Shown one piece after another: positions 1-64,000 of a DNA stretch of 64,000 nucleotides; within the stretch, counting starts at the first letter, position 1, and every line of letters starts with the position of its first letter. The stretch comes from an uncultured bacterium. GTDB taxonomy: Bacteria; Elusimicrobiota; Elusimicrobia; Elusimicrobiales; Elusimicrobiaceae. The notes beneath the pieces are model-generated. The model saw nothing but the letters and a program-made list of their open reading frames with translations, was not told where the DNA came from and made no database searches. The position numbers and the translations under genes are program-made. The stretch is taken from assembly GCA_949291365.1 (NCBI GenBank), contig CASEVJ010000003.1:1-64000 (forward strand), in the 5' to 3' direction.

Positions 1-16
1 CACCTTGTTTAACCTA

Positions 17-35
17 CCGCCTGGCTGCCAGGCGG
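17..35. other. perfect inverted repeat upstream of nifJ
   Basis: CCGCCTGGC and GCCAGGCGG are separated by one base, so about 8 bp can pair around a 3-base loop. The bases that follow (AAACTCG) are not a clean U-tract, so this is a poor terminator. It could be an operator or a leader hairpin of nifJ, or the end of an upstream unit outside the window. Confidence 0.4.
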
Positions 36-71
36 AAACTCGTTTTATATTACCAAAAGGAGATTTACTCT

Positions 72-3000
72 ATGGCCAAACTAGTCGCTATGGACGGCAA
101 CGCGGCGGTATCCCACGTCGCGCACGCCACCAACGAAGTCATCGCGATTTACCCTATCACTCCGTCTTCTACGATGGGTGAAATCTGCGACGCCAAAAGC
201 GCCAAAGGCGAAACCAACATCTGGGGCAATGTGCCCGTCGTGACGGAAATGCAATCCGAAGGCGGCGCCTCCGGTGCGGTACACGGTTCTTTAACCGCCG
301 GCGCGCTGACCACCACGTTTACCGCCTCCCAGGGCTTGCTTTTGATGATTCCGAACATGTACAAAATCGCCGGTGAACTGACCCCGACGGTTTTCCACGT
401 GTCTGCCCGCGCTTTGGCCACGACCGCCTTGTCCATTTTCGGCGACCATTCCGACGTGATGTCCGTTCGCCAGACCGGCTGGGCCATGCTGTGCTCCGAC
501 AATCCGCAGGAAGCCATGGATATGGCTTTAATTGCCCAAGCCGCCACGCTTAAAGCGCGCGTGCCGTTTGTGCACTTCTTTGACGGATTCCGCACCAGCC
601 ACGAGCTGAACATGGTAGAGCCCTTGACCAAAGAGCAAATGGCCTCCATGATTGACGAAAAGGCCATTGCCGAGCACAAAGCCCGCGGCCTCAACCCCGA
701 ACACCCGACCGTACGCGGCACCGCCGCCAACCCGGACGTGTACTTCCAATCCCGCGAAGCCGTCAACAAATTTTACAACGCTGTGCCCGAAATCGTGAAA
801 AACGAAATGGCCGCCTTTGAAAAATTGACCGGCCGCAAATACGACTTGTTCCAATACGTCGGCGACGCCGATGCAGAAAAACTGGTCGTGGTCATGGGCT
901 CCGGCGCCGACGTGGCGCAAATCGCCGCCGAAGCGATGAAAGGCCAAAAAGTGGGCGTACTCAAAGTAAAACTGTTCCGCCCCTTCAGCATTGCCGATTT
1001 TATCCGCGTCATTCCCAACACCATTAAAAAAGTGGCCGTTTTGGACCGCACCAAAGAACCGGGCGCCCTGGGCGAACCCTTGTTCCAAGACGTCTGCGCG
1101 GCTTTCTTGACCAACGAAGCCAAGGCCAAATTCCCGGTCACTCCGCTCATCATCGGCGGCCGCTATGGCATTGGTTCTAAAGACTTTACCCCCTCCGATG
1201 TCAAAGCCGTCTTTGACAACTTGGATCTCAAAGAACCCAAAAAGAACTTTACCGTGGGCATCAATGACGATTTGACCCACTCTTCCCTGCCTGCAGCCAA
1301 ACTGGACAACAAAGCCGGCAACGATATTTTCGCCGCTATGTTCTACGGGCTGGGCTCCGACGGCACGGTAGGCGCCAACAAAAACACGATGAAAATCATC
1401 AGCGCCAACGGTTTCTTTGCCCAAGGGTACTTTGTGTATGACTCCAAGAAATCCGGCTCCATGACCACCTCTCACATTCGCTTTGGCAAAAACTATATCC
1501 GCGCTCCGTACCTCATTCAGTCTGCTGATTTTATCGGCGTACACATGTTTGACTTCCTGGACAAATATGATGTGCTGGGCAAAGCCAAAGAAGGCGCTAC
1601 GGTGCTGATCAACTCCCCGTACTCCGCCGAAGAAGTGTGGAACCATTTAACCGCTGAAGTACAGAAACAAATCATTGACAAAAAACTCAAAGTCTATGTC
1701 ATTGACGCTTCTGACATTGCTTTGGCTACCGGCATGGGCAGCCGCACCAACACCATCATGCAGACGGCGTTCTTCGGTATCGCTGGTGTAATCCCGACGG
1801 AAAAAGCCATCGCCGACATTAAAGAAGCCATTAAGAAAACCTATTCCAAAAAAGGCGAAGAAATCGTGCAGAAGAACTACAAAGCCGTAGACGCGGCTTT
1901 GGCTGGCTTGCACGAAGTGAAATATCCGGCCCAGGTAACCTCTAAACTGCACACCAAAGCCCCCGTCCCGGCCGATGCCCCCGCGTTTGTCAAAGACGTG
2001 CTGGGTGAAATGATTGCCGGCCGCGGCGATGCGTTGCCGACCTCTGCCATGCCCGAAGGCGGCGTCTATCCCACCGGCACCACGCAGTATGAAAAACGCA
2101 ACATCGCCATTCAGGTTCCGCAGTGGGACCCCAACACCTGCATTCAGTGCGGTTTCTGCTCTTTAGTGTGCCCGCATGCGGCTATCCGCATTAAAGCCTA
2201 TGACGGCGCGGCGCTCAAAGACGCTCCGAAAACCTTTAAATCCGCCGAAGGCAAAGCCGACTTGGCCGGTTTGAAATTTACGGTACAAGTAGCGGTGGAA
2301 GACTGCACAGGCTGCGGCGCGTGTGTGTTTAACTGCCCCGCCAAGAATAAAGAAAACCCGGACAAGAAAGCCATCAATATGGTGCACCAGCTGGAAGTGC
2401 GCGACAATGAAATTGACAACTTCGCTTTCTTCCTGGGCCTCAAACAGGCTGACGTAAAAACCAAGAAAGAAACCGTCAAAGGTTCCCAGCTGCGCAAACC
2501 TTTGTTTGAGTTCTCCGGCGCGTGCGCCGGCTGCGGAGAAACCCCGTATGTCAAACTCTTGACCCAACTGTTCGGCGACCGCTTGGCCGTGGCCAACGCG
2601 ACGGGCTGCTCCTCCATTTACGGCGGCAACCTGCCCACCACGCCATACTGCAAACGCGACGACGGAAAAGGCCCCGCCTGGTCTAACTCCTTGTTTGAAG
2701 ACAACGCCGAATTCGGCTTGGGTATCCGCGTAGCTTACGACCAGTTAAACAGCAACGCCAAAGCCCTGCTGAGCGAAGTTAAAGACGGCTGTCTCAAAGA
2801 CCATGCCGCCTTGGTGGACGCTATCTTGAACAATGCACAGAAAACCGATGAAGAAGTGGAATCACAGCGCAAGAGCGTGGCTGAACTGAAAGCCATCTTG
2901 GAGAAAACTGACTGCGAAAAAGGCAACCGCCTCTTAAGCTTTGCCGACTACTTGGTACGCAAATCCGTCTGGATCTTGGGCGGTGACGGCTGGGCCTACG

Positions 3001-3632
3001 ATATTGGCTACGGTGGGTTGGATCACGTATTAGCCAGCGGAAAGAACATCAAAATCTTGGTGCTGGATACGGAAGTGTACTCCAACACCGGCGGCCAGAT
3101 GTCTAAAGCCACCCCGTTGGGCGCCAAAGCCCTGTTTGCCGCCGGCGGCAAAACCATGCCGAAGAAAGACCTAGGCATGATTGCCATGACTTACGGCAAC
3201 ATCTATGTGGCGCAGGTGGCTATGGGCGCCAATATGAACCAGACCATTCAGGCCCTAGCGGAAGCCGACGCTTACGACGGCCCGGCTTTGGTTATCGCCT
3301 ACTCTCACTGCATTGCCCACGGTATTGATATGTCTAAGGGTATGGGCGAAGCCAAACGCGCGGTGCAGGCCGGACGCTGGATCCTCTACCGCTTTAACCC
3401 TCAGGCCCGCTATGAAGGCAAAAACCCGCTGCACGTGGACAGCCCGCTGACAGAGCCCACGCTGCCACTGGTGGACTATATGAGCGGCGAAAACCGCTTC
3501 AAAGGGCTTATGCGTGACAACCCGGCCCTGGCGCAGGAGCTGATTAAACGCGCCGAGTCGGAATACGCCTGGAGACGCGACCTGTACAAACAACTGGCTG
3601 CCATTGAGCCGGCTGTAAAAGTGGAAAAATAG
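72..3632 (+). CDS. nifJ: pyruvate:ferredoxin (flavodoxin) oxidoreductase
   Basis: Single-chain PFOR of 1186 aa, the usual full length. It oxidises pyruvate with CoA to acetyl-CoA and CO2 and reduces ferredoxin, a central step of anaerobic fermentation in the cytoplasm. The N-terminal pyruvate-binding domain has YPITPSS near residue 27. A two-cluster ferredoxin domain has CIQCGFC...CP near 690 and CTGCGAC...CP near 748. The TPP/proximal-cluster domain begins with CAGCGE near 817 and contains GGDGWAYDIG near 970 and the NTGGQMS motif. AAAGGAG lies about 8 bases before the ATG, which fixes the start. The gene stands alone and is closed by a strong terminator. Family assignment is close to certain. 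Confidence 0.97.
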   Translation: MAKLVAMDGNAAVSHVAHATNEVIAIYPITPSSTMGEICDAKSAKGETNIWGNVPVVTEMQSEGGASGAVHGSLTAGALTTTFTASQGLLLMIPNMYKIAGELTPTVFHVSARALATTALSIFGDHSDVMSVRQTGWAMLCSDNPQEAMDMALIAQAATLKARVPFVHFFDGFRTSHELNMVEPLTKEQMASMIDEKAIAEHKARGLNPEHPTVRGTAANPDVYFQSREAVNKFYNAVPEIVKNEMAAFEKLTGRKYDLFQYVGDADAEKLVVVMGSGADVAQIAAEAMKGQKVGVLKVKLFRPFSIADFIRVIPNTIKKVAVLDRTKEPGALGEPLFQDVCAAFLTNEAKAKFPVTPLIIGGRYGIGSKDFTPSDVKAVFDNLDLKEPKKNFTVGINDDLTHSSLPAAKLDNKAGNDIFAAMFYGLGSDGTVGANKNTMKIISANGFFAQGYFVYDSKKSGSMTTSHIRFGKNYIRAPYLIQSADFIGVHMFDFLDKYDVLGKAKEGATVLINSPYSAEEVWNHLTAEVQKQIIDKKLKVYVIDASDIALATGMGSRTNTIMQTAFFGIAGVIPTEKAIADIKEAIKKTYSKKGEEIVQKNYKAVDAALAGLHEVKYPAQVTSKLHTKAPVPADAPAFVKDVLGEMIAGRGDALPTSAMPEGGVYPTGTTQYEKRNIAIQVPQWDPNTCIQCGFCSLVCPHAAIRIKAYDGAALKDAPKTFKSAEGKADLAGLKFTVQVAVEDCTGCGACVFNCPAKNKENPDKKAINMVHQLEVRDNEIDNFAFFLGLKQADVKTKKETVKGSQLRKPLFEFSGACAGCGETPYVKLLTQLFGDRLAVANATGCSSIYGGNLPTTPYCKRDDGKGPAWSNSLFEDNAEFGLGIRVAYDQLNSNAKALLSEVKDGCLKDHAALVDAILNNAQKTDEEVESQRKSVAELKAILEKTDCEKGNRLLSFADYLVRKSVWILGGDGWAYDIGYGGLDHVLASGKNIKILVLDTEVYSNTGGQMSKATPLGAKALFAAGGKTMPKKDLGMIAMTYGNIYVAQVAMGANMNQTIQALAEADAYDGPALVIAYSHCIAHGIDMSKGMGEAKRAVQAGRWILYRFNPQARYEGKNPLHVDSPLTEPTLPLVDYMSGENRFKGLMRDNPALAQELIKRAESEYAWRRDLYKQLAAIEPAVKVEK

Positions 3633-3646
3633 TTTCCTAGCAAGAC

Positions 3647-3685
3647 AAAACCCCCGGTTTGCATGAATACAAACCGGGGGTTTTT
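3647..3685 (+). terminator. intrinsic terminator of nifJ
   Basis: A 15-bp perfect stem (AAAACCCCCGGTTTG paired with its complement, 8-base loop) ends in a T-run. It begins 15 bases after the nifJ stop codon. Confidence 0.93.
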
Positions 3686-3923
3686 ATACACATCTCTTCT
3701 GCCCAGAGCTCTCCCCCACTTATAACCTTTCACATTAAAATCCGATTTTTTATAGAAGGACTTCTGACATTTTGTATGCCAGTCGTAAATATTAAAATCT
3801 GTATAAAAAGAAATATCGGGGTGCAAGGAGGTTCTCTTTTCTTTTAACAATACACCTACAGCCAATTACTGGACAATACTTTCTCTTTCATCTACTTGCC
3901 AGCCCTGACGGAAGGATTGTACA

Positions 3924-3956
3924 AAAACACTCCGCTTTTTAAGAGCGGAGTGTTTT
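3924..3956 (-). terminator. intrinsic terminator of the glycosyltransferase gene
   Basis: A 13-bp stem (AAAACACTCCGCT and its complement, 7-base loop) has A/T runs on both sides, so it could act in both directions. It sits 41 bases past the stop codon of the minus-strand gene. The roughly 240 bases between this hairpin and the nifJ terminator are AT-rich and show no convincing gene. Confidence 0.85.
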
Positions 3957-3996
3957 CTATCGTGCTGTCTCTATCCAACAACCCAACGGCCTGCTT

Positions 3997-5595
3997 TTAC
4001 CAATCTAAATAAAAAGTGATGTCTTCTTCACAAGTGGCAGACACTTCACAAGCACGGCCTACAATATTGATCAAACAAAGCTCCCGTTCTATACCGGCCT
4101 CCTTCCGGATTAATTCCAGCTTGCTGCTTCTGCACTGCGGAAACAAAATCATGGCATGATCTGCCCGCTTGAACGCCTGTTCAATCTCTTCTTTTGGCAA
4201 AATATTTAAAACTGTTACCGGATTATCTTTCTTAAAATACTTATTGAGGTACCAGCTCATCATTGGCCGAAGGGCTTGATCCGGCAGTCCCTCACGTATT
4301 AAAACAAAAAGTTCTTTCTTTTGGGATTGCATAAAATACTGCGTAAAAAGTTTAGCTCCATCGGGCTGTATTTGCCATACATAATACCACCAGGAAAAAG
4401 AATGCCACAAGCAAAATAATAAAAAGAGCCCGCTGACGACTAAAAAAACTCTTTTATATTCCCGGGCCAACTCATTCCATAACATGGCAGTAATTAAATA
4501 AAACGCTGGGAATATTACATAGAAAAAGCGTGGCACAAATAAATTCAACCGAAAAGACATTAAATAAATAACTAGAAATACAAGCCCTATGCCCCCTAGT
4601 AGCAACCAGCCACATGCAAACCGTTGGCTTGGTTCTTTTTTATAGGATTTATATAAACAAAAAACAGACGCAAGAGATACGAATATCCATACCCAGTGAC
4701 TATATTCCCCCCCAAACAAGAAACCGTTAAATTCAGAAACAAAATTTTTCATGGCATATTCATTTGCCCACCAATCCCCGCCAAAACGCATGCTTTTTAA
4801 ATTTTCCAAAGCATTCGGAATTAACCACAAAGAATAGATAGCCCCAACAAGGATTCCCCCCCACAACAAAGTCTTCCAGTATTTTTTATGTCTAAACGCC
4901 ACATACAACAATCCAATTAACAAAGAATAAAACCATGCCATACCAAAATAGTGGCTATACCCAAGAAGCAAGCCCGATATCCAAAAAACCCAGAAGGTTT
5001 TTCTTTCCAAATTAGATTGTTTAGAACACAAAAAATAATATATGTCTAACGCAGAAAAAGTGAACAGCACAGACAGCAACAATACCAGGGAATAAGAACG
5101 GGCCTGAGAAGCAAAATGCAAAAGAGGAAAGCTGGTCGCCATTAAACACACAAACAGCCATTGGGTAGTCTTCCCTAACCGTTCCCAAGGAAACATTTTC
5201 CAAGAAAAAAACAAAGCCAGCAAAGAACAGAGCAAACTGGGCAAATGGTATTTCCATTCTGCCAATACCGAAGGAAATAGATGATTATATAGCCACAATA
5301 AAAAATTATAAAGAGGCGGGTGGACATCTATAATCAACCAACGTTTCACTATTTCAGAGAAAGGCAATAGAGGATCTGTGGTAATGGCTGTAAACAGTTC
5401 ATCATATTCAAACGAAACTTTCAATGAAAAGAAACGACCTATTATACCCAGTAATACAACTAAAGCAACACCTACACTCAAACAAGTACTTTTTTTATCG
5501 TAAAAATAGCGGCTTTTGATAGTGGCGAATCCATTCTGTATTTTTAATAAGATATTGTGCATAAATTTGTTCCGATTTATAAATTTATTTTTCAA
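3997..5595 (-). CDS. GT39/ArnT-like membrane glycosyltransferase
   Basis: Polytopic membrane protein of 532 aa resembling the PMT/ArnT superfamily of polyprenyl-phosphate-sugar glycosyltransferases, which transfer sugars on the periplasmic face. The first loop carries the acidic motif EYDELF (63-68), followed by HPPLYN (92-97) and an ARSYSL segment, as in that family. About ten hydrophobic segments precede a soluble tail of about 120 residues. The start is a TTG codon with AAGGAAG six bases upstream; an ATG at residue 12 (5562) is the alternative. The gene is visibly richer in A+T than its neighbours and stands alone between terminators, which suggests acquisition by transfer. Donor and acceptor cannot be told from sequence. 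Confidence 0.8.
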   Translation of the reverse strand: MKNKFINRNKFMHNILLKIQNGFATIKSRYFYDKKSTCLSVGVALVVLLGIIGRFFSLKVSFEYDELFTAITTDPLLPFSEIVKRWLIIDVHPPLYNFLLWLYNHLFPSVLAEWKYHLPSLLCSLLALFFSWKMFPWERLGKTTQWLFVCLMATSFPLLHFASQARSYSLVLLLSVLFTFSALDIYYFLCSKQSNLERKTFWVFWISGLLLGYSHYFGMAWFYSLLIGLLYVAFRHKKYWKTLLWGGILVGAIYSLWLIPNALENLKSMRFGGDWWANEYAMKNFVSEFNGFLFGGEYSHWVWIFVSLASVFCLYKSYKKEPSQRFACGWLLLGGIGLVFLVIYLMSFRLNLFVPRFFYVIFPAFYLITAMLWNELAREYKRVFLVVSGLFLLFCLWHSFSWWYYVWQIQPDGAKLFTQYFMQSQKKELFVLIREGLPDQALRPMMSWYLNKYFKKDNPVTVLNILPKEEIEQAFKRADHAMILFPQCRSSKLELIRKEAGIERELCLINIVGRACEVSATCEEDITFYLDW

Positions 5596-5801
5596 AAAAT
5601 ACTTCCTTGTCTAACATATTTTTGATTATATTTTACAATTTATTCTTAAAATTACCTCTCAACAAATAGAAATATTTTCTTTTTCAGCAGGAATACCCAG
5701 TAATTCTTATACTTTCCATACCAGCGACACATCAGCCGCTTTTATATACGCCCCCTTATTTTCTAGGCCCTTTTGCCCTATAAAACTAGGTCTAAATACC
5801 C

Positions 5802-5830
5802 TTGTTTACTCCCAAATACAGTGACATAAT
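5802..5830 (+). promoter_or_regulatory. sigma-70-type promoter of the tandem-repeat protein
   Basis: TTGTTT and CATAAT are separated by 17 bases and followed by a leader of about 30 bases with a GAGAGGAGA ribosome site before the ATG at 5866. Confidence 0.5.
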
Positions 5831-5865
5831 ATAAGTAGAAGGAGATTTGTAGAGAGGAGAGTTAT

Positions 5866-6702
5866 ATGAAAAAAAATCTAGTGTTGTCCTTGTTGTTGAC
5901 AGGCATTTTGACGACAGCTTTTCCGGCTGCTGCCCAACGGCTGACGCCGAAGGATGAAGCATTGCTAAAAGGGGTGGAAAAAGCCGTAGCCAGCCAAATT
6001 CCCTCCGCCTGCATTAATGATTCTTGCTTTTATAATACATCAGAAGCCCTGGCCTATTGCCAAGGGTTTGCCCAGGCCGTCACCGAAACGGACTCTCTGC
6101 CGTCTACGGCGGATTTGTTGCTAAAAAATACCCTGACCCAATGCAAACAGGTGCTCCAAACGGCCTCTTCCGGCAGCTGTCTCTCCCAAACGGCTTATGA
6201 GTCAGCCAAAAAACAAGGCCGCCAAAGCTGGATTTCTGTTCTGATGAAAGGAACCCCAGCCCAGAATGCCGCCGCCGCACAAGTAGACTATGTAGACGGC
6301 TACCGTCAAATGGGCAAAGGCATTGCCCAAGGCGCCCATGAAGTGGCCGAGGTCTTTAATGACGGATATCAGAACATGGCCGAAGGATATGGAGCTGTCA
6401 GCTATGTAGACGGCTACCGCCAGATGGGCAAAGGCATTGCCCAAGGCGCCCACGAAGTGGCCGAGGTCTTTAATGACGGATATCAGAACATGGCTGAAGG
6501 ATATACAAAAGTCAGCTATGTAGATGGCTACCGCCAGATGGGCAAAGGCATTGCCCAAGGTGCCCACGAAGTGGCAGAGGCCTTTAATGACGGATATCAG
6601 AACATGGCTGAAGGATATACAAAAGTCAGCTATGTAGACGGTTACCGTCAAATGTGGCAATACATCAGAAACTTTTTCCGGCACAGCTGCCAAGGAAAAT
6701 AA
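5866..6702 (+). CDS. exported protein with YVDGYRQM tandem repeats
   Basis: Protein of 278 aa with a Sec signal peptide (LVLSLLLTGILTTAFPAAA, cleavage near residue 23). A unique domain with six cysteines spans about 24-135. From residue 142 three near-identical 38-residue repeats follow, containing YVDGYRQMGKGI, VAEVFNDGYQNMAEGY and similar text, and then the first eight residues of a fourth. The spacing of Y, G and M suggests paired amphipathic helices. A GAGAGGAGA site fixes the start, and a terminator follows at 6741. I do not recognise the family. A periplasmic or surface location is inferred from the signal peptide only. Confidence 0.85.
   Translation: MKKNLVLSLLLTGILTTAFPAAAQRLTPKDEALLKGVEKAVASQIPSACINDSCFYNTSEALAYCQGFAQAVTETDSLPSTADLLLKNTLTQCKQVLQTASSGSCLSQTAYESAKKQGRQSWISVLMKGTPAQNAAAAQVDYVDGYRQMGKGIAQGAHEVAEVFNDGYQNMAEGYGAVSYVDGYRQMGKGIAQGAHEVAEVFNDGYQNMAEGYTKVSYVDGYRQMGKGIAQGAHEVAEAFNDGYQNMAEGYTKVSYVDGYRQMWQYIRNFFRHSCQGK
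6289..6654 (+). repeat. 114-bp in-frame tandem repeat, 3.2 copies
   Basis: Units start at 6289, 6403 and 6517, with a 24-base partial copy at 6631. Spacing is exactly 114 bases and the copies differ at only a few positions, mostly silent (for example CGTCAA/CGCCAG), plus V/A and GA/TK changes in the protein. The near-identity points to recent duplication or ongoing homogenisation. Confidence 0.95.
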
Positions 6703-6740
6703 AATCTCCTTACATAAAACAACCTATCAATAACTCTCTG

Positions 6741-6770
6741 CCCCGGCCATACGGCCGGGGATTTTATTTT
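6741..6770 (+). terminator. intrinsic terminator after the repeat protein
   Basis: CCCCGGCC and GGCCGGGG close on the loop ATAC and are followed by ATTTTATTTT. Confidence 0.9.
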
Positions 6771-6835
6771 CAAACAGAACGCAGCACGGATTTTATATAA
6801 TTTATAGACATTTTTATTCGACAACCGAAACCCTA

Positions 6836-7555
6836 ATGAAAAAAACCGTTATTTTTCTGATAGCGCTGTTTAGCGTGGGATGTTATTTTTGGTACTACCA
6901 AGCCGATCAAGCCCAAAAAGCGGAAGAGCTCCTTTGGGCCGCCTATGACGGCGATTTGACCGCTGTCAAAAACGCGCTGGAAGACGGTGCCCCGCTTAAT
7001 TATTTATTTCACATTTCAGACCCGGCCCGCCATTATGAAAATGCACAGCTTACTCCTTTGCTTGCGGCCGCTTCCGGCGGAAACACAAAAGTATTGCTTT
7101 ACTTACTCAAACAGAGCCAAGATTTCGCCCAAGCCAATAAGCAGGGCTGGACACCGCTTTTCATCGCCGTGCGGGACGGCCATGCCGAAGCGGCCGCCCA
7201 GCTGGTGCACGCAGGGGCAGATCCCAATGTCCAAACCGATACCGGCACCACCCCGCTGCTACTGGCCTTGCTGGCGGATTTTCCTACGGAAAAGGAACGC
7301 CTGGCCCTCATGCAATACTTGCTCAAACGCGGCGCCGACCCCAATTTATCCACCGTGTTTGGCACCGACGCTTTGTTCTATGCAATTACCGAACGCCAAG
7401 ACCCTGCCGCCGCCGAACTTTTATTAAAACACGGGGCCGACCCCTGCCGCACTTACCAAGGCAAAACATTGGCTGAATGGCTCAAAAACGGCTCTTCAAA
7501 TGCGGCGCTGTCTGATATACTCAAAACCGCCGCCCGCTCCTGCACCGGCAAATAA
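6836..7555 (+). CDS. membrane-anchored ankyrin-repeat protein
   Basis: Protein of 239 aa with an N-terminal signal or anchor segment (VIFLIALFSVGCYFWYY) followed by about five ankyrin repeats covering residues 30-225. Repeat signatures include AAYDGDLTAVKNALEDGA, GWTPLFIAVRDGHAEAAAQL and HGADP. Ankyrin repeats bind other proteins; the partner is unknown. A cysteine at residue 16 is not in a good lipobox, so a plain anchor is more likely. No strong ribosome site precedes the ATG, and a TATAAT lies 34 bases upstream (6796-6801). Many bacterial ankyrin proteins sit in the envelope, which fits the anchor, but no function can be assigned. Confidence 0.85.
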   Translation: MKKTVIFLIALFSVGCYFWYYQADQAQKAEELLWAAYDGDLTAVKNALEDGAPLNYLFHISDPARHYENAQLTPLLAAASGGNTKVLLYLLKQSQDFAQANKQGWTPLFIAVRDGHAEAAAQLVHAGADPNVQTDTGTTPLLLALLADFPTEKERLALMQYLLKRGADPNLSTVFGTDALFYAITERQDPAAAELLLKHGADPCRTYQGKTLAEWLKNGSSNAALSDILKTAARSCTGK

Positions 7556-7922
7556 GGTGGGGCTATCTCCGCGCACCGTACAAAGGGCCCATTCCGGTAA
7601 CTTTATACGCCTTCCTATTTTGCCGGATTTTCTCTGCTCCGTCTGCCGCTGTTGCTGTGTTGGCGGCTTTATGTCCCCTTTATGTCCAACTCTCTCTATA
7701 GCGCGAAACAAACAGGCCGTTAGTTCTTTGAACGTCCTTTATGGCCCTCTGCACATTACCAAGGGCTGTTGTGCTTTTTCAAATAGTTTTTCACTTCCAA
7801 ATATTTTACAAGCGGCACTCTTCAACGGTTATAGCCGCCTTTTCCTAATCCCTATACCTAAAAAGCACCGGACGCTTCCTTTCATTTTCCAAACACCTTA
7901 TCCCGGGCCTGCAAAATTCCAC
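7556..7922. other. intergenic stretch without a supported gene
   Basis: These 367 bases lie between the ankyrin gene and the terminator of the DnaJ-type gene. A plus frame stays open from inside the ankyrin gene to 7976, but its product is Cys/Pro-rich, has no ribosome site and resembles nothing. No clear terminator for the ankyrin gene and no RNA fold stood out. Confidence 0.5.
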
Positions 7923-7952
7923 AAAAAACGCCTGCGGGTTTTGCCGCAGGCG
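7923..7952 (-). terminator. intrinsic terminator of the DnaJ-type gene
   Basis: CGCCTGCGG pairs with CCGCAGGCG; the minus-strand RNA ends in six U. It lies 21 bases past the stop codon. Confidence 0.9.
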
Positions 7953-7972
7953 CAGAGATATTGCTCTGTTCT

Positions 7973-8953
7973 TTAGCTTATTTGGGCCAATTTGCTGAAC
8001 AGCTCTTTTTGTTCTTTGGTCAGCGAATGCGGCACATCAATATTCAGCGTAATAAATAAGCTGCCTTTGTTGTTTAGCCCCTTTCCGCTCAATTTTAGTT
8101 TTTTGCCTCCATGCGTTCCGGCCGGCACTTTCACTTTTACCGGGCCGTCCAGCGTTGGCACAAAAATCGTACCGCCCAAAGCCGCCGTCCAGGGCATAAT
8201 CGTCACTGCGGCATGCAGGTCGTCCCCTTCCAGGCGGTATGTTAAGTGCGGACGGATTTTAATGGTTAAATACAAATCCCCGTTCCCCCGCTGGGTGGGG
8301 TTGCCCAGCCCTTTCAGTTTAATACGTTTGCCTTCTCCCACGCCGGCAGGCAGTTTTACCGTCACGTTGCGTCCACCCGGCAGCGTCAGCTGCATTTGTC
8401 CGCCGCGGTGGGCGTCTTCCAAATTCAGCGCCAGTTCTGCCTCCATATCTCCGCTGCGCTGGCTGGGCGCCCCGCTGCGGGCGCCGCCAAAACCGGAAAA
8501 ACCACCCATGCCGCCAAAGCCGCCTCCAAAAATACTTTGGAAGAAATCGCTGAAATCCGCCCCACCGCCAAAATCTCCCCCGCCGCTGGAGCTGAAATTA
8601 TAGTAGGTATTGCCATTGCCGCCGGAGTACTGCTGGTAGCCGCCGCCAAACGGATTGGCCCCGCCGGAAGAGGAGCGCGTTCTCCCGCCGGAAGAGGAAC
8701 CGCCGCCGCGGGCATAGTTTTGATATCCTTCTTCTCCTACTTGGTCATAGATAGCGCGTTTTTGTTTATCAGAAAGCACGGCATAGGCCTCGTTAACATC
8801 TTTGAACTTTTCCGTCATAGCGGCCTTTTGCGCTTCCGGGTGCAAATCCGGATGGTATTTGCGGGCAGCCGTCTTGAACGCTTTTTTAATTTCAGCGTCG
8901 GTAGCATTTTTACTTACGCCTAAAATTTTGTAATAATCTTTATATTGAGCCAT
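7973..8953 (-). CDS. CbpA/type-B DnaJ co-chaperone
   Basis: Protein of 326 aa. The J domain (residues 1-70) has the HPD motif at 34-36 that stimulates the ATPase of DnaK. A long Gly/Ser/Phe-rich linker follows (about 80-165), then two C-terminal beta domains (about 180-320) that bind substrate. There is no CxxCxGxG zinc-finger region, so it is type B (CbpA or DnaJ2-like) rather than true DnaJ. The start is taken at the ATG preceded by GGAGGGGG; an ATG 13 codons upstream has no ribosome site. The G/S-rich linker is longer than in E. coli CbpA. It is divergent from the MFS gene next door. Confidence 0.93.
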   Translation of the reverse strand: MAQYKDYYKILGVSKNATDAEIKKAFKTAARKYHPDLHPEAQKAAMTEKFKDVNEAYAVLSDKQKRAIYDQVGEEGYQNYARGGGSSSGGRTRSSSGGANPFGGGYQQYSGGNGNTYYNFSSSGGGDFGGGADFSDFFQSIFGGGFGGMGGFSGFGGARSGAPSQRSGDMEAELALNLEDAHRGGQMQLTLPGGRNVTVKLPAGVGEGKRIKLKGLGNPTQRGNGDLYLTIKIRPHLTYRLEGDDLHAAVTIMPWTAALGGTIFVPTLDGPVKVKVPAGTHGGKKLKLSGKGLNNKGSLFITLNIDVPHSLTKEQKELFSKLAQIS

Positions 8954-9001
8954 ATTTTCCCCCTCCGTCACCCATTTTATATAATTTTCCAAGAGGGAAC
9001 A

Positions 9002-10321
9002 ATGCCGATTTGGACACGAACCGGAAACAGCAAAACCCCCCTGCGCCTGCTCTGGGCGGCGGAAGGGGTGTCTTCTTTGGCCAACCAGTTTATGCAGCTG
9101 CTTTTACCGTGGTATATCCTGACGCAGACAGGCAGCTTGCTGTGGACGGGGTTTGTGGCGTTTTGTTCGCTGCTGCCCAATATTTTCTCCTCTCTTTTCG
9201 GCGGACAGATTATAGACCGGCTGGGCCGCTCCCAGACCATGCTGCTGTGCGAACTGACGCAGTTTATCCTGCTGGCGGCCATTCCTGCCCTCATTGCCTG
9301 GGATGCGGCCTATCCGTGGCTGGTAGGGCTACTGATTTTTTTAAGTTCCTTTTTTGATGCCCCGGGCCAGCTGGCCCGCACCGCGCTGGCCCCTACTTTT
9401 TCCCGCTATGCAGAGGTGCCCCTCTCCCGCACCACCGGCGTAGTGGAAGCTTGGGACGGCGTGATGGCGGTCGTGGGCCCTTTGCTGGGGGGCTGCTTAA
9501 TTGCCTGCGCCGGGTTAGAAACGGCCTGGCTGGCTTTGGCGGCGATGTGTCTTTGTATTGTTTTATTAAGCATCAAAATTTACAGCGGCCGCAATAAACG
9601 CCCCCAACCGCAGCTGACGAATTGGCAGCAAGCGCTGGCCCTGCTAAAGACGGACGCTATCCTGCGCCAAAGCATCTTGCTGACTATGCCTTTTTTTATT
9701 CTGGGCCAATCCTGGGAATTGCTGTTACTGCCCGGTTTTATTTACCAGCAAGGGTATGGAGCGGCTTTTTTGGGGTTGCTGGGAGCGGCTTTTGGCCTAG
9801 GGGCATTTATCGGTGCCATAGAATTTGCCCGCGCCGCCCGCAAATTTAAATTTTTCACGCTTTTAACGGCCAACTATGCGGCCTATTTGCTGTCCATACT
9901 TATCTTGTATTTTAATCTGCCCAAAGCCGCCCTGCTCTGTGCCACCGTGCTGTGCGGCCTTCCGTTTGGAGCTTTTTCCGCCATGATTTCCACGCTCATT
10001 CTACTGCGCGCCCCGGAGCAGATACGGGGCAAAATTTTAGGCGTATTCGGGGCCGGCTCTTACACGGTAGAAAGCGTATGCGTACTGGCTATTGCCGCCC
10101 TGATGCATGGTTGGGGGCTGCAAACGACACTGGCTGTGTTGGCGGGCCTATTTGGGCTGCTGGTATTGTTCTGCCTGCTGCGCAGAAAACAAGCCGATTT
10201 CTGGGCCGCCACTTCAGGCAAAACACCGCTGCCCGCCCCCGCCAAGCCCAAAAAGAAACAGCAAATATTGCTGGAGTACAAGCCCCAAAACCAGCTGCGC
10301 CGCACCGCGCACCTGCCGTAA
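9002..10321 (+). CDS. MFS transporter
   Basis: Protein of 439 aa with about twelve hydrophobic segments. It resembles the enterobactin-exporter/macrolide-efflux-like branch of the major facilitator superfamily: LLWAAEGVSSLANQF in segment 1, GGQIIDRLGRS in the 2-3 loop and RTALAPTF in segment 4. The ATG at 9002 follows AAGAGGGAACA. A longer reading from 8945 would start inside the divergent DnaJ-type gene. The C-terminal 35 residues are basic and soluble. A drug- or metabolite-efflux role is inferred from the family; the substrate is unknown. Confidence 0.85.
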   Translation: MPIWTRTGNSKTPLRLLWAAEGVSSLANQFMQLLLPWYILTQTGSLLWTGFVAFCSLLPNIFSSLFGGQIIDRLGRSQTMLLCELTQFILLAAIPALIAWDAAYPWLVGLLIFLSSFFDAPGQLARTALAPTFSRYAEVPLSRTTGVVEAWDGVMAVVGPLLGGCLIACAGLETAWLALAAMCLCIVLLSIKIYSGRNKRPQPQLTNWQQALALLKTDAILRQSILLTMPFFILGQSWELLLLPGFIYQQGYGAAFLGLLGAAFGLGAFIGAIEFARAARKFKFFTLLTANYAAYLLSILILYFNLPKAALLCATVLCGLPFGAFSAMISTLILLRAPEQIRGKILGVFGAGSYTVESVCVLAIAALMHGWGLQTTLAVLAGLFGLLVLFCLLRRKQADFWAATSGKTPLPAPAKPKKKQQILLEYKPQNQLRRTAHLP

Positions 10322-10412
10322 AACAGACCGAAATTGCCGTCGGGAAACTGAAGTATTTACAAAGCGTTTTTTTTTAAGTAAAATAAATATGTTGGAAGCA
10401 GAACAGATTTAT

Positions 10413-10484
10413 TCCCCGATAGCTCAATGGTGGAGCGACCGGCTGTTAACCGGTAGGTTGTAGGTTCGAGTCCTACTCGGGGAG
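10413..10484 (+). tRNA. tRNA-Asn (anticodon GTT)
   Basis: Cloverleaf with acceptor stem TCCCCGA/TCGGGGA, D stem GCTC/GAGC, anticodon stem ACCGG/CCGGT with GTT at 10445-10447, and T arm GTAGG-TTCGAGT-CCTAC. The discriminator base is G, as expected for tRNA-Asn. The 3' CCA is not encoded (CAT follows). Confidence 0.96.
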
Positions 10485-10520
10485 CATTTTTTAGAAGAGA
10501 ATGTAGTAAAAATTGTAGAC

Positions 10521-10557
10521 AAAAAACCTTCGGTTAAGATTCCGGAGGTTTTTTTAT
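10521..10557 (+). terminator. terminator downstream of tRNA-Asn
   Basis: AACCTTCGG pairs with CCGGAGGTT (one G-T pair) around an 8-base loop, followed by TTTTTTT. Confidence 0.85.
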
Positions 10558-10730
10558 TTACATTCACATCTAAACTTTTTGCGCATAGCAAATTCTTCTT
10601 TTTTGCCTTTGTTCCAGCTTTGCACCGGGCGCAAAGATTCCGCCACACGACTGTAAACCTCACAGAGCAGTATCCACAAAAGGAAGTTTAAGCAAAATCT
10701 CTTCTTTCGCCATTCAATTAGCAGTACTAT

Positions 10731-10994
10731 TTATTCTTCCCGCCAGCGTTTCAGCCGGGGCAGCACTGCCGCCATCATGGCGCGTGCCTTGGCGGGGGCC
10801 AGCTCCGGGTGGGCCTGCAACATAAAGGGTACGCAGGAATTTATCATTTCTTCCATGGTTATATCGGCGGTAAAATCTCCGTCGCGGTAGCAATAAATGC
10901 AATAGTCCGCGCTATAGCTTCCGTCCGCTTCCGTACCATAGAGTTCTTTTTCTTCCCCCAGCGGCATGCCGCAGCTTTGGCAAAGTTTCTGCAT
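10731..10994 (-). CDS. small zinc-ribbon protein
   Basis: Protein of 87 aa with two CxxC pairs (C5/C8 in CQSCGMPL and C32/C35 in CIYC), the layout of the putative zinc-ribbon family often annotated Zn_ribbon_2. The remaining half is helical and ends in a basic KRWREE tail. The ATG at 10994 follows AGGAGG; an upstream ATG seven codons earlier lacks a site. Zinc binding is inferred and the biological role of the family is unknown. It is divergent from the OsmC pair. Confidence 0.75.
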   Translation of the reverse strand: MQKLCQSCGMPLGEEKELYGTEADGSYSADYCIYCYRDGDFTADITMEEMINSCVPFMLQAHPELAPAKARAMMAAVLPRLKRWREE

Positions 10995-11091
10995 AACTCC
11001 TCCTGCACAAATCACTTTTATTTATTGTAATTCTTTTTCCGGCTTGCTGTATCCTGGCGTAAAAAGATAGACTACAACAAGGAGGAATTGC

Positions 11092-11490
11092 ATGATAAAA
11101 ATTATTTCCGTATATTTGGGCGACGGCCAGACCGAGCTGACCCACGGCCCCAGCGGGGCCAAAATTATCACCGATTTGCCGCCGGACAACGGGGGCAAAG
11201 GGCGTATGTTTTCCCCGACGGATTTATTGGCGGGCGCATTAGCCGCCTGCATAGAAACCATCATGGGCAAAATGGCCCAGCGCGCTGGCGACGACCTGAC
11301 CGGCATGACCATACAGATAGACAAAATTATGGCGCAAAATCCGCGCCGTGTGGGCGAATTTATTTTAGATATCACCTTTCCGGCCCATTTTACGCCGGAA
11401 ATGAAAGAACGTTACGCAGGCGCCATACACGCCTGCCCGGTACACCAAAGTTTACGCGCAGATATTAAAACGACCGTACACATTCACTAA
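11092..11490 (+). CDS. OsmC/Ohr-family peroxidase-like protein
   Basis: Protein of 132 aa with the OsmC fold. Two conserved cysteines, C53 in AACIETIMG and C115 in HACPVHQSL, are those used in this family to reduce organic hydroperoxides. FSPTDLLAGALAAC is the typical helix leading to the first cysteine. AAGGAGG lies six bases before the ATG. It is followed after 12 bases by a second OsmC gene, and the pair is closed by a terminator. The second cysteine sits in HxCPVHxSL, as in the OsmC (YhfA-like) subgroup rather than Ohr. Activity is inferred. Confidence 0.88.
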   Translation: MIKIISVYLGDGQTELTHGPSGAKIITDLPPDNGGKGRMFSPTDLLAGALAACIETIMGKMAQRAGDDLTGMTIQIDKIMAQNPRRVGEFILDITFPAHFTPEMKERYAGAIHACPVHQSLRADIKTTVHIH

Positions 11491-11502
11491 AGAGGAGAAC
11501 TT

Positions 11503-11892
11503 ATGGCAGAAACTATTCATTGCACATATACCGGCAATATGCGGGTGGAAATGCACAAAGAAGGCACCCATGACATTTTGCATACCGCCCATGACGACAC
11601 CGGCACCTATGTTACCCCGGGGGACATGCTGTTAAGCGCTTTGGGCGCCTGCACACTGACGATGATGAGCGTGGTGGCCATGAAAGCCAAACAAAATATG
11701 GATGGCACCCTCATTGACGTCAGCGGGGAATTTGCCCCCAACGCAGGCGGTCTGACGGCAGTACATTTAAAAGTCACTTTCCCTGACCACGTCACCCCGG
11801 ACATGCGCAAACGCTATCTAGCCATGGTAGATTTGTGCCCTGTGCACAAAAGTTTGAACCACGATATTGCGTTTAGCGTAGAAAGCAACTAA
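11503..11892 (+). CDS. OsmC/Ohr-family peroxidase-like protein, second copy
   Basis: Protein of 129 aa, clearly related to the gene before it (VTPGDMLLSALGAC with C50; LCPVHKSL with C112). It is probably an old tandem duplicate, since identity is limited to motif regions. An AGAGGAGAA site precedes the ATG. It probably takes part in organic peroxide or related thiol chemistry, and co-transcription with the first copy is very likely. Why an anaerobe keeps two adjacent copies plus a third at 16.8 kb is not evident from the sequence. Confidence 0.88.
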   Translation: MAETIHCTYTGNMRVEMHKEGTHDILHTAHDDTGTYVTPGDMLLSALGACTLTMMSVVAMKAKQNMDGTLIDVSGEFAPNAGGLTAVHLKVTFPDHVTPDMRKRYLAMVDLCPVHKSLNHDIAFSVESN

Positions 11893-11910
11893 AATGCCTC
11901 TGTTGCCATC

Positions 11911-11935
11911 ATCCCGCCCAACCGGGCGGGATTTT
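11911..11935 (+). terminator. terminator of the OsmC pair
   Basis: ATCCCGCCC and GGGCGGGAT close on a 4-base loop and are followed by TTT. Confidence 0.88.
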
Positions 11936-12098
11936 ATGTATGGCCTTATCATTATACAGCTCCCATTCATTTATGTCCCCACCTCCCTATTGCAGCACTA
12001 TGCACCCCCTTTTCTGCAAAAACACTCGCTCCAAAAGACATTTTTCACTAGGCGGATCTTTCCCCCTCTTCCCAAGCCGGATACACCCTGTCTAAAAC

Positions 12099-12107
12099 TG
12101 CTAAAAT
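12099..12107 (+). promoter_or_regulatory. extended -10 element of rimO, six bases before the ATG
   Basis: TGCTAAAAT ends six bases before the start codon and there is no ribosome site, so the predicted transcript begins at the ATG. Confidence 0.55.
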
Positions 12108-12113
12108 ATAGAT

Positions 12114-13403
12114 ATGAAATTTTCTCTGATTAGTTTGGGCTGCCCCAAAAATTTAACCAACAGCGAGGAGTTCTCCGCCCGTTTGATTGCTAAAGGGCAT
12201 GAGCTTTTGCTCTCCCCGGAAGGGGCGGACGTGCTGATTATTAACACCTGCGGTTTTATTGCCTCCGCCGTAGAAGAGGCAGAAAATGCTATACGCCAAG
12301 CGCTGGAACTTAAAAAAAACGGACTTGTCAAACGAGTAGCCGTAACAGGCTGTTTGGTGGAGCGGTATAAAGAGAAAATTTTAACTGATTTTCCGGATAC
12401 GGATTTGGTATTTTCCATTGCCGGACAGGAAACTATTGAAGAGACTCTCCAGCACAGCGGGCTCTTGCTGGCTCCGCCACCCAAGACCCTGTATTTGCCG
12501 CAATACAAAATGAGTTTGACGGCTCCGCACACGGCGTATCTAAAAGTAGCCGACGGCTGCAACAACCGCTGTGCCTACTGCACTATCCCTTTTCTGCGCG
12601 GGCCCTACCGCTCTAAACCGATGCAGGACATCTTGCGCGAGGCCGACCTTATGGCCCAACACGGCGTAAAAGAAATATCACTTATCGCCCAAGACACCAC
12701 CTCGTACGGACAGGATTTATACGGCACGCCGCAGCTGACGCAATTGTTGGAAAAACTATTGCAAAACCGCCGCATAAAACGCCTGCGCATCATGTACGGC
12801 TATCCGCACCGCGTGACAGAGCAGCTGGCGGAGTTAATGGCCGCTACACCGCGTATTTTCCACTATATAGACATTCCGCTGCAGCATATTGCAGACCCGG
12901 TGCTCAAACGCATGAACCGCCATTGCGACGGCGCCCAAATACGCCGCACGCTGGACATGCTGAAAAAGAAAGTTAAAGACATCTCTCTGCGCACCAATTT
13001 TATTGTGGGCTTCCCGGGAGAAACGGAAACAGATTTTAAAGAACTAGTGCAGTTTGTGCAGGAGTATGAATTTGACAATATGGGCGTATTTGAATTTTTC
13101 CGCGAAGAGGGCACCGCCGCTTACGCCCTGCCGAATCAAATAGCGCCCGACGTAAAGCAAGAACGCCGCCTGCGGCTGGAAGAAGTGCAAAGCCGCGTTG
13201 TTGACCGCATTAATAAACGCTTATTAGGCACTACGCTGGAAGCCATCTCCGATGGAGAAACCTTCGGCCGCACCTATAAAGACGCGCCGGATATTGATGG
13301 ACAAGTCACTTTTTCCCGTCCCGTCGCACCCGGGCGCATTTTTAAAGCAAAAGTGCTTCAAACAGACGGCTACAAACGCATACTGGAGCCGCTTTCCAAA
13401 TAA
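12114..13403 (+). CDS. rimO: ribosomal protein S12 methylthiotransferase RimO
   Basis: Protein of 429 aa that adds a methylthio group to an aspartate of ribosomal protein S12. The N-terminal UPF0004 domain supplies C10, C46 and C80 for one iron-sulfur cluster (SLGCPKN, NTCGF, VTGC). The radical-SAM domain has CNNRCAYC (C149, C153, C156) and a GFPGET motif. A TRAM domain closes the C terminus. The SLGCPKNLTNSE start distinguishes RimO from MiaB. No Shine-Dalgarno sequence is present; the extended -10 lies directly in front. Confidence 0.95.
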   Translation: MKFSLISLGCPKNLTNSEEFSARLIAKGHELLLSPEGADVLIINTCGFIASAVEEAENAIRQALELKKNGLVKRVAVTGCLVERYKEKILTDFPDTDLVFSIAGQETIEETLQHSGLLLAPPPKTLYLPQYKMSLTAPHTAYLKVADGCNNRCAYCTIPFLRGPYRSKPMQDILREADLMAQHGVKEISLIAQDTTSYGQDLYGTPQLTQLLEKLLQNRRIKRLRIMYGYPHRVTEQLAELMAATPRIFHYIDIPLQHIADPVLKRMNRHCDGAQIRRTLDMLKKKVKDISLRTNFIVGFPGETETDFKELVQFVQEYEFDNMGVFEFFREEGTAAYALPNQIAPDVKQERRLRLEEVQSRVVDRINKRLLGTTLEAISDGETFGRTYKDAPDIDGQVTFSRPVAPGRIFKAKVLQTDGYKRILEPLSK

Positions 13404-13416
13404 TTTGCACCCCACT

Positions 13417-13445
13417 AAAATCCCCGGTGTATACGGGGATTTTTA
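13417..13445 (+). terminator. terminator of rimO
   Basis: AAAATCCCCG and CGGGGATTTT close on GTGTATA. The symmetry and flanking A/T runs could also serve the convergent phospholipase-D-like gene. Confidence 0.85.
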
Positions 13446-13475
13446 TACGCAAAATGAGCCACCTGGCTTTCTGTA

Positions 13476-15506
13476 TTACATTTGATTAGTCAGCGCTCCC
13501 ACCACAAAGGACGCCCACCCCACGTCCCGCTCCTGGGTCATCTCTTCTGAAAAAGCAAAATCTTTTTCAAACAGCCGCTCTTCCAATTCTTTCACAAAAT
13601 CCGGGCCGGATATGCCCAAACTCATCTCCTGGTTTACAAACAAGCTCATCTTGTCAAAATTGGCAGAGCCCACCACCGCCCACCCGTCATACAAGGCGGC
13701 TTTGACGTGGCTCATGCCCTTATAAAAATACACCCGCACGCCGTTGCGCCAGAGTTTATTGGCCATAATTTGGTTGTTGGCGTCCATAATGCCCACGTCA
13801 TTTTCTCCGGGCAAAATAACGCGCACGTCCACCCCGCGCCCGCGCGCTTTAATCAGCTCGCCCACAATGCGGTCGTCTGAAAAATAAGCGTTCTGTATAT
13901 AAATGCGCCTTTTGGCCCGTTGAATTGCTTCCAGTTGCGCTTGAAAAATTTCTGCCTGGGAGGGTTTGGTATAAAGCAGGCGTATGTCTATCATGCCGGG
14001 CTCTTCTCGGTTGCCGGAGCGTTGTTTTTTGCTGAACAGCTTGCGGTAAGCGGCTGCATAATCTCCGCCCCAGCCATTAAAAGACCACGCCTCATAAAAA
14101 TTCTTCACCAGCCGCCCCACCACCGGCCCCCGCAGGGCCACCATCATATCATGCCAGGTATAGCGGTATTCCTCCCCAATGTTCATACCGCCGGTATAGG
14201 CCAGCTCCCGGTCTATTAAATACACTTTGGTATGGTCAAAGGTAGCCCACGTATTGTAATGGGTGCGTGCTTTGGCGCGGGAATCCTTGCGGATGTAACT
14301 TTTGATGCTTTTGGGCATGACAAAATCTTCCGGATAATTAAGCGCCGGCTCTTTGGCAGAGTTTAAAACGGTGTTTAACTCGTCTGTCAGCACGCGCACG
14401 TCCACGCCATCAGCGGCGCGCTCTTTCAGCAAATCGGCTATTTTCAGCCCATACGGGTCTGTACTGAAGATATATACCCGCGTAAAAATAGAATGCCGCG
14501 CCCGTTGGGCCGCCAGCATAAAATGCGGGAAAAACTCTTCCCCGTCTATCAGCAATTTTACAGAGCCCTTGTAATTTTGCCGGGTGATATTTTTATCCAA
14601 CCAAGCATTAAAATCCGCCAAATCCATTTCTTCGCCGGACGTATTAAGCGGAGGCACGCTGTCCAAATCTTTGGTAGGCGGCGGCAAAGCAGTGTACAAA
14701 GAAGAAGACGCCAAAGAAAGCAGCCGAAAAGACGAGGTAAACGGTGCTTTAATAATGCCCACCAAATGGCTCTTTACCACAAACGACCATAAAAACGTGG
14801 CCGAAAACCCCAGCTGCCCCATTTCTTTTTCCAGCTCATAATAGGGAGGCAGCTGCAGCGGGGTCATCAGCCCTTGCTCTATATCCACATACATAAACGG
14901 CGTTAACGGAATATGGTCTAAACGCAATAAAAAGCGCGTATAGTGCGTACCGGAGCTTTGTATCTGTTGCTTAAGCTGTTCAAAAAGCAACCTGTCAAAT
15001 TCCGCCGCATCTACTTTGCCAACAATATGCACCCCCGACGGCGCAGAAGCCAAATCGGTCAAATCCCCCCGGCCGTCCGCACGGCGGTAGAGCATGGCCT
15101 CATAGGTATGCACAAACAAAATGCGCCCCTCGTTGGGATTGTCCGGCAGCAGCGAAAGAATGACCTCTTTCACCAGCTCTCCCCATTCCTTCCCCACTAT
15201 CACCACGGGGAAAGCAGAGGCGTATTTATCTGTATCGGAAGCCCGGCGGGGCTTTAACAGGGAATATTCGGAAGCGTTTTTATTCTGCGGTTTTTCCGAA
15301 GCGACAAAATAAAACGGGGTTTGTTCATAAATGTATTTTATATACACTTCTCCGTCGTAAACAAAAGCGCGCTGTGGAGAAATCTGGTGATTTTCTATAG
15401 AATGCATGGCCCGGCGTTTTTGCAGCTGGGACGACGAAGAACACGCGCATACACACAGCGCCATTAAAGCCAGCACACACCACCGAAGAAACGAAAAATG
15501 GGGCAT
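13476..15506 (-). CDS. phospholipase D-like lipoprotein (cardiolipin synthase-like)
   Basis: Protein of 676 aa. A lipoprotein signal (ALMALCVCAC, acylated Cys near residue 22) is followed by a domain of about 280 residues that I do not recognise. The C-terminal half is a PLD-type catalytic pair: HTKVYLID with GGMNIGEE near residue 420 and HVKAALYD with GSANFD near 598. The two HxKxxxxD motifs form one active site for phosphatidyl transfer or hydrolysis. The lipoprotein signal places it on the periplasmic side of the envelope. No ribosome site is present, and TGCTACAAT ends six bases before the ATG. Substrate is unknown; cardiolipin synthesis is one option. Confidence 0.87.
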   Translation of the reverse strand: MPHFSFLRWCVLALMALCVCACSSSSQLQKRRAMHSIENHQISPQRAFVYDGEVYIKYIYEQTPFYFVASEKPQNKNASEYSLLKPRRASDTDKYASAFPVVIVGKEWGELVKEVILSLLPDNPNEGRILFVHTYEAMLYRRADGRGDLTDLASAPSGVHIVGKVDAAEFDRLLFEQLKQQIQSSGTHYTRFLLRLDHIPLTPFMYVDIEQGLMTPLQLPPYYELEKEMGQLGFSATFLWSFVVKSHLVGIIKAPFTSSFRLLSLASSSLYTALPPPTKDLDSVPPLNTSGEEMDLADFNAWLDKNITRQNYKGSVKLLIDGEEFFPHFMLAAQRARHSIFTRVYIFSTDPYGLKIADLLKERAADGVDVRVLTDELNTVLNSAKEPALNYPEDFVMPKSIKSYIRKDSRAKARTHYNTWATFDHTKVYLIDRELAYTGGMNIGEEYRYTWHDMMVALRGPVVGRLVKNFYEAWSFNGWGGDYAAAYRKLFSKKQRSGNREEPGMIDIRLLYTKPSQAEIFQAQLEAIQRAKRRIYIQNAYFSDDRIVGELIKARGRGVDVRVILPGENDVGIMDANNQIMANKLWRNGVRVYFYKGMSHVKAALYDGWAVVGSANFDKMSLFVNQEMSLGISGPDFVKELEERLFEKDFAFSEEMTQERDVGWASFVVGALTNQM

Positions 15507-15512
15507 GGCTTT

Positions 15513-15521
15513 ATTGTAGCA
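15513..15521 (-). promoter_or_regulatory. extended -10 element of the PLD-like gene
   Basis: TGCTACAAT on the minus strand ends six bases before the ATG at 15506, again with no ribosome site. Confidence 0.55.
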
Positions 15522-15682
15522 AAATCATTTCCGCACTGGCTTTTTTGCTCGGTGACGCACCCTGTTGCCGGCGTGGGCCTCATACCAACCTGTCCTCTCG
15601 CTGCCCGTTCTCTATTCAGCTCCCACACCCGCCGCAGGTATCGGCTGTTTGTTCTTTCCGTGCGGCAAATTTATTCCGCCCA

Positions 15683-15691
15683 TGCTATAAT
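15683..15691 (+). promoter_or_regulatory. extended -10 element of the SIS gene
   Basis: TGCTATAAT (perfect) ends six bases before the ATG at 15698. The intervening bases are A-rich and hold no ribosome site. Confidence 0.65.
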
Positions 15692-15697
15692 AAAAAT

Positions 15698-16438
15698 ATG
15701 AAAAACACATTTAAAACCTCATATTTTTGTGAAATCGTCCGTTTATTGGAATATCTAGAAAACACCCAACAGCCCGCCATGCACCAGGCCGCGCAGGCCG
15801 TGGCAGACTGTTTGGAAAAAGACGGGCTTATCCATACCTTTGGCTGCGGACACAGCGGCAGTGTAGCGCTGGAGCCCTTTCACCGCAGCGGCTGTTTTGC
15901 CGCAGTAGATGCGGTATTAGACCCCGGCCTCATGTTCCAGCTGGGGGCCCATACCGGCACCGATTTGGAGCGGCTGGAAGGATACAGTCCGCTTATCTTG
16001 AAACGTCATGACTTACGCGCCGGAGACGTGTTGTTCGTATTCTCCAACTCCGGGCGCAACCCCGCCGGGGTAGACGCTGTCCTCTACGCCAAAGAAAAGG
16101 GTCTCACTACGATAGCCGTCACCGCCGCTTCGGCCCATGTACAAAGCAAAAGCCGCCATTCCAGCGGCCTGCTCCTTAAAGACGCCGCCGATATTGTGCT
16201 GGACAATGGCGCTAGTAAAAACGAGACCTGCCTTACGCTGGGCGGGCTGGAAATGGCCCCCATTTCCACCATTGGTGCTTCGGCAGTGCTTCATACGGTG
16301 CTGTACCAGGCAGCTGAAATACTGGCACAACGCGGAGTACCGCCCCCCGTATACCGCAGCAGCAATGCAGCAGGCAATGATGAACACAACACATCCTTGG
16401 CCCAAAAATACAAGGGCCGCATTAAGCATTTAGATTAA
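15698..16438 (+). CDS. SIS-domain sugar-phosphate-binding protein (UPF0309-like)
   Basis: Protein of 246 aa with a single SIS fold of the kind found in sugar-phosphate isomerases and binders. IHTFGCGHSG near residue 50 and VFSNSGRNP near 115 are the phosphosugar-binding loops. The LERLEGY segment and the C-terminal NAAGNDEHN text resemble the UPF0309 group. Cytoplasmic. An upstream extension of the frame to 15545 would ignore the promoter, so the ATG at 15698 is preferred. The gene stands alone, so no substrate can be inferred from context. Confidence 0.85.
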   Translation: MKNTFKTSYFCEIVRLLEYLENTQQPAMHQAAQAVADCLEKDGLIHTFGCGHSGSVALEPFHRSGCFAAVDAVLDPGLMFQLGAHTGTDLERLEGYSPLILKRHDLRAGDVLFVFSNSGRNPAGVDAVLYAKEKGLTTIAVTAASAHVQSKSRHSSGLLLKDAADIVLDNGASKNETCLTLGGLEMAPISTIGASAVLHTVLYQAAEILAQRGVPPPVYRSSNAAGNDEHNTSLAQKYKGRIKHLD

Positions 16439-16722
16439 ATATCAGTCCAGAGCCGTTTTTTCTGTTACCAAGTCCTCGGCGCTCCCTCTGATGACAGCAT
16501 AAGCCGCGGCGTGTCTGTCGTTTCTGTCCTCGGACAGACCTAGTCCCTTGTCTGGCATACTGCACCAGATTGCTGCCAGATTTTTAGCAAGAAACAAGCT
16601 GGCCCCACGCTTGAGAGTAATGCGAAGCTTTTTCCAGCCGATTCAAACCGCGGTAAAACCGCTTTTCAGACGCAAGAAAACGGGAAAAAAATAAAATGCC
16701 GACGGAAAAATTATTTTTTTCG
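16439..16722. other. intergenic stretch with several hairpins
   Basis: TCTGTCC/GGACAGA (16523-16538), TCTGGCA/TGCCAGA followed by TTTTT (16551-16585) and GCGGT/ACCGC followed by TTTT (16650-16666) can all pair. The second and third look like small terminators on the plus strand. On the minus strand a frame stays open for about 60 codons, with an ATG at 16558 and a stop at 16442, but it has no ribosome site. It may be a small RNA or a degraded gene. Confidence 0.35.
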
Positions 16723-16750
16723 TTGAAATTTCGGTAAAAATAAGTATACT
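16723..16750 (+). promoter_or_regulatory. promoter of the third OsmC gene
   Basis: TTGAAA and TATACT are separated by 16 bases. The leader is about 45 bases and ends in AAGGAG before the ATG. Confidence 0.7.
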
Positions 16751-16800
16751 ACTAATAAGCCGTTTATTTTTCCGTCATAAATCTGCAAGGAGTATACATG

Positions 16801-17181
16801 AAAATTACCTTTGAAGGGAACAAAAAGGTGAAAGTCCGGGTCAAAGATTTTGATATCTGGACAGACCAGCCCAAAGAACAAGGAGGGGACTCTTCCGCCC
16901 CTACGCCGATTGATTTGTTTTTGGCTTCCTTGGGCAGCTGCAGCGGGGTGTTTGTGCTCAACTTTCTCAAACAGCATGCGCTGCCGGAAAATGTCTATCT
17001 GACGCTGGAACCTGTATGGAATATTAATGACTATGTGATAGACAAAATCAATGTAATCATTCATACTCCGGCCGGATTCCCTGAAAAATACAAACACGCG
17101 TTAATTGAAGTAGCCAAGCGCTGTTTGGTGGCGCGTCATGTAAAAGTAGCGCACGACATCTCTCTGGTGCAGGATGCGTAA
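16801..17181 (+). CDS. OsmC-family protein, third copy
   Basis: Protein of 126 aa. C48 (SLGSCSGVF) and C109 (AKRCLVARHV) keep the paired-cysteine layout. The second motif lacks the HxCPVH form of the pair at 11-12 kb, so it belongs to a different OsmC subgroup. An AAGGAG site fixes the start. It has its own near-consensus promoter and a shared terminator, so it is monocistronic. Role is inferred as thiol-dependent hydroperoxide reduction. Confidence 0.87.
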   Translation, partial: KITFEGNKKVKVRVKDFDIWTDQPKEQGGDSSAPTPIDLFLASLGSCSGVFVLNFLKQHALPENVYLTLEPVWNINDYVIDKINVIIHTPAGFPEKYKHALIEVAKRCLVARHVKVAHDISLVQDA

Positions 17182-17200
17182 AGGTTATATATACATATTA

Positions 17201-17226
17201 AAAACCCCGCCTTTTGGCGGGGTTTT
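17201..17226. terminator. bidirectional terminator
   Basis: AAAACCCCGCC and GGCGGGGTTTT pair around TTTT, between two convergent genes. Both strands end in U-runs. Confidence 0.93.
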
Positions 17227-17246
17227 GCTTTATAGTACGGCTAAAA

Positions 17247-18464
17247 CTAGCAGGCCATATATTGTTTGATGGCCGCTGCCAAACGCTGTATGCCTTCCTC
17301 AATCTGCTCAAAGGTAGAGTATGAGAAATTAAGACGCAAGTCATTATAGCGTGCATCACGCGGCGGATAAAAGTCCACCCCCGCCACATAAGCCACATGT
17401 TGCTGTTCTAATGCTGTTTTCAACATTTCACTGGTATTGATATTAGCCGGAAGAGTAATCCATAAAAACAATCCCCCTTCCGGGCGCGTCCATTTGACCC
17501 CTTGGGGCATATATTTTGCCAGCATTTCCAACATTTTGTCGCGTTTCTTGTGATAGACTTCCACCACTTCCGCCACATGCTTAAGCAGCTGTCCACTTTT
17601 TAAATAAGCCGCCGTAGCCAGCTGTAAAATGGGAGACGTGCATAAATCCATGGCCTGTTTAAGCACCACAAATTTCTGTATAATCTCTGCCGGCCCCAAC
17701 ACATACCCCAACCGGAAACCGGGCACAAAGACCTTGGAAAAAGTAAACAGCGTAATTACATAGCCGCGCCCTTGATCAAGATTATAAAAAGTTTCTGGGG
17801 CCTGCCCCTCAAAACGAACCTGACGGTATGGGGAGTCTTCTATAATAATCGTTCCATATTTTTCCGCCAATTTCAGGATTTCCTTGCGCCGCTCCTGCGG
17901 GATAGTCGTGCCGGTCGGATTTTGGAAATCCGGCACCAAATAAATAAATTTGCAGACCCGGCCCGCTTGCTGGAGCTGGCGCAGACAGTTTTCTATTCCT
18001 TCCACCGTAACGCCCAAATCATCGCTTTCCGCTCCAAAAATGTCCGCTCCGGAGGCCTCAAACGCCTGCAGGGCACCCAAATACGTCGGCGACGCCGTAA
18101 TAATAGCGTCCCCATGGTTTAAAAACACGCGCGCCACCATATCCAGCGCTTGCTGGGAAGCCGACACCACCACCAGCTGTTCCGGCGTGGCCTGTATGTG
18201 TTCTGTTTCTTGCAGCAGGTTGACCAATTCTTTTTTTAAGCTGGGCTGCCCTTCCGTAGTGCCGTATTGCAAGGCCTCTTTGGGGGAAGCTTGCACCACC
18301 TGGCCCATAATAGTAGCAATTGTATCGGCCGGAAATAAATTCGGATCCGGCAATCCCCCGGCGAAAGAAATGACGTTCGGGCGGGAAATAACTTTTAAAA
18401 GTTCGCGTATGGCAGATGCTTTAACACTCTTTGCCGTTTGGGAATATAATTTGTTGTAATCCAT
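17247..18464 (-). CDS. PLP-dependent aminotransferase, class I/II
   Basis: Protein of 405 aa, fold type I, of the 2-aminoadipate/aromatic aminotransferase (LysN, ARO8-like) group. It has ISFAGGLPDPNLFP near residue 32, YGTTEGQPSL near 67, PDFQNPTG for cofactor contacts and the PLP lysine in TFSKVFVPGFRLGY near 243. The ATG follows AAGGAGCAGT. It is the last gene of the lipoprotein-nadA-nadC unit, 32 bases after nadC, and ends at a terminator. The amino-acid substrate cannot be read from sequence. A link to NAD synthesis through aspartate supply is possible but unproven. Confidence 0.9.
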   Translation of the reverse strand: MDYNKLYSQTAKSVKASAIRELLKVISRPNVISFAGGLPDPNLFPADTIATIMGQVVQASPKEALQYGTTEGQPSLKKELVNLLQETEHIQATPEQLVVVSASQQALDMVARVFLNHGDAIITASPTYLGALQAFEASGADIFGAESDDLGVTVEGIENCLRQLQQAGRVCKFIYLVPDFQNPTGTTIPQERRKEILKLAEKYGTIIIEDSPYRQVRFEGQAPETFYNLDQGRGYVITLFTFSKVFVPGFRLGYVLGPAEIIQKFVVLKQAMDLCTSPILQLATAAYLKSGQLLKHVAEVVEVYHKKRDKMLEMLAKYMPQGVKWTRPEGGLFLWITLPANINTSEMLKTALEQQHVAYVAGVDFYPPRDARYNDLRLNFSYSTFEQIEEGIQRLAAAIKQYMAC

Positions 18465-18496
18465 ACATACTGCTCCTTCTGCACCGAGGACAGGCG

Positions 18497-19330
18497 TTAT
18501 TTAATATACTCAGTAATCTTCAGACTTAAATCTTTAGACGGTACGGAGTGCGTCAGCGCCCCGCTGGAAATAACATTGGGCTTGGCTTGGCAATAAGCCG
18601 CCAAATTGTCTTTGGTAATGCCGCCCGATATTTCCGTTATGGCACGCCCCGCCACCAAACGCACCGCTTCTGCGGCCTGGGCAGGCGTCATATTGTCCAG
18701 CATAATAATATCGGCTCCGGCATCCAATGCCTGCTGCACTTCGTCCAAGGTAGTGGTTTCCACTTCAATTTTGGGCGTATGCCCAATGGCATTTTTAATG
18801 CGTTGTACCGCCGCGGCAATGGAACCCGCCGCCGCGATATGATTGTCTTTAATCATCACGCTGTCGGCCAAAGACATGCGGTGATTGCGCGCACCGCCGC
18901 AGCGCACGGCATATTTATCCAGCTTGCGCATAGCCGGCTGGGTTTTACGCGTATCCACCACCATCACTCCATAGGGCTTGGCTATTTCTGCATATTGGCG
19001 ACTGGCGGTAGCTATCCCGCTCAAACGCTGCATAAAATTAAGCGCCGTGCGTTCCGCCTTCAAAATGCTTAATGTGCGGCCTTCCAACGCCAACACTTTT
19101 TCCCCTTTTTTGACCCACTGCCCGTCTTTTTTAAGCGGTTGAAAGGACACTTCTTCGTCCACCAGCCAAAAGGCCTCTCGGGAAGCGTCCATACCGCAAA
19201 GCACCAAATCTTCTTTGGCCACCACCACCGCACGCGCCCGGTCTTCCGGGGTAAAAATCGTATCAGAAGTAATATCCCCCAATCCTATATCTTCTTCCAA
19301 CGCCAGCTGTATTATTTTTTCTATAATCAT
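18497..19330 (-). CDS. nadC: nicotinate-nucleotide pyrophosphorylase (quinolinate phosphoribosyltransferase)
   Basis: Protein of 277 aa, normal length. It converts quinolinate and PRPP to nicotinate mononucleotide in de novo NAD synthesis. Visible motifs are EEDIGLGDITS at the N terminus, the basic DTRKTQPAMR substrate motif near 125, GGARNHRMSL, and EVETTTLDE followed by DIIMLDNM in the barrel. Its ATG overlaps the nadA stop as ATGA, so the two are translationally coupled and in pathway order. Confidence 0.97.
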   Translation of the reverse strand: MIIEKIIQLALEEDIGLGDITSDTIFTPEDRARAVVVAKEDLVLCGMDASREAFWLVDEEVSFQPLKKDGQWVKKGEKVLALEGRTLSILKAERTALNFMQRLSGIATASRQYAEIAKPYGVMVVDTRKTQPAMRKLDKYAVRCGGARNHRMSLADSVMIKDNHIAAAGSIAAAVQRIKNAIGHTPKIEVETTTLDEVQQALDAGADIIMLDNMTPAQAAEAVRLVAGRAITEISGGITKDNLAAYCQAKPNVISSGALTHSVPSKDLSLKITEYIK

Positions 19331-20373
19331 CGGCTCATCTCAAACATGTTTTCTAAAGATTGACGGGCGCGCGCTATCACGTCCGGGGCCAGCTCCACCA
19401 CTTGTTCCGGGCGGGGATTAAGCAGCGCCTGCATGGTATTAGACAACGTATTTTGCTTCATATACGAGCAAATGCCAAAAGTTCCTATAAATGTCTTATC
19501 TTTGTATTCCGCTTCCAAACGGTTGATCAGCCCCTGCTCTGTCAAAATGCCAAAAAGTTTCTCTGTGGAGCGGGCCACATAATCGGTCATTCCCTGGGTG
19601 CTGCCCACATAATCAGCCGCGGCGCAAACTTCCGGCCGGCACTCCGGATGTACCAACACTTTAATCCCCGGATACTGGCAGCGCAGGGCGGCTATGTCAT
19701 CGGGGGTATATTTATCATGCACGCAGCAGCTGCCCCCTGCGGAAATTACCTTTTTGGGCGTACCGCGTTTCTGCAGTTCTATTTCCAAATTGCGGGCCAT
19801 TAGCACGTCCGGCACAAAAATAAATTCTTGCTGCGGCAGTTTGGCCGCAATATCAAACACATTGCCGGAGGTCACACAAATATCGCTTTGGGCCTTTACT
19901 CCGGCGGTGCTGTTTACATAGCATAAAACAGGCAAGCCCGGGTGGGCCGCTTTGAGAGCGCGCACTTCTTCTTCCGTAATGGCATCGGCCAACGTACAGC
20001 CGGCAGGCCCAGCTGGGATAATGACTTTCTTGGAAGGATTTAAAATTTTAGCCGTTTCAGCCATAAACCATACCCCGGCAAACACAATGATATCGGCTTT
20101 GCTTTGGGCGGCTTTGCGGCTTAACGCATACGAATCACCGCTAAAATCCGCCACACCGTACACCAGCTCCGGCACTGTATAGGAATGGGCTAAAATAACG
20201 GCATTTTTTTCTTTTTTTAACTGATTAATGCGCAACGTATATGAGGCGGCCTTTTGGCAATCTTCCAGTGTCCATTTCTCTTCGCAAGTGCGCGACACGG
20301 AACCGAGAAGCCCATAGAGTCTATGGGCTTCTTGTTCCAAAAGGGCTTTTTGCGTCTCGTCCTGCAAAAACAT
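19327..20373 (-). CDS. nadA: quinolinate synthase A
   Basis: Protein of 348 aa. It condenses iminoaspartate with dihydroxyacetone phosphate to quinolinate and carries an oxygen-sensitive [4Fe-4S] cluster. Expected cluster cysteines are seen in LCYVNS, GGSCCVHD and FGICSYMKQN. ILAHSYTVPE, DSYALSRKAA and HPECRPEV are family motifs. The start is set at the ATG 4 bases after the preceding lipoprotein gene; the frame continues upstream through that gene only as an artefact. No nadB was seen here, so iminoaspartate must come from a gene elsewhere. Confidence 0.96.
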   Translation of the reverse strand: MFLQDETQKALLEQEAHRLYGLLGSVSRTCEEKWTLEDCQKAASYTLRINQLKKEKNAVILAHSYTVPELVYGVADFSGDSYALSRKAAQSKADIIVFAGVWFMAETAKILNPSKKVIIPAGPAGCTLADAITEEEVRALKAAHPGLPVLCYVNSTAGVKAQSDICVTSGNVFDIAAKLPQQEFIFVPDVLMARNLEIELQKRGTPKKVISAGGSCCVHDKYTPDDIAALRCQYPGIKVLVHPECRPEVCAAADYVGSTQGMTDYVARSTEKLFGILTEQGLINRLEAEYKDKTFIGTFGICSYMKQNTLSNTMQALLNPRPEQVVELAPDVIARARQSLENMFEMSR

Positions 20374-20377
20374 AGTG

Positions 20378-20770
20378 TTAGTAGACCACTTCCTCTTCCG
20401 TCTCCGCCATGATAGCTTCCGTATCGTCAGGCAGAGATTCCTGGTCGGTAATCGGGGCGGACGCGTCAGCCGGAAGCGGATTGCCTTCCCCGTCCACAAC
20501 GGTTTTCTGCACCGGCATTTTACGCGCGGGTTTGGAGCCCGTCTTGCGGGTGGTGCTCTGAATATACGAAGAGCCGCTTACCTGCTCCTCATACGGAGCC
20601 ACACGGTCGTAGCTATCGTTGGGAACGACCAGATTGTCAAACTCTTGGTCTACAATCTGATATTTGGCATACTGATCCGTCAGCCCCTCTTGGGCAGACT
20701 GCGTTTTAGTTGAAGAAGCGCAACCGGCGGCCAATACCCCGAGTGCGGCAAACAGAAAAAGTTTTTTCAT
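20378..20770 (-). CDS. small lipoprotein of unknown function
   Basis: Protein of 130 aa with a clear lipobox (LGVLAAGC, Cys18). The mature part is acidic, rich in D, E, S and T, ends in EEEVVY, and has no recognisable fold. The ATG at 20770 follows AAGGAG; the frame runs upstream without a site. It heads the unit nadA-nadC-aminotransferase, an unusual partner for NAD synthesis, and may be co-transcribed only by chance. Confidence 0.8.
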   Translation of the reverse strand: MKKLFLFAALGVLAAGCASSTKTQSAQEGLTDQYAKYQIVDQEFDNLVVPNDSYDRVAPYEEQVSGSSYIQSTTRKTGSKPARKMPVQKTVVDGEGNPLPADASAPITDQESLPDDTEAIMAETEEEVVY

Positions 20771-20818
20771 AAACCCGTCTCCTTGTATGCGGCATGTCTG
20801 TCTGATATTATTGTATAA

Positions 20819-20848
20819 ATTATATCCTGCCGTCTGCCAGTATTTTAA
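20819..20848 (-). promoter_or_regulatory. promoter of the lipoprotein-nadA-nadC operon
   Basis: TTAAAA and TATAAT on the minus strand are separated by 18 bases, about 48 bases before the lipoprotein ATG. Confidence 0.5.
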
Positions 20849-20898
20849 TTTTTTTTCTGGCCGCTGGCAAGAGCTTCCTGACGGAGAAAAGGTTTTTT

Positions 20899-20907
20899 TG
20901 CTACAAT
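20899..20907 (+). promoter_or_regulatory. extended -10 element of the AGCS gene
   Basis: TGCTACAAT is followed by a leader of about 33 bases. A TGACGG 17 bases upstream could be a weak -35. Confidence 0.5.
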
Positions 20908-20946
20908 AAAAAAGTACCTTTTCCAGTTTAACCAACCGGAGCTATC

Positions 20947-22347
20947 ATGGAAACATTGCTTCATTACATCAATGTCCTCAATGGATTTATTTGGGGGCCG
21001 CCGATGATTTTGTTAATTTTCGGCCTGGGAATTTATTTTACCTTTCAGTTGGGTTTTGTCCAAAAATACACCTTTAAAGGCATCGCTCTTTCCGTACGCA
21101 ACGACGGTGGAAAAGGCACCGTAAGCAGCTTTGGCTCTTTGGCGGTAATGGTGGGGGCCACGGTAGGCACCGGCAGTATTTTAGGGGTTACCACCGCTGT
21201 AGCGGAAGGGGGCCCCGGCGCTATATTCTGGATGGTGGTGGCAGGAGTATTCAATTTTGCCGTCAAATATTGCGAATGTACCGCTGCCGTCAAATACCGC
21301 GTGCGGCGCGGGGGCGAATATGTAGGCGGCCCCATGTATGTCATGACGCGGGTGCTTAAAATGAAATGGCTGGCGGCTTTATTTGCCGGAGGTACGCTTT
21401 GTATGGCGTTGGTGGCCGGAGCGCTGCTGCAAGCCAATTCCATTGCAGACGTTATGCGGGAAGGATATAGTATTAATCCGTGGATTGTCGGGTTTTTAGT
21501 AGCGGTGTTTACCTCGGTGGTGACTATCGGCGGCGTCAAGCGCATTGCGGCCTACTCCGAATGGCTGGTGCCTATTATGGGCGGCGTATATTTAACCATT
21601 GCTCTTATTGTAGTATGCATGAATTTCTCCAAAGTACCCGCAGCCATATGGACGGTATTATCTGGTGCTTTTACCGGAAAAGCCGCCCTGGGCGGGGCCG
21701 CCGGCACTACGGTATACGCACTGTTCACATCCGCCATCAATGCCATAGGGCTAGGCGTATCGCGCAGTGTAATGAGCACCGAAGCCGGCCTGGGAAGCGC
21801 CGCTATTGCCGCTTCAGCCGGCCAAACCAGCGGAGCTGCGCGCATGGGGTTGATTTCCGCTACGTCCGTTTTTTGGACGGTATTTATTTGTGTGCTTTCG
21901 GGGTTGGTAGTTGTGCTGGCAGGGGATTGGCAAAACCCCGAGGTCTACGCGGCCAATCTTTGCAACAGCGCTTTTAAAACAGTGCCCTATATCGGCACAC
22001 CGATATTAACGTTCTCCTTGATCATCTTTTCCTTTACCACTATTATCGGCTGGTCGTATTACGGGGAAAAAGCGCTGCAGTTTCTTATCGGCAACCATGG
22101 GGCCAAAACCTGGCGCATTATCTATGTGCTGGCCTGTGCCGTAGGCGGCGGATTAGGGACCGCATTCTCGTTGGGGTGGACTATTTCTCCAAACGCTTTT
22201 GAAATAGGATTAAGCACTCGTTTTGTGTGGGGGTTGACGGTGCTGATGATGACACTGATGACCCTGCCAAATATCTATATGCTGTGGCGGCTGCGGCGCA
22301 AACTGAAAACGGAAACTAAACGCAATTTAGGAAAACTTTTCCAATAA
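20947..22347 (+). CDS. AGCS-family sodium:alanine/glycine symporter
   Basis: Protein of 466 aa with about eleven membrane segments, typical of the alanine-or-glycine:cation symporter family (AlsT/DagA). Family text includes FGSLAVMVGATVGTGSI, GGEYVGGPMYVM and STEAGLGSAAIAAS. It imports small neutral amino acids with Na+. CCGGAG precedes the ATG. The gene is monocistronic, ending in a symmetric terminator. The exact substrate (alanine, glycine or D-serine) is not determined by the motifs. Confidence 0.94.
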   Translation: METLLHYINVLNGFIWGPPMILLIFGLGIYFTFQLGFVQKYTFKGIALSVRNDGGKGTVSSFGSLAVMVGATVGTGSILGVTTAVAEGGPGAIFWMVVAGVFNFAVKYCECTAAVKYRVRRGGEYVGGPMYVMTRVLKMKWLAALFAGGTLCMALVAGALLQANSIADVMREGYSINPWIVGFLVAVFTSVVTIGGVKRIAAYSEWLVPIMGGVYLTIALIVVCMNFSKVPAAIWTVLSGAFTGKAALGGAAGTTVYALFTSAINAIGLGVSRSVMSTEAGLGSAAIAASAGQTSGAARMGLISATSVFWTVFICVLSGLVVVLAGDWQNPEVYAANLCNSAFKTVPYIGTPILTFSLIIFSFTTIIGWSYYGEKALQFLIGNHGAKTWRIIYVLACAVGGGLGTAFSLGWTISPNAFEIGLSTRFVWGLTVLMMTLMTLPNIYMLWRLRRKLKTETKRNLGKLFQ

Positions 22348-22350
22348 GCA

Positions 22351-22381
22351 AAAATCCCGCCTTTGCAAAGGCGGGATTTTT
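22351..22381. terminator. bidirectional terminator
   Basis: A 14-bp perfect palindrome (AAAATCCCGCCTTT and its complement) lies between the convergent AGCS and MscS genes, with T-runs on both sides. Confidence 0.93.
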
Positions 22382-22407
22382 ATAGCACTGTTTTAAAACT
22401 CGGCGCG

Positions 22408-23685
22408 TCAGCGGTTTTGCTCACGCGCACCTGTTACAAACTTTTCAGCCGCCAGTGTTACATTGCGTCCGGCGGGCTGCTGGAACGGATAGAGGTCAAA
22501 TTCTGCCATAACCGAATACAAATGGTCAAATACATCTGACTGTATGTTTTCATATTTGCCCCAATCCGTCGTAGCAGTAAAACAATACACTTCCAGCGGA
22601 AGCCCTGCCGTGGTCGGATCCAACTGGCGAACCATACAGGTTTGGCTATGGTCTATGGTAGGCAAACTGTTTAAATAGGCCAATGCATAGGCGCGGAAGG
22701 TGCCCACATTGGTCAAATGCCGTCCGTTTAATACGCTCTCTTTGTTGTCATATTTTTCATTGAAAGCGCGCACCTCATCCACTTTTTCCTGCAAATAGCC
22801 GGAGATTAACTTAATTTTTTGCAGCCGCTCCAGCAACGCCCTGTCCAAAAATTTAATCGTTTCCACATCTATATTAATAGAGCGCTTAATGCGACGCGCA
22901 CCGCTCTGCACCATGCCGCTCCAGTTTTGAAACGGCTGGGACACCAAATCATAGGCCGGCACATTAATAATCGTATTATCAAAATTTTGCACGCGCACTG
23001 TAGTCAGTGTAATATCAATGACGGTGCCGTCTGCTCCGTGGGAGGGCATGGTAATCCAATCCCCTATTTTGAGCAAACGATTGCTGGCCAGCTGTATTCC
23101 GGCGGCAAACCCCAAAATAGGGTCTTTAAATATCAGCATAAACACAGCTGCCGCCGCAGACAAACCGGTAATCACATACATCGGATTTTTGCTGATTAAA
23201 ATGGATATTACCACCAGCGCCGCCAGCAAATACACCACTATTTTCCCGGCCTGGAATACACCGCGCAAAGGCACATTGGGGTTACGCCCGTACAAATAAT
23301 CCAGCACGTCCAGCGCAGACACAAACAGCGCCATAAAACAAAACACCACATAAATCCCCACCGCGCGCGACATCAGCATAGACAGCACCGCCCCTTCCGT
23401 CGGAATGAATACGGGATAGAGGTGAATGGCCGCCACGGCAGAAACCGTGTATCCCACCGCCCCCAACAGCCGGGCATGCTTTAAGGCCTTGGTCATACGG
23501 GGAAAGCGTTTTTCCATAAACGTACTTTCCAAAAACAGCCGCGCCAACGTTTTTACAATCTTGGCACATAAATATACCAGCAGTATAAACAACAATACGC
23601 TTAACAATTCCGCCGCTACGGCACGGAACTTATCGGATAAAAACGCCAAAGAGCCCAACGCCCGTTCCAGCACGTGAACAAACAT
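22408..23685 (-). CDS. MscS-family mechanosensitive channel
   Basis: Protein of 425 aa. Four N-terminal membrane segments precede the pore helix and beta domain of MscS: FKDPILGFAAGIQLASN near residue 185, then KIGDWITMP and a TVRVQNFDNTIINVP stretch. It resembles YbdG/YnaI-type channels, which release solutes after osmotic downshock. GGAGGAGG precedes the ATG. The gene shares a divergent promoter region with the lipoprotein gene at 23736. The C-terminal domain of about 170 residues is longer than in E. coli MscS. Confidence 0.92.
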   Translation of the reverse strand: MFVHVLERALGSLAFLSDKFRAVAAELLSVLLFILLVYLCAKIVKTLARLFLESTFMEKRFPRMTKALKHARLLGAVGYTVSAVAAIHLYPVFIPTEGAVLSMLMSRAVGIYVVFCFMALFVSALDVLDYLYGRNPNVPLRGVFQAGKIVVYLLAALVVISILISKNPMYVITGLSAAAAVFMLIFKDPILGFAAGIQLASNRLLKIGDWITMPSHGADGTVIDITLTTVRVQNFDNTIINVPAYDLVSQPFQNWSGMVQSGARRIKRSINIDVETIKFLDRALLERLQKIKLISGYLQEKVDEVRAFNEKYDNKESVLNGRHLTNVGTFRAYALAYLNSLPTIDHSQTCMVRQLDPTTAGLPLEVYCFTATTDWGKYENIQSDVFDHLYSVMAEFDLYPFQQPAGRNVTLAAEKFVTGAREQNR

Positions 23686-23720
23686 TTTTCCTCCTCCCCG
23701 TGTTTTGCGCGGGAAAAGTT

Positions 23721-23728
23721 ATTATAAT
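23721..23728. promoter_or_regulatory. overlapping divergent -10 elements
   Basis: ATTATAAT contains TATAAT on both strands: 23723-23728 on plus, seven bases before the lipoprotein ATG, and 23721-23726 on minus, 35 bases before the MscS ATG. The two polymerases could not bind together. Confidence 0.5.
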
Positions 23729-23735
23729 TAAGTGT

Positions 23736-24617
23736 ATGAAAAAAATTCTCTTTTTGGCAATCTTATGGGGTGTGGCGGCGGGCTGTTATACGCCACTGAA
23801 CAATTCCGGCGTGGCCACCACCAAGGCCTGGCTGGATATCCCCGCCAAAAAAACTGATTTTGACGGTAAACAGTTTGACTCCTGTTATCAGTTCCGGCTG
23901 CGTTTTGTGCCGTCGGATGCGGAAGCTGCTCTGGACTTGCGCGAAAGCTGCATTGACGCCTGTTGCTGGAGAAGCGAAAAAGAAGAAGTAATCCTGGATT
24001 TTAATAAAAATTTTGAACGGGATTTAAAATATTACGGTCGGGCCACCAGATACACTCCCGGCCAAATCACACTCAAAGTGGGCCATTCCTCTCTGATTAA
24101 CACCACCGGGGTGCGGGTATTCCCGCGCGGAGCTATTAGTTCCAACGGTACGGTAAAATTAAAAGCGGAAACGGTGGAAGATCCCGTACGTTTGGCCCAA
24201 ATAGAAAACGCCGCCCGCCTGCTGCAAGTACGCCGCAATGCACGCCTGGCAGACCAGCGCGCCGCCGAAGAGGAAGAAGAAGCCGCCCTTTTTTACGATG
24301 ACCCAGCCGTTCAACAGCGCGCCCAGGCGCTTGTACAGCGCCAGGAAGGGGCTCGCATTGACCGCTACTTTTATAATTTAAACAAAACCTACCGTAAAAA
24401 AGGATATGTTTTCCTGTTGAGCCAGCGGCTTTATTCCGCCCGCCCGCTGGGAGATTATGTCTATCGCGTCTCCTGCAACGCCAAAGTGCAAAGCGGCACC
24501 CAAGCCCAACATTTGCAAAACCGCACCGTCAGCTGTGGGGTATGGCGGGCCGACTTGCCGAAACAAACCGTCAGCCCTATGGACGGCACCGCCCGCCGAA
24601 TTAAGGCCCTGGACTAA
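23736..24617 (+). CDS. lipoprotein of unknown function
   Basis: Protein of 293 aa. The lipobox WGVAAGC places the acylated cysteine at residue 17. The mature part has a beta-rich first half with five cysteines (QFDSCYQ, ESCIDACCW), then a charged Arg/Glu-rich helix (about 165-215), then a second small domain with two more cysteines. No family is recognised. There is no ribosome site; the -10 element lies seven bases before the ATG, so the message may be leaderless. An upstream ATG at 23700 would precede the promoter. Confidence 0.8.
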   Translation: MKKILFLAILWGVAAGCYTPLNNSGVATTKAWLDIPAKKTDFDGKQFDSCYQFRLRFVPSDAEAALDLRESCIDACCWRSEKEEVILDFNKNFERDLKYYGRATRYTPGQITLKVGHSSLINTTGVRVFPRGAISSNGTVKLKAETVEDPVRLAQIENAARLLQVRRNARLADQRAAEEEEEAALFYDDPAVQQRAQALVQRQEGARIDRYFYNLNKTYRKKGYVFLLSQRLYSARPLGDYVYRVSCNAKVQSGTQAQHLQNRTVSCGVWRADLPKQTVSPMDGTARRIKALD

Positions 24618-24843
24618 TCTGTCCACGCTCCGCTTATTTTTTTAGCTATAACTGCCGGCGCTGAACAATTGTTATCCCGCCCGGCTCCGCCTCACTGCCG
24701 CCAAAGCACTAAACACATGGGAGCGTTTTTGTCTTCTCCCCCTGCTATGACGCGGCCCGGCCCATACTTTGGACTATCTAATGGCTGAGCCAAGCCACCG
24801 TTCCCCATTGGAGCAAAACTAAACAGCTGCCTTTTTTGTCCAC
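24618..24843. other. intergenic stretch without a supported gene
   Basis: About 226 bases of mixed composition lie between the lipoprotein gene and the pal terminator. A minus-strand frame (about 74 codons) is open but lacks a ribosome site. Nothing else was recognised, including no terminator for the plus-strand lipoprotein gene. Confidence 0.4.
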
Positions 24844-24868
24844 AAAAAACCCCGCCCAAAGGCGGGGG
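24844..24868 (-). terminator. terminator of the pal-like gene
   Basis: CCCCGCC and GGCGGGG pair around a 4-base loop; the minus-strand transcript ends in six U. Confidence 0.9.
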
Positions 24869-24897
24869 AAAAATGAACGGCAAGCATTGAGGGCTGA

Positions 24898-25437
24898 TCA
24901 ATACACTGAGTTCCACTCCCGCTTGGTCAATACAAAATGCACCCGGCGGTTGGTCAGGCGGCCCTCTTTGCTGGTGTCAAGCGTGAGCGGGCGGTCAGAG
25001 CCATAGGAATGAATGCGGATACGGTCAGCCAAGACGCCGCGGCTTACCAAATAGGACTTCATGGCAGAGGCGCGAGAGGCCCCCAGCCAATAGTTATAAT
25101 CCTTGTCCCCCACAATATCGGTATTGCCCTCAATAATAAGCTTCATGCTGGGGTGGGCATTAAGCACATTGGCCAGTTTGTCCAAAAATTCATAGGAATA
25201 ATCCGGCGGGCGGATAGAGTCAAACTTATAGGTGATATCCGGCAGCTTCAAGCTTTCCGCCATTTCGGCTTCCGTCTGATCTAGTAATTTGGCGTTTTTG
25301 TCGGCTTCTATTTGGATAATCGGATCCCGCTCCGGCAGCCGGGGGATATCGTCGTCGGCTTCGGTATTTTTGTTGGCCGCACACGCCGCCAGGGCGGCAG
25401 CGGCTACACAAGCGGTAAACAACTTTAAAATGTTCAT
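24898..25437 (-). CDS. pal: OmpA-family peptidoglycan-associated lipoprotein
   Basis: Protein of 179 aa. The lipobox LAACAA gives acylated Cys20. A short linker is followed by an OmpA C-terminal domain (about 70-175) with the peptidoglycan contact region GNTDIVGDKDYN, ASRASAMKSYLVSRGV and YGSDRP. It anchors the outer membrane to peptidoglycan. No tol genes are near, so Pal is the best label but another OmpA-type lipoprotein is possible. The ATG at 25437 follows AAGGAGG. Its promoter lies at the edge of the putative origin. Confidence 0.87.
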   Translation of the reverse strand: MNILKLFTACVAAAALAACAANKNTEADDDIPRLPERDPIIQIEADKNAKLLDQTEAEMAESLKLPDITYKFDSIRPPDYSYEFLDKLANVLNAHPSMKLIIEGNTDIVGDKDYNYWLGASRASAMKSYLVSRGVLADRIRIHSYGSDRPLTLDTSKEGRLTNRRVHFVLTKREWNSVY

Positions 25438-25505
25438 GCACTTCCTCCTTGCAAAGTCCACTAAACCAGCCGCCAAGCCAAATATGCGGCATGGGGATTA
25501 CTCCC

Positions 25506-25534
25506 ATTATAGCAAAAGCGTCCGAAAAATTTAA
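25506..25534 (-). promoter_or_regulatory. promoter of the pal-like gene
   Basis: TTAAAT, a 17-base spacer and an extended TGCTATAAT on the minus strand, 68 bases before the ATG. Confidence 0.6.
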
Positions 25535-25549
25535 CAGAAAAAATCTTTT

Positions 25550-25830
25550 TTCAGTTATCCCAACTTATCCACAAAGTGTGGATAACCTGTGGATAACCCC
25601 TTATATACTCTACAGCCAAACCGGAAAAAAATAGTTTTTCCTATTAAAATCCCTTTTTCCCCAAAAAAGCTGTGGATAAATGCCAAAAACTGTGGATAAA
25701 ACGGGTTTTGTATAGTGAAAAAACAGTTTTTTACCCGAAAACTCCGTCGGAGAAATATATTTGTCCTCTTTTGGCCCGTTTGCAGGGGCTTTTTAAAAAA
25801 ACTGTTGACAAGTTGAAAAATTTTTATCTA
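25550..25830. other. oriC: putative chromosomal origin of replication (DnaA boxes and AT-rich region)
   Basis: Five perfect 9-base DnaA boxes (TTATCCACA or its complement) lie within 135 bases: 25565-25573 on plus, and 25577-25585, 25588-25596, 25671-25679 and 25691-25699 on minus. A weaker TTATCCCAA is at 25555. The first three are 2-3 bases apart, the last two 20 bases apart start to start. To the right lies strongly AT-rich DNA (about 25700-25835) suited to unwinding, with A- and T-runs. No gene occupies the region. Neither dnaA, dnaN nor gyrB is adjacent. Confidence 0.8.
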
Positions 25831-25854
25831 AAAAAGGCCAAAAAGGGCTTTTTT
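25830..25854 (-). terminator. possible terminator of the esterase-like gene
   Basis: AAAAAAGGCC and GGGCTTTTTT pair with one mismatch directly after the stop codon; the minus-strand RNA ends in six U. It would keep transcription out of the origin region. Confidence 0.5.
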
Positions 25855-25856
25855 GC

Positions 25857-26819
25857 TTATTTTTTCAGCTTGATTTTGGTCTGGAACTTCTTTTTGTCCA
25901 CAAAAACGCTTATTTTCACTTTTCCGGGCACCGCTCCCGAAATGGGGCTCAACTGCCCAGCCGCCGCGTCCCAGCTTACATACGGGGGGCTCATGCGCAG
26001 GGAAAGCGGCACATAATCGTACAAGCGTCCATTTTCCAACCGGGCTTGTACAGACAGCGAAACCGGGGTATCCTGCGCCAGCGAAATCTCTTTTTCGGAT
26101 ACCTCTCCAGTAAGTTTTTTGACGGTTAATTGATCCGGACGCGCAAACAAATAATCCAAATCCAGCGCCTCCAATATCCCCGCCGGTGTGCCCAGCGCCG
26201 TGACAAAATCTTTTCCATACGTCAAATTCATTTCCTCCAGCGTCTGCTGCCATACGGCGGCCTGGCTCCGATCCCCGGCCAGCAACATGCGCAAAGACGG
26301 GTCTGCCCCTGCCAAAGAAACGGGCTCTGTTCCGCCGTTTAAAAGAACCGCACGGGTAAATAAATTCTTTTTAGCCAACAAAGCTGCCAGCGCTTTGGCA
26401 CCTGCCGCACCGGAAGCGGCCGCCCCGCGCCAAGAGGGGTCGTCAAGCGTGGGATAATTAACATCTATATACGGCACCAATTCCCGCGAGACAAACGCAC
26501 TCACTTTTTGTGTATCCAGCAATTCCTGCTCCGTAAAATCAACCCCCACCACAATGGCTTTTTGCTGTTGTGCGTCCATGTAGGCCTGTGCCTGCTGTGC
26601 ATCTTTGGGCCCTATGCCCAGCACATACACCACAGGATACCGCCCGCGCAGCGGCACCGCCGGCTCCGGCAGCATGACGGTAACCGTTTTGGAATTATCG
26701 GTCAAAGCAGACGGGAAATTGACAAACGTTTCACGTCCGGGATTAATCAACATCAACGGCTCGCCGCAAAAAGCAAGCACGGGCAGCAACAGCGCCCCTA
26801 AAGTAAAAAGTTTTTTCAT
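25857..26819 (-). CDS. exported esterase-like alpha/beta-hydrolase protein
   Basis: Protein of 320 aa with a signal peptide (LFTLGALLLPVLAFC). Residues 30-225 resemble the esterase D/antigen 85 fold: PVVYVLGIG early strand, FVSRELVPYIDVNYP before the nucleophile and a following AVLLNGG strand. The nucleophile elbow reads AAASGAAG instead of GxSxG, so catalysis is uncertain. Residues 235-320 look like an Ig-type beta domain ending in KTKIKLKK-like basic text. No ribosome site is present; TGTTAGAAT ends six bases before the ATG. It may be a binding protein descended from an esterase. Confidence 0.7.
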   Translation of the reverse strand: MKKLFTLGALLLPVLAFCGEPLMLINPGRETFVNFPSALTDNSKTVTVMLPEPAVPLRGRYPVVYVLGIGPKDAQQAQAYMDAQQQKAIVVGVDFTEQELLDTQKVSAFVSRELVPYIDVNYPTLDDPSWRGAAASGAAGAKALAALLAKKNLFTRAVLLNGGTEPVSLAGADPSLRMLLAGDRSQAAVWQQTLEEMNLTYGKDFVTALGTPAGILEALDLDYLFARPDQLTVKKLTGEVSEKEISLAQDTPVSLSVQARLENGRLYDYVPLSLRMSPPYVSWDAAAGQLSPISGAVPGKVKISVFVDKKKFQTKIKLKK

Positions 26820-26825
26820 ACTGTT

Positions 26826-26834
26826 ATTCTAACA
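26826..26834 (-). promoter_or_regulatory. extended -10 element of the esterase-like gene
   Basis: TGTTAGAAT on the minus strand ends six bases before the ATG at 26819; no ribosome site is seen. Confidence 0.5.
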
Positions 26835-27071
26835 AAAATCACCGCCTCTGTTCTTTTTCTTGCAACCGCACGCATGCGGGAGCTTATTACCGCAGGGCCT
26901 ATTTACAGCATGCGCTGCCTGCCGCGCCGGCAAATTGCACGGGGCCCGGGCTGCCAGACGCAGACCCAGCCCCCAGACCCACAGGGCTCTAGGCCCAAAG
27001 ACCCTTGTGAGCGGAAGCGCAAACCGCTAAAGTATATAAAACACACATCTTGCGTTTATCTGGAGAAATTT

Positions 27072-27230
27072 ATGCTAAAAAACACACCCGCTTTACGCTT
27101 TTTACTGGCCCTGGGGGGCAAACGGATAGTGGTCATGCAGCAAGAGGACGCCTTGCAGCTATACAGCGACAGCCGCCCCTGCCGCCGCATCTGCCCAGAA
27201 CATATCTATCACGCTCTAAACACCAAATAA
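27072..27230 (+). CDS. small hypothetical protein
   Basis: Frame of 52 aa starting at an ATG with CTGGAGAAA well placed upstream. The product is basic with a hydrophobic start (LRFLLALGGKRIVVM) and a CRRIC motif near residue 37. The frame extends upstream of the site without support. No family is recognised. It lies between two divergent leaderless-type genes and could be real or chance. Confidence 0.4.
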   Translation: MLKNTPALRFLLALGGKRIVVMQQEDALQLYSDSRPCRRICPEHIYHALNTK

Positions 27231-27330
27231 TCCGGCCGCCGCAGGCCTCGCCCGCACACGCACGCAGGACGGGCCGGCGCACCGACATGTCCTTTTCCCG
27301 GTTTGTCTGCCAAAGGAAGACGCTGTAAAA

Positions 27331-27339
27331 TGCTATAAT
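27331..27339 (+). promoter_or_regulatory. extended -10 element of the HEAT-repeat gene
   Basis: TGCTATAAT (perfect) ends six bases before the ATG at 27346. GGGAAC in between is too close to the start to be a normal ribosome site. Confidence 0.65.
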
Positions 27340-27345
27340 GGGAAC

Positions 27346-28386
27346 ATGAAAAAAGTACTCTTTTCCACCCTTTGCATACTGTCTTTTTTTGCCACGGCCC
27401 AAGCGGCTGCACAGCAGGATTTGTCGGCCATAATGCCCCTGCTGCAAGCGTCTACACGCACCGCAGCCCAAAACCAGCAGGTTCTTGCCTTATTTTCTTC
27501 TGCCAAAGACCCCAGCACCGTTTTTGCCGCAGGAGCCAGTTTAGTACGCATTCCGCCCACAGCGGTGCAGGAAAACAAACTGCTTAACATTATTATTAAA
27601 GACAATGACATGCTCAAAAAAGTGTTTGCCGCTGTCATTTTAACATCCATGGGCAGCATGCACGAAGAATTAAGCGGCTTATTGCAGGACGCCATTTCCA
27701 GCCAAGACCACGCCGTGCGCTCATACGCGGCCGGGGCTTACACGATTTTAAACCCCAAAACCACGGCCTATGCTGATGAAATAATCAATCTCTATATTTA
27801 TGACCCGGCCTTTGCCCAGCGCGCCATGAACCTGCTGGCAAAAGACGAAAAAGAAACTTTTAAATACATCAAAAAAAGCACCCAGTCCGACGACCCGCAA
27901 GTCCGCGCCGCAGCAGCCCAGTGGCTGGGCGAACTGCAAAATGAAGACGCCGCCAAATTGCTTTTGAAAATGGCTAAAACCGAGCTAAACCAACAAACCG
28001 CCAGCGCCGTGGCCTCCGCTTTGGCCAAAAACAGCCAGTGGACACTGCAAAGCGTAGCCAAAGGGCTTAAAACGCGCTATACGGCCCAGCCCGCCGCTAC
28101 CTATGCGCTGGCCTTGGGTTTTATGACCGGGCGCGCAGTAGACATTATTAAGCAAGGGCTGCTGGACGAAAACGAAAATATCCGTATTAATTCCGCCCGG
28201 GCCGCAGCGTATATGGCCGGTGTGCTGACCAGCCCGGACGCATCTTTGTACACGCAGGACAGGGCATTTGATATCGCGCTGCTTAAAAGCGTTATAGCTC
28301 CTTTGACGGCACTGGAGAAGAAGGATAATCCCTCGGTCAAAGTCTACGCAGGCAATGCCCTCAAACAAATTGCCCGGCTCATGTAA
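27346..28386 (+). CDS. exported HEAT-repeat protein
   Basis: Protein of 346 aa with a Sec signal peptide (VLFSTLCILSFFATAQA). The mature protein is all-helical with HEAT/PBS-type repeats, for example DHAVRSYAAGAYTIL, DPQVRAAAAQWLGELQNEDAAKLL and ENIRINSARAAAYM. Such repeats form protein-binding superhelices. A periplasmic location is inferred. It is followed two bases after its stop by dut, so the two share a transcript. Confidence 0.87.
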   Translation: MKKVLFSTLCILSFFATAQAAAQQDLSAIMPLLQASTRTAAQNQQVLALFSSAKDPSTVFAAGASLVRIPPTAVQENKLLNIIIKDNDMLKKVFAAVILTSMGSMHEELSGLLQDAISSQDHAVRSYAAGAYTILNPKTTAYADEIINLYIYDPAFAQRAMNLLAKDEKETFKYIKKSTQSDDPQVRAAAAQWLGELQNEDAAKLLLKMAKTELNQQTASAVASALAKNSQWTLQSVAKGLKTRYTAQPAATYALALGFMTGRAVDIIKQGLLDENENIRINSARAAAYMAGVLTSPDASLYTQDRAFDIALLKSVIAPLTALEKKDNPSVKVYAGNALKQIARLM

Positions 28387-28388
28387 CT

Positions 28389-28805
28389 ATGAAAGTAAAA
28401 AAATTACACCCTGATGCTTTGCTCCCGCGCCGAGCGCACCCCACAGACTCCGGCGCCGATTTGTTTGCCCTGCAGCGCACCGTACTGCCGCCGCGCGCAG
28501 TCAGCCATGTGCATACCGGCGTGGCCATAGAGCTGGCTCCCGGCACTTCCGGCATTATCTGGGGCAAAAGCTCCGTAGAAAGCAAAGGTATTAAAGCCAT
28601 GGCCGGACTGGTGGACGCCCCGTACAGAGGGGAACTGATTGTTTGCATGTACAATTTGACCGATATGGAATTTGTATTTGAAAAAGGACAAAAAGTAGCC
28701 CAGCTGGTCGTATTGCCTACGCTGTATCCGGACTTTGAAGAAGCGGCGGAACTCTCCGATACCGCACGCGGAAGCGGCGGGTTTGGCAGTACAGGCGCAA
28801 AGTAA
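28389..28805 (+). CDS. dut: dUTP diphosphatase
   Basis: Trimeric-type dUTPase of 138 aa. It hydrolyses dUTP to dUMP and pyrophosphate, keeping uracil out of DNA. All five motifs are visible: PTDSGADL, WGKSSVESKGI, GLVDAPYRGEL, KGQKVAQLVV and ARGSGGFGSTG. Motif 2 has K in place of the usual R before SS. There is no ribosome site; the start two bases after the HEAT-protein stop implies translational coupling. Confidence 0.95.
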   Translation: MKVKKLHPDALLPRRAHPTDSGADLFALQRTVLPPRAVSHVHTGVAIELAPGTSGIIWGKSSVESKGIKAMAGLVDAPYRGELIVCMYNLTDMEFVFEKGQKVAQLVVLPTLYPDFEEAAELSDTARGSGGFGSTGAK

Positions 28806-28833
28806 ACCGTTTCCTGCCGGCATATATCTTTTC

Positions 28834-28860
28834 CCCCGCTTACAAAAGCGGGGTTTTTTT
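28834..28860 (+). terminator. terminator of dut
   Basis: CCCCGCTT and AAGCGGGG close on ACAA and are followed by seven T. Confidence 0.94.
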
Positions 28861-29315
28861 ATACAGGGGCAGTATAACCGCTTCTGTAGCGGCCTTTTGG
28901 GCTGAAGGACAGGTTTGGACTAGGGGGCACAACAGGGAATAGGAATGTTTATACGGAAACCTATCCCGCTTGGGCATGCCCCGCTGTCCACAGCTTATCT
29001 GCAGGCCGTTTTGTGCTTCTGTGAACGGGGCACCTACCAAACAGCGCTTCCCGTGTGGGTGTTTGCCGCTTGGGTATTGGGGGGCCCCACTGAAACTTAC
29101 GGGCTTATGGCTGGCGTTCATTTTCAGGATATAAATACGGCCAGCCGGTAACCCTAGAGACAAACAACCAGCCCGCTTTCTGGGCCGGTTGTATAATTTA
29201 CTTGGAGAGGTGTTCCTATTCTCTATAGGCACAACGCTTTACCTATTATTCCCCTGCCTTTTATTCCCCCACCTTTCCAACCGCCCCTTTTCAAACCAAT
29301 TTAGCCAAACATAAC
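28861..29315. other. 455-base intergenic stretch without a supported gene
   Basis: Open frames on both strands lack ribosome sites and familiar text. A 10-bp stem with one mismatch (CAACCAGCCC and GGGCCGGTTG, 29165-29195) is followed by TATAATTT and then CTTGGAGAGG, which could be a promoter and ribosome site for a short unknown product. The middle part is GC-richer and might fold as an RNA, but it matches no riboswitch or structural RNA I know. Confidence 0.35.
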
Positions 29316-29343
29316 AAAAGCCCCCGGCTAAAAAGCCGGGGGC
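29316..29343 (-). terminator. terminator at the end of the Tad locus
   Basis: GCCCCCGGCT and AGCCGGGGGC close on AAAA; the minus-strand RNA continues with UUUUGUU. It lies just past the last gene of the locus. Confidence 0.9.
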
Positions 29344-29360
29344 AATACTACGAAACTTCT

Positions 29361-32300
29361 TTATCTGTTTATCTCTCCGCCACGCTGCTGTCCAGTGTAT
29401 CTTGCGGAGCTTTTCCCTTGACCGGAGCTCGTTACGGCCTGCGGTTTATATTCAAGCCCCAGTTCTATGACCCGCTGCATGTAATCCAAAGCGTCCTGGA
29501 TAGGCATGTTGCCTGTCAGCTGGTCGCATTTGCCAAATTCTTTAAACAGGATTTCACCATAGGATTTGGCATATTCGTCGCGGTAATAACCCACTTCTTT
29601 GCTAATCCCCTGCGTAGGCAAGGGCTGTATTTGTCCAGCCGTCAAAGACGCCAACGGGAAGCGGCCATTTACCTGCGCCATGCTAATAGCTTCTTTAACC
29701 GAGGGATATATGCCTCGTAAAGAAGAGGTTTTTAAGTCGCTGTAATTGCCCCAATAGTATGGGTCTTGAGCAAAGCGGACATCTTTCATCGTATCCCCGT
29801 TCACTTCTACCTTTTGGTTGGGATAATATACGGAATCTAATCCCACATAGATAGCAAACGTACCAAAGGTATTGGTCAACCCCTGGGCACGCGCACCGCC
29901 GCTGCTCATATCTCTGGAGCGCAAGGCAATGGCTCTGCCCATTTCACATACTGCGGGGCGGGGAACTTCTGTCATCCCCAAGCTGTTTTTAGCCATGTAC
30001 AAGGCATCTACAAACTCAGAGAGTCTGGGGTTCCCGGAAGCCAATGCCGTAAGATAGGGCTGGCCTTCGGGACGCACCTTGCTGTTATAGCCCTCAACTA
30101 CCTGATTGATGAACACACGCGCTTCATCAGAAGCCAAGACTGCATTGTTAAAGGAGTCCAAGTCATTTGCCTTGAACTGGGAATACAGCATCGTACCCGT
30201 AGCCGGATTCGTTTTGCCTCCCACAGTCAGCAACGCATGCTTGGTCGGATCAGTCGGAATTTCAGCCACAGAGGTAGCCAATACCGCGGCATCCATCTGT
30301 TTGTCCACATATTCCGTCACGGTAGCGGCCTGCGCAAGAGGCAAGCTGCGGGGTTCCACCGGTTCCGGAGTGACGCCTTTGGTGCCTTCGTTCTTGAACT
30401 CGCAGGTAGCGGTCTGGATCAGCTCACCGCTGCGATACAGGTTCCACTGAACCGTGCCGGGGCCGGCCACACTGCCTTTAACGCCGCCAGCCAAGATTCT
30501 GTCGTACACATAATTGATGATGTTGCCGCTGGGCTGGCCCGTCACCGTCTGTTCTGCCAGTACACTGCCCTTATTAGGATCATAAGGTGTATAGGCAGCC
30601 GTCACACGGATATTGGCCATGGCTTTGGCTCCAGTGGTTACTCTTCCGCCCTGGAAAGACGGGCCGATTTTTACAATTGCTTTAGCTACGTCGCCGTCCG
30701 TCTCCAGCGTGTCCACGCAGTCAATCTTGGTGCTGTTGTCAAAATAGCATCTGGCACCGCGCACTGTGTCTATGCCTTCCAAGCGGTGTTTGCGCTTATT
30801 AACATTCTCTTTTTTACCGCGGCGTTCAATATTGGCTTCAAACCACTGCCAATACGGCATCGGCAAATCGTTTACGTCGTATTTCACCGGATATTTGGAA
30901 GTAATAGACTCAATAAACGCCAAGTCCATCTGGGTAAATGCATGTTCCGCCAGCTTGCGGGCCGGAGAAATAGAGGAGTTACCCGTTATTTCGTCCGTCG
31001 CCAGCTTTTGATCTACCGCCAATTTGGTAAGCAGGTCAATCATGTCGGGCTTGAACGATTTTTCCCAGTTGAGCACTTCCGCTTCCGCCACATAAATGAC
31101 GCAGGCGTCATTGAGGTCTTCCGATACTACTCCGCCGGCATGAGCGCGGTTGTTATTATTGGCGGCTTTCTTCTTTTCGTTGAAATACTTGCCCGGCTCG
31201 TTCATGATGTCATTGGAAGCGTCAATGCGGCTCTGCAGGTTTTTCACCGTAGAGGTATCCCCTTTGGCTTCCGCCGCCGCTTTTTGCTCTTCCAAGGCCT
31301 CAATTTCCGCTTTGATGTCTCTTAATTCCTGCGTTTCTTTTTCAGACAAGTCGGCAATCGCCGCCACAGCCGCTGCGCTTCTGTTCTTCCACTTGAGGTC
31401 ATTGCCCCATTCGTCGCAGACATGGATACGCATCGTTTCCCCTTCCATTACAACGGGGATTTCATTGCGGGTAACAATATAATGGTACGTCTTCCATTTC
31501 AGCGCCTGGCCCGTGGGGCGTACGCTGTAGTTGTGCGTTCTGTTAAGCGCGTCGCAGCTGCCAGTACCGCCCAGCTCTAAACCAGGGTCTCCGCTGCCAT
31601 ATTTAGCGGCAGATCCGAAAATACCGTTGGACAGACAGTCAATACGCACTCCCACAAAGCCCAGGTCGCGCCCTTCTGTTCTGCCTCCGACCCATCCTTC
31701 AGAGCATTCCGGGTGGCTCTTTTTAAATCCTTTACAAGCTGCTTCATTAAAGGGCACATTGGCTCCGGCATAACCGATCCATTCAGCTTCCTTTACGCCG
31801 CAGCAGGTGGCTGCTTCCGTATGGCCGGCACGCACGCCAAAGAAATTGCCCATAGAGCAGTCATCAGAACCAGAGGCCAAGCAGCAGCCAAATCCTACGG
31901 CCAAATTGGCCAGCGCCTGCACCAACGGCTCTACCAAGTTTTTTCTCCACAGGAAATATTTCCATCTCCACGCTTCCTGGGAGCGCTCTTTCATCATATC
32001 CCACCACCAAGGAGTAATCCCTTTGTAGTCCAAGGTATGATTAATGGTCGCACCGCCGCCGCCAGGAGCAAATTCCCCGGTGCCGATACCACCCAAACGT
32101 CCGCTGCGAACCGGGGTGAACATAGCATCACTCAAGGCCTGCAGAGCGTTGGATTTGGTCATCGCATCGCGCGAAGCGCGCGCCTGGGCCGCACCACCCT
32201 GCCCATAATAAGAGCGGGACGGGCTGCCAGCTGCACGCAACGGCTGCAAAGACACGGGCTTAATGCCTTCTTTGGGAGCGCCGGCCGAATTTTCTGCAGC

Positions 32301-32912
32301 CGCCGCTTTTAACTTGGAACCACCAAAGCGGAAGCTGGTACCACCGCCGCCGCGAAGATTCATAGAAGCATCGCCCAATTCATTAATTTTGGTAGCTTGG
32401 CGCTGAAATGCCGCGCGGGTGGCCGCAGGGGCATAGGAACGCGGAGAAGACGAAGCGGAAGGTACATTAAAATTATCGTCCAATCCGTCCTGTACTCTAT
32501 AGTCAACTAACGAATCGTCCGACGCCACTTCTTCATCGTCACTTCCCCATCCTTTGATTAAACTTAACGGATCACGCCCGGTCAACTGGGCAATCTGTCC
32601 GTTCGGATCCTCCACGCTGGGGTCAAACCCAAAGCGCTCGGGATCAAAGATAGAGTCCTCCGAACCGGGAGGAATAATCGGTTCCTCATTGACGCTGCCG
32701 CTGTATTTATACAGAAACGGAAGCATAAGCAAAGCAGCCGCCGCGGCTACGAAAAAGGGCGCATCGCGTCTAGTCCGCTCAAAAAGCGTCTTTTTCGGTT
32801 TGCCGTTGCTGCCGATTTTGGAGGGCACACGTTTAGAGAACGGATTAAAAGCAGGCTTGCTGTTTTTAATCTTATCGCTGAACGTGAATGAATCCTTCTT
32901 ATTCTCAGCCAT
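29361..32912 (-). CDS. large membrane-anchored periplasmic protein of the Tad-linked cassette
   Basis: Protein of 1183 aa. A basic cytoplasmic segment of about 50 residues precedes one membrane helix (APFFVAAAAALLMLPFLYKY, about 51-70). Then comes an acidic, Gly/Ser-rich, probably disordered stretch to about 290, and large folded regions. Residues 340-460 are Cys-rich (GCC, CCG, ECS, DC pairs), 530-590 form a charged coiled coil, and the C-terminal third is mixed. No known domain is recognised. AAAAGGAG precedes the ATG. It is the last gene of a six-gene unit (39480 to 29361). Size and anchoring suggest an envelope-spanning or surface component linked to the Tad system. Confidence 0.75.
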   Translation of the reverse strand: MAENKKDSFTFSDKIKNSKPAFNPFSKRVPSKIGSNGKPKKTLFERTRRDAPFFVAAAAALLMLPFLYKYSGSVNEEPIIPPGSEDSIFDPERFGFDPSVEDPNGQIAQLTGRDPLSLIKGWGSDDEEVASDDSLVDYRVQDGLDDNFNVPSASSSPRSYAPAATRAAFQRQATKINELGDASMNLRGGGGTSFRFGGSKLKAAAAENSAGAPKEGIKPVSLQPLRAAGSPSRSYYGQGGAAQARASRDAMTKSNALQALSDAMFTPVRSGRLGGIGTGEFAPGGGGATINHTLDYKGITPWWWDMMKERSQEAWRWKYFLWRKNLVEPLVQALANLAVGFGCCLASGSDDCSMGNFFGVRAGHTEAATCCGVKEAEWIGYAGANVPFNEAACKGFKKSHPECSEGWVGGRTEGRDLGFVGVRIDCLSNGIFGSAAKYGSGDPGLELGGTGSCDALNRTHNYSVRPTGQALKWKTYHYIVTRNEIPVVMEGETMRIHVCDEWGNDLKWKNRSAAAVAAIADLSEKETQELRDIKAEIEALEEQKAAAEAKGDTSTVKNLQSRIDASNDIMNEPGKYFNEKKKAANNNNRAHAGGVVSEDLNDACVIYVAEAEVLNWEKSFKPDMIDLLTKLAVDQKLATDEITGNSSISPARKLAEHAFTQMDLAFIESITSKYPVKYDVNDLPMPYWQWFEANIERRGKKENVNKRKHRLEGIDTVRGARCYFDNSTKIDCVDTLETDGDVAKAIVKIGPSFQGGRVTTGAKAMANIRVTAAYTPYDPNKGSVLAEQTVTGQPSGNIINYVYDRILAGGVKGSVAGPGTVQWNLYRSGELIQTATCEFKNEGTKGVTPEPVEPRSLPLAQAATVTEYVDKQMDAAVLATSVAEIPTDPTKHALLTVGGKTNPATGTMLYSQFKANDLDSFNNAVLASDEARVFINQVVEGYNSKVRPEGQPYLTALASGNPRLSEFVDALYMAKNSLGMTEVPRPAVCEMGRAIALRSRDMSSGGARAQGLTNTFGTFAIYVGLDSVYYPNQKVEVNGDTMKDVRFAQDPYYWGNYSDLKTSSLRGIYPSVKEAISMAQVNGRFPLASLTAGQIQPLPTQGISKEVGYYRDEYAKSYGEILFKEFGKCDQLTGNMPIQDALDYMQRVIELGLEYKPQAVTSSGQGKSSARYTGQQRGGEINR

Positions 32913-32939
32913 AACAGTCTCCTTTTAAGATACACGTCT

Positions 32940-32953
32940 CCGGCTTTCGCCGG
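32940..32953 (-). other. intercistronic GAAA-loop hairpin
   Basis: CCGGC-GAAA-GCCGG on the minus strand, with a GNRA-type tetraloop and no U-tract, between two cassette genes. It may stabilise or process the message. Confidence 0.4.
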
Positions 32954-33008
32954 TACTGCTTGGGTCTTAACGGCCGCCCGGGCACGTTAAAACCGAATAC
33001 TGCAACTG

Positions 33009-34475
33009 CTAAATCTGTACTCCTTGCGTCTGCGGAAAGAAATCGTTCCCGCCCGGGGCTTGCCCCGCTATGGATATATTAAAACTGTCGCGCACTTCGT
33101 AATCTATGTCCCGCGTCAATTCTGCAAGCTGGCGGGTGCGCTCCGCCTTATCTTTATCAGACAAATTCTCATACCCGCTGCATATTTCATTATACGAACT
33201 TTCATAGTCGTCTAACCGCACTGTTTCACAACGGCCCAATTTGACGCTGGCCCCGCAAGTCTTTTGCATATTTAAAAAGACATCATTTACAGTACTGCAA
33301 TGGACTTTAACCATTCGCAAATCGGCACTCCACTTCCGCATGTCCTCTTTGCAGCTCTTGGGCACTTTTTGCAACGCAAGCACCAGCTTTTCCGCTTGTT
33401 CCATGTGGGGCTGTATAATCTGCTTGGCGCCGGCGGCTATTTCGCGGCATTTTTCCGCCGCACGCGCCGTTTGGGAAGCGCTCTCAAAATTAGCCGTCTT
33501 TTCCCCCCCGGCTACATATACATTTTCTATGTTTACCCCGCTGTAATCCTCTTGGGAGAGGTCTATAGCCATATAACCCGAGAGCGCGGCCTTGCGTTTA
33601 GCTACCAAATCCTGGGCTCTGTCCGCCGCGGAAGAAGCCAGCCACGTCACGGCTAAATCCCGCTGGGCCTGCTTATCCAAAGAGGACGGCCCCGCCAAAC
33701 TGCGGCTGCCGCCTGACATCTTGCGGGCGACCTCATTAATCAGGGCATTATCCTGAAAAGAGGCCTTATTCGCCGCCGCTACCAGTTGGTCTGCAGACAC
33801 CACCCCCGCTATAGACGCTTGAGGCAAAAGTGCTGCCGTATCAGAAGAACCGCCCGCGTGGGCATCTTGCGCCGCGGCACGCGCTGCCAGATCGCCGTCC
33901 GTGCCAAAATAGATTTCTTTGGCACTCTTGGCAGACTCTTCTTGCCGCGCCTGCTGGCTCCAGGTACTAATCGGACGGCTTACAGCAGACACCTCTTGCT
34001 CCGTATTCCCCTGCCATACGCCAGCCACTGCATCCGCAGGCAACCCCTGCGCCCGGCGGGAAGCGTTCACCCGGTTTACATCAAATAACCCCGACTGGGG
34101 CCCTGCTGCATTAAATCCAGGCATCTGATTTCTGTCAAAGATCGATATTTCTCCGTCCCCGGACCAGTTCCCCGGCCGGGCACGAAGCTCTGCGTCGCCA
34201 GCCCACGTCAAGAGCGTACGGCCAAAGCTCATTGACTGGGTGTCCTGCGTACTAAAACCCATCTTCCACGACAAATTACGAAGACCCGGTATCCTTCCCA
34301 CCGGTATTATAAATATAATCAAAAACAGGAAAAAAACAAGGGCCAATCCTGCCCATACATATTTTCGGTTCACCCATCTTAATACAGAATGAAAGACACC
34401 CGCGGGGAGAATGCGCTCATTCTCCCCCGGTGTCTGCAAATTCTGCCCAAGCGGTTGGTTCTTCTCCTGCTTCAT
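33009..34475 (-). CDS. membrane-anchored protein of the Tad-linked cassette
   Basis: Protein of 488 aa. A cytoplasmic tail of about 36 residues is followed by one helix (VWAGLALVFFLFLIIFIIPV) and a periplasmic part. Residues 70-290 are low-complexity and Ala/Ser/Gly/Gln-rich (GGSRSLAGPSSL near 255). Residues 330-470 are helical with six cysteines (KCREIA, SCKEDM, HCST, KTCG, GRCET, EICSG) that could pair. GGAGGGGTT precedes the ATG. The same layout (short N-in tail, one helix, disordered stalk, small C-terminal domain) recurs in its neighbours. Function unknown. Confidence 0.72.
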   Translation of the reverse strand: MKQEKNQPLGQNLQTPGENERILPAGVFHSVLRWVNRKYVWAGLALVFFLFLIIFIIPVGRIPGLRNLSWKMGFSTQDTQSMSFGRTLLTWAGDAELRARPGNWSGDGEISIFDRNQMPGFNAAGPQSGLFDVNRVNASRRAQGLPADAVAGVWQGNTEQEVSAVSRPISTWSQQARQEESAKSAKEIYFGTDGDLAARAAAQDAHAGGSSDTAALLPQASIAGVVSADQLVAAANKASFQDNALINEVARKMSGGSRSLAGPSSLDKQAQRDLAVTWLASSAADRAQDLVAKRKAALSGYMAIDLSQEDYSGVNIENVYVAGGEKTANFESASQTARAAEKCREIAAGAKQIIQPHMEQAEKLVLALQKVPKSCKEDMRKWSADLRMVKVHCSTVNDVFLNMQKTCGASVKLGRCETVRLDDYESSYNEICSGYENLSDKDKAERTRQLAELTRDIDYEVRDSFNISIAGQAPGGNDFFPQTQGVQI

Positions 34476-34490
34476 ATAACCCCTCCGGGC

Positions 34491-34754
34491 TTATTGGACG
34501 GGCTTTCCGTCGGCTCCTATGACGCGGCCCTGGTTATATTCCCGGCGCAAGCGTTCCTGTGCCATCCGCCTTTCCCACGACTGCTCCCGCTCTTGTTTTT
34601 CTTGAGCGACCCGCTGGTGGGCCATGCGGTATTCCAGTTCCCGCTGCGCTTGCTTATGCTCGGCGTGGAAATGCAAATACAACACCGCACAACACACCAG
34701 CAGTACCGCCACAATTACCTTAAACAACAGTGTTTTCATCATTTTATCAATCAT
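34491..34754 (-). CDS. small membrane-anchored coiled-coil protein
   Basis: Protein of 87 aa. One membrane helix (LFKVIVAVLLVCCAVLYLHF) is followed by a charged Arg/Glu/Gln coiled coil of about 45 residues and a short NQGRVIGADGKPVQ tail. The ATG at 34754 follows GAGG and lies 11 bases past the upstream stop. A TTG five codons earlier is less likely. Its position between two cassette genes suggests an assembly or bridging role. No family recognised. Confidence 0.65.
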   Translation of the reverse strand: MIDKMMKTLLFKVIVAVLLVCCAVLYLHFHAEHKQAQRELEYRMAHQRVAQEKQEREQSWERRMAQERLRREYNQGRVIGADGKPVQ

Positions 34755-34765
34755 AATGAAACACC

Positions 34766-36373
34766 TCAAGATTTGCCTTCGCCTTCACTGCCGCTGCCGG
34801 ATCCTGCACCGCCGTCCCCAGCAGATCCGCCCAAGTCTAAGTACTGGCCACCAAGGTCCATAGCGGCATTTGAACCTGCTCCAATAGCATAATCTTTAGC
34901 GGCAGCTCCCATTTTCTGCCAAAAGCCATTATTATTGCCTTTGTCAGCTCCTCCTTGTTCACCAATTTCCGAGCCCTCTGTACCGGTTTGTTGGTTGGCG
35001 CCTTCTTTCAGAGCTTGCGTATCCTTTTCAGGGAATTTAATATAGCTGATACCCAAAGCCACCACCATTAACGACCCCACTACTATACCGGCAATAGCCC
35101 AGCCCTGCTGCTCTTTGTATTTTTGGATATATTTGGCACAATCTGCCAAATAGAAAGCAATCAACCCCGCCATAACTAATCCGGCCGCAATAGCCCCCAG
35201 TAAGGCCCAGGTGGCATACGGGCCGCCGGCGCGGTAGGCCTTCATCAAAGCCGCAATCGTAAAACACGCCCCCACCGTGGCTAATGCCAAAGACAACATA
35301 TTCTTCATCAAGCGGCTACGGTGTTCTTGACGCTCCTGTTCCGTATTATCCACAGTATCCGCCGCTTCGGCAAAGCCCCGCTCCCGCCGTTCCATATCAT
35401 TAAGGAAATCGGAAGAACTGGTACCGGCAAAACCGGCATCCCCACCGTCCTCCAAAGCAATACCACCCGAAAGATGTTCTCTGGCCATAAACGGGCTGGT
35501 GCCTTCGTTAGCGGCGCGGTTGGCATTTGCCGCTACTTTAGAAGAAGAAACTGCGATATCCCGCAAGCTGCGCCCCTGCTGGGAGTTGGCCCCCATTCTG
35601 GAGCTGCTGTCGCGCCCGCCGGCTATAAAAGCGCTTCTGCCTCTGCCGGGCACGCCTTGCACTTCGCCATTAGAAGCAATAAGCGTCGTTCCTTTAGGCA
35701 TGGAGCCGGTCAGCGCGTAAGAGCCCATACGGGCAGCCGCTTCTCCTTTAGCAGAAGAAGAGGAACCACCTCCATACGAGGAGCCACCAAACCCGCCGTT
35801 GCTGCCAGAGCCCAGATTGCTCCCTGAAGCGCGGGCAATAGAAGCCCGCTGAAGGCCGCCGGCCTGTTCTTCGCCCAATTTATTGATTTTGGTTTGAGTA
35901 GCCGCCAAAGCCCCCGTCATGGCTGCACTATCTCCATAAGGATTAGCTGAATAGGCCGCTCCGCCGTCATAACCAATTTCCGTAGCGGCATTGGCACCCA
36001 TACCCAGACCGTCCTCGCCTGCACCCAGCGCACTGCCAAAAACAGAAGCGCTGTCCATCGCTCCGTCAAAAGCGGCCAGGGCACCGTCCCCCGCGTCAAA
36101 GATATGGCCTTCTTTAGCGGCTCTTTCTTCTGCGGTTGCAAACTGTGTAGCACCGGAAGAAATGCTAATGGTGGTATCATTAGGCAATGTACCGCCAGAA
36201 GCCAAAATTTCACTGAAAGACCGCACACGCTTTTCTTGGGCCGCCGGGCTGCTGTTCATATAGCTATATATGTTGAGCCCCAGCATGCCTACCGTAAAAG
36301 CCATGCCGGCCGTTTTACCGGCGCTTAAACTAATCGCGCCCAAACGGCTCTTTAAAAAAGCAAACAGGTTCAT
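34766..36373 (-). CDS. Gly/Ser-rich membrane protein of the Tad-linked cassette (paralogue A)
   Basis: Protein of 535 aa. An N-terminal helix with a preceding basic stretch (FLKSRLGAISLSAGKTAGMAF) leads into an Ala/Gly/Ser-rich region of about 300 residues. Motifs shared with the next gene upstream are NAATEIG near 128, ARASGSNL near 178, and NRAANEGT...LSGGI near 283 followed by SSSDF. Three hydrophobic segments (about 355-445) and an acidic Gly-rich tail end the protein. The ATG follows AGGAGG; an earlier in-frame start lacks a site. No known family is seen. The shared motifs make it a paralogue of the protein encoded at 36433-37821. Confidence 0.72.
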   Translation of the reverse strand: MNLFAFLKSRLGAISLSAGKTAGMAFTVGMLGLNIYSYMNSSPAAQEKRVRSFSEILASGGTLPNDTTISISSGATQFATAEERAAKEGHIFDAGDGALAAFDGAMDSASVFGSALGAGEDGLGMGANAATEIGYDGGAAYSANPYGDSAAMTGALAATQTKINKLGEEQAGGLQRASIARASGSNLGSGSNGGFGGSSYGGGSSSSAKGEAAARMGSYALTGSMPKGTTLIASNGEVQGVPGRGRSAFIAGGRDSSSRMGANSQQGRSLRDIAVSSSKVAANANRAANEGTSPFMAREHLSGGIALEDGGDAGFAGTSSSDFLNDMERRERGFAEAADTVDNTEQERQEHRSRLMKNMLSLALATVGACFTIAALMKAYRAGGPYATWALLGAIAAGLVMAGLIAFYLADCAKYIQKYKEQQGWAIAGIVVGSLMVVALGISYIKFPEKDTQALKEGANQQTGTEGSEIGEQGGADKGNNNGFWQKMGAAAKDYAIGAGSNAAMDLGGQYLDLGGSAGDGGAGSGSGSEGEGKS

Positions 36374-36432
36374 AACGCCTCCTAATAAAATAAACAACTT
36401 TTATGAACATCTAAAACTAATTGGTACGTGTT

Positions 36433-37821
36433 TTATTTTTGCTCTGCACCAAATACTTGATACCAAGCTTCACGGCTTTCTACTTTACCAGCCCACCAAG
36501 CTGTCCCCGTCAAGCCGCCCCAAGCGTAGTTGTAAATAGCATTGGTAATTGTCTTGGCACTCTGTGAATATGGAGCATTGGTGCTGGTCGTTTCAAATGT
36601 GCTTTCTCCCCATTGTTCTTGGAAATCACCAATTTTATCAAGCGTTTTATTATAAGGAGACCAAATCCACGCATAACACAATCCGGGCACTAGGGCCGCT
36701 GCACAAGAAATACCTACAGTACGCTGAAAATCCTCTATAGATTCCCGCAATTCTTCTTTAGATTTTTCGTAAAGTTCTATCATGTCCCCTACGCCGCTGA
36801 TACCAGCCCCCAACCCGCTCATGATGTCATCTCCGGAAAAATCTGAGGAGCTGGCCGCACCCGTGGTCAGCGTATCACCGTTCAGACGAATACCGCCGGA
36901 CAAACGTTCCGAAGCCATAAACGCTCTGGTACCTTCGTTAGCGGCACGGTCGCGGTTTTGGGTAATATCGGCCGATTGTTTTTGCAGGAAAGCCAACTGC
37001 TCTTTATTATTGCCTTCCCCCCAGGCCAAGGCCTGCCCGAAGCTGCTGGTGGATTTGCGCCCGCCGGCTAACCCAGACGTATCCGAACCGTTAGCCGCAC
37101 CGGCAATTTCCGCACCGCCCAACACGCCGGAAGAACTTACGCGGCCGCCTTCACGTCCCACTCCGCTTCCGGCTTGCAGCGGAGTAGCATTTAAATTACT
37201 GCCCGAGGCGCGGGCCATACCGGAAGCCATGCCCCACTTGCTTCCGCCGCCCTGGCCCAATGCGGCAGCGGCTGCTTTGGCAGCGTCTCCCGCTCCGGCT
37301 GCAGCGGCATCTGCCGCCGCTTTCTGCTGGGCTTGCATAGAGGCCTGCAGGGCAGCCAACTGCTGCTGCATAGAACCGACATTGGCAGAGCCGTCTATAC
37401 CTATCTCTTTAGCGGCGTTGGCGCCGTTCATGCCTAACCCACCGGTAGCACCGTCCATTTTATAAGCGGCTATTTTCTGTTCTTGCTGCACAAAAGCCGG
37501 GTCATTGGACATCTTTGCCCGGGCGGCATCGGCCTGCATTAACTGCATGTCCTTGGAAAGCGTAGCCCGAATACCGGACTGCACCTCTCCGCCGGCTCCA
37601 TAATTACCGCCGTACACGCCGTCCCCGCCGGCTCCCGCCACAAAGATTACTTCCTGGTCATTGGACGAAAACACCGTGTTCGGGCTGGGCTGGGAAGAAG
37701 ACCCCACCATTTGCCAGGTGGCTATGCCGGCCACGCCGACCGCCGCCGATAACCCCACCGCCTGCATGGCGGAAAGAGCTATTTTGCCTGCTCTGCTATG
37801 TAAAAGTTTTATGATGTTCAT
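36433..37821 (-). CDS. Gly/Ser-rich membrane protein of the Tad-linked cassette (paralogue B)
   Basis: Protein of 462 aa. A basic start and membrane helix (KIALSAMQAVGLSAAVGVAGIATW) precede an Ala/Gly/Gln-rich region. It repeats the motif order of paralogue A: NAAKEIG near 134, ARASGSNL near 201, NRDRAANEGT...LSGGI near 289, then SSSDF. The C terminus differs, with one Cys-containing hydrophobic stretch and aromatic-rich text (NYAWGGLTGTAWWAG). AGGAGC precedes the ATG. An Ala-rich heptad-like run (about 140-190) suggests a coiled coil. Function unknown. Confidence 0.72.
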   Translation of the reverse strand: MNIIKLLHSRAGKIALSAMQAVGLSAAVGVAGIATWQMVGSSSQPSPNTVFSSNDQEVIFVAGAGGDGVYGGNYGAGGEVQSGIRATLSKDMQLMQADAARAKMSNDPAFVQQEQKIAAYKMDGATGGLGMNGANAAKEIGIDGSANVGSMQQQLAALQASMQAQQKAAADAAAAGAGDAAKAAAAALGQGGGSKWGMASGMARASGSNLNATPLQAGSGVGREGGRVSSSGVLGGAEIAGAANGSDTSGLAGGRKSTSSFGQALAWGEGNNKEQLAFLQKQSADITQNRDRAANEGTRAFMASERLSGGIRLNGDTLTTGAASSSDFSGDDIMSGLGAGISGVGDMIELYEKSKEELRESIEDFQRTVGISCAAALVPGLCYAWIWSPYNKTLDKIGDFQEQWGESTFETTSTNAPYSQSAKTITNAIYNYAWGGLTGTAWWAGKVESREAWYQVFGAEQK

Positions 37822-37830
37822 AATTTGCTC

Positions 37831-39480
37831 CTAATTGCCTATCATACGCCACTCATCATTACCTACGAGTTCAAATTTTTGATTCTGCGTATTGGTAAAT
37901 GTTTTTCCATCATTATCCAATTTTCCATACATACGTACACCATTGACAGTAATACTTGGCGAGGTATCACCACCGCTTGGCTGACTGTTCCAACCGCTGC
38001 CCCACTTTGGTTGACTGTCTCTGTTGTTCCAATATTGAGCCCGGGAATTGCGACGGATCTCTTTCTTCTGGGCCCGAACGATACTCTTATTGTCCTGTTC
38101 CCAGTGTTTTTGCGTGGCTTGGTTAATTTTATTAGCTTGCTCCGCAGAAACAGACAAAGTCTGTCCCTCTTCCACTTTCCAAGAAGAATTTTCTCCGCTT
38201 TTGCGCGCAACGACATCATTTCCTCTCATCAATACGCTTGTATCTGTTTTCCCATCATCAGTTTTTCCAAAAGACAAGTCGGCCTCCTTCATAAAAGAAT
38301 CCGCATCTTTGCTACCAGACATAATGTCGTTCAAACTTTCATTAGTCATATCGCCCGATTCTAACCGGGTAAAATCTTGCTTTTGAACCCAGTCTTGATA
38401 CTCTTGAGCATTCTGATCGCGGGTGGCCTTGACTTGGGACATAGTCTCCTGCAGGGCCGTTTGGGCCATAGACAAAGCAAATTGGCCCGCCATTTTCACT
38501 AATTCTCCGGCTATTTCCTCCCAATATTTATCTTCCTCTTCTTCGGCGTTTTCCTGCCCTTGTTCTTGGGCATCGCTCAACGCGTCATCAAACAGGCCCG
38601 GATCCATACTGCTTACGGGCGCGTTGGGGTCTAAATTCAAGCCGGCTGCTTTGCTCAAGTCCACAGCGCCGCTGTCGCTTAAGAAAGCATCGCTTCCTTT
38701 TACGTTGCCGCCCATCATGGCTTTTTTGGCATTGAGCAGGCGGGCGTCTTTCTGCCCGGCGGCGGCACGGCTGCCGGCAGCCGCCTGGAACAAGGCCTTG
38801 CGGGCACTGCCGCTGCCCGGCCCCTTCTGGTTAGAGAAGACGTCTTTGCCTTTCTCTTGGCTGACAAAATTAGAAAAATCCCCAGTAGCGCCAAAAGTGC
38901 CGCTCATGCCAGAGCCGGTAGCACTGCGCAAGCTGGCGCTATTTAACGTACCTATAGAGGTGGTGCCCCCGCCGTATCCGCCGCTGCTTGCGCCGCCGTA
39001 ATATTGGCCATCATAGTATTCCGACGCATCATATTCTTCACCGGACATATCAAAATCCATGGCGTCCTCTTCCTGGCGGGCTTCTTTTTCTTCTTCAGAA
39101 TACAAGGCATTTTTCTCTACATTCTGCATATCCGGATATTTGGAAGCCAGCAAATACTGCTCCGCCTCATCAGAAGAAAAAGGCATATTGGCCAAATCAT
39201 ATCCGCGGGTTTCAAAATCATAAAAATCATCATCGCTGGCCGAGCCCATGGCAGAGCCCAACGTAAAAAGAGCTACCAGCACCACTACGGCGATAGCTCC
39301 CCATGTATAGGCCTGTTTACGATCCATATTATTCAGCTTGGCCCATGTTTTACCCAACGCGGCAAACGGGCTTTGTTTTTTATTCTGCCCGTCTTTCCCA
39401 GCAGCGGCGGCAACCGGTTTTTTTTCTTCGTTGTTCTGTTTGCCGGCGCGTACTTTGCTTTTGTTAAACAGGTTGAACAT
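37831..39480 (-). CDS. membrane-anchored first protein of the Tad-linked cassette
   Basis: Protein of 549 aa. A Lys-rich cytoplasmic segment (about 1-55) is followed by a helix (YTWGAIAVVVLVALFTLGSAMG, about 58-79). A very acidic segment follows (about 82-155, many D, E and Y), then Gly/Ser-rich text and a helical C-terminal half ending in a small domain (SITVNGVRMYGKL...). GAGG precedes the ATG. It is the first gene after the strong promoter at 39.6 kb, so probably the most highly made member. The acidic stretch could bind cations or a basic partner. No family recognised. Confidence 0.72.
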   Translation of the reverse strand: MFNLFNKSKVRAGKQNNEEKKPVAAAAGKDGQNKKQSPFAALGKTWAKLNNMDRKQAYTWGAIAVVVLVALFTLGSAMGSASDDDFYDFETRGYDLANMPFSSDEAEQYLLASKYPDMQNVEKNALYSEEEKEARQEEDAMDFDMSGEEYDASEYYDGQYYGGASSGGYGGGTTSIGTLNSASLRSATGSGMSGTFGATGDFSNFVSQEKGKDVFSNQKGPGSGSARKALFQAAAGSRAAAGQKDARLLNAKKAMMGGNVKGSDAFLSDSGAVDLSKAAGLNLDPNAPVSSMDPGLFDDALSDAQEQGQENAEEEEDKYWEEIAGELVKMAGQFALSMAQTALQETMSQVKATRDQNAQEYQDWVQKQDFTRLESGDMTNESLNDIMSGSKDADSFMKEADLSFGKTDDGKTDTSVLMRGNDVVARKSGENSSWKVEEGQTLSVSAEQANKINQATQKHWEQDNKSIVRAQKKEIRRNSRAQYWNNRDSQPKWGSGWNSQPSGGDTSPSITVNGVRMYGKLDNDGKTFTNTQNQKFELVGNDEWRMIGN

Positions 39481-39525
39481 ATTTTTACCTCATTATTTAT
39501 ATATAAAAATTCACTCTTGCTGACC

Positions 39526-39546
39526 CGTAAGAGAACGGCTCTTACG
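39526..39546 (-). promoter_or_regulatory. leader hairpin of the Tad-linked cassette
   Basis: CGTAAGAG and CTCTTACG pair around five bases in the leader (about 105 bases) of the cassette message, about 45 bases before the ATG. There is no U-tract, so a stabilising or protein-binding role is more likely than termination. Confidence 0.55.
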
Positions 39547-39592
39547 CTCAAACACAGAGTTTAAATTTTTGCGCCCTAAAGGTGCTACTAGT

Positions 39593-39621
39593 AGTATAAA
39601 TGCTTTTGAAGCTTTTGTCAA
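39593..39621 (-). promoter_or_regulatory. near-consensus promoter of the Tad-linked cassette
   Basis: TTGACA, a 17-base spacer and TATACT on the minus strand. It is the best sigma-70-type promoter seen in the window and drives the unit from 39480 to 29361. Confidence 0.85.
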
Positions 39622-39636
39622 GGGGTTTCCTTGGCA

Positions 39637-40170
39637 TCAACCTTCAGGCCGTACATACGGCAACACGCGTTCGTTGGGCCCCACATATTTAATCACTTGG
39701 AGCTGACCGCCTGTCTCGCACAAAAATGCAAACCCTTTTAAACACTTCATGTCACTTTCACAAACCTGCGATTTATTGTAATCGCATAAAAATTTAATAC
39801 GGGGTGGGCGCGTGTTCACCGTCAGCACCACGCGCGTCCAGGTGCCGGAAGTATTGAAATCCAGTTTAACGTCGCCCAAGCTTAAAAAGCGGCGCATGCC
39901 GGCATTGTTAAAGCCCAAATAATCTTCCACTTTTTTAGTAATATCTTTTTCCAAGAAACGTCTATCCCAACGCTGCAAATACGATGTGGTATGACTCTGC
40001 AGCTGGTAGCGGCGGGCCGCATAAAAACCGGCAATTTCCATTTTCTGGCTAAGCACCAAAATACCAAAAATTTTAATAATAAACAAAATAAAAATCACCA
40101 ACACCGGAAACAGCAAAACTGTTTCCGTAGTGGCCTGACCTTTACGGGAAGAAAAAATGCTGCCTATCAT
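39637..40170 (-). CDS. TadE-like pseudopilin
   Basis: Protein of 177 aa. A short positively charged start ending in RKGQATTETVLLFPV, with the conserved glutamate, is followed by a hydrophobic helix and a periplasmic domain, as in TadE. A pair of cysteines lies in each of two C-terminal loops (FLCDYNKSQVCESDMKC...LCE). Prepilin peptidase cleavage before the hydrophobic stretch is expected from the family. The ATG overlaps the upstream stop as ATGA, with AAGGTGGGG as ribosome site; an upstream reading of 14 codons is unsupported. Confidence 0.82.
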   Translation of the reverse strand: MIGSIFSSRKGQATTETVLLFPVLVIFILFIIKIFGILVLSQKMEIAGFYAARRYQLQSHTTSYLQRWDRRFLEKDITKKVEDYLGFNNAGMRRFLSLGDVKLDFNTSGTWTRVVLTVNTRPPRIKFLCDYNKSQVCESDMKCLKGFAFLCETGGQLQVIKYVGPNERVLPYVRPEG

Positions 40171-41282
40171 AACCCCACCTTTACGCTGTATTTGGGCAGC
40201 GGATTGGGCCACACGCAGTTGTTGCCGCCGCGCGGACAGCTGACAGACACACTGTTGCGCACATACGGCTGGTAACGCTGCGTTACGTTAATATTAAAAC
40301 GGTTGGCCGGCAGTGTATACTTTTGTTTCAACGTAATCCCGCGCGCCAAACGCTGCAGTTTGGAACGGCTGGAAGAATCCAAATAAGCAAACTGGAATAA
40401 TTTCTCTTCCGCGATATTAGATTCTGTAAAATCAATGGCATAGGCGCCGGAATGGCGGGTAGACCCCTGGAAGTCCGCCGTCACATAAAAGCGTAATTTT
40501 TTATAAGGCACTTCAAACGGCTTTGTAGACAAAATATACCGATCCAATGTGGCCGCCGCTTCCCGTCCGCATTCGGATTTGCGGCAGCTGCGCGTATTTA
40601 AATAATAGCTCTGGCGGAACATGCGGGAATCTTTTACTGTATCATCATACACATAAGTCTGGGAAGCGTAAATAGACCCGGTGCGGATATAAATGGTGGC
40701 ATAGTCCCGGATAGCCGGCAAAGCACCCTTGTTGGCCCCAAAGAAATAGTTATCCGCAATTTCTTTATCGGTGATAACATACATTTCCTCTTCATCAAAA
40801 GAATCCTGCGGGTCTTCCTTTGCCCAGCCCTGTCTTTTGCCCTCATAATACTTAAAGCCCCAGTCCGTAGACTCGGCCGCCGGGCGCGGATTGGCAATTG
40901 CCCCATTCGGCCCCAAAGAATAGTTCGGCCCTAACGAAGGGAAAGCTCCCGATTTATAAAAAACGTCAAAAACCGTGTACTCATTTTCATCTTCGGAGGT
41001 TTCTTTGGAAGGGAGCTGGGCGGACATCGTTTGCATAACGCGGTAAGGCAGCGGCCCGTTTACCTGTGCCACGGCGTTTAAATAACCGCTGGTCGTAGAC
41101 ATCTGGGAATAGGCCCCGTTGTCCAGGGCAAACTGCTCGCGCACTTTGCTCATGGACAATTTAGAGGTTTCAAACAGCAAATAAATCAGCAACATGAAAA
41201 TAGGCGCAAGCATAACCGCGGGCAACAATATTTGTGCCCGGCGGCTGCGAAGCGTATCCCCTATTCTGTTCATTATTTGCAT
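40167..41282 (-). CDS. TadG/TadE-like pilus assembly protein
   Basis: Protein of 371 aa. The N terminus (RSRRAQILLPAVMLAPIFML) is a TadE/TadG-type prepilin-like helix, but the residue before the hydrophobic run is Q-I-L rather than the usual T-V-E. A periplasmic domain of about 320 residues follows. It is mainly beta with a pair CRKSEC near 215 and a C-terminal SVSCPRGGNNC loop. TadG-like proteins help anchor the pilus. It starts five bases after the small Flp-like gene. Assignment rests on topology and neighbours. Confidence 0.7.
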   Translation of the reverse strand: MQIMNRIGDTLRSRRAQILLPAVMLAPIFMLLIYLLFETSKLSMSKVREQFALDNGAYSQMSTTSGYLNAVAQVNGPLPYRVMQTMSAQLPSKETSEDENEYTVFDVFYKSGAFPSLGPNYSLGPNGAIANPRPAAESTDWGFKYYEGKRQGWAKEDPQDSFDEEEMYVITDKEIADNYFFGANKGALPAIRDYATIYIRTGSIYASQTYVYDDTVKDSRMFRQSYYLNTRSCRKSECGREAAATLDRYILSTKPFEVPYKKLRFYVTADFQGSTRHSGAYAIDFTESNIAEEKLFQFAYLDSSSRSKLQRLARGITLKQKYTLPANRFNINVTQRYQPYVRNSVSVSCPRGGNNCVWPNPLPKYSVKVGL

Positions 41283-41286
41283 ACGT

Positions 41287-41463
41287 TCACCCGGTCAGCA
41301 GCTGTCCCACAAACGTAAAAAACCAACGGACAATATCCTTATGAAACGCCGTAATAAAAGCAGACAAAATGACCAATATGCTGCTAAGCATCAGCACATA
41401 TTCAATAGAGGCCTGTCCTTTCCGCTGGCGCAGCAGCCGCCATACCGCTTTTATCCGGCGCAT
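41287..41463 (-). CDS. Flp-like small pilin (58 aa)
   Basis: Small gene of 58 codons between the NarL-type regulator (stop 10 bases away) and the TadG-like gene. The product starts with a basic stretch (RLLRQRKGQ), then ASIEYVLMLSSILVILS, which is the G-x-x-x-x-E-Y signature of Flp pilins processed by prepilin peptidase. A short amphipathic tail follows. The same signature occurs in the two Flp-like proteins at 56 kb (NTIEY, TAIEY). It is likely a minor pilin of the same apparatus, co-transcribed with the regulators. Confidence 0.8.
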   Translation of the reverse strand: MRRIKAVWRLLRQRKGQASIEYVLMLSSILVILSAFITAFHKDIVRWFFTFVGQLLTG

Positions 41464-41472
41464 AGTATTTTA

Positions 41473-42156
41473 TTATTCTTCGTCCTCAAATTTCATGCCT
41501 TCCGAAGAGATAAGCCCTTTTTCAATGGCTTTGACCACCGCTTCGGTACGGCTGCTGACGCCCAGTTTATGGAAAGCGCTGTTCAAATGATTTTTAATCG
41601 TTTTGACGCTGCAGCCCAATTCTTTGGCCAGCTCTTTATTGCTCATGCCTTTTCCCAGCAAATCCATTACTTTGATTTCTGTTTTGGTCAGTGTGGCCTG
41701 GCTGGGCATACCACCTTCGCCCATACGGCGCAGCCCATGCAAAAGCTTCCCCATCAGCTGCTGCGGAATCATCAACCCTTCCGCCGTAAAAGTCTTTATG
41801 GAGTTAACCAGCTCCACTGCCGGCAGCATTTTGGACAAATAGCCGTTGGCTCCGGCCTGTATAGCGTCGAGCACGTGGGCCTCGTCTTCAAAAGAAGACA
41901 GCATAAGCACATTTACTTCCGGCACATCTGCCCGGATTTTACGCGTGGCGGCAATGCCGTCCATTTTAGGCAGCTTAATGTCCATCAGCACCACATCGGG
42001 TTTGAGCTTTTTGGCCAAGGCCACCGCTTCCAGCCCGTCGGCAGCTTCTCCCACCACTTCTATCCATTTTTCACCGGTCAGCACGTCTTTGATGCCTTCA
42101 CGGAAAAGAGTCTGGTCGTCTGCAATCAGCACTTTGACTTTTTTCTTTTTGTTCAT
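41473..42156 (-). CDS. NarL/FixJ-type response regulator
   Basis: Protein of 227 aa. The receiver domain (5-125) has KVLIADDQ, the phospho-acceptor Asp in VVLMDIKLPKMDG, and conserved Ser and Lys (MLSSFE, YLSK). The LuxR-type helix-turn-helix (about 155-212) reads LGKGMSNKELAKELG and SVKTIKNHL. It is a DNA-binding regulator controlled by phosphorylation. GGGAG precedes the ATG. Its place between two kinase genes and the small Flp gene suggests that it controls this pilus locus. Confidence 0.93.
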   Translation of the reverse strand: MNKKKKVKVLIADDQTLFREGIKDVLTGEKWIEVVGEAADGLEAVALAKKLKPDVVLMDIKLPKMDGIAATRKIRADVPEVNVLMLSSFEDEAHVLDAIQAGANGYLSKMLPAVELVNSIKTFTAEGLMIPQQLMGKLLHGLRRMGEGGMPSQATLTKTEIKVMDLLGKGMSNKELAKELGCSVKTIKNHLNSAFHKLGVSSRTEAVVKAIEKGLISSEGMKFEDEE

Positions 42157-42184
42157 GTATTCTCGCTCCCGTACTGCGTGAAAT

Positions 42185-43306
42185 TTAGTTGCCGCTTACC
42201 GGCAGAGTAAAGTTAAAGGACGCGCCTTGACCCAACCCCTGGCTTTGGGCCCAAATGCGCCCGCCGTGATTGGTCACAATATCTTTGGCAATAGACAGCC
42301 CCAACCCCAGCCGGCCCACACGGCTTTTGTCGCCCACTTGCGTAAAGCTGGTGAACAAAGCCGGCGCCTGTTCCGGGTCTATGCCGTCTCCAGAGTCCGT
42401 TACCGACACTTTAGCATTTTTTTCGTCTAGTTTGCTCACTGTTACCAATATCCGGCCGTTGTCGGGCGTGTGGCGCACGGCGTTTTCCAGTATGTTAGAA
42501 ATTACCTGGCGGATACGTTTTTCGTCGGCAAACACCGGTATTTCCCCCACACTTTCAAATGTTACGCTAATGCCTCTTTTGCCGGCTTTGTCTTTAAAAA
42601 TTTCCGCCGTCTTTTTCATGCTGGCCGTAAGTTCAAAATTAGATTTTTCAATACGCAGCTTGCCCTTTTCAATGGCGGCCCAGTCCACCAGGTCTTTAAT
42701 CAAATGCTCAATCTGGCCGATGCTTTCGTCCATGTAAGACATTTTTTTGGCTTGGTCTTCGTCCGGCGTCATCTTCTTTTTAAGCATATCAAAACTCATT
42801 TTCAGCGTCATCAGTGAATTGGACAAGTCGTGCGATACAATAGAGAAAAACTTGGATTTCATGTTGTTAAGCCGATCCAAATCCGCGTTGCGCGCTTTGA
42901 GCTGAGCCAATAATTCCCGGTTGCTTCTTTCTAGGAAATATTTATCTAGCGCGCGGTTGATGGTACGCTTCAAATAGTCAAAATCCACCGGTTTAATTAA
43001 GAAATCGTATACCGACTCCTTCATCGCTTCCATAATGGAATTGAGCGAAGCGTAGGCCGTAATCATCAAAATCTGGCTGTCTTGGTTAAAAGAACGGATT
43101 TTGCGGATTAAGTCCAGCCCGGTTTCATCGGGCAGATTATAATCCATTAAAATCACGTTAAAAAACTCCGTAGACACCAAGTCCAGGCATTCTTTTCCGT
43201 CTCCGGCCTGGTACACTTTATACCCTTCTATTTCCAACAAGTCCGCCAGTGTCTCGCGCAGGTTATTGTCGTCGTCCACGACTAAAATTTTTACTTGCTT
43301 ATCCAT
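42185..43306 (-). CDS. REC-histidine kinase hybrid
   Basis: Protein of 373 aa. An N-terminal receiver (5-120, ILVVDDD, NVILMDYNLPDETG, PVDFDYL) is followed by HisKA with FFSIVSHDLSNS (phospho-His) and HATPase_c with NILENAVRHTPD (N box), DSGDGI (G1) and GLGLSIAKDI (G2). This order suits a phosphorelay intermediate that takes phosphate from another kinase or senses through its receiver. There is no membrane segment. The ATG at 43306 overlaps the end of the upstream kinase by 8 bases, with CCGGAG as ribosome site. Confidence 0.92.
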   Translation of the reverse strand: MDKQVKILVVDDDNNLRETLADLLEIEGYKVYQAGDGKECLDLVSTEFFNVILMDYNLPDETGLDLIRKIRSFNQDSQILMITAYASLNSIMEAMKESVYDFLIKPVDFDYLKRTINRALDKYFLERSNRELLAQLKARNADLDRLNNMKSKFFSIVSHDLSNSLMTLKMSFDMLKKKMTPDEDQAKKMSYMDESIGQIEHLIKDLVDWAAIEKGKLRIEKSNFELTASMKKTAEIFKDKAGKRGISVTFESVGEIPVFADEKRIRQVISNILENAVRHTPDNGRILVTVSKLDEKNAKVSVTDSGDGIDPEQAPALFTSFTQVGDKSRVGRLGLGLSIAKDIVTNHGGRIWAQSQGLGQGASFNFTLPVSGN

Positions 43307-45185
43307 ATTTTGTATCTCCGGTTTTGCGGTATATCCGCAAATAAATTGCAAAAACGGCCCCCGGCCCTTCTTTCCGATTATATATAAACAGTTTCCCTTT
43401 ATGGCGGCTGATGGCTTTGCGCACTACAGCCAACCCCAGCCCCGTACCGCGGGCTTTGGTGGTAAAGAAAGGCGAAAATATTTTTTCTTTCAGCTCTTCG
43501 GCAATGCCGGGGCCTTCATCGGCAATATAAATACAAACGGCCTTTTTGCCTACTTTGCTCCCCACGGTAACCGTGCCTTGCTGAGTGGTGGCTTCGCAGG
43601 CATTGGAAATTAAATTGCGTATGGCCTGTTTGATTTCTTCCGCGTCCACTTTCAGGCGCACGCTCTCCACGTCCAGCGCTTCCTGTATTTTGATATGGCA
43701 GGGCGCCGGAAAAGAGAGCACTATATCATGCAAATAACTATTCAAATCTATCACGCTTAAAATCATTTCCCGACTGCGCGCAAAGCCAAGCACTTCGCTA
43801 ATGATACTGTTGGCCTGTTTGATTTCAGATTCAATAATAGAAAATTGTTTAATTAGTTTGGGATTGGAAGGCGGTTCAATGGTCTTAATTAAGCGTGTGG
43901 CATTGCTGATAACCGCCAGCGGATTGCGTATTTCGTGGCTGATAATAGACGCCATCTGCCCTATGGCCGCCAACCGCTCTGATTTTACCAGCTCGTCAGT
44001 AGCGGCTTTCAATTCCGCCGTACGCTCCTGCACACGCAGTTCCAAATCCTTATTCATGGCAGCCAGCTCCTGCTGGGCAGCCAAAATAGTGTCTTTGCGT
44101 TCCTGCAGCACGGCAGCCATGTGCAAAAACACACGCGCCAACTGACCGATTTCATTGTTGGGTATTAACAAATCTTTTTCCGTGGGCATATAGTCGTCGC
44201 GCTCTTCCAACTTTACGGCGGCTTCCTGCAAGCGGCGCACCGGGCGCACAATAGGAATTAATACCAAATACGCCACCAGCACAATAAATACCATCATAGC
44301 CAGCAGAATGAGCACCACATCCCACACAGAATGAAACGTGCTTTCCAAAAACAGTTTCCGTATTGTATTAGCCGGCTGGCGCACAAATACAGTCCAATTG
44401 AGTACCGGCACCTCTGCTCGGCTGACTAAAAGAGATTTTCCGTCCTCTCCATGCACCAGGCCGCCGCTTTTTCCCTGCAGTTGCACCCCCCAGGAGCGCA
44501 CTTCATAGCGAAGCGGATTGTCGGCCGTTAAGGCCAGCCCTCCCTCCGCCCCGGAGTAAGAAATCAAATTGCCGTCCGCACTGACCACCGCCACAAACAT
44601 ATCCTGCGGATAAATCCTTTCCAGCACAGAGCCCAGGCCGCCCAAATCCATTTCCGCCACCAGCACGCCTACAGTTTGCACATCTTTTAAGTGCTCCCGC
44701 AACGGAAACGCCATCAGCGCATACAAATGCCCGTTGCTGCGGTTAATAGAGCCCACATAGGCCTTGCCTTCTTTAATGCAGCTGCGCAGGATATTGCCCA
44801 GTTCCGACGCATAACTAAAGCGGCTGCTGTCGTTGCTGGAATAAAACAACAAACGTCCGTTGGGATTTAAGACCGATATATGGGTGATTTCCGGATTTTT
44901 TTGGCGCAGGTAGTCAATATCTTCTTTATTGATAAAAGGATGACCGCCAAAATCGGTATGCAAATCAGTAAATACATCAAAAAACTGCGCTTTTCGGCTT
45001 ACTTCTTCCGACACTACGGACGCTATTTGGGAAACGACCGTACGCTGTCTGTCCAAAATTTCTTTTTGCAGAACCCGGCTGTCCACCCGCAATACATGCC
45101 AGCCAATCATAATTACCGGCACGGTGGACACGATACTTAACACCCAAATGGCCTTGGAAAACAATCTGCCTGTTTTATTTTTCAC
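43299..45185 (-). CDS. membrane sensor histidine kinase (Cache-HAMP-kinase)
   Basis: Protein of 628 aa starting at a GTG with CAGGGG five bases upstream. Two membrane helices (about 10-30 and 290-315) flank a periplasmic Cache-like sensor domain. A HAMP linker (VRPVRRLQEAAVKL) follows, then a coiled coil, then HisKA (MASIISHEIRNPLAVI) and HATPase_c (NLISNACEA, DEGPGI, GTGLGLAVVRKA). It is the classic NtrB/AtoS-like layout. The frame extends upstream into the preceding gene without a start signal. It is the probable input of the cascade formed with the next two genes. Confidence 0.92.
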   Translation of the reverse strand: MKNKTGRLFSKAIWVLSIVSTVPVIMIGWHVLRVDSRVLQKEILDRQRTVVSQIASVVSEEVSRKAQFFDVFTDLHTDFGGHPFINKEDIDYLRQKNPEITHISVLNPNGRLLFYSSNDSSRFSYASELGNILRSCIKEGKAYVGSINRSNGHLYALMAFPLREHLKDVQTVGVLVAEMDLGGLGSVLERIYPQDMFVAVVSADGNLISYSGAEGGLALTADNPLRYEVRSWGVQLQGKSGGLVHGEDGKSLLVSRAEVPVLNWTVFVRQPANTIRKLFLESTFHSVWDVVLILLAMMVFIVLVAYLVLIPIVRPVRRLQEAAVKLEERDDYMPTEKDLLIPNNEIGQLARVFLHMAAVLQERKDTILAAQQELAAMNKDLELRVQERTAELKAATDELVKSERLAAIGQMASIISHEIRNPLAVISNATRLIKTIEPPSNPKLIKQFSIIESEIKQANSIISEVLGFARSREMILSVIDLNSYLHDIVLSFPAPCHIKIQEALDVESVRLKVDAEEIKQAIRNLISNACEATTQQGTVTVGSKVGKKAVCIYIADEGPGIAEELKEKIFSPFFTTKARGTGLGLAVVRKAISRHKGKLFIYNRKEGPGAVFAIYLRIYRKTGDTKYG

Positions 45186-45214
45186 ACAAACCCCTGAAAG
45201 TATCGCCGGAATAT

Positions 45215-45252
45215 TCTTTAAAAGCGGGGGCCCGGTATTCCCAAGCCCCCGC
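45215..45252 (-). terminator. hairpin between Tad unit 1 and the sensor kinase gene
   Basis: GCGGGGGC and GCCCCCGC pair around 13 bases; the minus-strand RNA continues UUUUAAAG. This is a terminator or attenuator separating the structural Tad genes from the regulators. Confidence 0.7.
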
Positions 45253-45276
45253 CGGTAGTATTTAGAAAAACATCTG

Positions 45277-46224
45277 TTAGCAGGAGCCCGCCGGCGCCGC
45301 CGCACCACCCTGGCGGGCTTTGGCGGGATTTAAAAATTCCAGTCCGGGCTTCTGAGAGACGCTGCCAAAGTCCAGCACCTCTTTCCCTTCCCACAGGAAA
45401 GTAGGAGAAGCATTGATGGCAAATTCTTCAGAATAGGCCGCTTCAGCTTTGAGCAGTTCTACCCCTTCGGTATCAAATTTTTTCATGATTTTTTTGGAAT
45501 TGATACCCGCTTCGTCCATGGCTTTATCCCAGCGGCTGGAACGATAGTCTTTGTTGCGGATTTCCAAGTATTTCCACAGTTTTTTGGGATAGTATTTGGC
45601 AATCAGCAGCTGGCGGATATTTTCTTCCCATTCCGCAGAACCGTGCAAGCTCTGGAAACCGCGCTGCGGGTCATAGCTCACAATGTAGCGCAGTTTAATC
45701 GTTTTGTCTTCCGGAATTTTGCCGTCTTTCTGCGCTTGAATGACCAAATTTTCCGCCATCGCACCATAGGGGCACTGGGACATCACAAATAACTCCAGCA
45801 CATTGGGCTGGGCTTCTTTTTCCCGGTAAACGCCGGTGCGGGTCATGTGCGGGAAAATCAGATAATCGTCATTCTCCTGTACATAGCCGGCCGCAATTTG
45901 TTGCTCCAGTTTGGTGCGCAGTTCGGGCGTTTTCTTAATCAGGTACAAAGGCAAAAAGCTATAATCCAAATTAGCCAGTTTGGGATCTTGTTGGGCTTGC
46001 TCATAGGTCAAAGCCGTTACCTGGGCTTCCCCGCCCAAGAAATTAGCCAAGCCAGGGGCCAACTGGGTATCCTGTTTACCCGCTTCATATTCCGCAGATT
46101 CCACCACCACGAACTCAATAGTCGGTTTAGGGGCTGCTTTTTCCGTTTTTTTAGCCGTTTTAGCAGCGGCAAAAGCAGACGTGGCCACCAAACAGGCCGT
46201 CATAGCAATAACTAGTTTTTTCAT
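45277..46224 (-). CDS. exported thioredoxin-fold protein
   Basis: Protein of 315 aa with a signal peptide (LVIAMTACLVATSAFAA). The core (about 140-305) has a DsbA/thioredoxin-like fold with FVMSQCPYGAMAEN as the active-site turn, but only one cysteine there. It ends in NASPTFLWEGKEV (cis-Pro loop) and a C-terminal Gly/Ala tail with a final Cys. An N-terminal domain of about 110 residues precedes it. The ATG at 46224 is 9 bases past GGAG; an earlier ATG is too close. A thiol role in folding the Cys-rich pilus-locus proteins is inferred from position. Confidence 0.78.
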   Translation of the reverse strand: MKKLVIAMTACLVATSAFAAAKTAKKTEKAAPKPTIEFVVVESAEYEAGKQDTQLAPGLANFLGGEAQVTALTYEQAQQDPKLANLDYSFLPLYLIKKTPELRTKLEQQIAAGYVQENDDYLIFPHMTRTGVYREKEAQPNVLELFVMSQCPYGAMAENLVIQAQKDGKIPEDKTIKLRYIVSYDPQRGFQSLHGSAEWEENIRQLLIAKYYPKKLWKYLEIRNKDYRSSRWDKAMDEAGINSKKIMKKFDTEGVELLKAEAAYSEEFAINASPTFLWEGKEVLDFGSVSQKPGLEFLNPAKARQGGAAAPAGSC

Positions 46225-46250
46225 CCCAAGCATCTCCTGTATTTTTAAAT

Positions 46251-46523
46251 TTATTCTTTATCTTCCAGCTCTACACACACACCGCGGATCCCGATGCCGC
46301 ACAGAATGTTATAGGCCAGTAAAAAGAAAACGGTAAATACCAAGAACAACAGCGTATTCACAATAGCCGACATAATCATGTTCATGATAAAAGAAAGATT
46401 AAACGACACTTCGGGGCTGAACATACCCATAATGCTGCTAATCAGCATTACCACAAACACAGCCACCGGGAATACAGAAAAAATGACGTTTAACACACCA
46501 ATTTTTTTAATTTCTACTTTCAT
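46251..46523 (-). CDS. small two-helix membrane protein
   Basis: Protein of 90 aa with two long hydrophobic segments (about 12-35 and 48-75), a GIGIRGVCVELEDKE tail and a KKIGVLN start. It resembles the DUF3566-type transmembrane domain in layout (IGVLNVI...). GGGAG precedes the ATG; a TTG four codons earlier is rejected. It lies between the HAMP sensor and the thioredoxin-fold gene. Function unknown. Confidence 0.7.
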   Translation of the reverse strand: MKVEIKKIGVLNVIFSVFPVAVFVVMLISSIMGMFSPEVSFNLSFIMNMIMSAIVNTLLFLVFTVFFLLAYNILCGIGIRGVCVELEDKE

Positions 46524-46554
46524 ACACTCTCCCAAGGGGGGTGCCCCTTATTTA

Positions 46555-47673
46555 TTATAAAGATTTTTCAGGTTCCAGTACAAGTATCATGCGGTTCTTG
46601 CCGGCATCGTCAGGCAATTGCACGGCTTTGACCGTACATTTTACATTTTTATTGACGACATTGCCGCGCAATACCTTGGTGGGGTTTTCCATCGCCTCAC
46701 CCACTACCTGAATAATGTTCTGCTGTCTGCCGTCAAAAATATCCAGCAAATGCACGGAACCCTGTTTTTTAATATTCATCTCAAAATTGGTGTACAAGAT
46801 GTTGTTGTTTTCATCTATGACCAAGGCACGCGCGCCGTGCGGCACGGTAACCGCCAAAATGGTTTTCCACCATTTCTGTTCCTTTTCCAAAGACATGATT
46901 TCCACATTTTCCAGCCCTTTCACGTCTTCTTTAATTCTACCCAGCAAAGCCGTAATGGAATTGGCCACGTCCCCTATTTCATCAGGGCGAGGAGTATACG
47001 GCAGCTCCAGCCGGTTTAATGAAACGGCGTCCACCCCGTCTTTGAGCCCTTCTAGCGGGCGGATAATCTTGAGCAGCAGGAACAAATACAACACCCCGCC
47101 GATAAGCAATATCATGATAATCGCCCCTACGGCATAGCGCACCATAGACTGACGGATAAGGGATTTGGCTTCCTGGCGCGATACCGTAATATTGACCACG
47201 CCGGCCACCGTATCTTTGGCCAAAACGGGGATAGCCATATCATAATAATTTCCGTCGTCAAACATGACAGCTTTGGGAATACGATCCCGGATAGCCATGG
47301 GCACCACGGGCGTATCAAACACCACTTCATTGTTATAATCGGAATACGACATTTTAATAAACTGCGTATTCTCATGCCAGCGGATAGAGCCGTCATCATT
47401 TAAATACACCAGGTTTTTAATGCGGTCATCGTTTCTTTTCCACGCTTTCATGACTTCCGCTTCGCGGAAAGTGGCATCGCTTCTGGGACGGGCGGACAAA
47501 CTGGACACCAACAACGGCGCACGGAAACGCACCATTTCCACCATTTCATTTTGCAGTTTTTTGTCAAACACAAACTTGAACAGGTTGTAGTAAAACAGCC
47601 CGCCGATAATAGCCGCATACAGCGACACAAGCACAAACCATAAAGTCCACTTAGAAGTCAGTTTCATATTCAT
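46555..47673 (-). CDS. HAMP-domain membrane sensor without a kinase
   Basis: Protein of 372 aa. Two membrane helices (about 10-30 and 180-205) enclose a periplasmic sensor of about 150 residues. HAMP (RPLEGLKDGVDAVSLNRLEL) and a helical linker lead to a PAS-like C-terminal domain (VIDENNNILYTNFEM...). No histidine kinase, GGDEF or methyl-accepting domain follows. It may pass a signal through protein contact. The ATG is 7 bases after the TPR gene stop, implying coupling. Confidence 0.82.
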   Translation of the reverse strand: MNMKLTSKWTLWFVLVSLYAAIIGGLFYYNLFKFVFDKKLQNEMVEMVRFRAPLLVSSLSARPRSDATFREAEVMKAWKRNDDRIKNLVYLNDDGSIRWHENTQFIKMSYSDYNNEVVFDTPVVPMAIRDRIPKAVMFDDGNYYDMAIPVLAKDTVAGVVNITVSRQEAKSLIRQSMVRYAVGAIIMILLIGGVLYLFLLLKIIRPLEGLKDGVDAVSLNRLELPYTPRPDEIGDVANSITALLGRIKEDVKGLENVEIMSLEKEQKWWKTILAVTVPHGARALVIDENNNILYTNFEMNIKKQGSVHLLDIFDGRQQNIIQVVGEAMENPTKVLRGNVVNKNVKCTVKAVQLPDDAGKNRMILVLEPEKSL

Positions 47674-47680
47674 TCGCCGC

Positions 47681-49039
47681 TTACCGAATACCGGTCAGCT
47701 CCTCCACTTTACGCAAGCCCAGGTCTGCGTCGGTATTACCCGGGTCTAACTGTTTGGCCACAATCCAAGCCGCTCTGGCGCGTTCATAGTCATCTTGGTT
47801 AAATGCGTCCAAGCCCTCAATATATTTTTGGCGGGAAGCGGCACTGGCTTCAGCCGACACACGGGTCGCACCGCCGCCAATCCCCTGCGCAACAGTATTG
47901 CCGTCCGGCCCCAGCGTCGGAGTGCCTTCTCCGGGCACGCCCAATCCGCCTTCTACCGTAACAGTTTCTATTGGTTCGTCCAACTGCTCTTCCTCTGCCT
48001 TTTCGGCCTCTTCCGCTGCACGGCGCGCAGCTTCCTGTTTGCGTCTTAAAGCTTCTTCTTTAGCGTTGCGGGCCTTTTTAATCAGCCGATCCATATAAGA
48101 GGCATCTGCTCCCCACTTTTTAGCATTCGTCCAATAGCTGATGGCACTGTCGTATTTTTGCGCATTAAATGATTTATTTCCGGCTGTAAAATAGCTGTTG
48201 GCAATTTCGTCTTTCAGCTGGCTCATGTATTTTTGCACCCGCGTATCGCCCGGCTGGATTTTGGTAATCCGCTCAAACACAGTATAAGATTCTACGAAGC
48301 GCCCCTGATTATAATAACTCATGGCTTCCTCCATGGCTTCTTTGACCTGTTGTTTGCGCAGCAGGTTTTCTGTTTGGGCAATTTTGTTGACTAATGTCGG
48401 GTCATCTTTGCGAATTAACAAAGCATTGTACCAGTTATCCAATGCACGCTGGTAATCCTGTTCGTCATAGGCCACATTGCCGCGGCGGCTGTATTCCTGG
48501 GCAATATCTTTGTCAATGCGCTTCTTCCACGCCAGCGCTTTGGAGTTATGCGGCTGTATGGTCAAAATTTCGTCCAGCTTTTCATTGGCTTCCACCAAAC
48601 GGCCCGAATCATACATACGGTTGGCTTCCTGGAATTTGGCCTCTATCACTTCCGACTCGGATATGGTGCCGTACGCTCCCATGTGGCTGGCCTGCTTGGC
48701 CAGCGTGGAGGCCTGGGTAAAATTCGGGTCAATGCTCAAAATAGTTTGCGCCATTTCCTGCGCGCGCTGATAATCTCCACGGCGGTAGAGTGTATAGGCA
48801 TTTTCATACACCTGGCGCAGCATATAATTTTGAATGCGCTGTTTTTCCAGCTGCACGGTGGAAAGATACTGTTTTTTCTCTTCCACGTCGTTCAGCGTGC
48901 CCAGCGTGATTTTGTTCAAATCCAGTATCATACCCTCTTCTTTACCATGCTGGCGGATAGGATTGGGCTGGCGCAAAGGCGCAGCCGACAAAACAGCGGC
49001 TGTAGAAACGGCTAACAAAAGCAAAAGATATTTTTTCAT
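47681..49039 (-). CDS. exported TPR protein of the Tad locus
   Basis: Protein of 452 aa with a signal peptide (KKYLLLLLAVSTAAVLSA). TPR-type helical repeats run from about 75 to 330 (AYTLYRRGDYQRAQEMAQTIL, NVAYDEQDYQRALDNWYNALL). An Arg/Glu/Ala-rich coiled coil, a Gly-rich linker and one more TPR (DAFNQDDYERARAAW) follow. The position after tadC suggests the role of TadD, the pilotin/TPR protein of Tad systems, though TadD is normally a shorter lipoprotein. TTAAGAGG precedes the ATG. Confidence 0.82.
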   Translation of the reverse strand: MKKYLLLLLAVSTAAVLSAAPLRQPNPIRQHGKEEGMILDLNKITLGTLNDVEEKKQYLSTVQLEKQRIQNYMLRQVYENAYTLYRRGDYQRAQEMAQTILSIDPNFTQASTLAKQASHMGAYGTISESEVIEAKFQEANRMYDSGRLVEANEKLDEILTIQPHNSKALAWKKRIDKDIAQEYSRRGNVAYDEQDYQRALDNWYNALLIRKDDPTLVNKIAQTENLLRKQQVKEAMEEAMSYYNQGRFVESYTVFERITKIQPGDTRVQKYMSQLKDEIANSYFTAGNKSFNAQKYDSAISYWTNAKKWGADASYMDRLIKKARNAKEEALRRKQEAARRAAEEAEKAEEEQLDEPIETVTVEGGLGVPGEGTPTLGPDGNTVAQGIGGGATRVSAEASAASRQKYIEGLDAFNQDDYERARAAWIVAKQLDPGNTDADLGLRKVEELTGIR

Positions 49040-49050
49040 AAATTATCCTC

Positions 49051-49941
49051 TTAAAAGCTGAGCCCCTGCGAGAGCAGACCCTTAATCATCGGCGACAAGA
49101 TTAAAATAAAAATCGTCGGGAAAATAAACAGAAAGAGCGGGAACAACATCTTGGTAGACGCCTGGGCGGCCAGCTTTTCGGCGCGGCTCATGCGGCGGCT
49201 GCGCAAGTCGGAAGAGAAGTTGCGCAGCAAATCCACCAAGCTGGTACCCAATTCGTCCGACTGGATAATCAGCCCCACCAAAGAGCGCACTTCCTGTACG
49301 TCGGTACGGTTGGCAAAGCGCTCCAGCGCTTCGCGGCGGGAATAACCCAGTTTGATTTCGTTAAGCGTTTTTTCCAGCTCTTCTTCCAAAATTGTTTTCT
49401 TTTTGGCGATATTGATGATTCTTTCAAAAGCGGTTAAATAGTCCAGACCGGATTCAATTATCAACGCCGCCAAGTCTACCGTGGTAGAGAAATTGCCCAA
49501 AATTTCGGCCTGTCTTTTTTGAATGCGGCTTTTCAAAAGCACGTCCGGCAAATAAAACCCCAGCGGCACAAACAAAACGCCCCATATCGTTTGGAACATC
49601 AGCATAATAGCCAACGGCAGCAACATGGCGGAAATGACTTTGTAATACAAAATATCCACCGGCTGCGGTATGTCGGGGCTGCCCAGCTGCATGTGCATCT
49701 GCTCCAGCGGCTTTTCCAAGTGGAAGGTATTCAGACAAAATACCGCCAGACGGTCTACCCACTTGGTCTCCGGCTGCAAACGGGCAAAACTGGAAGAAGA
49801 TTTAAAGCGCTGTGCGGCCACGTCCACAATTTTCTCTTTTTCCTGTTTAGGAGACAACAGAGAAAACACCACCACGAACAGGGAAAACGCGCCGATGGCT
49901 AATATAAAGTTAAGCACTAAAGAGAGCACCATATCATTCAT
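49051..49941 (-). CDS. tadC: Tad platform protein TadC
   Basis: Protein of 296 aa of the T2SF (GspF) inner-membrane platform family. Helices lie at about 5-25, 105-140 and 265-290, with the T2SF domain (about 145-275) in between: FSTTVDLAALIIESGLDY, GTSLVDLLRNFS, RAEKLAAQASTKML. With TadB it anchors the pilus motor in the inner membrane. It starts 4 bases after the tadB stop, so it is coupled. Normal length for TadC. Confidence 0.93.
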   Translation of the reverse strand: MNDMVLSLVLNFILAIGAFSLFVVVFSLLSPKQEKEKIVDVAAQRFKSSSSFARLQPETKWVDRLAVFCLNTFHLEKPLEQMHMQLGSPDIPQPVDILYYKVISAMLLPLAIMLMFQTIWGVLFVPLGFYLPDVLLKSRIQKRQAEILGNFSTTVDLAALIIESGLDYLTAFERIINIAKKKTILEEELEKTLNEIKLGYSRREALERFANRTDVQEVRSLVGLIIQSDELGTSLVDLLRNFSSDLRSRRMSRAEKLAAQASTKMLFPLFLFIFPTIFILILSPMIKGLLSQGLSF

Positions 49942-49945
49942 ACGC

Positions 49946-51571
49946 TTATACCTTGACTTCTCCCAGTTTTTGGATCAGTTTCATACCAATCATGATCCAG
50001 ACAAAGCAGCCGAACAGGATAAATATACCCACCGGCGTAGTATAGAACGAAATCATTTCATCGGGGCGGAACATAAACATTACGCCCAACATAATTACCG
50101 GCATGATGCCCACCACGATGGCCTGAATTTTCTGCTGGGCCGTCATGGCGTCCAACTTTTCTTCCAGTTTGCTTTCTTCACGGATATTCTCCACCAAGCG
50201 GGAGAAAATGACCGTCAAGTTACCACCCACTTGGCGCTGAATAATAATGGCCTTAATCGTATAGGAAAGCATGCGGCTTTCCACACGGTCGTCCAATCCT
50301 TCCAGCGCTTTTTCAAACGGGGTGCCCAACTGATAGTTTTTAATTACCAAACCAAATTCGTCCGCAATAGGCGGCTGCATATCATGCGACACCAATTCAA
50401 ACCCCTGCACAATATCCATACCGGAACGCAAAGAGTTGGAAAGCAAAATCAGCGAATCCATCAGCTGGGCATTAATTTTGCGCCCACGGCTTTTTTTGAG
50501 TTTATCCAACACAATAGGCGGTATACGCACGGACAAAGCAACCCCCATGGCAATAAACAGGAAAAACACAAATATCCCGCCAAAGCCGCCCACGGAATAC
50601 CCCATAAACAAACCAACAAGACCAAACAGTCCTGCCGTGCCAAACACGATATAGCGCACGTCAATGGTCAAAAACTGGCGATTGAAATCTTCGGCCCAGG
50701 CCACACTTTTTACGCGGTAATCGTCCCATTTCTCCAACAAAAATTCTTTCTTGTTTTCCAACAATAAATATACCGCATAAGCAATCAGCACCGCCCCCAA
50801 TACCAGCAGCAACGCGTTAAACAGGCGCTCTCCTTCCGTGGTCTGGTATACTTTGGCATCGGGCGGATTCATGGGAATAGGCGCACTGCGGAATTCGCTC
50901 CACAGCTGATTGGCCAGCGTCACCACCGCCATAACCGATTGACGGTATTTATCCTCTTTTTGGGAAGCCGGGCTGGTAAAGGATTCCACCGTGCTGTAAA
51001 ACTCCCGGTTCATAAATTCCAGCGTCGCCAGCATGGCACGCGCACGGCCCTGCATGCTGTCTTTCATGCTAAACACTTCTCGGCCGCGCACCAGTTCTTT
51101 ATTCAAACGGTCTAAATTGGCCACCAAGTTGATGCGGTTGCCCACATATCCGCGGGAAAGCTGCTCCAGCACTACCGGCTGGCTGGGATCCAAAGCGTCA
51201 TTGGCGCGGGCCAAATAAGCGTACACGTTGGAAAAAGTGCGGTACCAGAGTGTAGCTTCGCTCAAAGTGCCTTGCCCTTCCACATACACCACTTTGACCG
51301 CTTCCATGCGTTGGAGCTCTTCGTTAAACCAGTCCGGCATAAAAATAGGTTTGCCTTTTAACGCAGCACCACAAGAGGCGGGATACTCGTATTTTTTCTG
51401 TTCTGCAGGTTTGCTCACGTCAAAATAGTTGCCCAATACCTGCATTTTAAACATGGCGCATTCTATTTTCTGTTTATCTTGGCGGTTTAAGGCCCGGGCA
51501 AACAGCACCTGCGGCGCCATGACGCCGAATAAAAACACCAGTAACAAAGCCCCTAATGCGGTTTTTTTCAT
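49946..51571 (-). CDS. tadB: Tad platform protein TadB with an exported N-terminal domain
   Basis: Protein of 541 aa, about 200 residues longer than usual TadB. It begins with a cleavable-looking Sec signal (KKTALGALLLVFLFGVMAPQVLFA), then a helical periplasmic domain (about 28-245) containing two cysteines. Membrane helices and the T2SF domain follow (about 365-490: LLSNSLRSGMDIVQGFELV, RQVGGNLTVIFSRL). The C-terminal half matches TadB. The extension could read the pilus base from the periplasm. The ATG at 51571 is preferred over a TTG two codons upstream; no strong ribosome site. Confidence 0.9.
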   Translation of the reverse strand: MKKTALGALLLVFLFGVMAPQVLFARALNRQDKQKIECAMFKMQVLGNYFDVSKPAEQKKYEYPASCGAALKGKPIFMPDWFNEELQRMEAVKVVYVEGQGTLSEATLWYRTFSNVYAYLARANDALDPSQPVVLEQLSRGYVGNRINLVANLDRLNKELVRGREVFSMKDSMQGRARAMLATLEFMNREFYSTVESFTSPASQKEDKYRQSVMAVVTLANQLWSEFRSAPIPMNPPDAKVYQTTEGERLFNALLLVLGAVLIAYAVYLLLENKKEFLLEKWDDYRVKSVAWAEDFNRQFLTIDVRYIVFGTAGLFGLVGLFMGYSVGGFGGIFVFFLFIAMGVALSVRIPPIVLDKLKKSRGRKINAQLMDSLILLSNSLRSGMDIVQGFELVSHDMQPPIADEFGLVIKNYQLGTPFEKALEGLDDRVESRMLSYTIKAIIIQRQVGGNLTVIFSRLVENIREESKLEEKLDAMTAQQKIQAIVVGIMPVIMLGVMFMFRPDEMISFYTTPVGIFILFGCFVWIMIGMKLIQKLGEVKV

Positions 51572-51585
51572 AATCAATATACCGT

Positions 51586-53871
<2,286 letters not shown>

Positions 53872-53877
53872 AGCCAA

Positions 53878-54612
53878 TTATTCCACCACTTCTACCGTAA
53901 TAAACAGGAAGAGCGAGCGCTGCTCTTCGGTCACGTCTTTATATTTAAACAAAAGCCCAATCAGCGGGATACGGCCCAAAAAGGGCACGCGCGTTTCGCT
54001 GACGTTACGGGAGCTGCTTTTCAGCCCGCCGATTACCAGCGTTTCGCCACTGTTAAGTTCTACATGGGTTTCCACATCGCGGTTGGTAAAAGACGGAGCT
54101 GTAGAAGTACCCACAGACACCGTACGCGAATAGTCCACCGAAGACACGGAAAGCTGCACCTGCAGGTCAATAATATTGCCTCTTTCGGGAATAATCGTGG
54201 GCAATACGTTAAGCAAAATACCGTATTCTTCCAGCTGGGAACCGACGCCCTGATTGTTCACCACCGGTATAGGCACTTTACCGCCGACGGTAATTTTGGC
54301 GCTGTTGCCGGAGCTGGTCACGATTTTAGGATTGGAGAGCACCTGGGCGCGCCCTTCTGTCTCGGACAGGCGTAAACGCGTAATCACGGCGGTTTTACGC
54401 TCAAATTCCCCTAATGAGAGAATGCCAGGGATATTGGCCTCTTCAAAGTCAAAAATCTGGTTCCATTCAAACCCTTTGGCAGAGTTCATGGAGCCGCTGA
54501 TTTCCACCACATCAGCGCTCACTGCCACCAAACGCGTTTTCTTGGCAAACGCAGCCGGCGCAGCCATGGCCAACAATAAAACAAGCAGTGTGATTTTAGA
54601 AGTAAATTTCAT
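53878..54612 (-). CDS. short secretin (CpaC/RcpA-like)
   Basis: Protein of 244 aa with a signal peptide (ITLLVLLLAMAAPAAFA). It has only the C-terminal secretin domain: VLSNPKIVTSSGNSAKITVG, GSQLEEYGILLNVLPTI, NSGETLVIGGLKSS and VPFLGRIPLIGLLFKY. Known CpaC proteins are about twice as long, with N-domains and a BON domain. It forms, or contributes to, the outer-membrane ring. The ATG at 54612 lies 9 bases after AGGA; an ATG three codons upstream is too close to it. Either the N-domains are on another protein or the ring is minimal. Confidence 0.87.
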   Translation of the reverse strand: MKFTSKITLLVLLLAMAAPAAFAKKTRLVAVSADVVEISGSMNSAKGFEWNQIFDFEEANIPGILSLGEFERKTAVITRLRLSETEGRAQVLSNPKIVTSSGNSAKITVGGKVPIPVVNNQGVGSQLEEYGILLNVLPTIIPERGNIIDLQVQLSVSSVDYSRTVSVGTSTAPSFTNRDVETHVELNSGETLVIGGLKSSSRNVSETRVPFLGRIPLIGLLFKYKDVTEEQRSLFLFITVEVVE

Positions 54613-54627
54613 ATGTATCATTCCTGT

Positions 54628-55386
54628 TTATTGAAATAACTTATCAAAGGTGGCAATCTCCATGACGTAGTTCGTCACGTCGCCCTGCGAACGCAAGATT
54701 ACGGAAATTTCACTTCCGTCCTGGTTCTGCGCCAAGGCCAAATACTGCGCATCACGCGGAGAAAGCGCCAAGCTCAACGCCCCCGTATCGGTATAGGCGT
54801 TTGCATCTTCTTCGTCATTGCGCATGGCAGCGGCGGTTTTAGCATCTAATCCCTGGCCCAAATCCGCCCCAACACCCAACACCTTTACGTTTTGCAAAAG
54901 TGTGACGGTGACTTTCTGGCGGGAGCCGTTTTTCATAATGGCCTCAAAGGTTACCAAGATATCAATATTGTCGTCTGGTTTTATCATACTGGCCACATTG
55001 GTCGGCACGGTAATGATATAACCTCTCATCTGCACCGGGATTTTGCTGGAGAGGCCCGCCTCGGGAGAAAGCGAGGTAACGGCGTATTTGGAAATTTGGT
55101 TTCCTTTGGGAATCTGAATGCGCGCAATGGCATTGTCTATTTTGGCAAAGTCAGCATCTGTTGTCCAAGTAAACGCATCTTTCTGCACATAGGCAGCAGG
55201 CACTTGCACGCGTTTTAAATAGTCGCGTTTAATCACTTCGCGCTCTTTAATATCGCGAACAGGCACGAGCACCGTTTTAATGCTCTTGGAAGCGGTAAGT
55301 TTCTTTTGCGCACTGTTGACTATCATGGCATACACCAGTGCGGCCATTATAGCCAACACCAACGGAAGCATTATTCCTTTTTTCAT
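54628..55386 (-). CDS. cpaB: pilus assembly protein CpaB/RcpC
   Basis: Protein of 252 aa. An N-terminal membrane anchor (IMLPLVLAIMAALVYAMIV) is followed by an SAF-type domain (KTVLVPVRDIKEREVI...VPAAYVQ) and a RcpC domain (VQMRGYIITVPTNVASMIKPDDNIDILVTF, VTLLQNVKVLGVG). It is a periplasmic protein thought to aid secretin assembly. AAGGAG precedes the ATG. Normal length and order before the secretin gene. Confidence 0.92.
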   Translation of the reverse strand: MKKGIMLPLVLAIMAALVYAMIVNSAQKKLTASKSIKTVLVPVRDIKEREVIKRDYLKRVQVPAAYVQKDAFTWTTDADFAKIDNAIARIQIPKGNQISKYAVTSLSPEAGLSSKIPVQMRGYIITVPTNVASMIKPDDNIDILVTFEAIMKNGSRQKVTVTLLQNVKVLGVGADLGQGLDAKTAAAMRNDEEDANAYTDTGALSLALSPRDAQYLALAQNQDGSEISVILRSQGDVTNYVMEIATFDKLFQ

Positions 55387-55444
55387 TGTTTCTCCTTAAC
55401 GTTTACGTCCCGGTAAATTAAAAACAAAAATCTTGTTAAAACCC

Positions 55445-55933
55445 TTATTTCGTATCCGAGCTGGCATACGTCTTTTCTACTGGCATACGGGTAGTGGCTT
55501 TAATACGCCGTATCCCATTGCGTTTGGGCTCATCAGCCAACAGCCAACTGGTGCCCGGAAACGCCAAATGGACGGGATAAGTAACCGTCACAATTACATC
55601 TTCATGTTTATGGCGCTGATACATGGGGTCTGTACCCGTCGTCTGCACCTTTACCGCCACACTGATAGACTGCGCATTGCTGCCAAACACTTTCTGTTTG
55701 ACACTGTTAATTTTGTTTTTCATCGTACTGACTTTTGCACTTGCGCCAGGTTTATTGCTACCCACCAGCGCCCCAATACGGGCAAATTCATAGGAAGCGT
55801 GGTTGGCTATAATCGTGTGATAGGCGATGTTGCCGTATTCCAATATAAAGAATATCATCAACATCAGCACCGGCAGAATGAGCATCAATTCCACCGTTAC
55901 CTGCCCCTCACGCTTCCTACGAAAGAGTTTCAT
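55445..55933 (-). CDS. tadE: TadE-like pseudopilin
   Basis: Protein of 162 aa. A basic start (KLFRRKREGQ) and VTVELMLILPVLMLMIFFI form the prepilin-like signal with its conserved glutamate. A periplasmic domain follows. The ATG at 55933 has GGTG upstream; the frame continues 25 codons further without a site and overlaps the pilin gene. It is adjacent to the Flp pilins, as in other Tad loci. TadE is a minor pseudopilin needed for pilus assembly. Confidence 0.88.
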   Translation of the reverse strand: MKLFRRKREGQVTVELMLILPVLMLMIFFILEYGNIAYHTIIANHASYEFARIGALVGSNKPGASAKVSTMKNKINSVKQKVFGSNAQSISVAVKVQTTGTDPMYQRHKHEDVIVTVTYPVHLAFPGTSWLLADEPKRNGIRRIKATTRMPVEKTYASSDTK

Positions 55934-55955
55934 ACTTACACCGGCCCTTTTTATA

Positions 55956-56183
55956 TCAGGCGTCGGAAGAGTTGATGCCGCCCACAATCTTGTTCTTGAT
56001 GTTTTCAAACAATTCCGGCATCATGTTTTTCACCAGTGTACCGACCAACAGGGCGATACCCACCACCACGCCGAGCATGATGATGTATTCAATGGTGTTT
56101 TGCCCTTCCTGTTTTTTGACACAGTTAAATGCGGCTTCTTTGGCTGCATTTAACTTATTTTGCATGGCAATAATGAACTTCAT
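55956..56183 (-). CDS. flp: Flp-type major pilin
   Basis: Protein of 75 aa. A leader of about 27 residues ends in KKQEGQ, then NTIEYIIMLGVVVGIALLVG, the Flp signature with E-Y. The tail is charged (NMMPELFENIKNKIVGG). Prepilin peptidase would cleave after the glycine. AGGAGG is well placed, the best ribosome site of the unit, which fits a highly made major subunit. Confidence 0.92.
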   Translation of the reverse strand: MKFIIAMQNKLNAAKEAAFNCVKKQEGQNTIEYIIMLGVVVGIALLVGTLVKNMMPELFENIKNKIVGGINSSDA

Positions 56184-56206
56184 GGATTCCTCCTAATTTT
56201 TTAAAA

Positions 56207-56401
56207 CTAATCACCAGTATCGTACGTCGTCAAAATGAGTTTGGCCCCTTGGTCAAACTGCTGCGGCACCAGATTGGAGTACAAAGCATAAAACGCCAAA
56301 AACGCACCGAACAAAAATCCCGCAGTAAGCACATATTCTATGGCGGTCTGTCCTTTACGTCCGCAGAGGCATCTGCCTGCTGCTTTGCACACCTGCTTCA
56401 T
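56207..56401 (-). CDS. Flp-like minor pilin
   Basis: Protein of 64 aa. A basic, Cys-containing leader (KQVCKAAGRCLCGRKGQ) is followed by TAIEYVLTAGFLFGAFLAFY and a polar tail. The Flp signature is clear but the sequence differs from the pilin beside it. CGGAGG precedes the ATG. Three cysteines in the leader are unusual. Confidence 0.85.
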   Translation of the reverse strand: MKQVCKAAGRCLCGRKGQTAIEYVLTAGFLFGAFLAFYALYSNLVPQQFDQGAKLILTTYDTGD

Positions 56402-56437
56402 ACTATCCTCCGGGGCTGCTTACGGGACCCGCTTCGG

Positions 56438-57403
56438 TTAAAACTGAATGCCTACCGCAATCTGCTGCGAAGTACCCAGCGCTCCAAACGGCGTGACCGC
56501 ATAATCTATGCTGGCCCCGTAACCGAACAATTCAGAGCTGTAAATGCCAAAACCAAAGGATATTTTGGAAGTGGCATCCAAACCTAAACTTTTCAGGTTT
56601 TCACTGTCGCTGTAGCCAGTGCTTTCGCGGTCATAATACCCGACGCGTAAGTCAAACCGGGCCACCTGCAACAAATCTTCCGGAATGTGGATTTCCAAGC
56701 CGATACCGTAACGGCCGTCATCGTCCACATATTTCATATATTCACCGGAAATCGTCCAATATTTGGTATTAATATCGGCCCCCAAGCGCCAGCCGCGGGG
56801 CATTTCGTCTTTGTCACCTATGTTGACAATCGCACCGCCCAAGCCCAGCCACTGCCACGGGCGGGCCTTAGCGCCTACGTCAAAACCGACATTGGTGTAG
56901 CGGTAAGTATCCAATTTTTCGTTGATATACTTAGCCGTTGCCCCCAGCTGCAGCTTCTGGTCAAAGAAACCGCGCGCCAAAGACAAGCTGCCCACAAAGT
57001 TCTGCACCGGGGTAGTAATGGTGGGCTGCAATTCACCGTATTCGTCACGGAAATCAAAGCCGTCCATATCCATATAGTTAAGCGTTACGCCAATAATGGT
57101 TTTGCCCATCGGGTGCAAGTACGCCAGCGTGCGTGAAGCATAGCCCTGCAGATAATCCTGATAGGAAAACTGCAGTTCTTTAGTCGTGGCGGAAGCGGCG
57201 CCTGCCGGGTTCCAAAACAGGGCTTCCGGCCCTTCGGCAACAGATACATACGCATTGCCCAAGGCCTGTGCCCGCGGGGAGCCGGCGTCAATTTTCAAAA
57301 ACGCACTCGCGCTGGTACCGGCGTCGGCATTAATAGCATGTGCAGACGGAGCCGCCAGCACCAAGGTTAAACAAGCAAACAGAATTGTATTTTTTATCTT
57401 CAT
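56438..57403 (-). CDS. PorV/PorQ-like outer-membrane barrel
   Basis: Protein of 321 aa with a signal peptide (NTILFACLTLVLAAPSAHA). The N-terminal motif AGSPRAQALGNAYVS...EALFWNPAGAA is typical of the PorV/PorQ (UPF0164) branch of the FadL-like barrels. Alternating beta strands run to a C-terminal phenylalanine (QIAVGIQF). In Bacteroidetes PorV is the shuttle of type IX secretion. Here it lies 10 bases after the gene for a large protein with a YPNP-type C-terminal domain, suggesting a comparable partnership. AGGAATTT precedes the ATG. Confidence 0.87.
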   Translation of the reverse strand: MKIKNTILFACLTLVLAAPSAHAINADAGTSASAFLKIDAGSPRAQALGNAYVSVAEGPEALFWNPAGAASATTKELQFSYQDYLQGYASRTLAYLHPMGKTIIGVTLNYMDMDGFDFRDEYGELQPTITTPVQNFVGSLSLARGFFDQKLQLGATAKYINEKLDTYRYTNVGFDVGAKARPWQWLGLGGAIVNIGDKDEMPRGWRLGADINTKYWTISGEYMKYVDDDGRYGIGLEIHIPEDLLQVARFDLRVGYYDRESTGYSDSENLKSLGLDATSKISFGFGIYSSELFGYGASIDYAVTPFGALGTSQQIAVGIQF

Positions 57404-57413
57404 AAATTCCTAA

Positions 57414-60400
57414 TTACCTGGGTATTAAGATTTTGACTACTTTTTGGCAATGCTGTCTGCCGTTTTGGGCCCGGAAATCCACCAGGCCAAAATACACACC
57501 GCGGGCTACTTTCTTGCCGTGCTGGTTGGTGCGATCCCAGAAGCAGCGCAGGGCCGCATTGCGCACGTTGGGCATATTGCCGGGCACCGTGGGGTCATAG
57601 ACGGTATTGCTTACGGTATTGTCCGGGCTCAAGTCTATAGAGCCGCCCATCGTCACGCTCATATTATTGGCATCCACGCAGGTATAGCCGCTTTCGCGCA
57701 CCAAATCTCCAGCCAGGTTATAGAGTTTGAACGACATCTTACCCGGCACAGGCAGTTTGGTAATTTCCATCGTGCCCGTAGGTGTTTTTAACGGGTTGGG
57801 ATAGAAGAATACGGTCTTCTCCCAGTCTTCGCAGACAAATTCTCCGTCTCCGATAGCCACCGTGGCGCGGTGCAGGTTGACATACTGGTTGGTATCGGCC
57901 ACTTTTTCAATGCTCCACTGGGTCGGGTCGGCGCTCTGGTCGTCGGAATTAAGGATTTCACCGGTAATGGAGTCAATATTGGCCGACTGCAAGGCCGTAA
58001 CAAAGCGGAACGGATAGGTACCGTCCGGTACGTCTTGCTGGGCATAGTCGGTGCCGTCCCACACTTCTTCAATCAGCGTCGTGGCGGGGCGGATACCCAC
58101 AATGGCTCTGACCAGCACGTCGCGGATGTCGGTTACTTCTTTGCCGGTAGCCGGATCGCGCAAGGTACCTTTCTGATAGTCATAAATCGTGGTGCCCGGT
58201 TTAAAGATCTGAATAGCCACTTTCATCGGCACGGAGACCTGATACGAAATACTCATATTCGCACCGCGTTTACTGAGCGAATAGGCCTCCGTCTCCGGCA
58301 AGTCAAACACTTTGAGCAGATCCACATTCTGCGTCAGCTGTTTGACCGTGGGCTCATACAATCCTTCATCGGGGTAGTTCTTGGCGGTCAGGCGGATTTC
58401 ATAGTTACCATTGCGAACATAATAACCATTATTATCCGTGCCATCCCAATAGATTTTGCGCACCACATTGGGATCAAAGTTCGGCGTATTGACAATCGTC
58501 ATGGTGCTCAAATATTTACACACATCGCCGGCGCGGGCCATCTGCACGTTGGGATCTCCAGCGACAGCCGGGGTATCCATAGAGGTGCACAGGCCGTCTT
58601 CCAGCGCCACGATAGCTACCTCCACCGTAGCAGCGCGGGAAATGGCGAAGTTAATCTCATAAGGCGGTACAAAGACCGGGCCAGACGAGGTGTTGAACAA
58701 CTGCGGCGCATTGGGATAAACCGCCACCGAGCCGTCCAAGAAATACACCGGGCCGCGCGTAATATTGACGCGGTGCACTGTTTTGTCCGTAGCATACAGA
58801 CCCGTCTGCGGGGTGACATCGGCGGCATCACGCACCGGCTGGGCTGTAGTGGGATCATAATAGATATTCACGGGCTCTTCCGTCTGGGCCGCCAGATAGA
58901 ACGGATAGGTGCCGTCCGGTATCATTTCATACGGACATGCTTTCAAATCCGTCTGGTTGGCGCACGCGGCTACCGCTTCCGGCGTATTTTTGCCGCCGTC
59001 GAGCGTAGAGACCGGGGTCGGGTTATAGAAATACTGCGCGTCCCATTCTTCGGTCTGAGTTACGCCTTCGCCGGCTTTCAATGCGGAGCGGTTAAACGTT
59101 TTCACTGGCTGCAAGCGCACATCCAAGGTTTGTGCGGCGCCTTCAGCGTAATTATATTTAGCCGCTTCAGGATTGGCCGGATAGTTGGTAAAGGTCGTAT
59201 CGTTTACATAGATACACTGCGGGCTCTTGGTCGGATCCACATATCCATTGGTAAAGACTGCCGCATCGGTATCTTGGTCGCACACGCGCGGCGGCCAAGA
59301 AGTAACCGGCACCGTGTATTGCAATACTTCAGAAACGATATAATCTTCCGTAGTGGCAGTTACCGCGGTAACCTGTTTGGTGGCCCGGTAATATGTATAA
59401 GAATTGCCTGTCAATACGGGCTCTGTATATACATAGGAGTAACCCACCGTATCGCCCGTCACTAACGGAGCACCCGTTACAGTTACCGGCACTGCGCCGC
59501 CCGCTGTTAAGTTAGGAAGCGGGTTAGGGTTCATGGTGCCCACAGCAGTCACTAACCCTGCCGGAACCGTGGTGAGGGCAGTGGCAGCAGAGTCCCCAGT
59601 ATCTTTATAAAGCGGAATAACGACATCCTTATTATATATATTAATCTGCACGTTCATGGCTTTGGAGAGCTTATAGTTAATAGTCGCTTTGGCTCCGCTG
59701 TCTCCATACACGTCAGTTGCGCTTACGTCTACCACGCGGTAGAGATCCACCGGGAACAACGCAGACGCCGTGGTCTGTACACTCTGCGGGAACATGGGGT
59801 CTCTGGTTTTGACCACGAACATATAAGTCCCGGGGCCCACCATACGGCCCTGGTCATCACGTCCGTCCCAGCTTAATGTGTTCATCTGCTGGGCCACATT
59901 GGTGTTGCCGCCTTCATCGGTCAATGTTTTGACCGTGATACCGGCGGTATTTTTCACCACTGCCTCTACGTTGGCTTCACGCGCTACGGAATATTTAAAG
60001 ATGAACGGATCCAACCCATACGCCGTGGGGCTAGAGCCAATGGTGGAGTAGCTGACGGGCTGAATGGTAATGTCCACTACGCCGCGTTCCACCGGCAACA
60101 GACCGGTATAGTACTTTTGGGTTTTTACAGCCGTAAAAACGCCATAGCAGACAGAAGCCGTTGTGGAATTATCAAACGAGTCCGGGCAGATGGTTCCATC
60201 ATATTCACAGATATAGGCACCGTTCGTCCCTGTGCAGGGAACCAACTCACCCACACAGCCGGCAGGAGTATGTATCGTGGGTAATATATCCTGCGTATTA
60301 CACGCCATACCATTATTATAAGCAGAGGTATAAGGCACTTCAGCCCACAGCACATATACATAATCGCCGTCTGGCAAAGGAGCTCCGTTGGCAAAAGATA

Positions 60401-62750
60401 TGACACAGCGGCCATCCCCATCTATCCGGCCGCCATCTCCTACGCAGGAGAGCAAGTCTCCGTCAAAAATCTTACCAGATATCGGCAATTTGCTTCCCTG
60501 GGCATACAAAAGGTCACAACCATTTGCATTATGGCACAGCCCGTCCCATTTGTCCGGATAGCTCTGGGCGCGGCCGCGCTGCTGGCTGCTGCTGTATACC
60601 AGCGTGCCGCTGTTATCGGCAATCACGGGGCGGGAGCCCGTCGGCTCAAACCCTTTGGTAAACAAGCTTTTAAACGTGGTACCCGGAGAGTATACCTCAA
60701 AGTACACGGTGGACGCTTCCGTAGGTACATAGCGGATAGTGGCATAAGCAGTGGACTGTTTATTAAGCCCCTGCACCTCAATATCCGTCAGTTTCAGCGG
60801 GTCTACGGACAGCTGGCGCGTAACCGCGCGGGAGAAGTCCGTCCCCGGCCATTCGTCCTGGCTTCTGGCCTGGATAGACACTAAATAGTTGTTGGCAGGC
60901 AAGAGGCGGCCGCTGTCGTCGCGTCCGTCCCATTGTTCGGACTCAACGATAATCTGGTCGCTGTCAGCCCCTTTCATGCCTTCGCCCAAGCGCGGCTGCC
61001 AATCCACCAGGTTGCGCACCACAGAATTTTGTTTTAAAATCAATTCCGCATCATTATCTGATATATTGGTCGTGCCTTGGTTGGTCACAGGTACGGCGGC
61101 GGACGCGTCATACACCATAATTTTGACGTCAGAATCTTTACTCAAGCGGTACGCCAATGAATACGGCAGCGCCTGTACGCCGGTTATTTCCCCCACCACA
61201 GAGGGCGTGCTGCGCACGGTGTGCACATTGGTTACGTCCACCTGGATAGGATACTGGTTGTTGCCGGGGTAGGGGTAGGTCTGCTCAATATTGATGTTTT
61301 CCACCGCCATACCGTCGCCGGGATAATCGGTCTTAATAGTAGAGCGGAAGCCGAACTGACCATTGGTTTTGCCAAATTCGCCCAAGATTTCGTAGGAGCC
61401 GTCCCAAGACGTGCAGAAACGGATAGGGTCATTGTACCCTTTACCGGTACCGGGAGATTTAATCAGACATTTTGTTTCCGCCCCATTGGCTTTGCCTAAA
61501 GTAAACTTTTCTACACAAGTAGTCGTACTCACAGTCTTTGTAGGGTCATTAATAGAAACGCAGCAATTGCCAGAACAGTTTTCTGAAGGACAAACATAGA
61601 GCGGATTGGGGCAGGTAGTAGTATCCTCAAAGTTCGCCCGGGCCCCAAAGCAGGAATAACCGGCACACATATAATTGGACAAATCTTGCAATTCAGACGT
61701 TTTGGGCAAATTCTCATACGCCGTTTGGGCGGCGATTTTTCTATTTCTAGCAGCTGTTTCCGCATCAACAAGTGCATTATAGGTAGCCGTCGCTTGATTA
61801 TATACGGCTTTAGCGGCCAGATAGGTAGTATAGGCCGCATCTAATGTAGCCCCTACTGGTTGTAAGGCATCCCAAGCGTCCTGACAATCGTTTTCTGGTA
61901 TACAAGCTGAATTTTGTCTACAAGTGAAACCACTGTCAGCATTAGTAAGACAGGCAAAAGGTGTTGCACAGGCACCACCACCTACCCCTATGCTTGGATT
62001 TCGACAGTCACGAACCTCGTCGCTCCTTAAATAATTATTTTTGGCAGTAGTCCAAGCAGATTGAGCGGTATTCCACACATTAGTTGCTTCTACATAGTCA
62101 TAAAGTCCCTGCTGTTTCTCCCACTGCGCTTGGCTATATGCGGCTTGTGCAGCTTCATATTCTTGGATAATAGGGGCATACTCCTCCCAGTCCACAATAG
62201 AGTTATCAAAAATACTCCGGTAAATGGTATGCACGGCGGGGTTGGTCTCCGGGTTGGCTACGCCCAGGGATTTGTTGTATTTCACGATTTCAAACATGAT
62301 GTTCTGTATCGGGAAAGATACAGAATAGGTGGAAGCGCCGTTGGGCTTGTTGGTGCAGTACACGTCCATGCACAGAGCCAAGCAGTGGTTGGGATACTTG
62401 TTAATGGAGTTCGGCGCCGGATAGGGCTGGTCATACTCTATCAGCGCGGAGGTCTGCCACGGGTCGTCTGCGTTGTGGCCTTCTACATTAACGATACCGC
62501 TTTTATAAGCAGAAAGCTCTTTTTTGCTAATCAAGTTATTAGACCAGTTGCAGTACACATCGTTAATGTCTGAATTTTCCTCTTCGCCGTCAATATAATA
62601 CACACCGGCAGAGCGGATTTCGGCCGTTTGGGCAAAGGCCGGCGCGGCGGAAACTAAAAACAACAGAGGCAAAACAGCCGCCAAGGCCGCTTTGCCAGCA
62701 AACATTTTCCAAAAGTTTTTCCGTGTCATATGTGTTTTATTGTATCCCAT
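57414..62750 (-). CDS. 1778-aa exported protein with FlgD-like repeats and a YPNP C-terminal domain
   Basis: Signal peptide AAVLPLLFLVSAAPAFA. Residues about 200-400 contain an Ala-rich coiled coil (WNTAQSAWTTAKNNY, TYLAAKAVYNQATATY) with Cys-rich loops. Five FlgD-like units carry WDGRDDSGRLLPANNY (near 607), WDGRDDQGRMVGPGTY (958), WDGTDNNGYYVRNGNY (1437), WDGTDYAQQDVPDGTY (1563) and FWDRTNQHGKKVARGVY (1735). The end (about 1645-1778) runs from FYPNPL to KVVKILIPR, as in type IX sorting/FlgD C-terminal domains. No ribosome site precedes the ATG; a second ATG at 62729 is close behind a TACAAT and may be the true start. It is first gene of the Tad unit and probably a surface or pilus-tip protein. 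Confidence 0.85.
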   Translation of the reverse strand: MGYNKTHMTRKNFWKMFAGKAALAAVLPLLFLVSAAPAFAQTAEIRSAGVYYIDGEEENSDINDVYCNWSNNLISKKELSAYKSGIVNVEGHNADDPWQTSALIEYDQPYPAPNSINKYPNHCLALCMDVYCTNKPNGASTYSVSFPIQNIMFEIVKYNKSLGVANPETNPAVHTIYRSIFDNSIVDWEEYAPIIQEYEAAQAAYSQAQWEKQQGLYDYVEATNVWNTAQSAWTTAKNNYLRSDEVRDCRNPSIGVGGGACATPFACLTNADSGFTCRQNSACIPENDCQDAWDALQPVGATLDAAYTTYLAAKAVYNQATATYNALVDAETAARNRKIAAQTAYENLPKTSELQDLSNYMCAGYSCFGARANFEDTTTCPNPLYVCPSENCSGNCCVSINDPTKTVSTTTCVEKFTLGKANGAETKCLIKSPGTGKGYNDPIRFCTSWDGSYEILGEFGKTNGQFGFRSTIKTDYPGDGMAVENINIEQTYPYPGNNQYPIQVDVTNVHTVRSTPSVVGEITGVQALPYSLAYRLSKDSDVKIMVYDASAAVPVTNQGTTNISDNDAELILKQNSVVRNLVDWQPRLGEGMKGADSDQIIVESEQWDGRDDSGRLLPANNYLVSIQARSQDEWPGTDFSRAVTRQLSVDPLKLTDIEVQGLNKQSTAYATIRYVPTEASTVYFEVYSPGTTFKSLFTKGFEPTGSRPVIADNSGTLVYSSSQQRGRAQSYPDKWDGLCHNANGCDLLYAQGSKLPISGKIFDGDLLSCVGDGGRIDGDGRCVISFANGAPLPDGDYVYVLWAEVPYTSAYNNGMACNTQDILPTIHTPAGCVGELVPCTGTNGAYICEYDGTICPDSFDNSTTASVCYGVFTAVKTQKYYTGLLPVERGVVDITIQPVSYSTIGSSPTAYGLDPFIFKYSVAREANVEAVVKNTAGITVKTLTDEGGNTNVAQQMNTLSWDGRDDQGRMVGPGTYMFVVKTRDPMFPQSVQTTASALFPVDLYRVVDVSATDVYGDSGAKATINYKLSKAMNVQINIYNKDVVIPLYKDTGDSAATALTTVPAGLVTAVGTMNPNPLPNLTAGGAVPVTVTGAPLVTGDTVGYSYVYTEPVLTGNSYTYYRATKQVTAVTATTEDYIVSEVLQYTVPVTSWPPRVCDQDTDAAVFTNGYVDPTKSPQCIYVNDTTFTNYPANPEAAKYNYAEGAAQTLDVRLQPVKTFNRSALKAGEGVTQTEEWDAQYFYNPTPVSTLDGGKNTPEAVAACANQTDLKACPYEMIPDGTYPFYLAAQTEEPVNIYYDPTTAQPVRDAADVTPQTGLYATDKTVHRVNITRGPVYFLDGSVAVYPNAPQLFNTSSGPVFVPPYEINFAISRAATVEVAIVALEDGLCTSMDTPAVAGDPNVQMARAGDVCKYLSTMTIVNTPNFDPNVVRKIYWDGTDNNGYYVRNGNYEIRLTAKNYPDEGLYEPTVKQLTQNVDLLKVFDLPETEAYSLSKRGANMSISYQVSVPMKVAIQIFKPGTTIYDYQKGTLRDPATGKEVTDIRDVLVRAIVGIRPATTLIEEVWDGTDYAQQDVPDGTYPFRFVTALQSANIDSITGEILNSDDQSADPTQWSIEKVADTNQYVNLHRATVAIGDGEFVCEDWEKTVFFYPNPLKTPTGTMEITKLPVPGKMSFKLYNLAGDLVRESGYTCVDANNMSVTMGGSIDLSPDNTVSNTVYDPTVPGNMPNVRNAALRCFWDRTNQHGKKVARGVYFGLVDFRAQNGRQHCQKVVKILIPR

Positions 62751-62840
62751 TTGTATAATCTAAAAAATCTTTCCACGAACAAAGGCCGCCCGGCTCTTAT
62801 ATGTATATATAAAAAGCACGCGACGGGACTTACTCTTAAA

Positions 62841-62868
62841 TTCTTACAACTTTTGGCCCGCTTGTCAA
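62841..62868 (-). promoter_or_regulatory. possible promoter of Tad unit 1
   Basis: TTGACA and TAAGAA on the minus strand are separated by 16 bases, about 90 bases before the first gene. A TACAAT at 62735-62740, next to the ATG at 62729, is an alternative. Confidence 0.5.
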
Positions 62869-63279
62869 CACTTTTGTACTATTTTTCCGTGCACGCGGGC
62901 ACTTTACAGCCGCTAATTAGGCAAACTAAAAATATAAAAACACGCCTTCTTGCGCTTTTTCTCCGACGGAGACGCCCTGTTCCAGCCCCGGGAACGCCTG
63001 CCGCTGGCGGACTGATAAAAAAAAGGACGGAAAGCAAAAACAAATTAGCAGTTTTTCTTTTTTCCGCCGCATATTACAGCAGATTTTTTCTATTCAATCC
63101 CTAAATGCGCTTGTTTTATTTTACCAAAAGGGCAGGCCGCTGACAAAATGTTAGATGTATTTTTCGCGCAAAATACGCTCATTTTTACACAGGGCAGGCG
63201 CAGCGCTCAAGCAAGCATTTTTGAAAAGCCGTCAAGTCCGGAGGGCTTATTTTCTGCGGCATTGTGTTAACCGGCGCGC
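62869..63279. other. 411-base intergenic stretch
   Basis: AT-rich DNA with A- and T-runs and some GC-rich patches lies between the GGDEF gene terminator and the Tad promoter. No open frame with a ribosome site and no RNA fold was recognised. Confidence 0.45.
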
Positions 63280-63304
63280 AAAAACGCCGGCCCAAAAGCC
63301 GGCG
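63280..63304 (-). terminator. terminator of the GGDEF gene
   Basis: CGCCGGC and GCCGGCG pair around six bases; the minus-strand RNA ends in five U. Confidence 0.9.
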
Positions 63305-63337
63305 CTGAAATAAAAATTTCTTGCTTCTGATATACAG

Positions 63338-64000
63338 CTACTGCGGCAGCTGGTCGGCCACTTCGCGGTATACGGCAAAGGTGCCGCGGCGGCCGTCTTT
63401 GACCCAATAGAGCGCTTTGTCTGCTTTTTCAAATAATTCAGCCGCTGTTTGTCCGTCCTGCGGGAACACTGAAATCCCCTGGCTGATGCTTAAGGTAACA
63501 CGCTCTCCGTCTGTGTAGCGGTCTGGTATGGCAATAGCGCCTATGCGGTCTTTGAGACGCTTGGCAATGATTTTGGCCTCTTCCCCGTTGGTGCGCGGCA
63601 GCATAATCACCATTTCGTCCCCGCCGTAACGGCACGGAAAGTCCGTCTGGCGCAAGCTGGTGCGGATAACGCGGCTGACCTCTTTAAGCGCCCAGTCCCC
63701 GATTTGATGCCCGTACGTGTCATTGATTTGCTTGAACAAGTCAATATCCAGCAAAATGACCGACATCACCAAATCAAAACGTTTGGAGCGGTAAATTTCT
63801 TCGGCAAATTTTTCATTGAAGAAACGCCGCACAGGCAGTTTGGTCAGCTCATCGTAGTTGGAAAGCTCCTGCACACGCTCAAACAGCACGGCATTGTCTA
63901 TGGCCAAGGCAATTTGGTTAGAGAACTGTTTTAAGGAAACAAAATCCAAATAATTAATGCGGCGGCGGGAAAGCAAATTGTCAAAAGTTAGAAATCCTAC
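63338..64000 (-). CDS. GAF-GGDEF protein, probable diguanylate cyclase (5' end outside window)
   Basis: Frame of 221 codons open to the right edge, so the gene is truncated at its start. The visible part begins with the end of a GAF domain (GFLTFDNLL...FSNQIALAIDNAVLFERV), then a GGDEF domain (about 165 residues): YDELTKLPVRRFF, DIDLFKQINDTYGHQIGD and RYGGDEMVIMLP. The signature reads GGDEM, keeping the catalytic D-E pair, so synthesis of cyclic di-GMP is plausible. An ATG at 63976 inside the GAF tail is not the true start. Cyclic di-GMP often controls pili, and the gene is next to the Tad locus. Confidence 0.9.
   Translation of the reverse strand, partial: VGFLTFDNLLSRRRINYLDFVSLKQFSNQIALAIDNAVLFERVQELSNYDELTKLPVRRFFNEKFAEEIYRSKRFDLVMSVILLDIDLFKQINDTYGHQIGDWALKEVSRVIRTSLRQTDFPCRYGGDEMVIMLPRTNGEEAKIIAKRLKDRIGAIAIPDRYTDGERVTLSISQGISVFPQDGQTAAELFEKADKALYWVKDGRRGTFAVYREVADQLPQ

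What the first reader, a model, noticed from the sequence alone, without database searches (positions are those of the whole stretch)
29361..39480. Six-gene cassette of large anchored Gly/Ser-rich proteins attached to a Tad locus
Six consecutive genes encode proteins with a short cytoplasmic tail, an N-terminal helix and, in most of them, a long low-complexity periplasmic region (1183, 488, 87, 535, 462 and 549 aa). None resembles a known Tad component or any family I recognise. They share one strong promoter and one terminator, so they form a dedicated unit. Shared topology with divergent sequence suggests an envelope-spanning assembly or secreted matrix built by, or with, the Tad machine. 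The role is inference.
Basis: partly seen in the sequence, partly recalled or inferred. Interest (0 to 1): 0.8.

Follow-up and report, generated by a model that had tools for sequence, protein, structure and literature searches.

The report
Tad-linked anchored proteins with swappable heads
Six undescribed membrane-anchored proteins next to a pilus locus in a gut bacterium turn out to be one version of a gene block kept across a whole class of Elusimicrobiota, and its largest protein keeps its anchor while swapping its outer part between species, as surface-display systems do.

Summary
Six minus-strand ORFs (1183, 488, 87, 535, 462, 549 aa) follow the tad genes. A promoter upstream of the block recurs in 35 of 37 relatives, and a terminator closes it. 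The genome is an animal-gut Elusimicrobiaceae (Candidatus Avelusimicrobium group). No Pfam, NCBIfam, PHROGs or PDB sequence family fits convincingly.

New here:
1. At least four of the six are paralogues sharing an N-terminal 'stem'.
2. The block is not a genus speciality. Counterparts in the same order exist in most families of the class that have tad. In f14/f15 the block directly follows tad; in f2 it is complete but elsewhere in the genome. c1183-type genes are in 192 of 341 phylum genomes, the tad gene g371 in 201, both in 181.
3. c1183 has a conserved stem (1-~345) and an exchanged head. Two species with 94% identical stems (86% DNA) share no detectable head DNA, while flanking DNA is 81-88% identical.

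None of the six carries a class III prepilin motif before its helix, so they are not Tad pilins by that test. Best explanation: anchored stem-head proteins that work with the Tad machine and display variable domains. Co-occurrence supports the link; the role is inferred.

The parts
29361..32912 (-). c1183: N-in anchored stem (TM 46-70, disordered to about 345) plus folded, species-variable head (about 345-1183)
   Evidence: ORF; AF2; stem/head conservation and swap; class-wide homologues
33009..34475 (-). c488: N-terminal TM helix, low-complexity middle, C-terminal helical bundle with six invariant cysteines
   Evidence: Alignment A5; AF2 pLDDT about 90 for 340-460; HMM match to f2 counterparts
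34491..34754 (-). c87: small single-TM coiled-coil protein, travels with c535
   Evidence: c535-c87 tandem duplication in L029
34766..36373 (-). c535: Gly/Ser/Ala-rich stem protein with weak N-terminal helix and three C-terminal TM segments; paralogue of c462
   Evidence: hhalign 100% with c462
36433..37821 (-). c462: Gly/Ser/Ala-rich stem protein, paralogue of c535
37831..39480 (-). c549: anchored stem protein, first gene of the block; stem paralogous to c1183
   Evidence: hhalign 94.5% with c1183 stem; c549 profile also hits c1183 stems
39593..39621 (-). Promoter TTGACA-17-TATACT upstream of the block
   Evidence: conserved in 35 of 37 relatives
29320..29343 (-). Intrinsic terminator after c1183
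39637..40170 (-). TadE-like minor pilin (tadE191) with class III motif GQATTE
   Evidence: Pfam TadE E 7e-4, just below cut-off; motif
40167..41282 (-). g371, TadG-like position; marker of the tad locus through the phylum
   Evidence: 201 of 341 phylum genomes; TadG-like by position and N-terminus only
41287..41463 (-). Flp-like small pilin 3
   Evidence: Class III signal PF04021 above cut-off
41473..46233 (-). Response regulator, hybrid RR-kinase, dCache kinase and thioredoxin-like (MSQCPYG) genes of the tad locus
47681..55386 (-). TPR protein, TadC, TadB, TadA (with fused MinD/ParA-type domain), RcpA secretin, RcpC
   Evidence: Pfam
55445..55933 (-). TadE187
   Evidence: Pfam TadE 9e-12
55956..56183 (-). 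Flp-like small pilin 2
   Evidence: GQNTIEY motif; weak Flp1_like
56207..56401 (-). Flp-like small pilin 1
   Evidence: GQTAIEY motif
56438..62750 (-). PorV-family outer-membrane protein (g321) and 1778-aa Cys-rich protein with FlgD-type Ig domains (g1778)
   Evidence: NCBIfam PorV_fam 90.9 bits, cut-off 90; PF13860

Best explanation
The six genes are the Avelusimicrobium version of a class-wide Elusimicrobia block encoding a set of inner-membrane-anchored 'stem-head' proteins that work with the Tad pilus machine. Each large protein has a basic cytoplasmic tail, a membrane helix and a long, mostly disordered Gly/Ser/Ala-rich stem; c1183 and c488 end in folded, Cys-rich domains. I propose that the stems span the periplasm, bind each other or the Tad complex through their conserved motifs, and present the heads at or beyond the outer membrane, where the head of c1183 is exchanged between species because it contacts host, prey, phage or neighbours. 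Shown: anatomy, paralogy of stems, conserved order and promoter, genome-level co-occurrence with tad, head exchange in an otherwise collinear gene. Inferred: assembly into one complex, physical coupling to Tad, surface exposure, adhesive or receptor role.
For: Order tadE-c549-c462-c535-c87-c488-c1183 conserved across the genus; promoter conserved in 35 of 37. Counterparts in the same order after tadE and an FtsH-like gene in f14/f15, complete in f2, beside tad in basal f1 genus g14 (L212). Profile-profile matches peak at the positional counterpart for c1183 (96.6%, E 6e-10), c549 (48%), c535 (36%) and c488 (29%), with weaker reversed controls; direct HMM hits of c488 to f2 genes down to 6e-8. 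c1183-type genes 192/341, g371 201/341, both 181, neither 129; odds ratio 106. Stem/head: L047 versus L042 stem 94% identical, head BLAST score 8% of self; no head DNA similarity over 2.6 kb between flanks at 86% and 81-88%. Head predicted folded with beta-sandwich parts, stem disordered. A thioredoxin-like CPYG protein is encoded in the tad locus, fitting the Cys-rich heads.
Against: The block is unlinked from tad in f2, in G112 and in part of g15. Co-occurrence follows a few clades and is not independent evidence per genome. No signal shows that heads cross the outer membrane; a hypervariable domain could in principle be periplasmic. c535/c462 topology is uncertain. Except for c1183, the remote matches are individually weak, the c535 reversed control is not far below its match (score 33 versus 41), and the sequences are low-complexity.
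Confidence: 0.45

Rival explanations
1. Periplasmic scaffold: the proteins form an internal lattice that positions or stabilises the Tad basal body (and perhaps other envelope machines); heads stay in the periplasm.
For: Anchored, disordered stems with conserved motifs; many paralogues in one unit; an FtsH-like protease gene in the same locus in other families; block can be unlinked from tad.
Against: Modular exchange of the c1183 head with conserved stem is typical of exposed parts, not of internal scaffolds.
Confidence: 0.25
2. Tad tip or secreted substrates: the proteins act like variable minor-pilin tips or are exported by the Tad machine, as the KilLMN tips of Myxococcus (PMC12075869).
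For: Known Tad tips carry variable domains with predicted disulphides (PMC12075869); heads here vary and are Cys-rich; adjacency to tadE and the TadG-like gene.
Against: None of the six has the class III prepilin motif before its helix, whereas the three Flp-like ORFs and both TadE of the same locus do; AF2 shows no pilin fold after the TM helix of c1183 or c488; cytoplasmic tails are long. TadE and g371 already fill the tip slot.
Confidence: 0.15
3. Independent envelope apparatus unrelated to Tad: the block only shares a chromosomal neighbourhood and a common clade history with tad.
For: Complete and unlinked in f2; 11 genomes with c1183-type genes and no g371 hit.
Against: Repeated adjacency in f14, f15, g14, g1 and part of g15; most genomes lacking one of the two are incomplete MAGs; odds ratio 106.
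Confidence: 0.12

Closest known systems
Tad (type IVc) pilus system
   Same: The locus upstream is a full Tad set: TadA, TadB, TadC, RcpA, RcpC, TPR protein, two TadE, three Flp-like pilins, and a prepilin peptidase elsewhere in the genome. Tad systems in Elusimicrobia were already reported (PMC6668835).
   Different: The six cassette families are not Tad components in any library searched and have no class III signal.
Kil pilus 'tips' of Myxococcus xanthus (TadEFG-like KilLMN)
   Same: Variable, disulphide-containing domains linked to a Tad machine; several paralogous sets (PMC12075869).
   Different: Kil tips are minor pilins with a prepilin cleavage site and a pilin fold; cassette proteins lack the prepilin motif and have long disordered stems.
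VirB10/TonB-type envelope-spanning proteins (from general knowledge)
   Same: Cytoplasmic tail, one TM helix, long flexible periplasmic linker, terminal folded domain.
   Different: Linker is Gly/Ser/Ala-rich rather than Pro-rich, no Pfam match, and heads are swapped between species.

Membership tests
Tad pilus locus (upstream genes) | Core ATPase TadA, platform TadB/TadC, secretin RcpA, RcpC/CpaB | tested here: met
   Pfam T2SSE, T2SSF twice, Secretin, RcpC
Tad pilus locus (upstream genes) | Flp-type pilins with class III signal and a prepilin peptidase | tested here: met
   Three GQxxxE ORFs, one over the PF04021 cut-off; peptidase A24 elsewhere in genome; PF04964 itself finds none
Tad minor pilin / tip (TadE, TadF, TadG, KilLMN) for the six cassette genes | Class III prepilin motif G-x4-E before the helix | tested here: not met
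   Absent before the helix in all six (the one pattern match, c1183 residue 72, lies after its helix); present in TadE and Flp of the same locus; also absent in the TadG-like g371
Tad minor pilin / tip (TadE, TadF, TadG, KilLMN) for the six cassette genes | Pilin fold after the alpha1 helix | tested here: not met
   AF2 of c1183 and c488: TM helix followed by disordered stem; moderate overall confidence; the other four were not modelled
Tad minor pilin / tip (TadE, TadF, TadG, KilLMN) for the six cassette genes | Pfam TadE or TadG-like domain | tested here: not met
   No TadE/TadG match for the six even at E 1
VirB10/TonB-type spanning proteins | Sequence family match (TrbI/VirB10, TonB_C) | tested here: not met
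   No Pfam match in 34 c1183 homologues
Phage or mobile-element module | Relatives in viral contigs or PHROGs | tested here: not met
   No relative of c1183 in IMG/VR; PHROGs only weak spanin-like coiled-coil match for c87
Class-wide Elusimicrobia cassette described here | Ordered set c549, c462/c535, c488, c1183 with homologous stems | tested here: met
   Synteny in f2, f14, f15 and (rearranged) g14 and positional homology

The most novel reading that the evidence does not exclude
The block encodes a previously undescribed envelope-spanning display apparatus of class Elusimicrobia, built from paralogous inner-membrane stems that carry exchangeable surface heads and are coupled to, but not part of, the Tad pilus.
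Probability: 0.35. Interest if true: 0.8.

Novelty: new variant of a known kind. Interest (0 to 1): 0.62.

Why it matters
Tad pili are widespread, and how they are specialised is only beginning to be understood. A large, ordered, unannotated gene block kept with Tad across a class of poorly studied bacteria, with a clean anchor/head split and natural head swaps, gives a concrete handle on what Elusimicrobiota use this machine for. If the heads are exposed, they are the likely point of contact with host, prey or phage. One cultivated species (E. minutum, probably genome G112) appears to carry relatives of at least c1183, c549 and c535.

Tried and rejected
Phage origin: no viral-contig or informative PHROGs relatives. 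Type IV secretion pilin for the c535 C-terminus: only a sub-threshold Pfam match, E 0.32. 'No Flp pilin' (from PF04964): rejected, three Flp-like ORFs are in the window. 'Genus-restricted block': rejected by the class-wide survey. Fold comparison: c488 has no PDB match better than E 0.58; the c1183 head matches only generic Ig-like beta sandwiches with low TM-scores (NF-kB p50, CrdA, S-layer domains), which I do not read as function. Direct homology of c462 to the y462 family was not shown. Literature searches found no description of the block; the held library lacks many subscription papers.

Full report
WHAT IS THERE. The six ORFs exist as described, on the minus strand, with ATG starts and short gaps. 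The block begins with a near-perfect sigma-70-type promoter and ends with a strong hairpin terminator. The promoter sequence TTGACA-17-TATACT, or one base off it, recurs at the same place in 35 of 37 relatives. I call the genes c549, c462, c535, c87, c488 and c1183, in order of transcription. Upstream lies a Tad locus: TadA fused to a MinD/ParA-type domain, TadB, TadC, RcpA, RcpC, a TPR protein, two TadE proteins, kinases and regulators. Three small Flp-like pilins with class III motifs, missed by PF04964, are also present, and a prepilin peptidase lies elsewhere in the genome.

WHOSE GENOME. All 71 loci related to c1183 in one scan of 84,980 prokaryote genomes belong to records labelled Elusimicrobiales, Elusimicrobiaceae, Elusimicrobium or Candidatus Avelusimicrobium, or to unlabelled gut bacteria of the same set. 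No relative is in the viral collection.

ARCHITECTURE. In the c1183 alignment the first 330-345 residues are strongly conserved and the rest is not. AlphaFold predicts one membrane helix (46-70), a disordered stem, and a folded head with beta-sandwich and helical parts (mean pLDDT 64, so details are uncertain). c488 has a membrane helix and a confidently predicted C-terminal helical bundle with six invariant cysteines. c535 and c462 have extra C-terminal membrane segments.

PARALOGY. Profile-profile comparison links c462 to c535 (100%), the c549 stem to the c1183 stem (94.5%), and c549 to c535 (86%); reversed profiles give at most 2% for these three pairs. Independently, the c549 profile hits c1183 stems in several genomes at E 1e-5 to 1e-2. 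So the shared topology reflects duplication of a common stem, at least for these four. c488 aligns in register but not significantly.

HEAD EXCHANGE. Among 71 pairs of c1183 proteins with stems more than 75% identical, 23 have head similarity below 20% of self-score. In L047 against L042 the stems are 94% identical. At DNA level the stem matches at 86%, the next 2.6 kb (the head) has no match, and the downstream flank matches at 81-88%. Identity falls between residues 300 and 420. This points to replacement of the head within a collinear gene. I did not test for positive selection.

DISTRIBUTION. In genus g1 the block followed g371-tadE wherever that side of the block was on the contig. In other f1 genera the picture is mixed: beside tad in L102, L103, L105, L106 and L164; intact but elsewhere in L104, L110 and L112; c1183 alone in L101 and L107-L109. 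G112, a single 1,643,562-bp contig that by size I take to be E. minutum Pei191 (from memory), has c1183 near 646 kb, c549 with a c535-like gene near 711 kb, and the tad gene g371 near 1291 kb.

BEYOND THE FAMILY. Tad loci of families f14 and f15 are followed by an FtsH-like protease gene and then by an ordered row of Gly/Ser/Ala-rich anchored proteins: y549, two to four y462-type, y488, y1183. In f2 the same row is complete but lies in another part of the genome, near dnaX-like and metallo-beta-lactamase-like genes (these neighbours identified by eye only). In the basal f1 genus g14 a rearranged row sits beside tad (L212). Comparing c-profiles with y-profiles, four families (c1183, c549, c535, c488) score best against their positional counterpart: 96.6% with E 6e-10 for c1183, and 48, 36 and 29% for the others, against lower reversed or shuffled controls; c462 does not match. 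The c488 profile hits f2 counterparts directly, down to E 6e-8.

CO-OCCURRENCE. Of 341 phylum genomes, 80 have the c1183 type, 112 the y1183 type, with no overlap in the listed genomes, and 201 have g371. By my count from these lists 181 have both kinds of gene, 11 the cassette gene only, 20 g371 only and 129 neither; odds ratio 106. These genomes are related, so the P value is not meaningful as a test; the pattern at family level is that all seven families with the block also have tad.

INTERPRETATION. The proteins are not Tad pilins by the class III motif or, for c1183 and c488, by fold. I favour inner-membrane stems that cooperate with Tad and present heads outward, because the c1183 head is the part that is exchanged. 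The published tips of the Myxococcus Kil pilus (PMC12075869) show that variable domains on a Tad machine are plausible, but those are processed minor pilins. Coupling to Tad and surface exposure are inference. A periplasmic scaffold is the main rival.

LIMITS. Many genomes are MAGs; family labels f1 to f15 are the tool's own; alignments and ORF calls behind searches were made by my scripts; low-complexity sequence weakens remote-homology statistics. No expression, localisation or functional data exist here. Whether the y-type block occurs outside Elusimicrobiota was not tested.

Noticed in passing
window 55956-56183, 56207-56401, 41287-41463 (minus): Three Flp-like small pilins with class III motifs are not found by the Pfam Flp model; annotation pipelines probably miss them in this phylum.
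   Followed up: partly
window 56438-62750 (minus): A PorV-family outer-membrane protein and a 1778-aa protein with FlgD-type Ig domains and 40 cysteines precede the tad genes; recalls type IX secretion pairs, although T9SS core genes were not sought.
   Followed up: no
L178, L189, L196, L200, L201, L203: Tad loci of f14/f15 carry an FtsH-like M41 protease gene right after tadE, absent from that position in the window and its genus relatives.
   Followed up: partly
L029 7778-11325: Tandem duplication of the c535-c87 pair, suggesting that the two form a functional pair.
   Followed up: no
L200 13068-18321: Two c1183-type (y1183) genes in tandem in one genome.
   Followed up: no
window 45277-46233 (minus): Thioredoxin-like protein with MSQCPYG motif inside the tad locus, possibly for disulphide formation in the Cys-rich proteins.
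   Followed up: no
window 3997-5595 (minus): 532-aa ORF without Pfam match in a low-GC patch (0.375 against about 0.5 around it).
   Followed up: partly
window 51586-53877 (minus): TadA ATPase carries an N-terminal MinD/ParA-type domain, which looks like a TadZ-TadA fusion.
   Followed up: no
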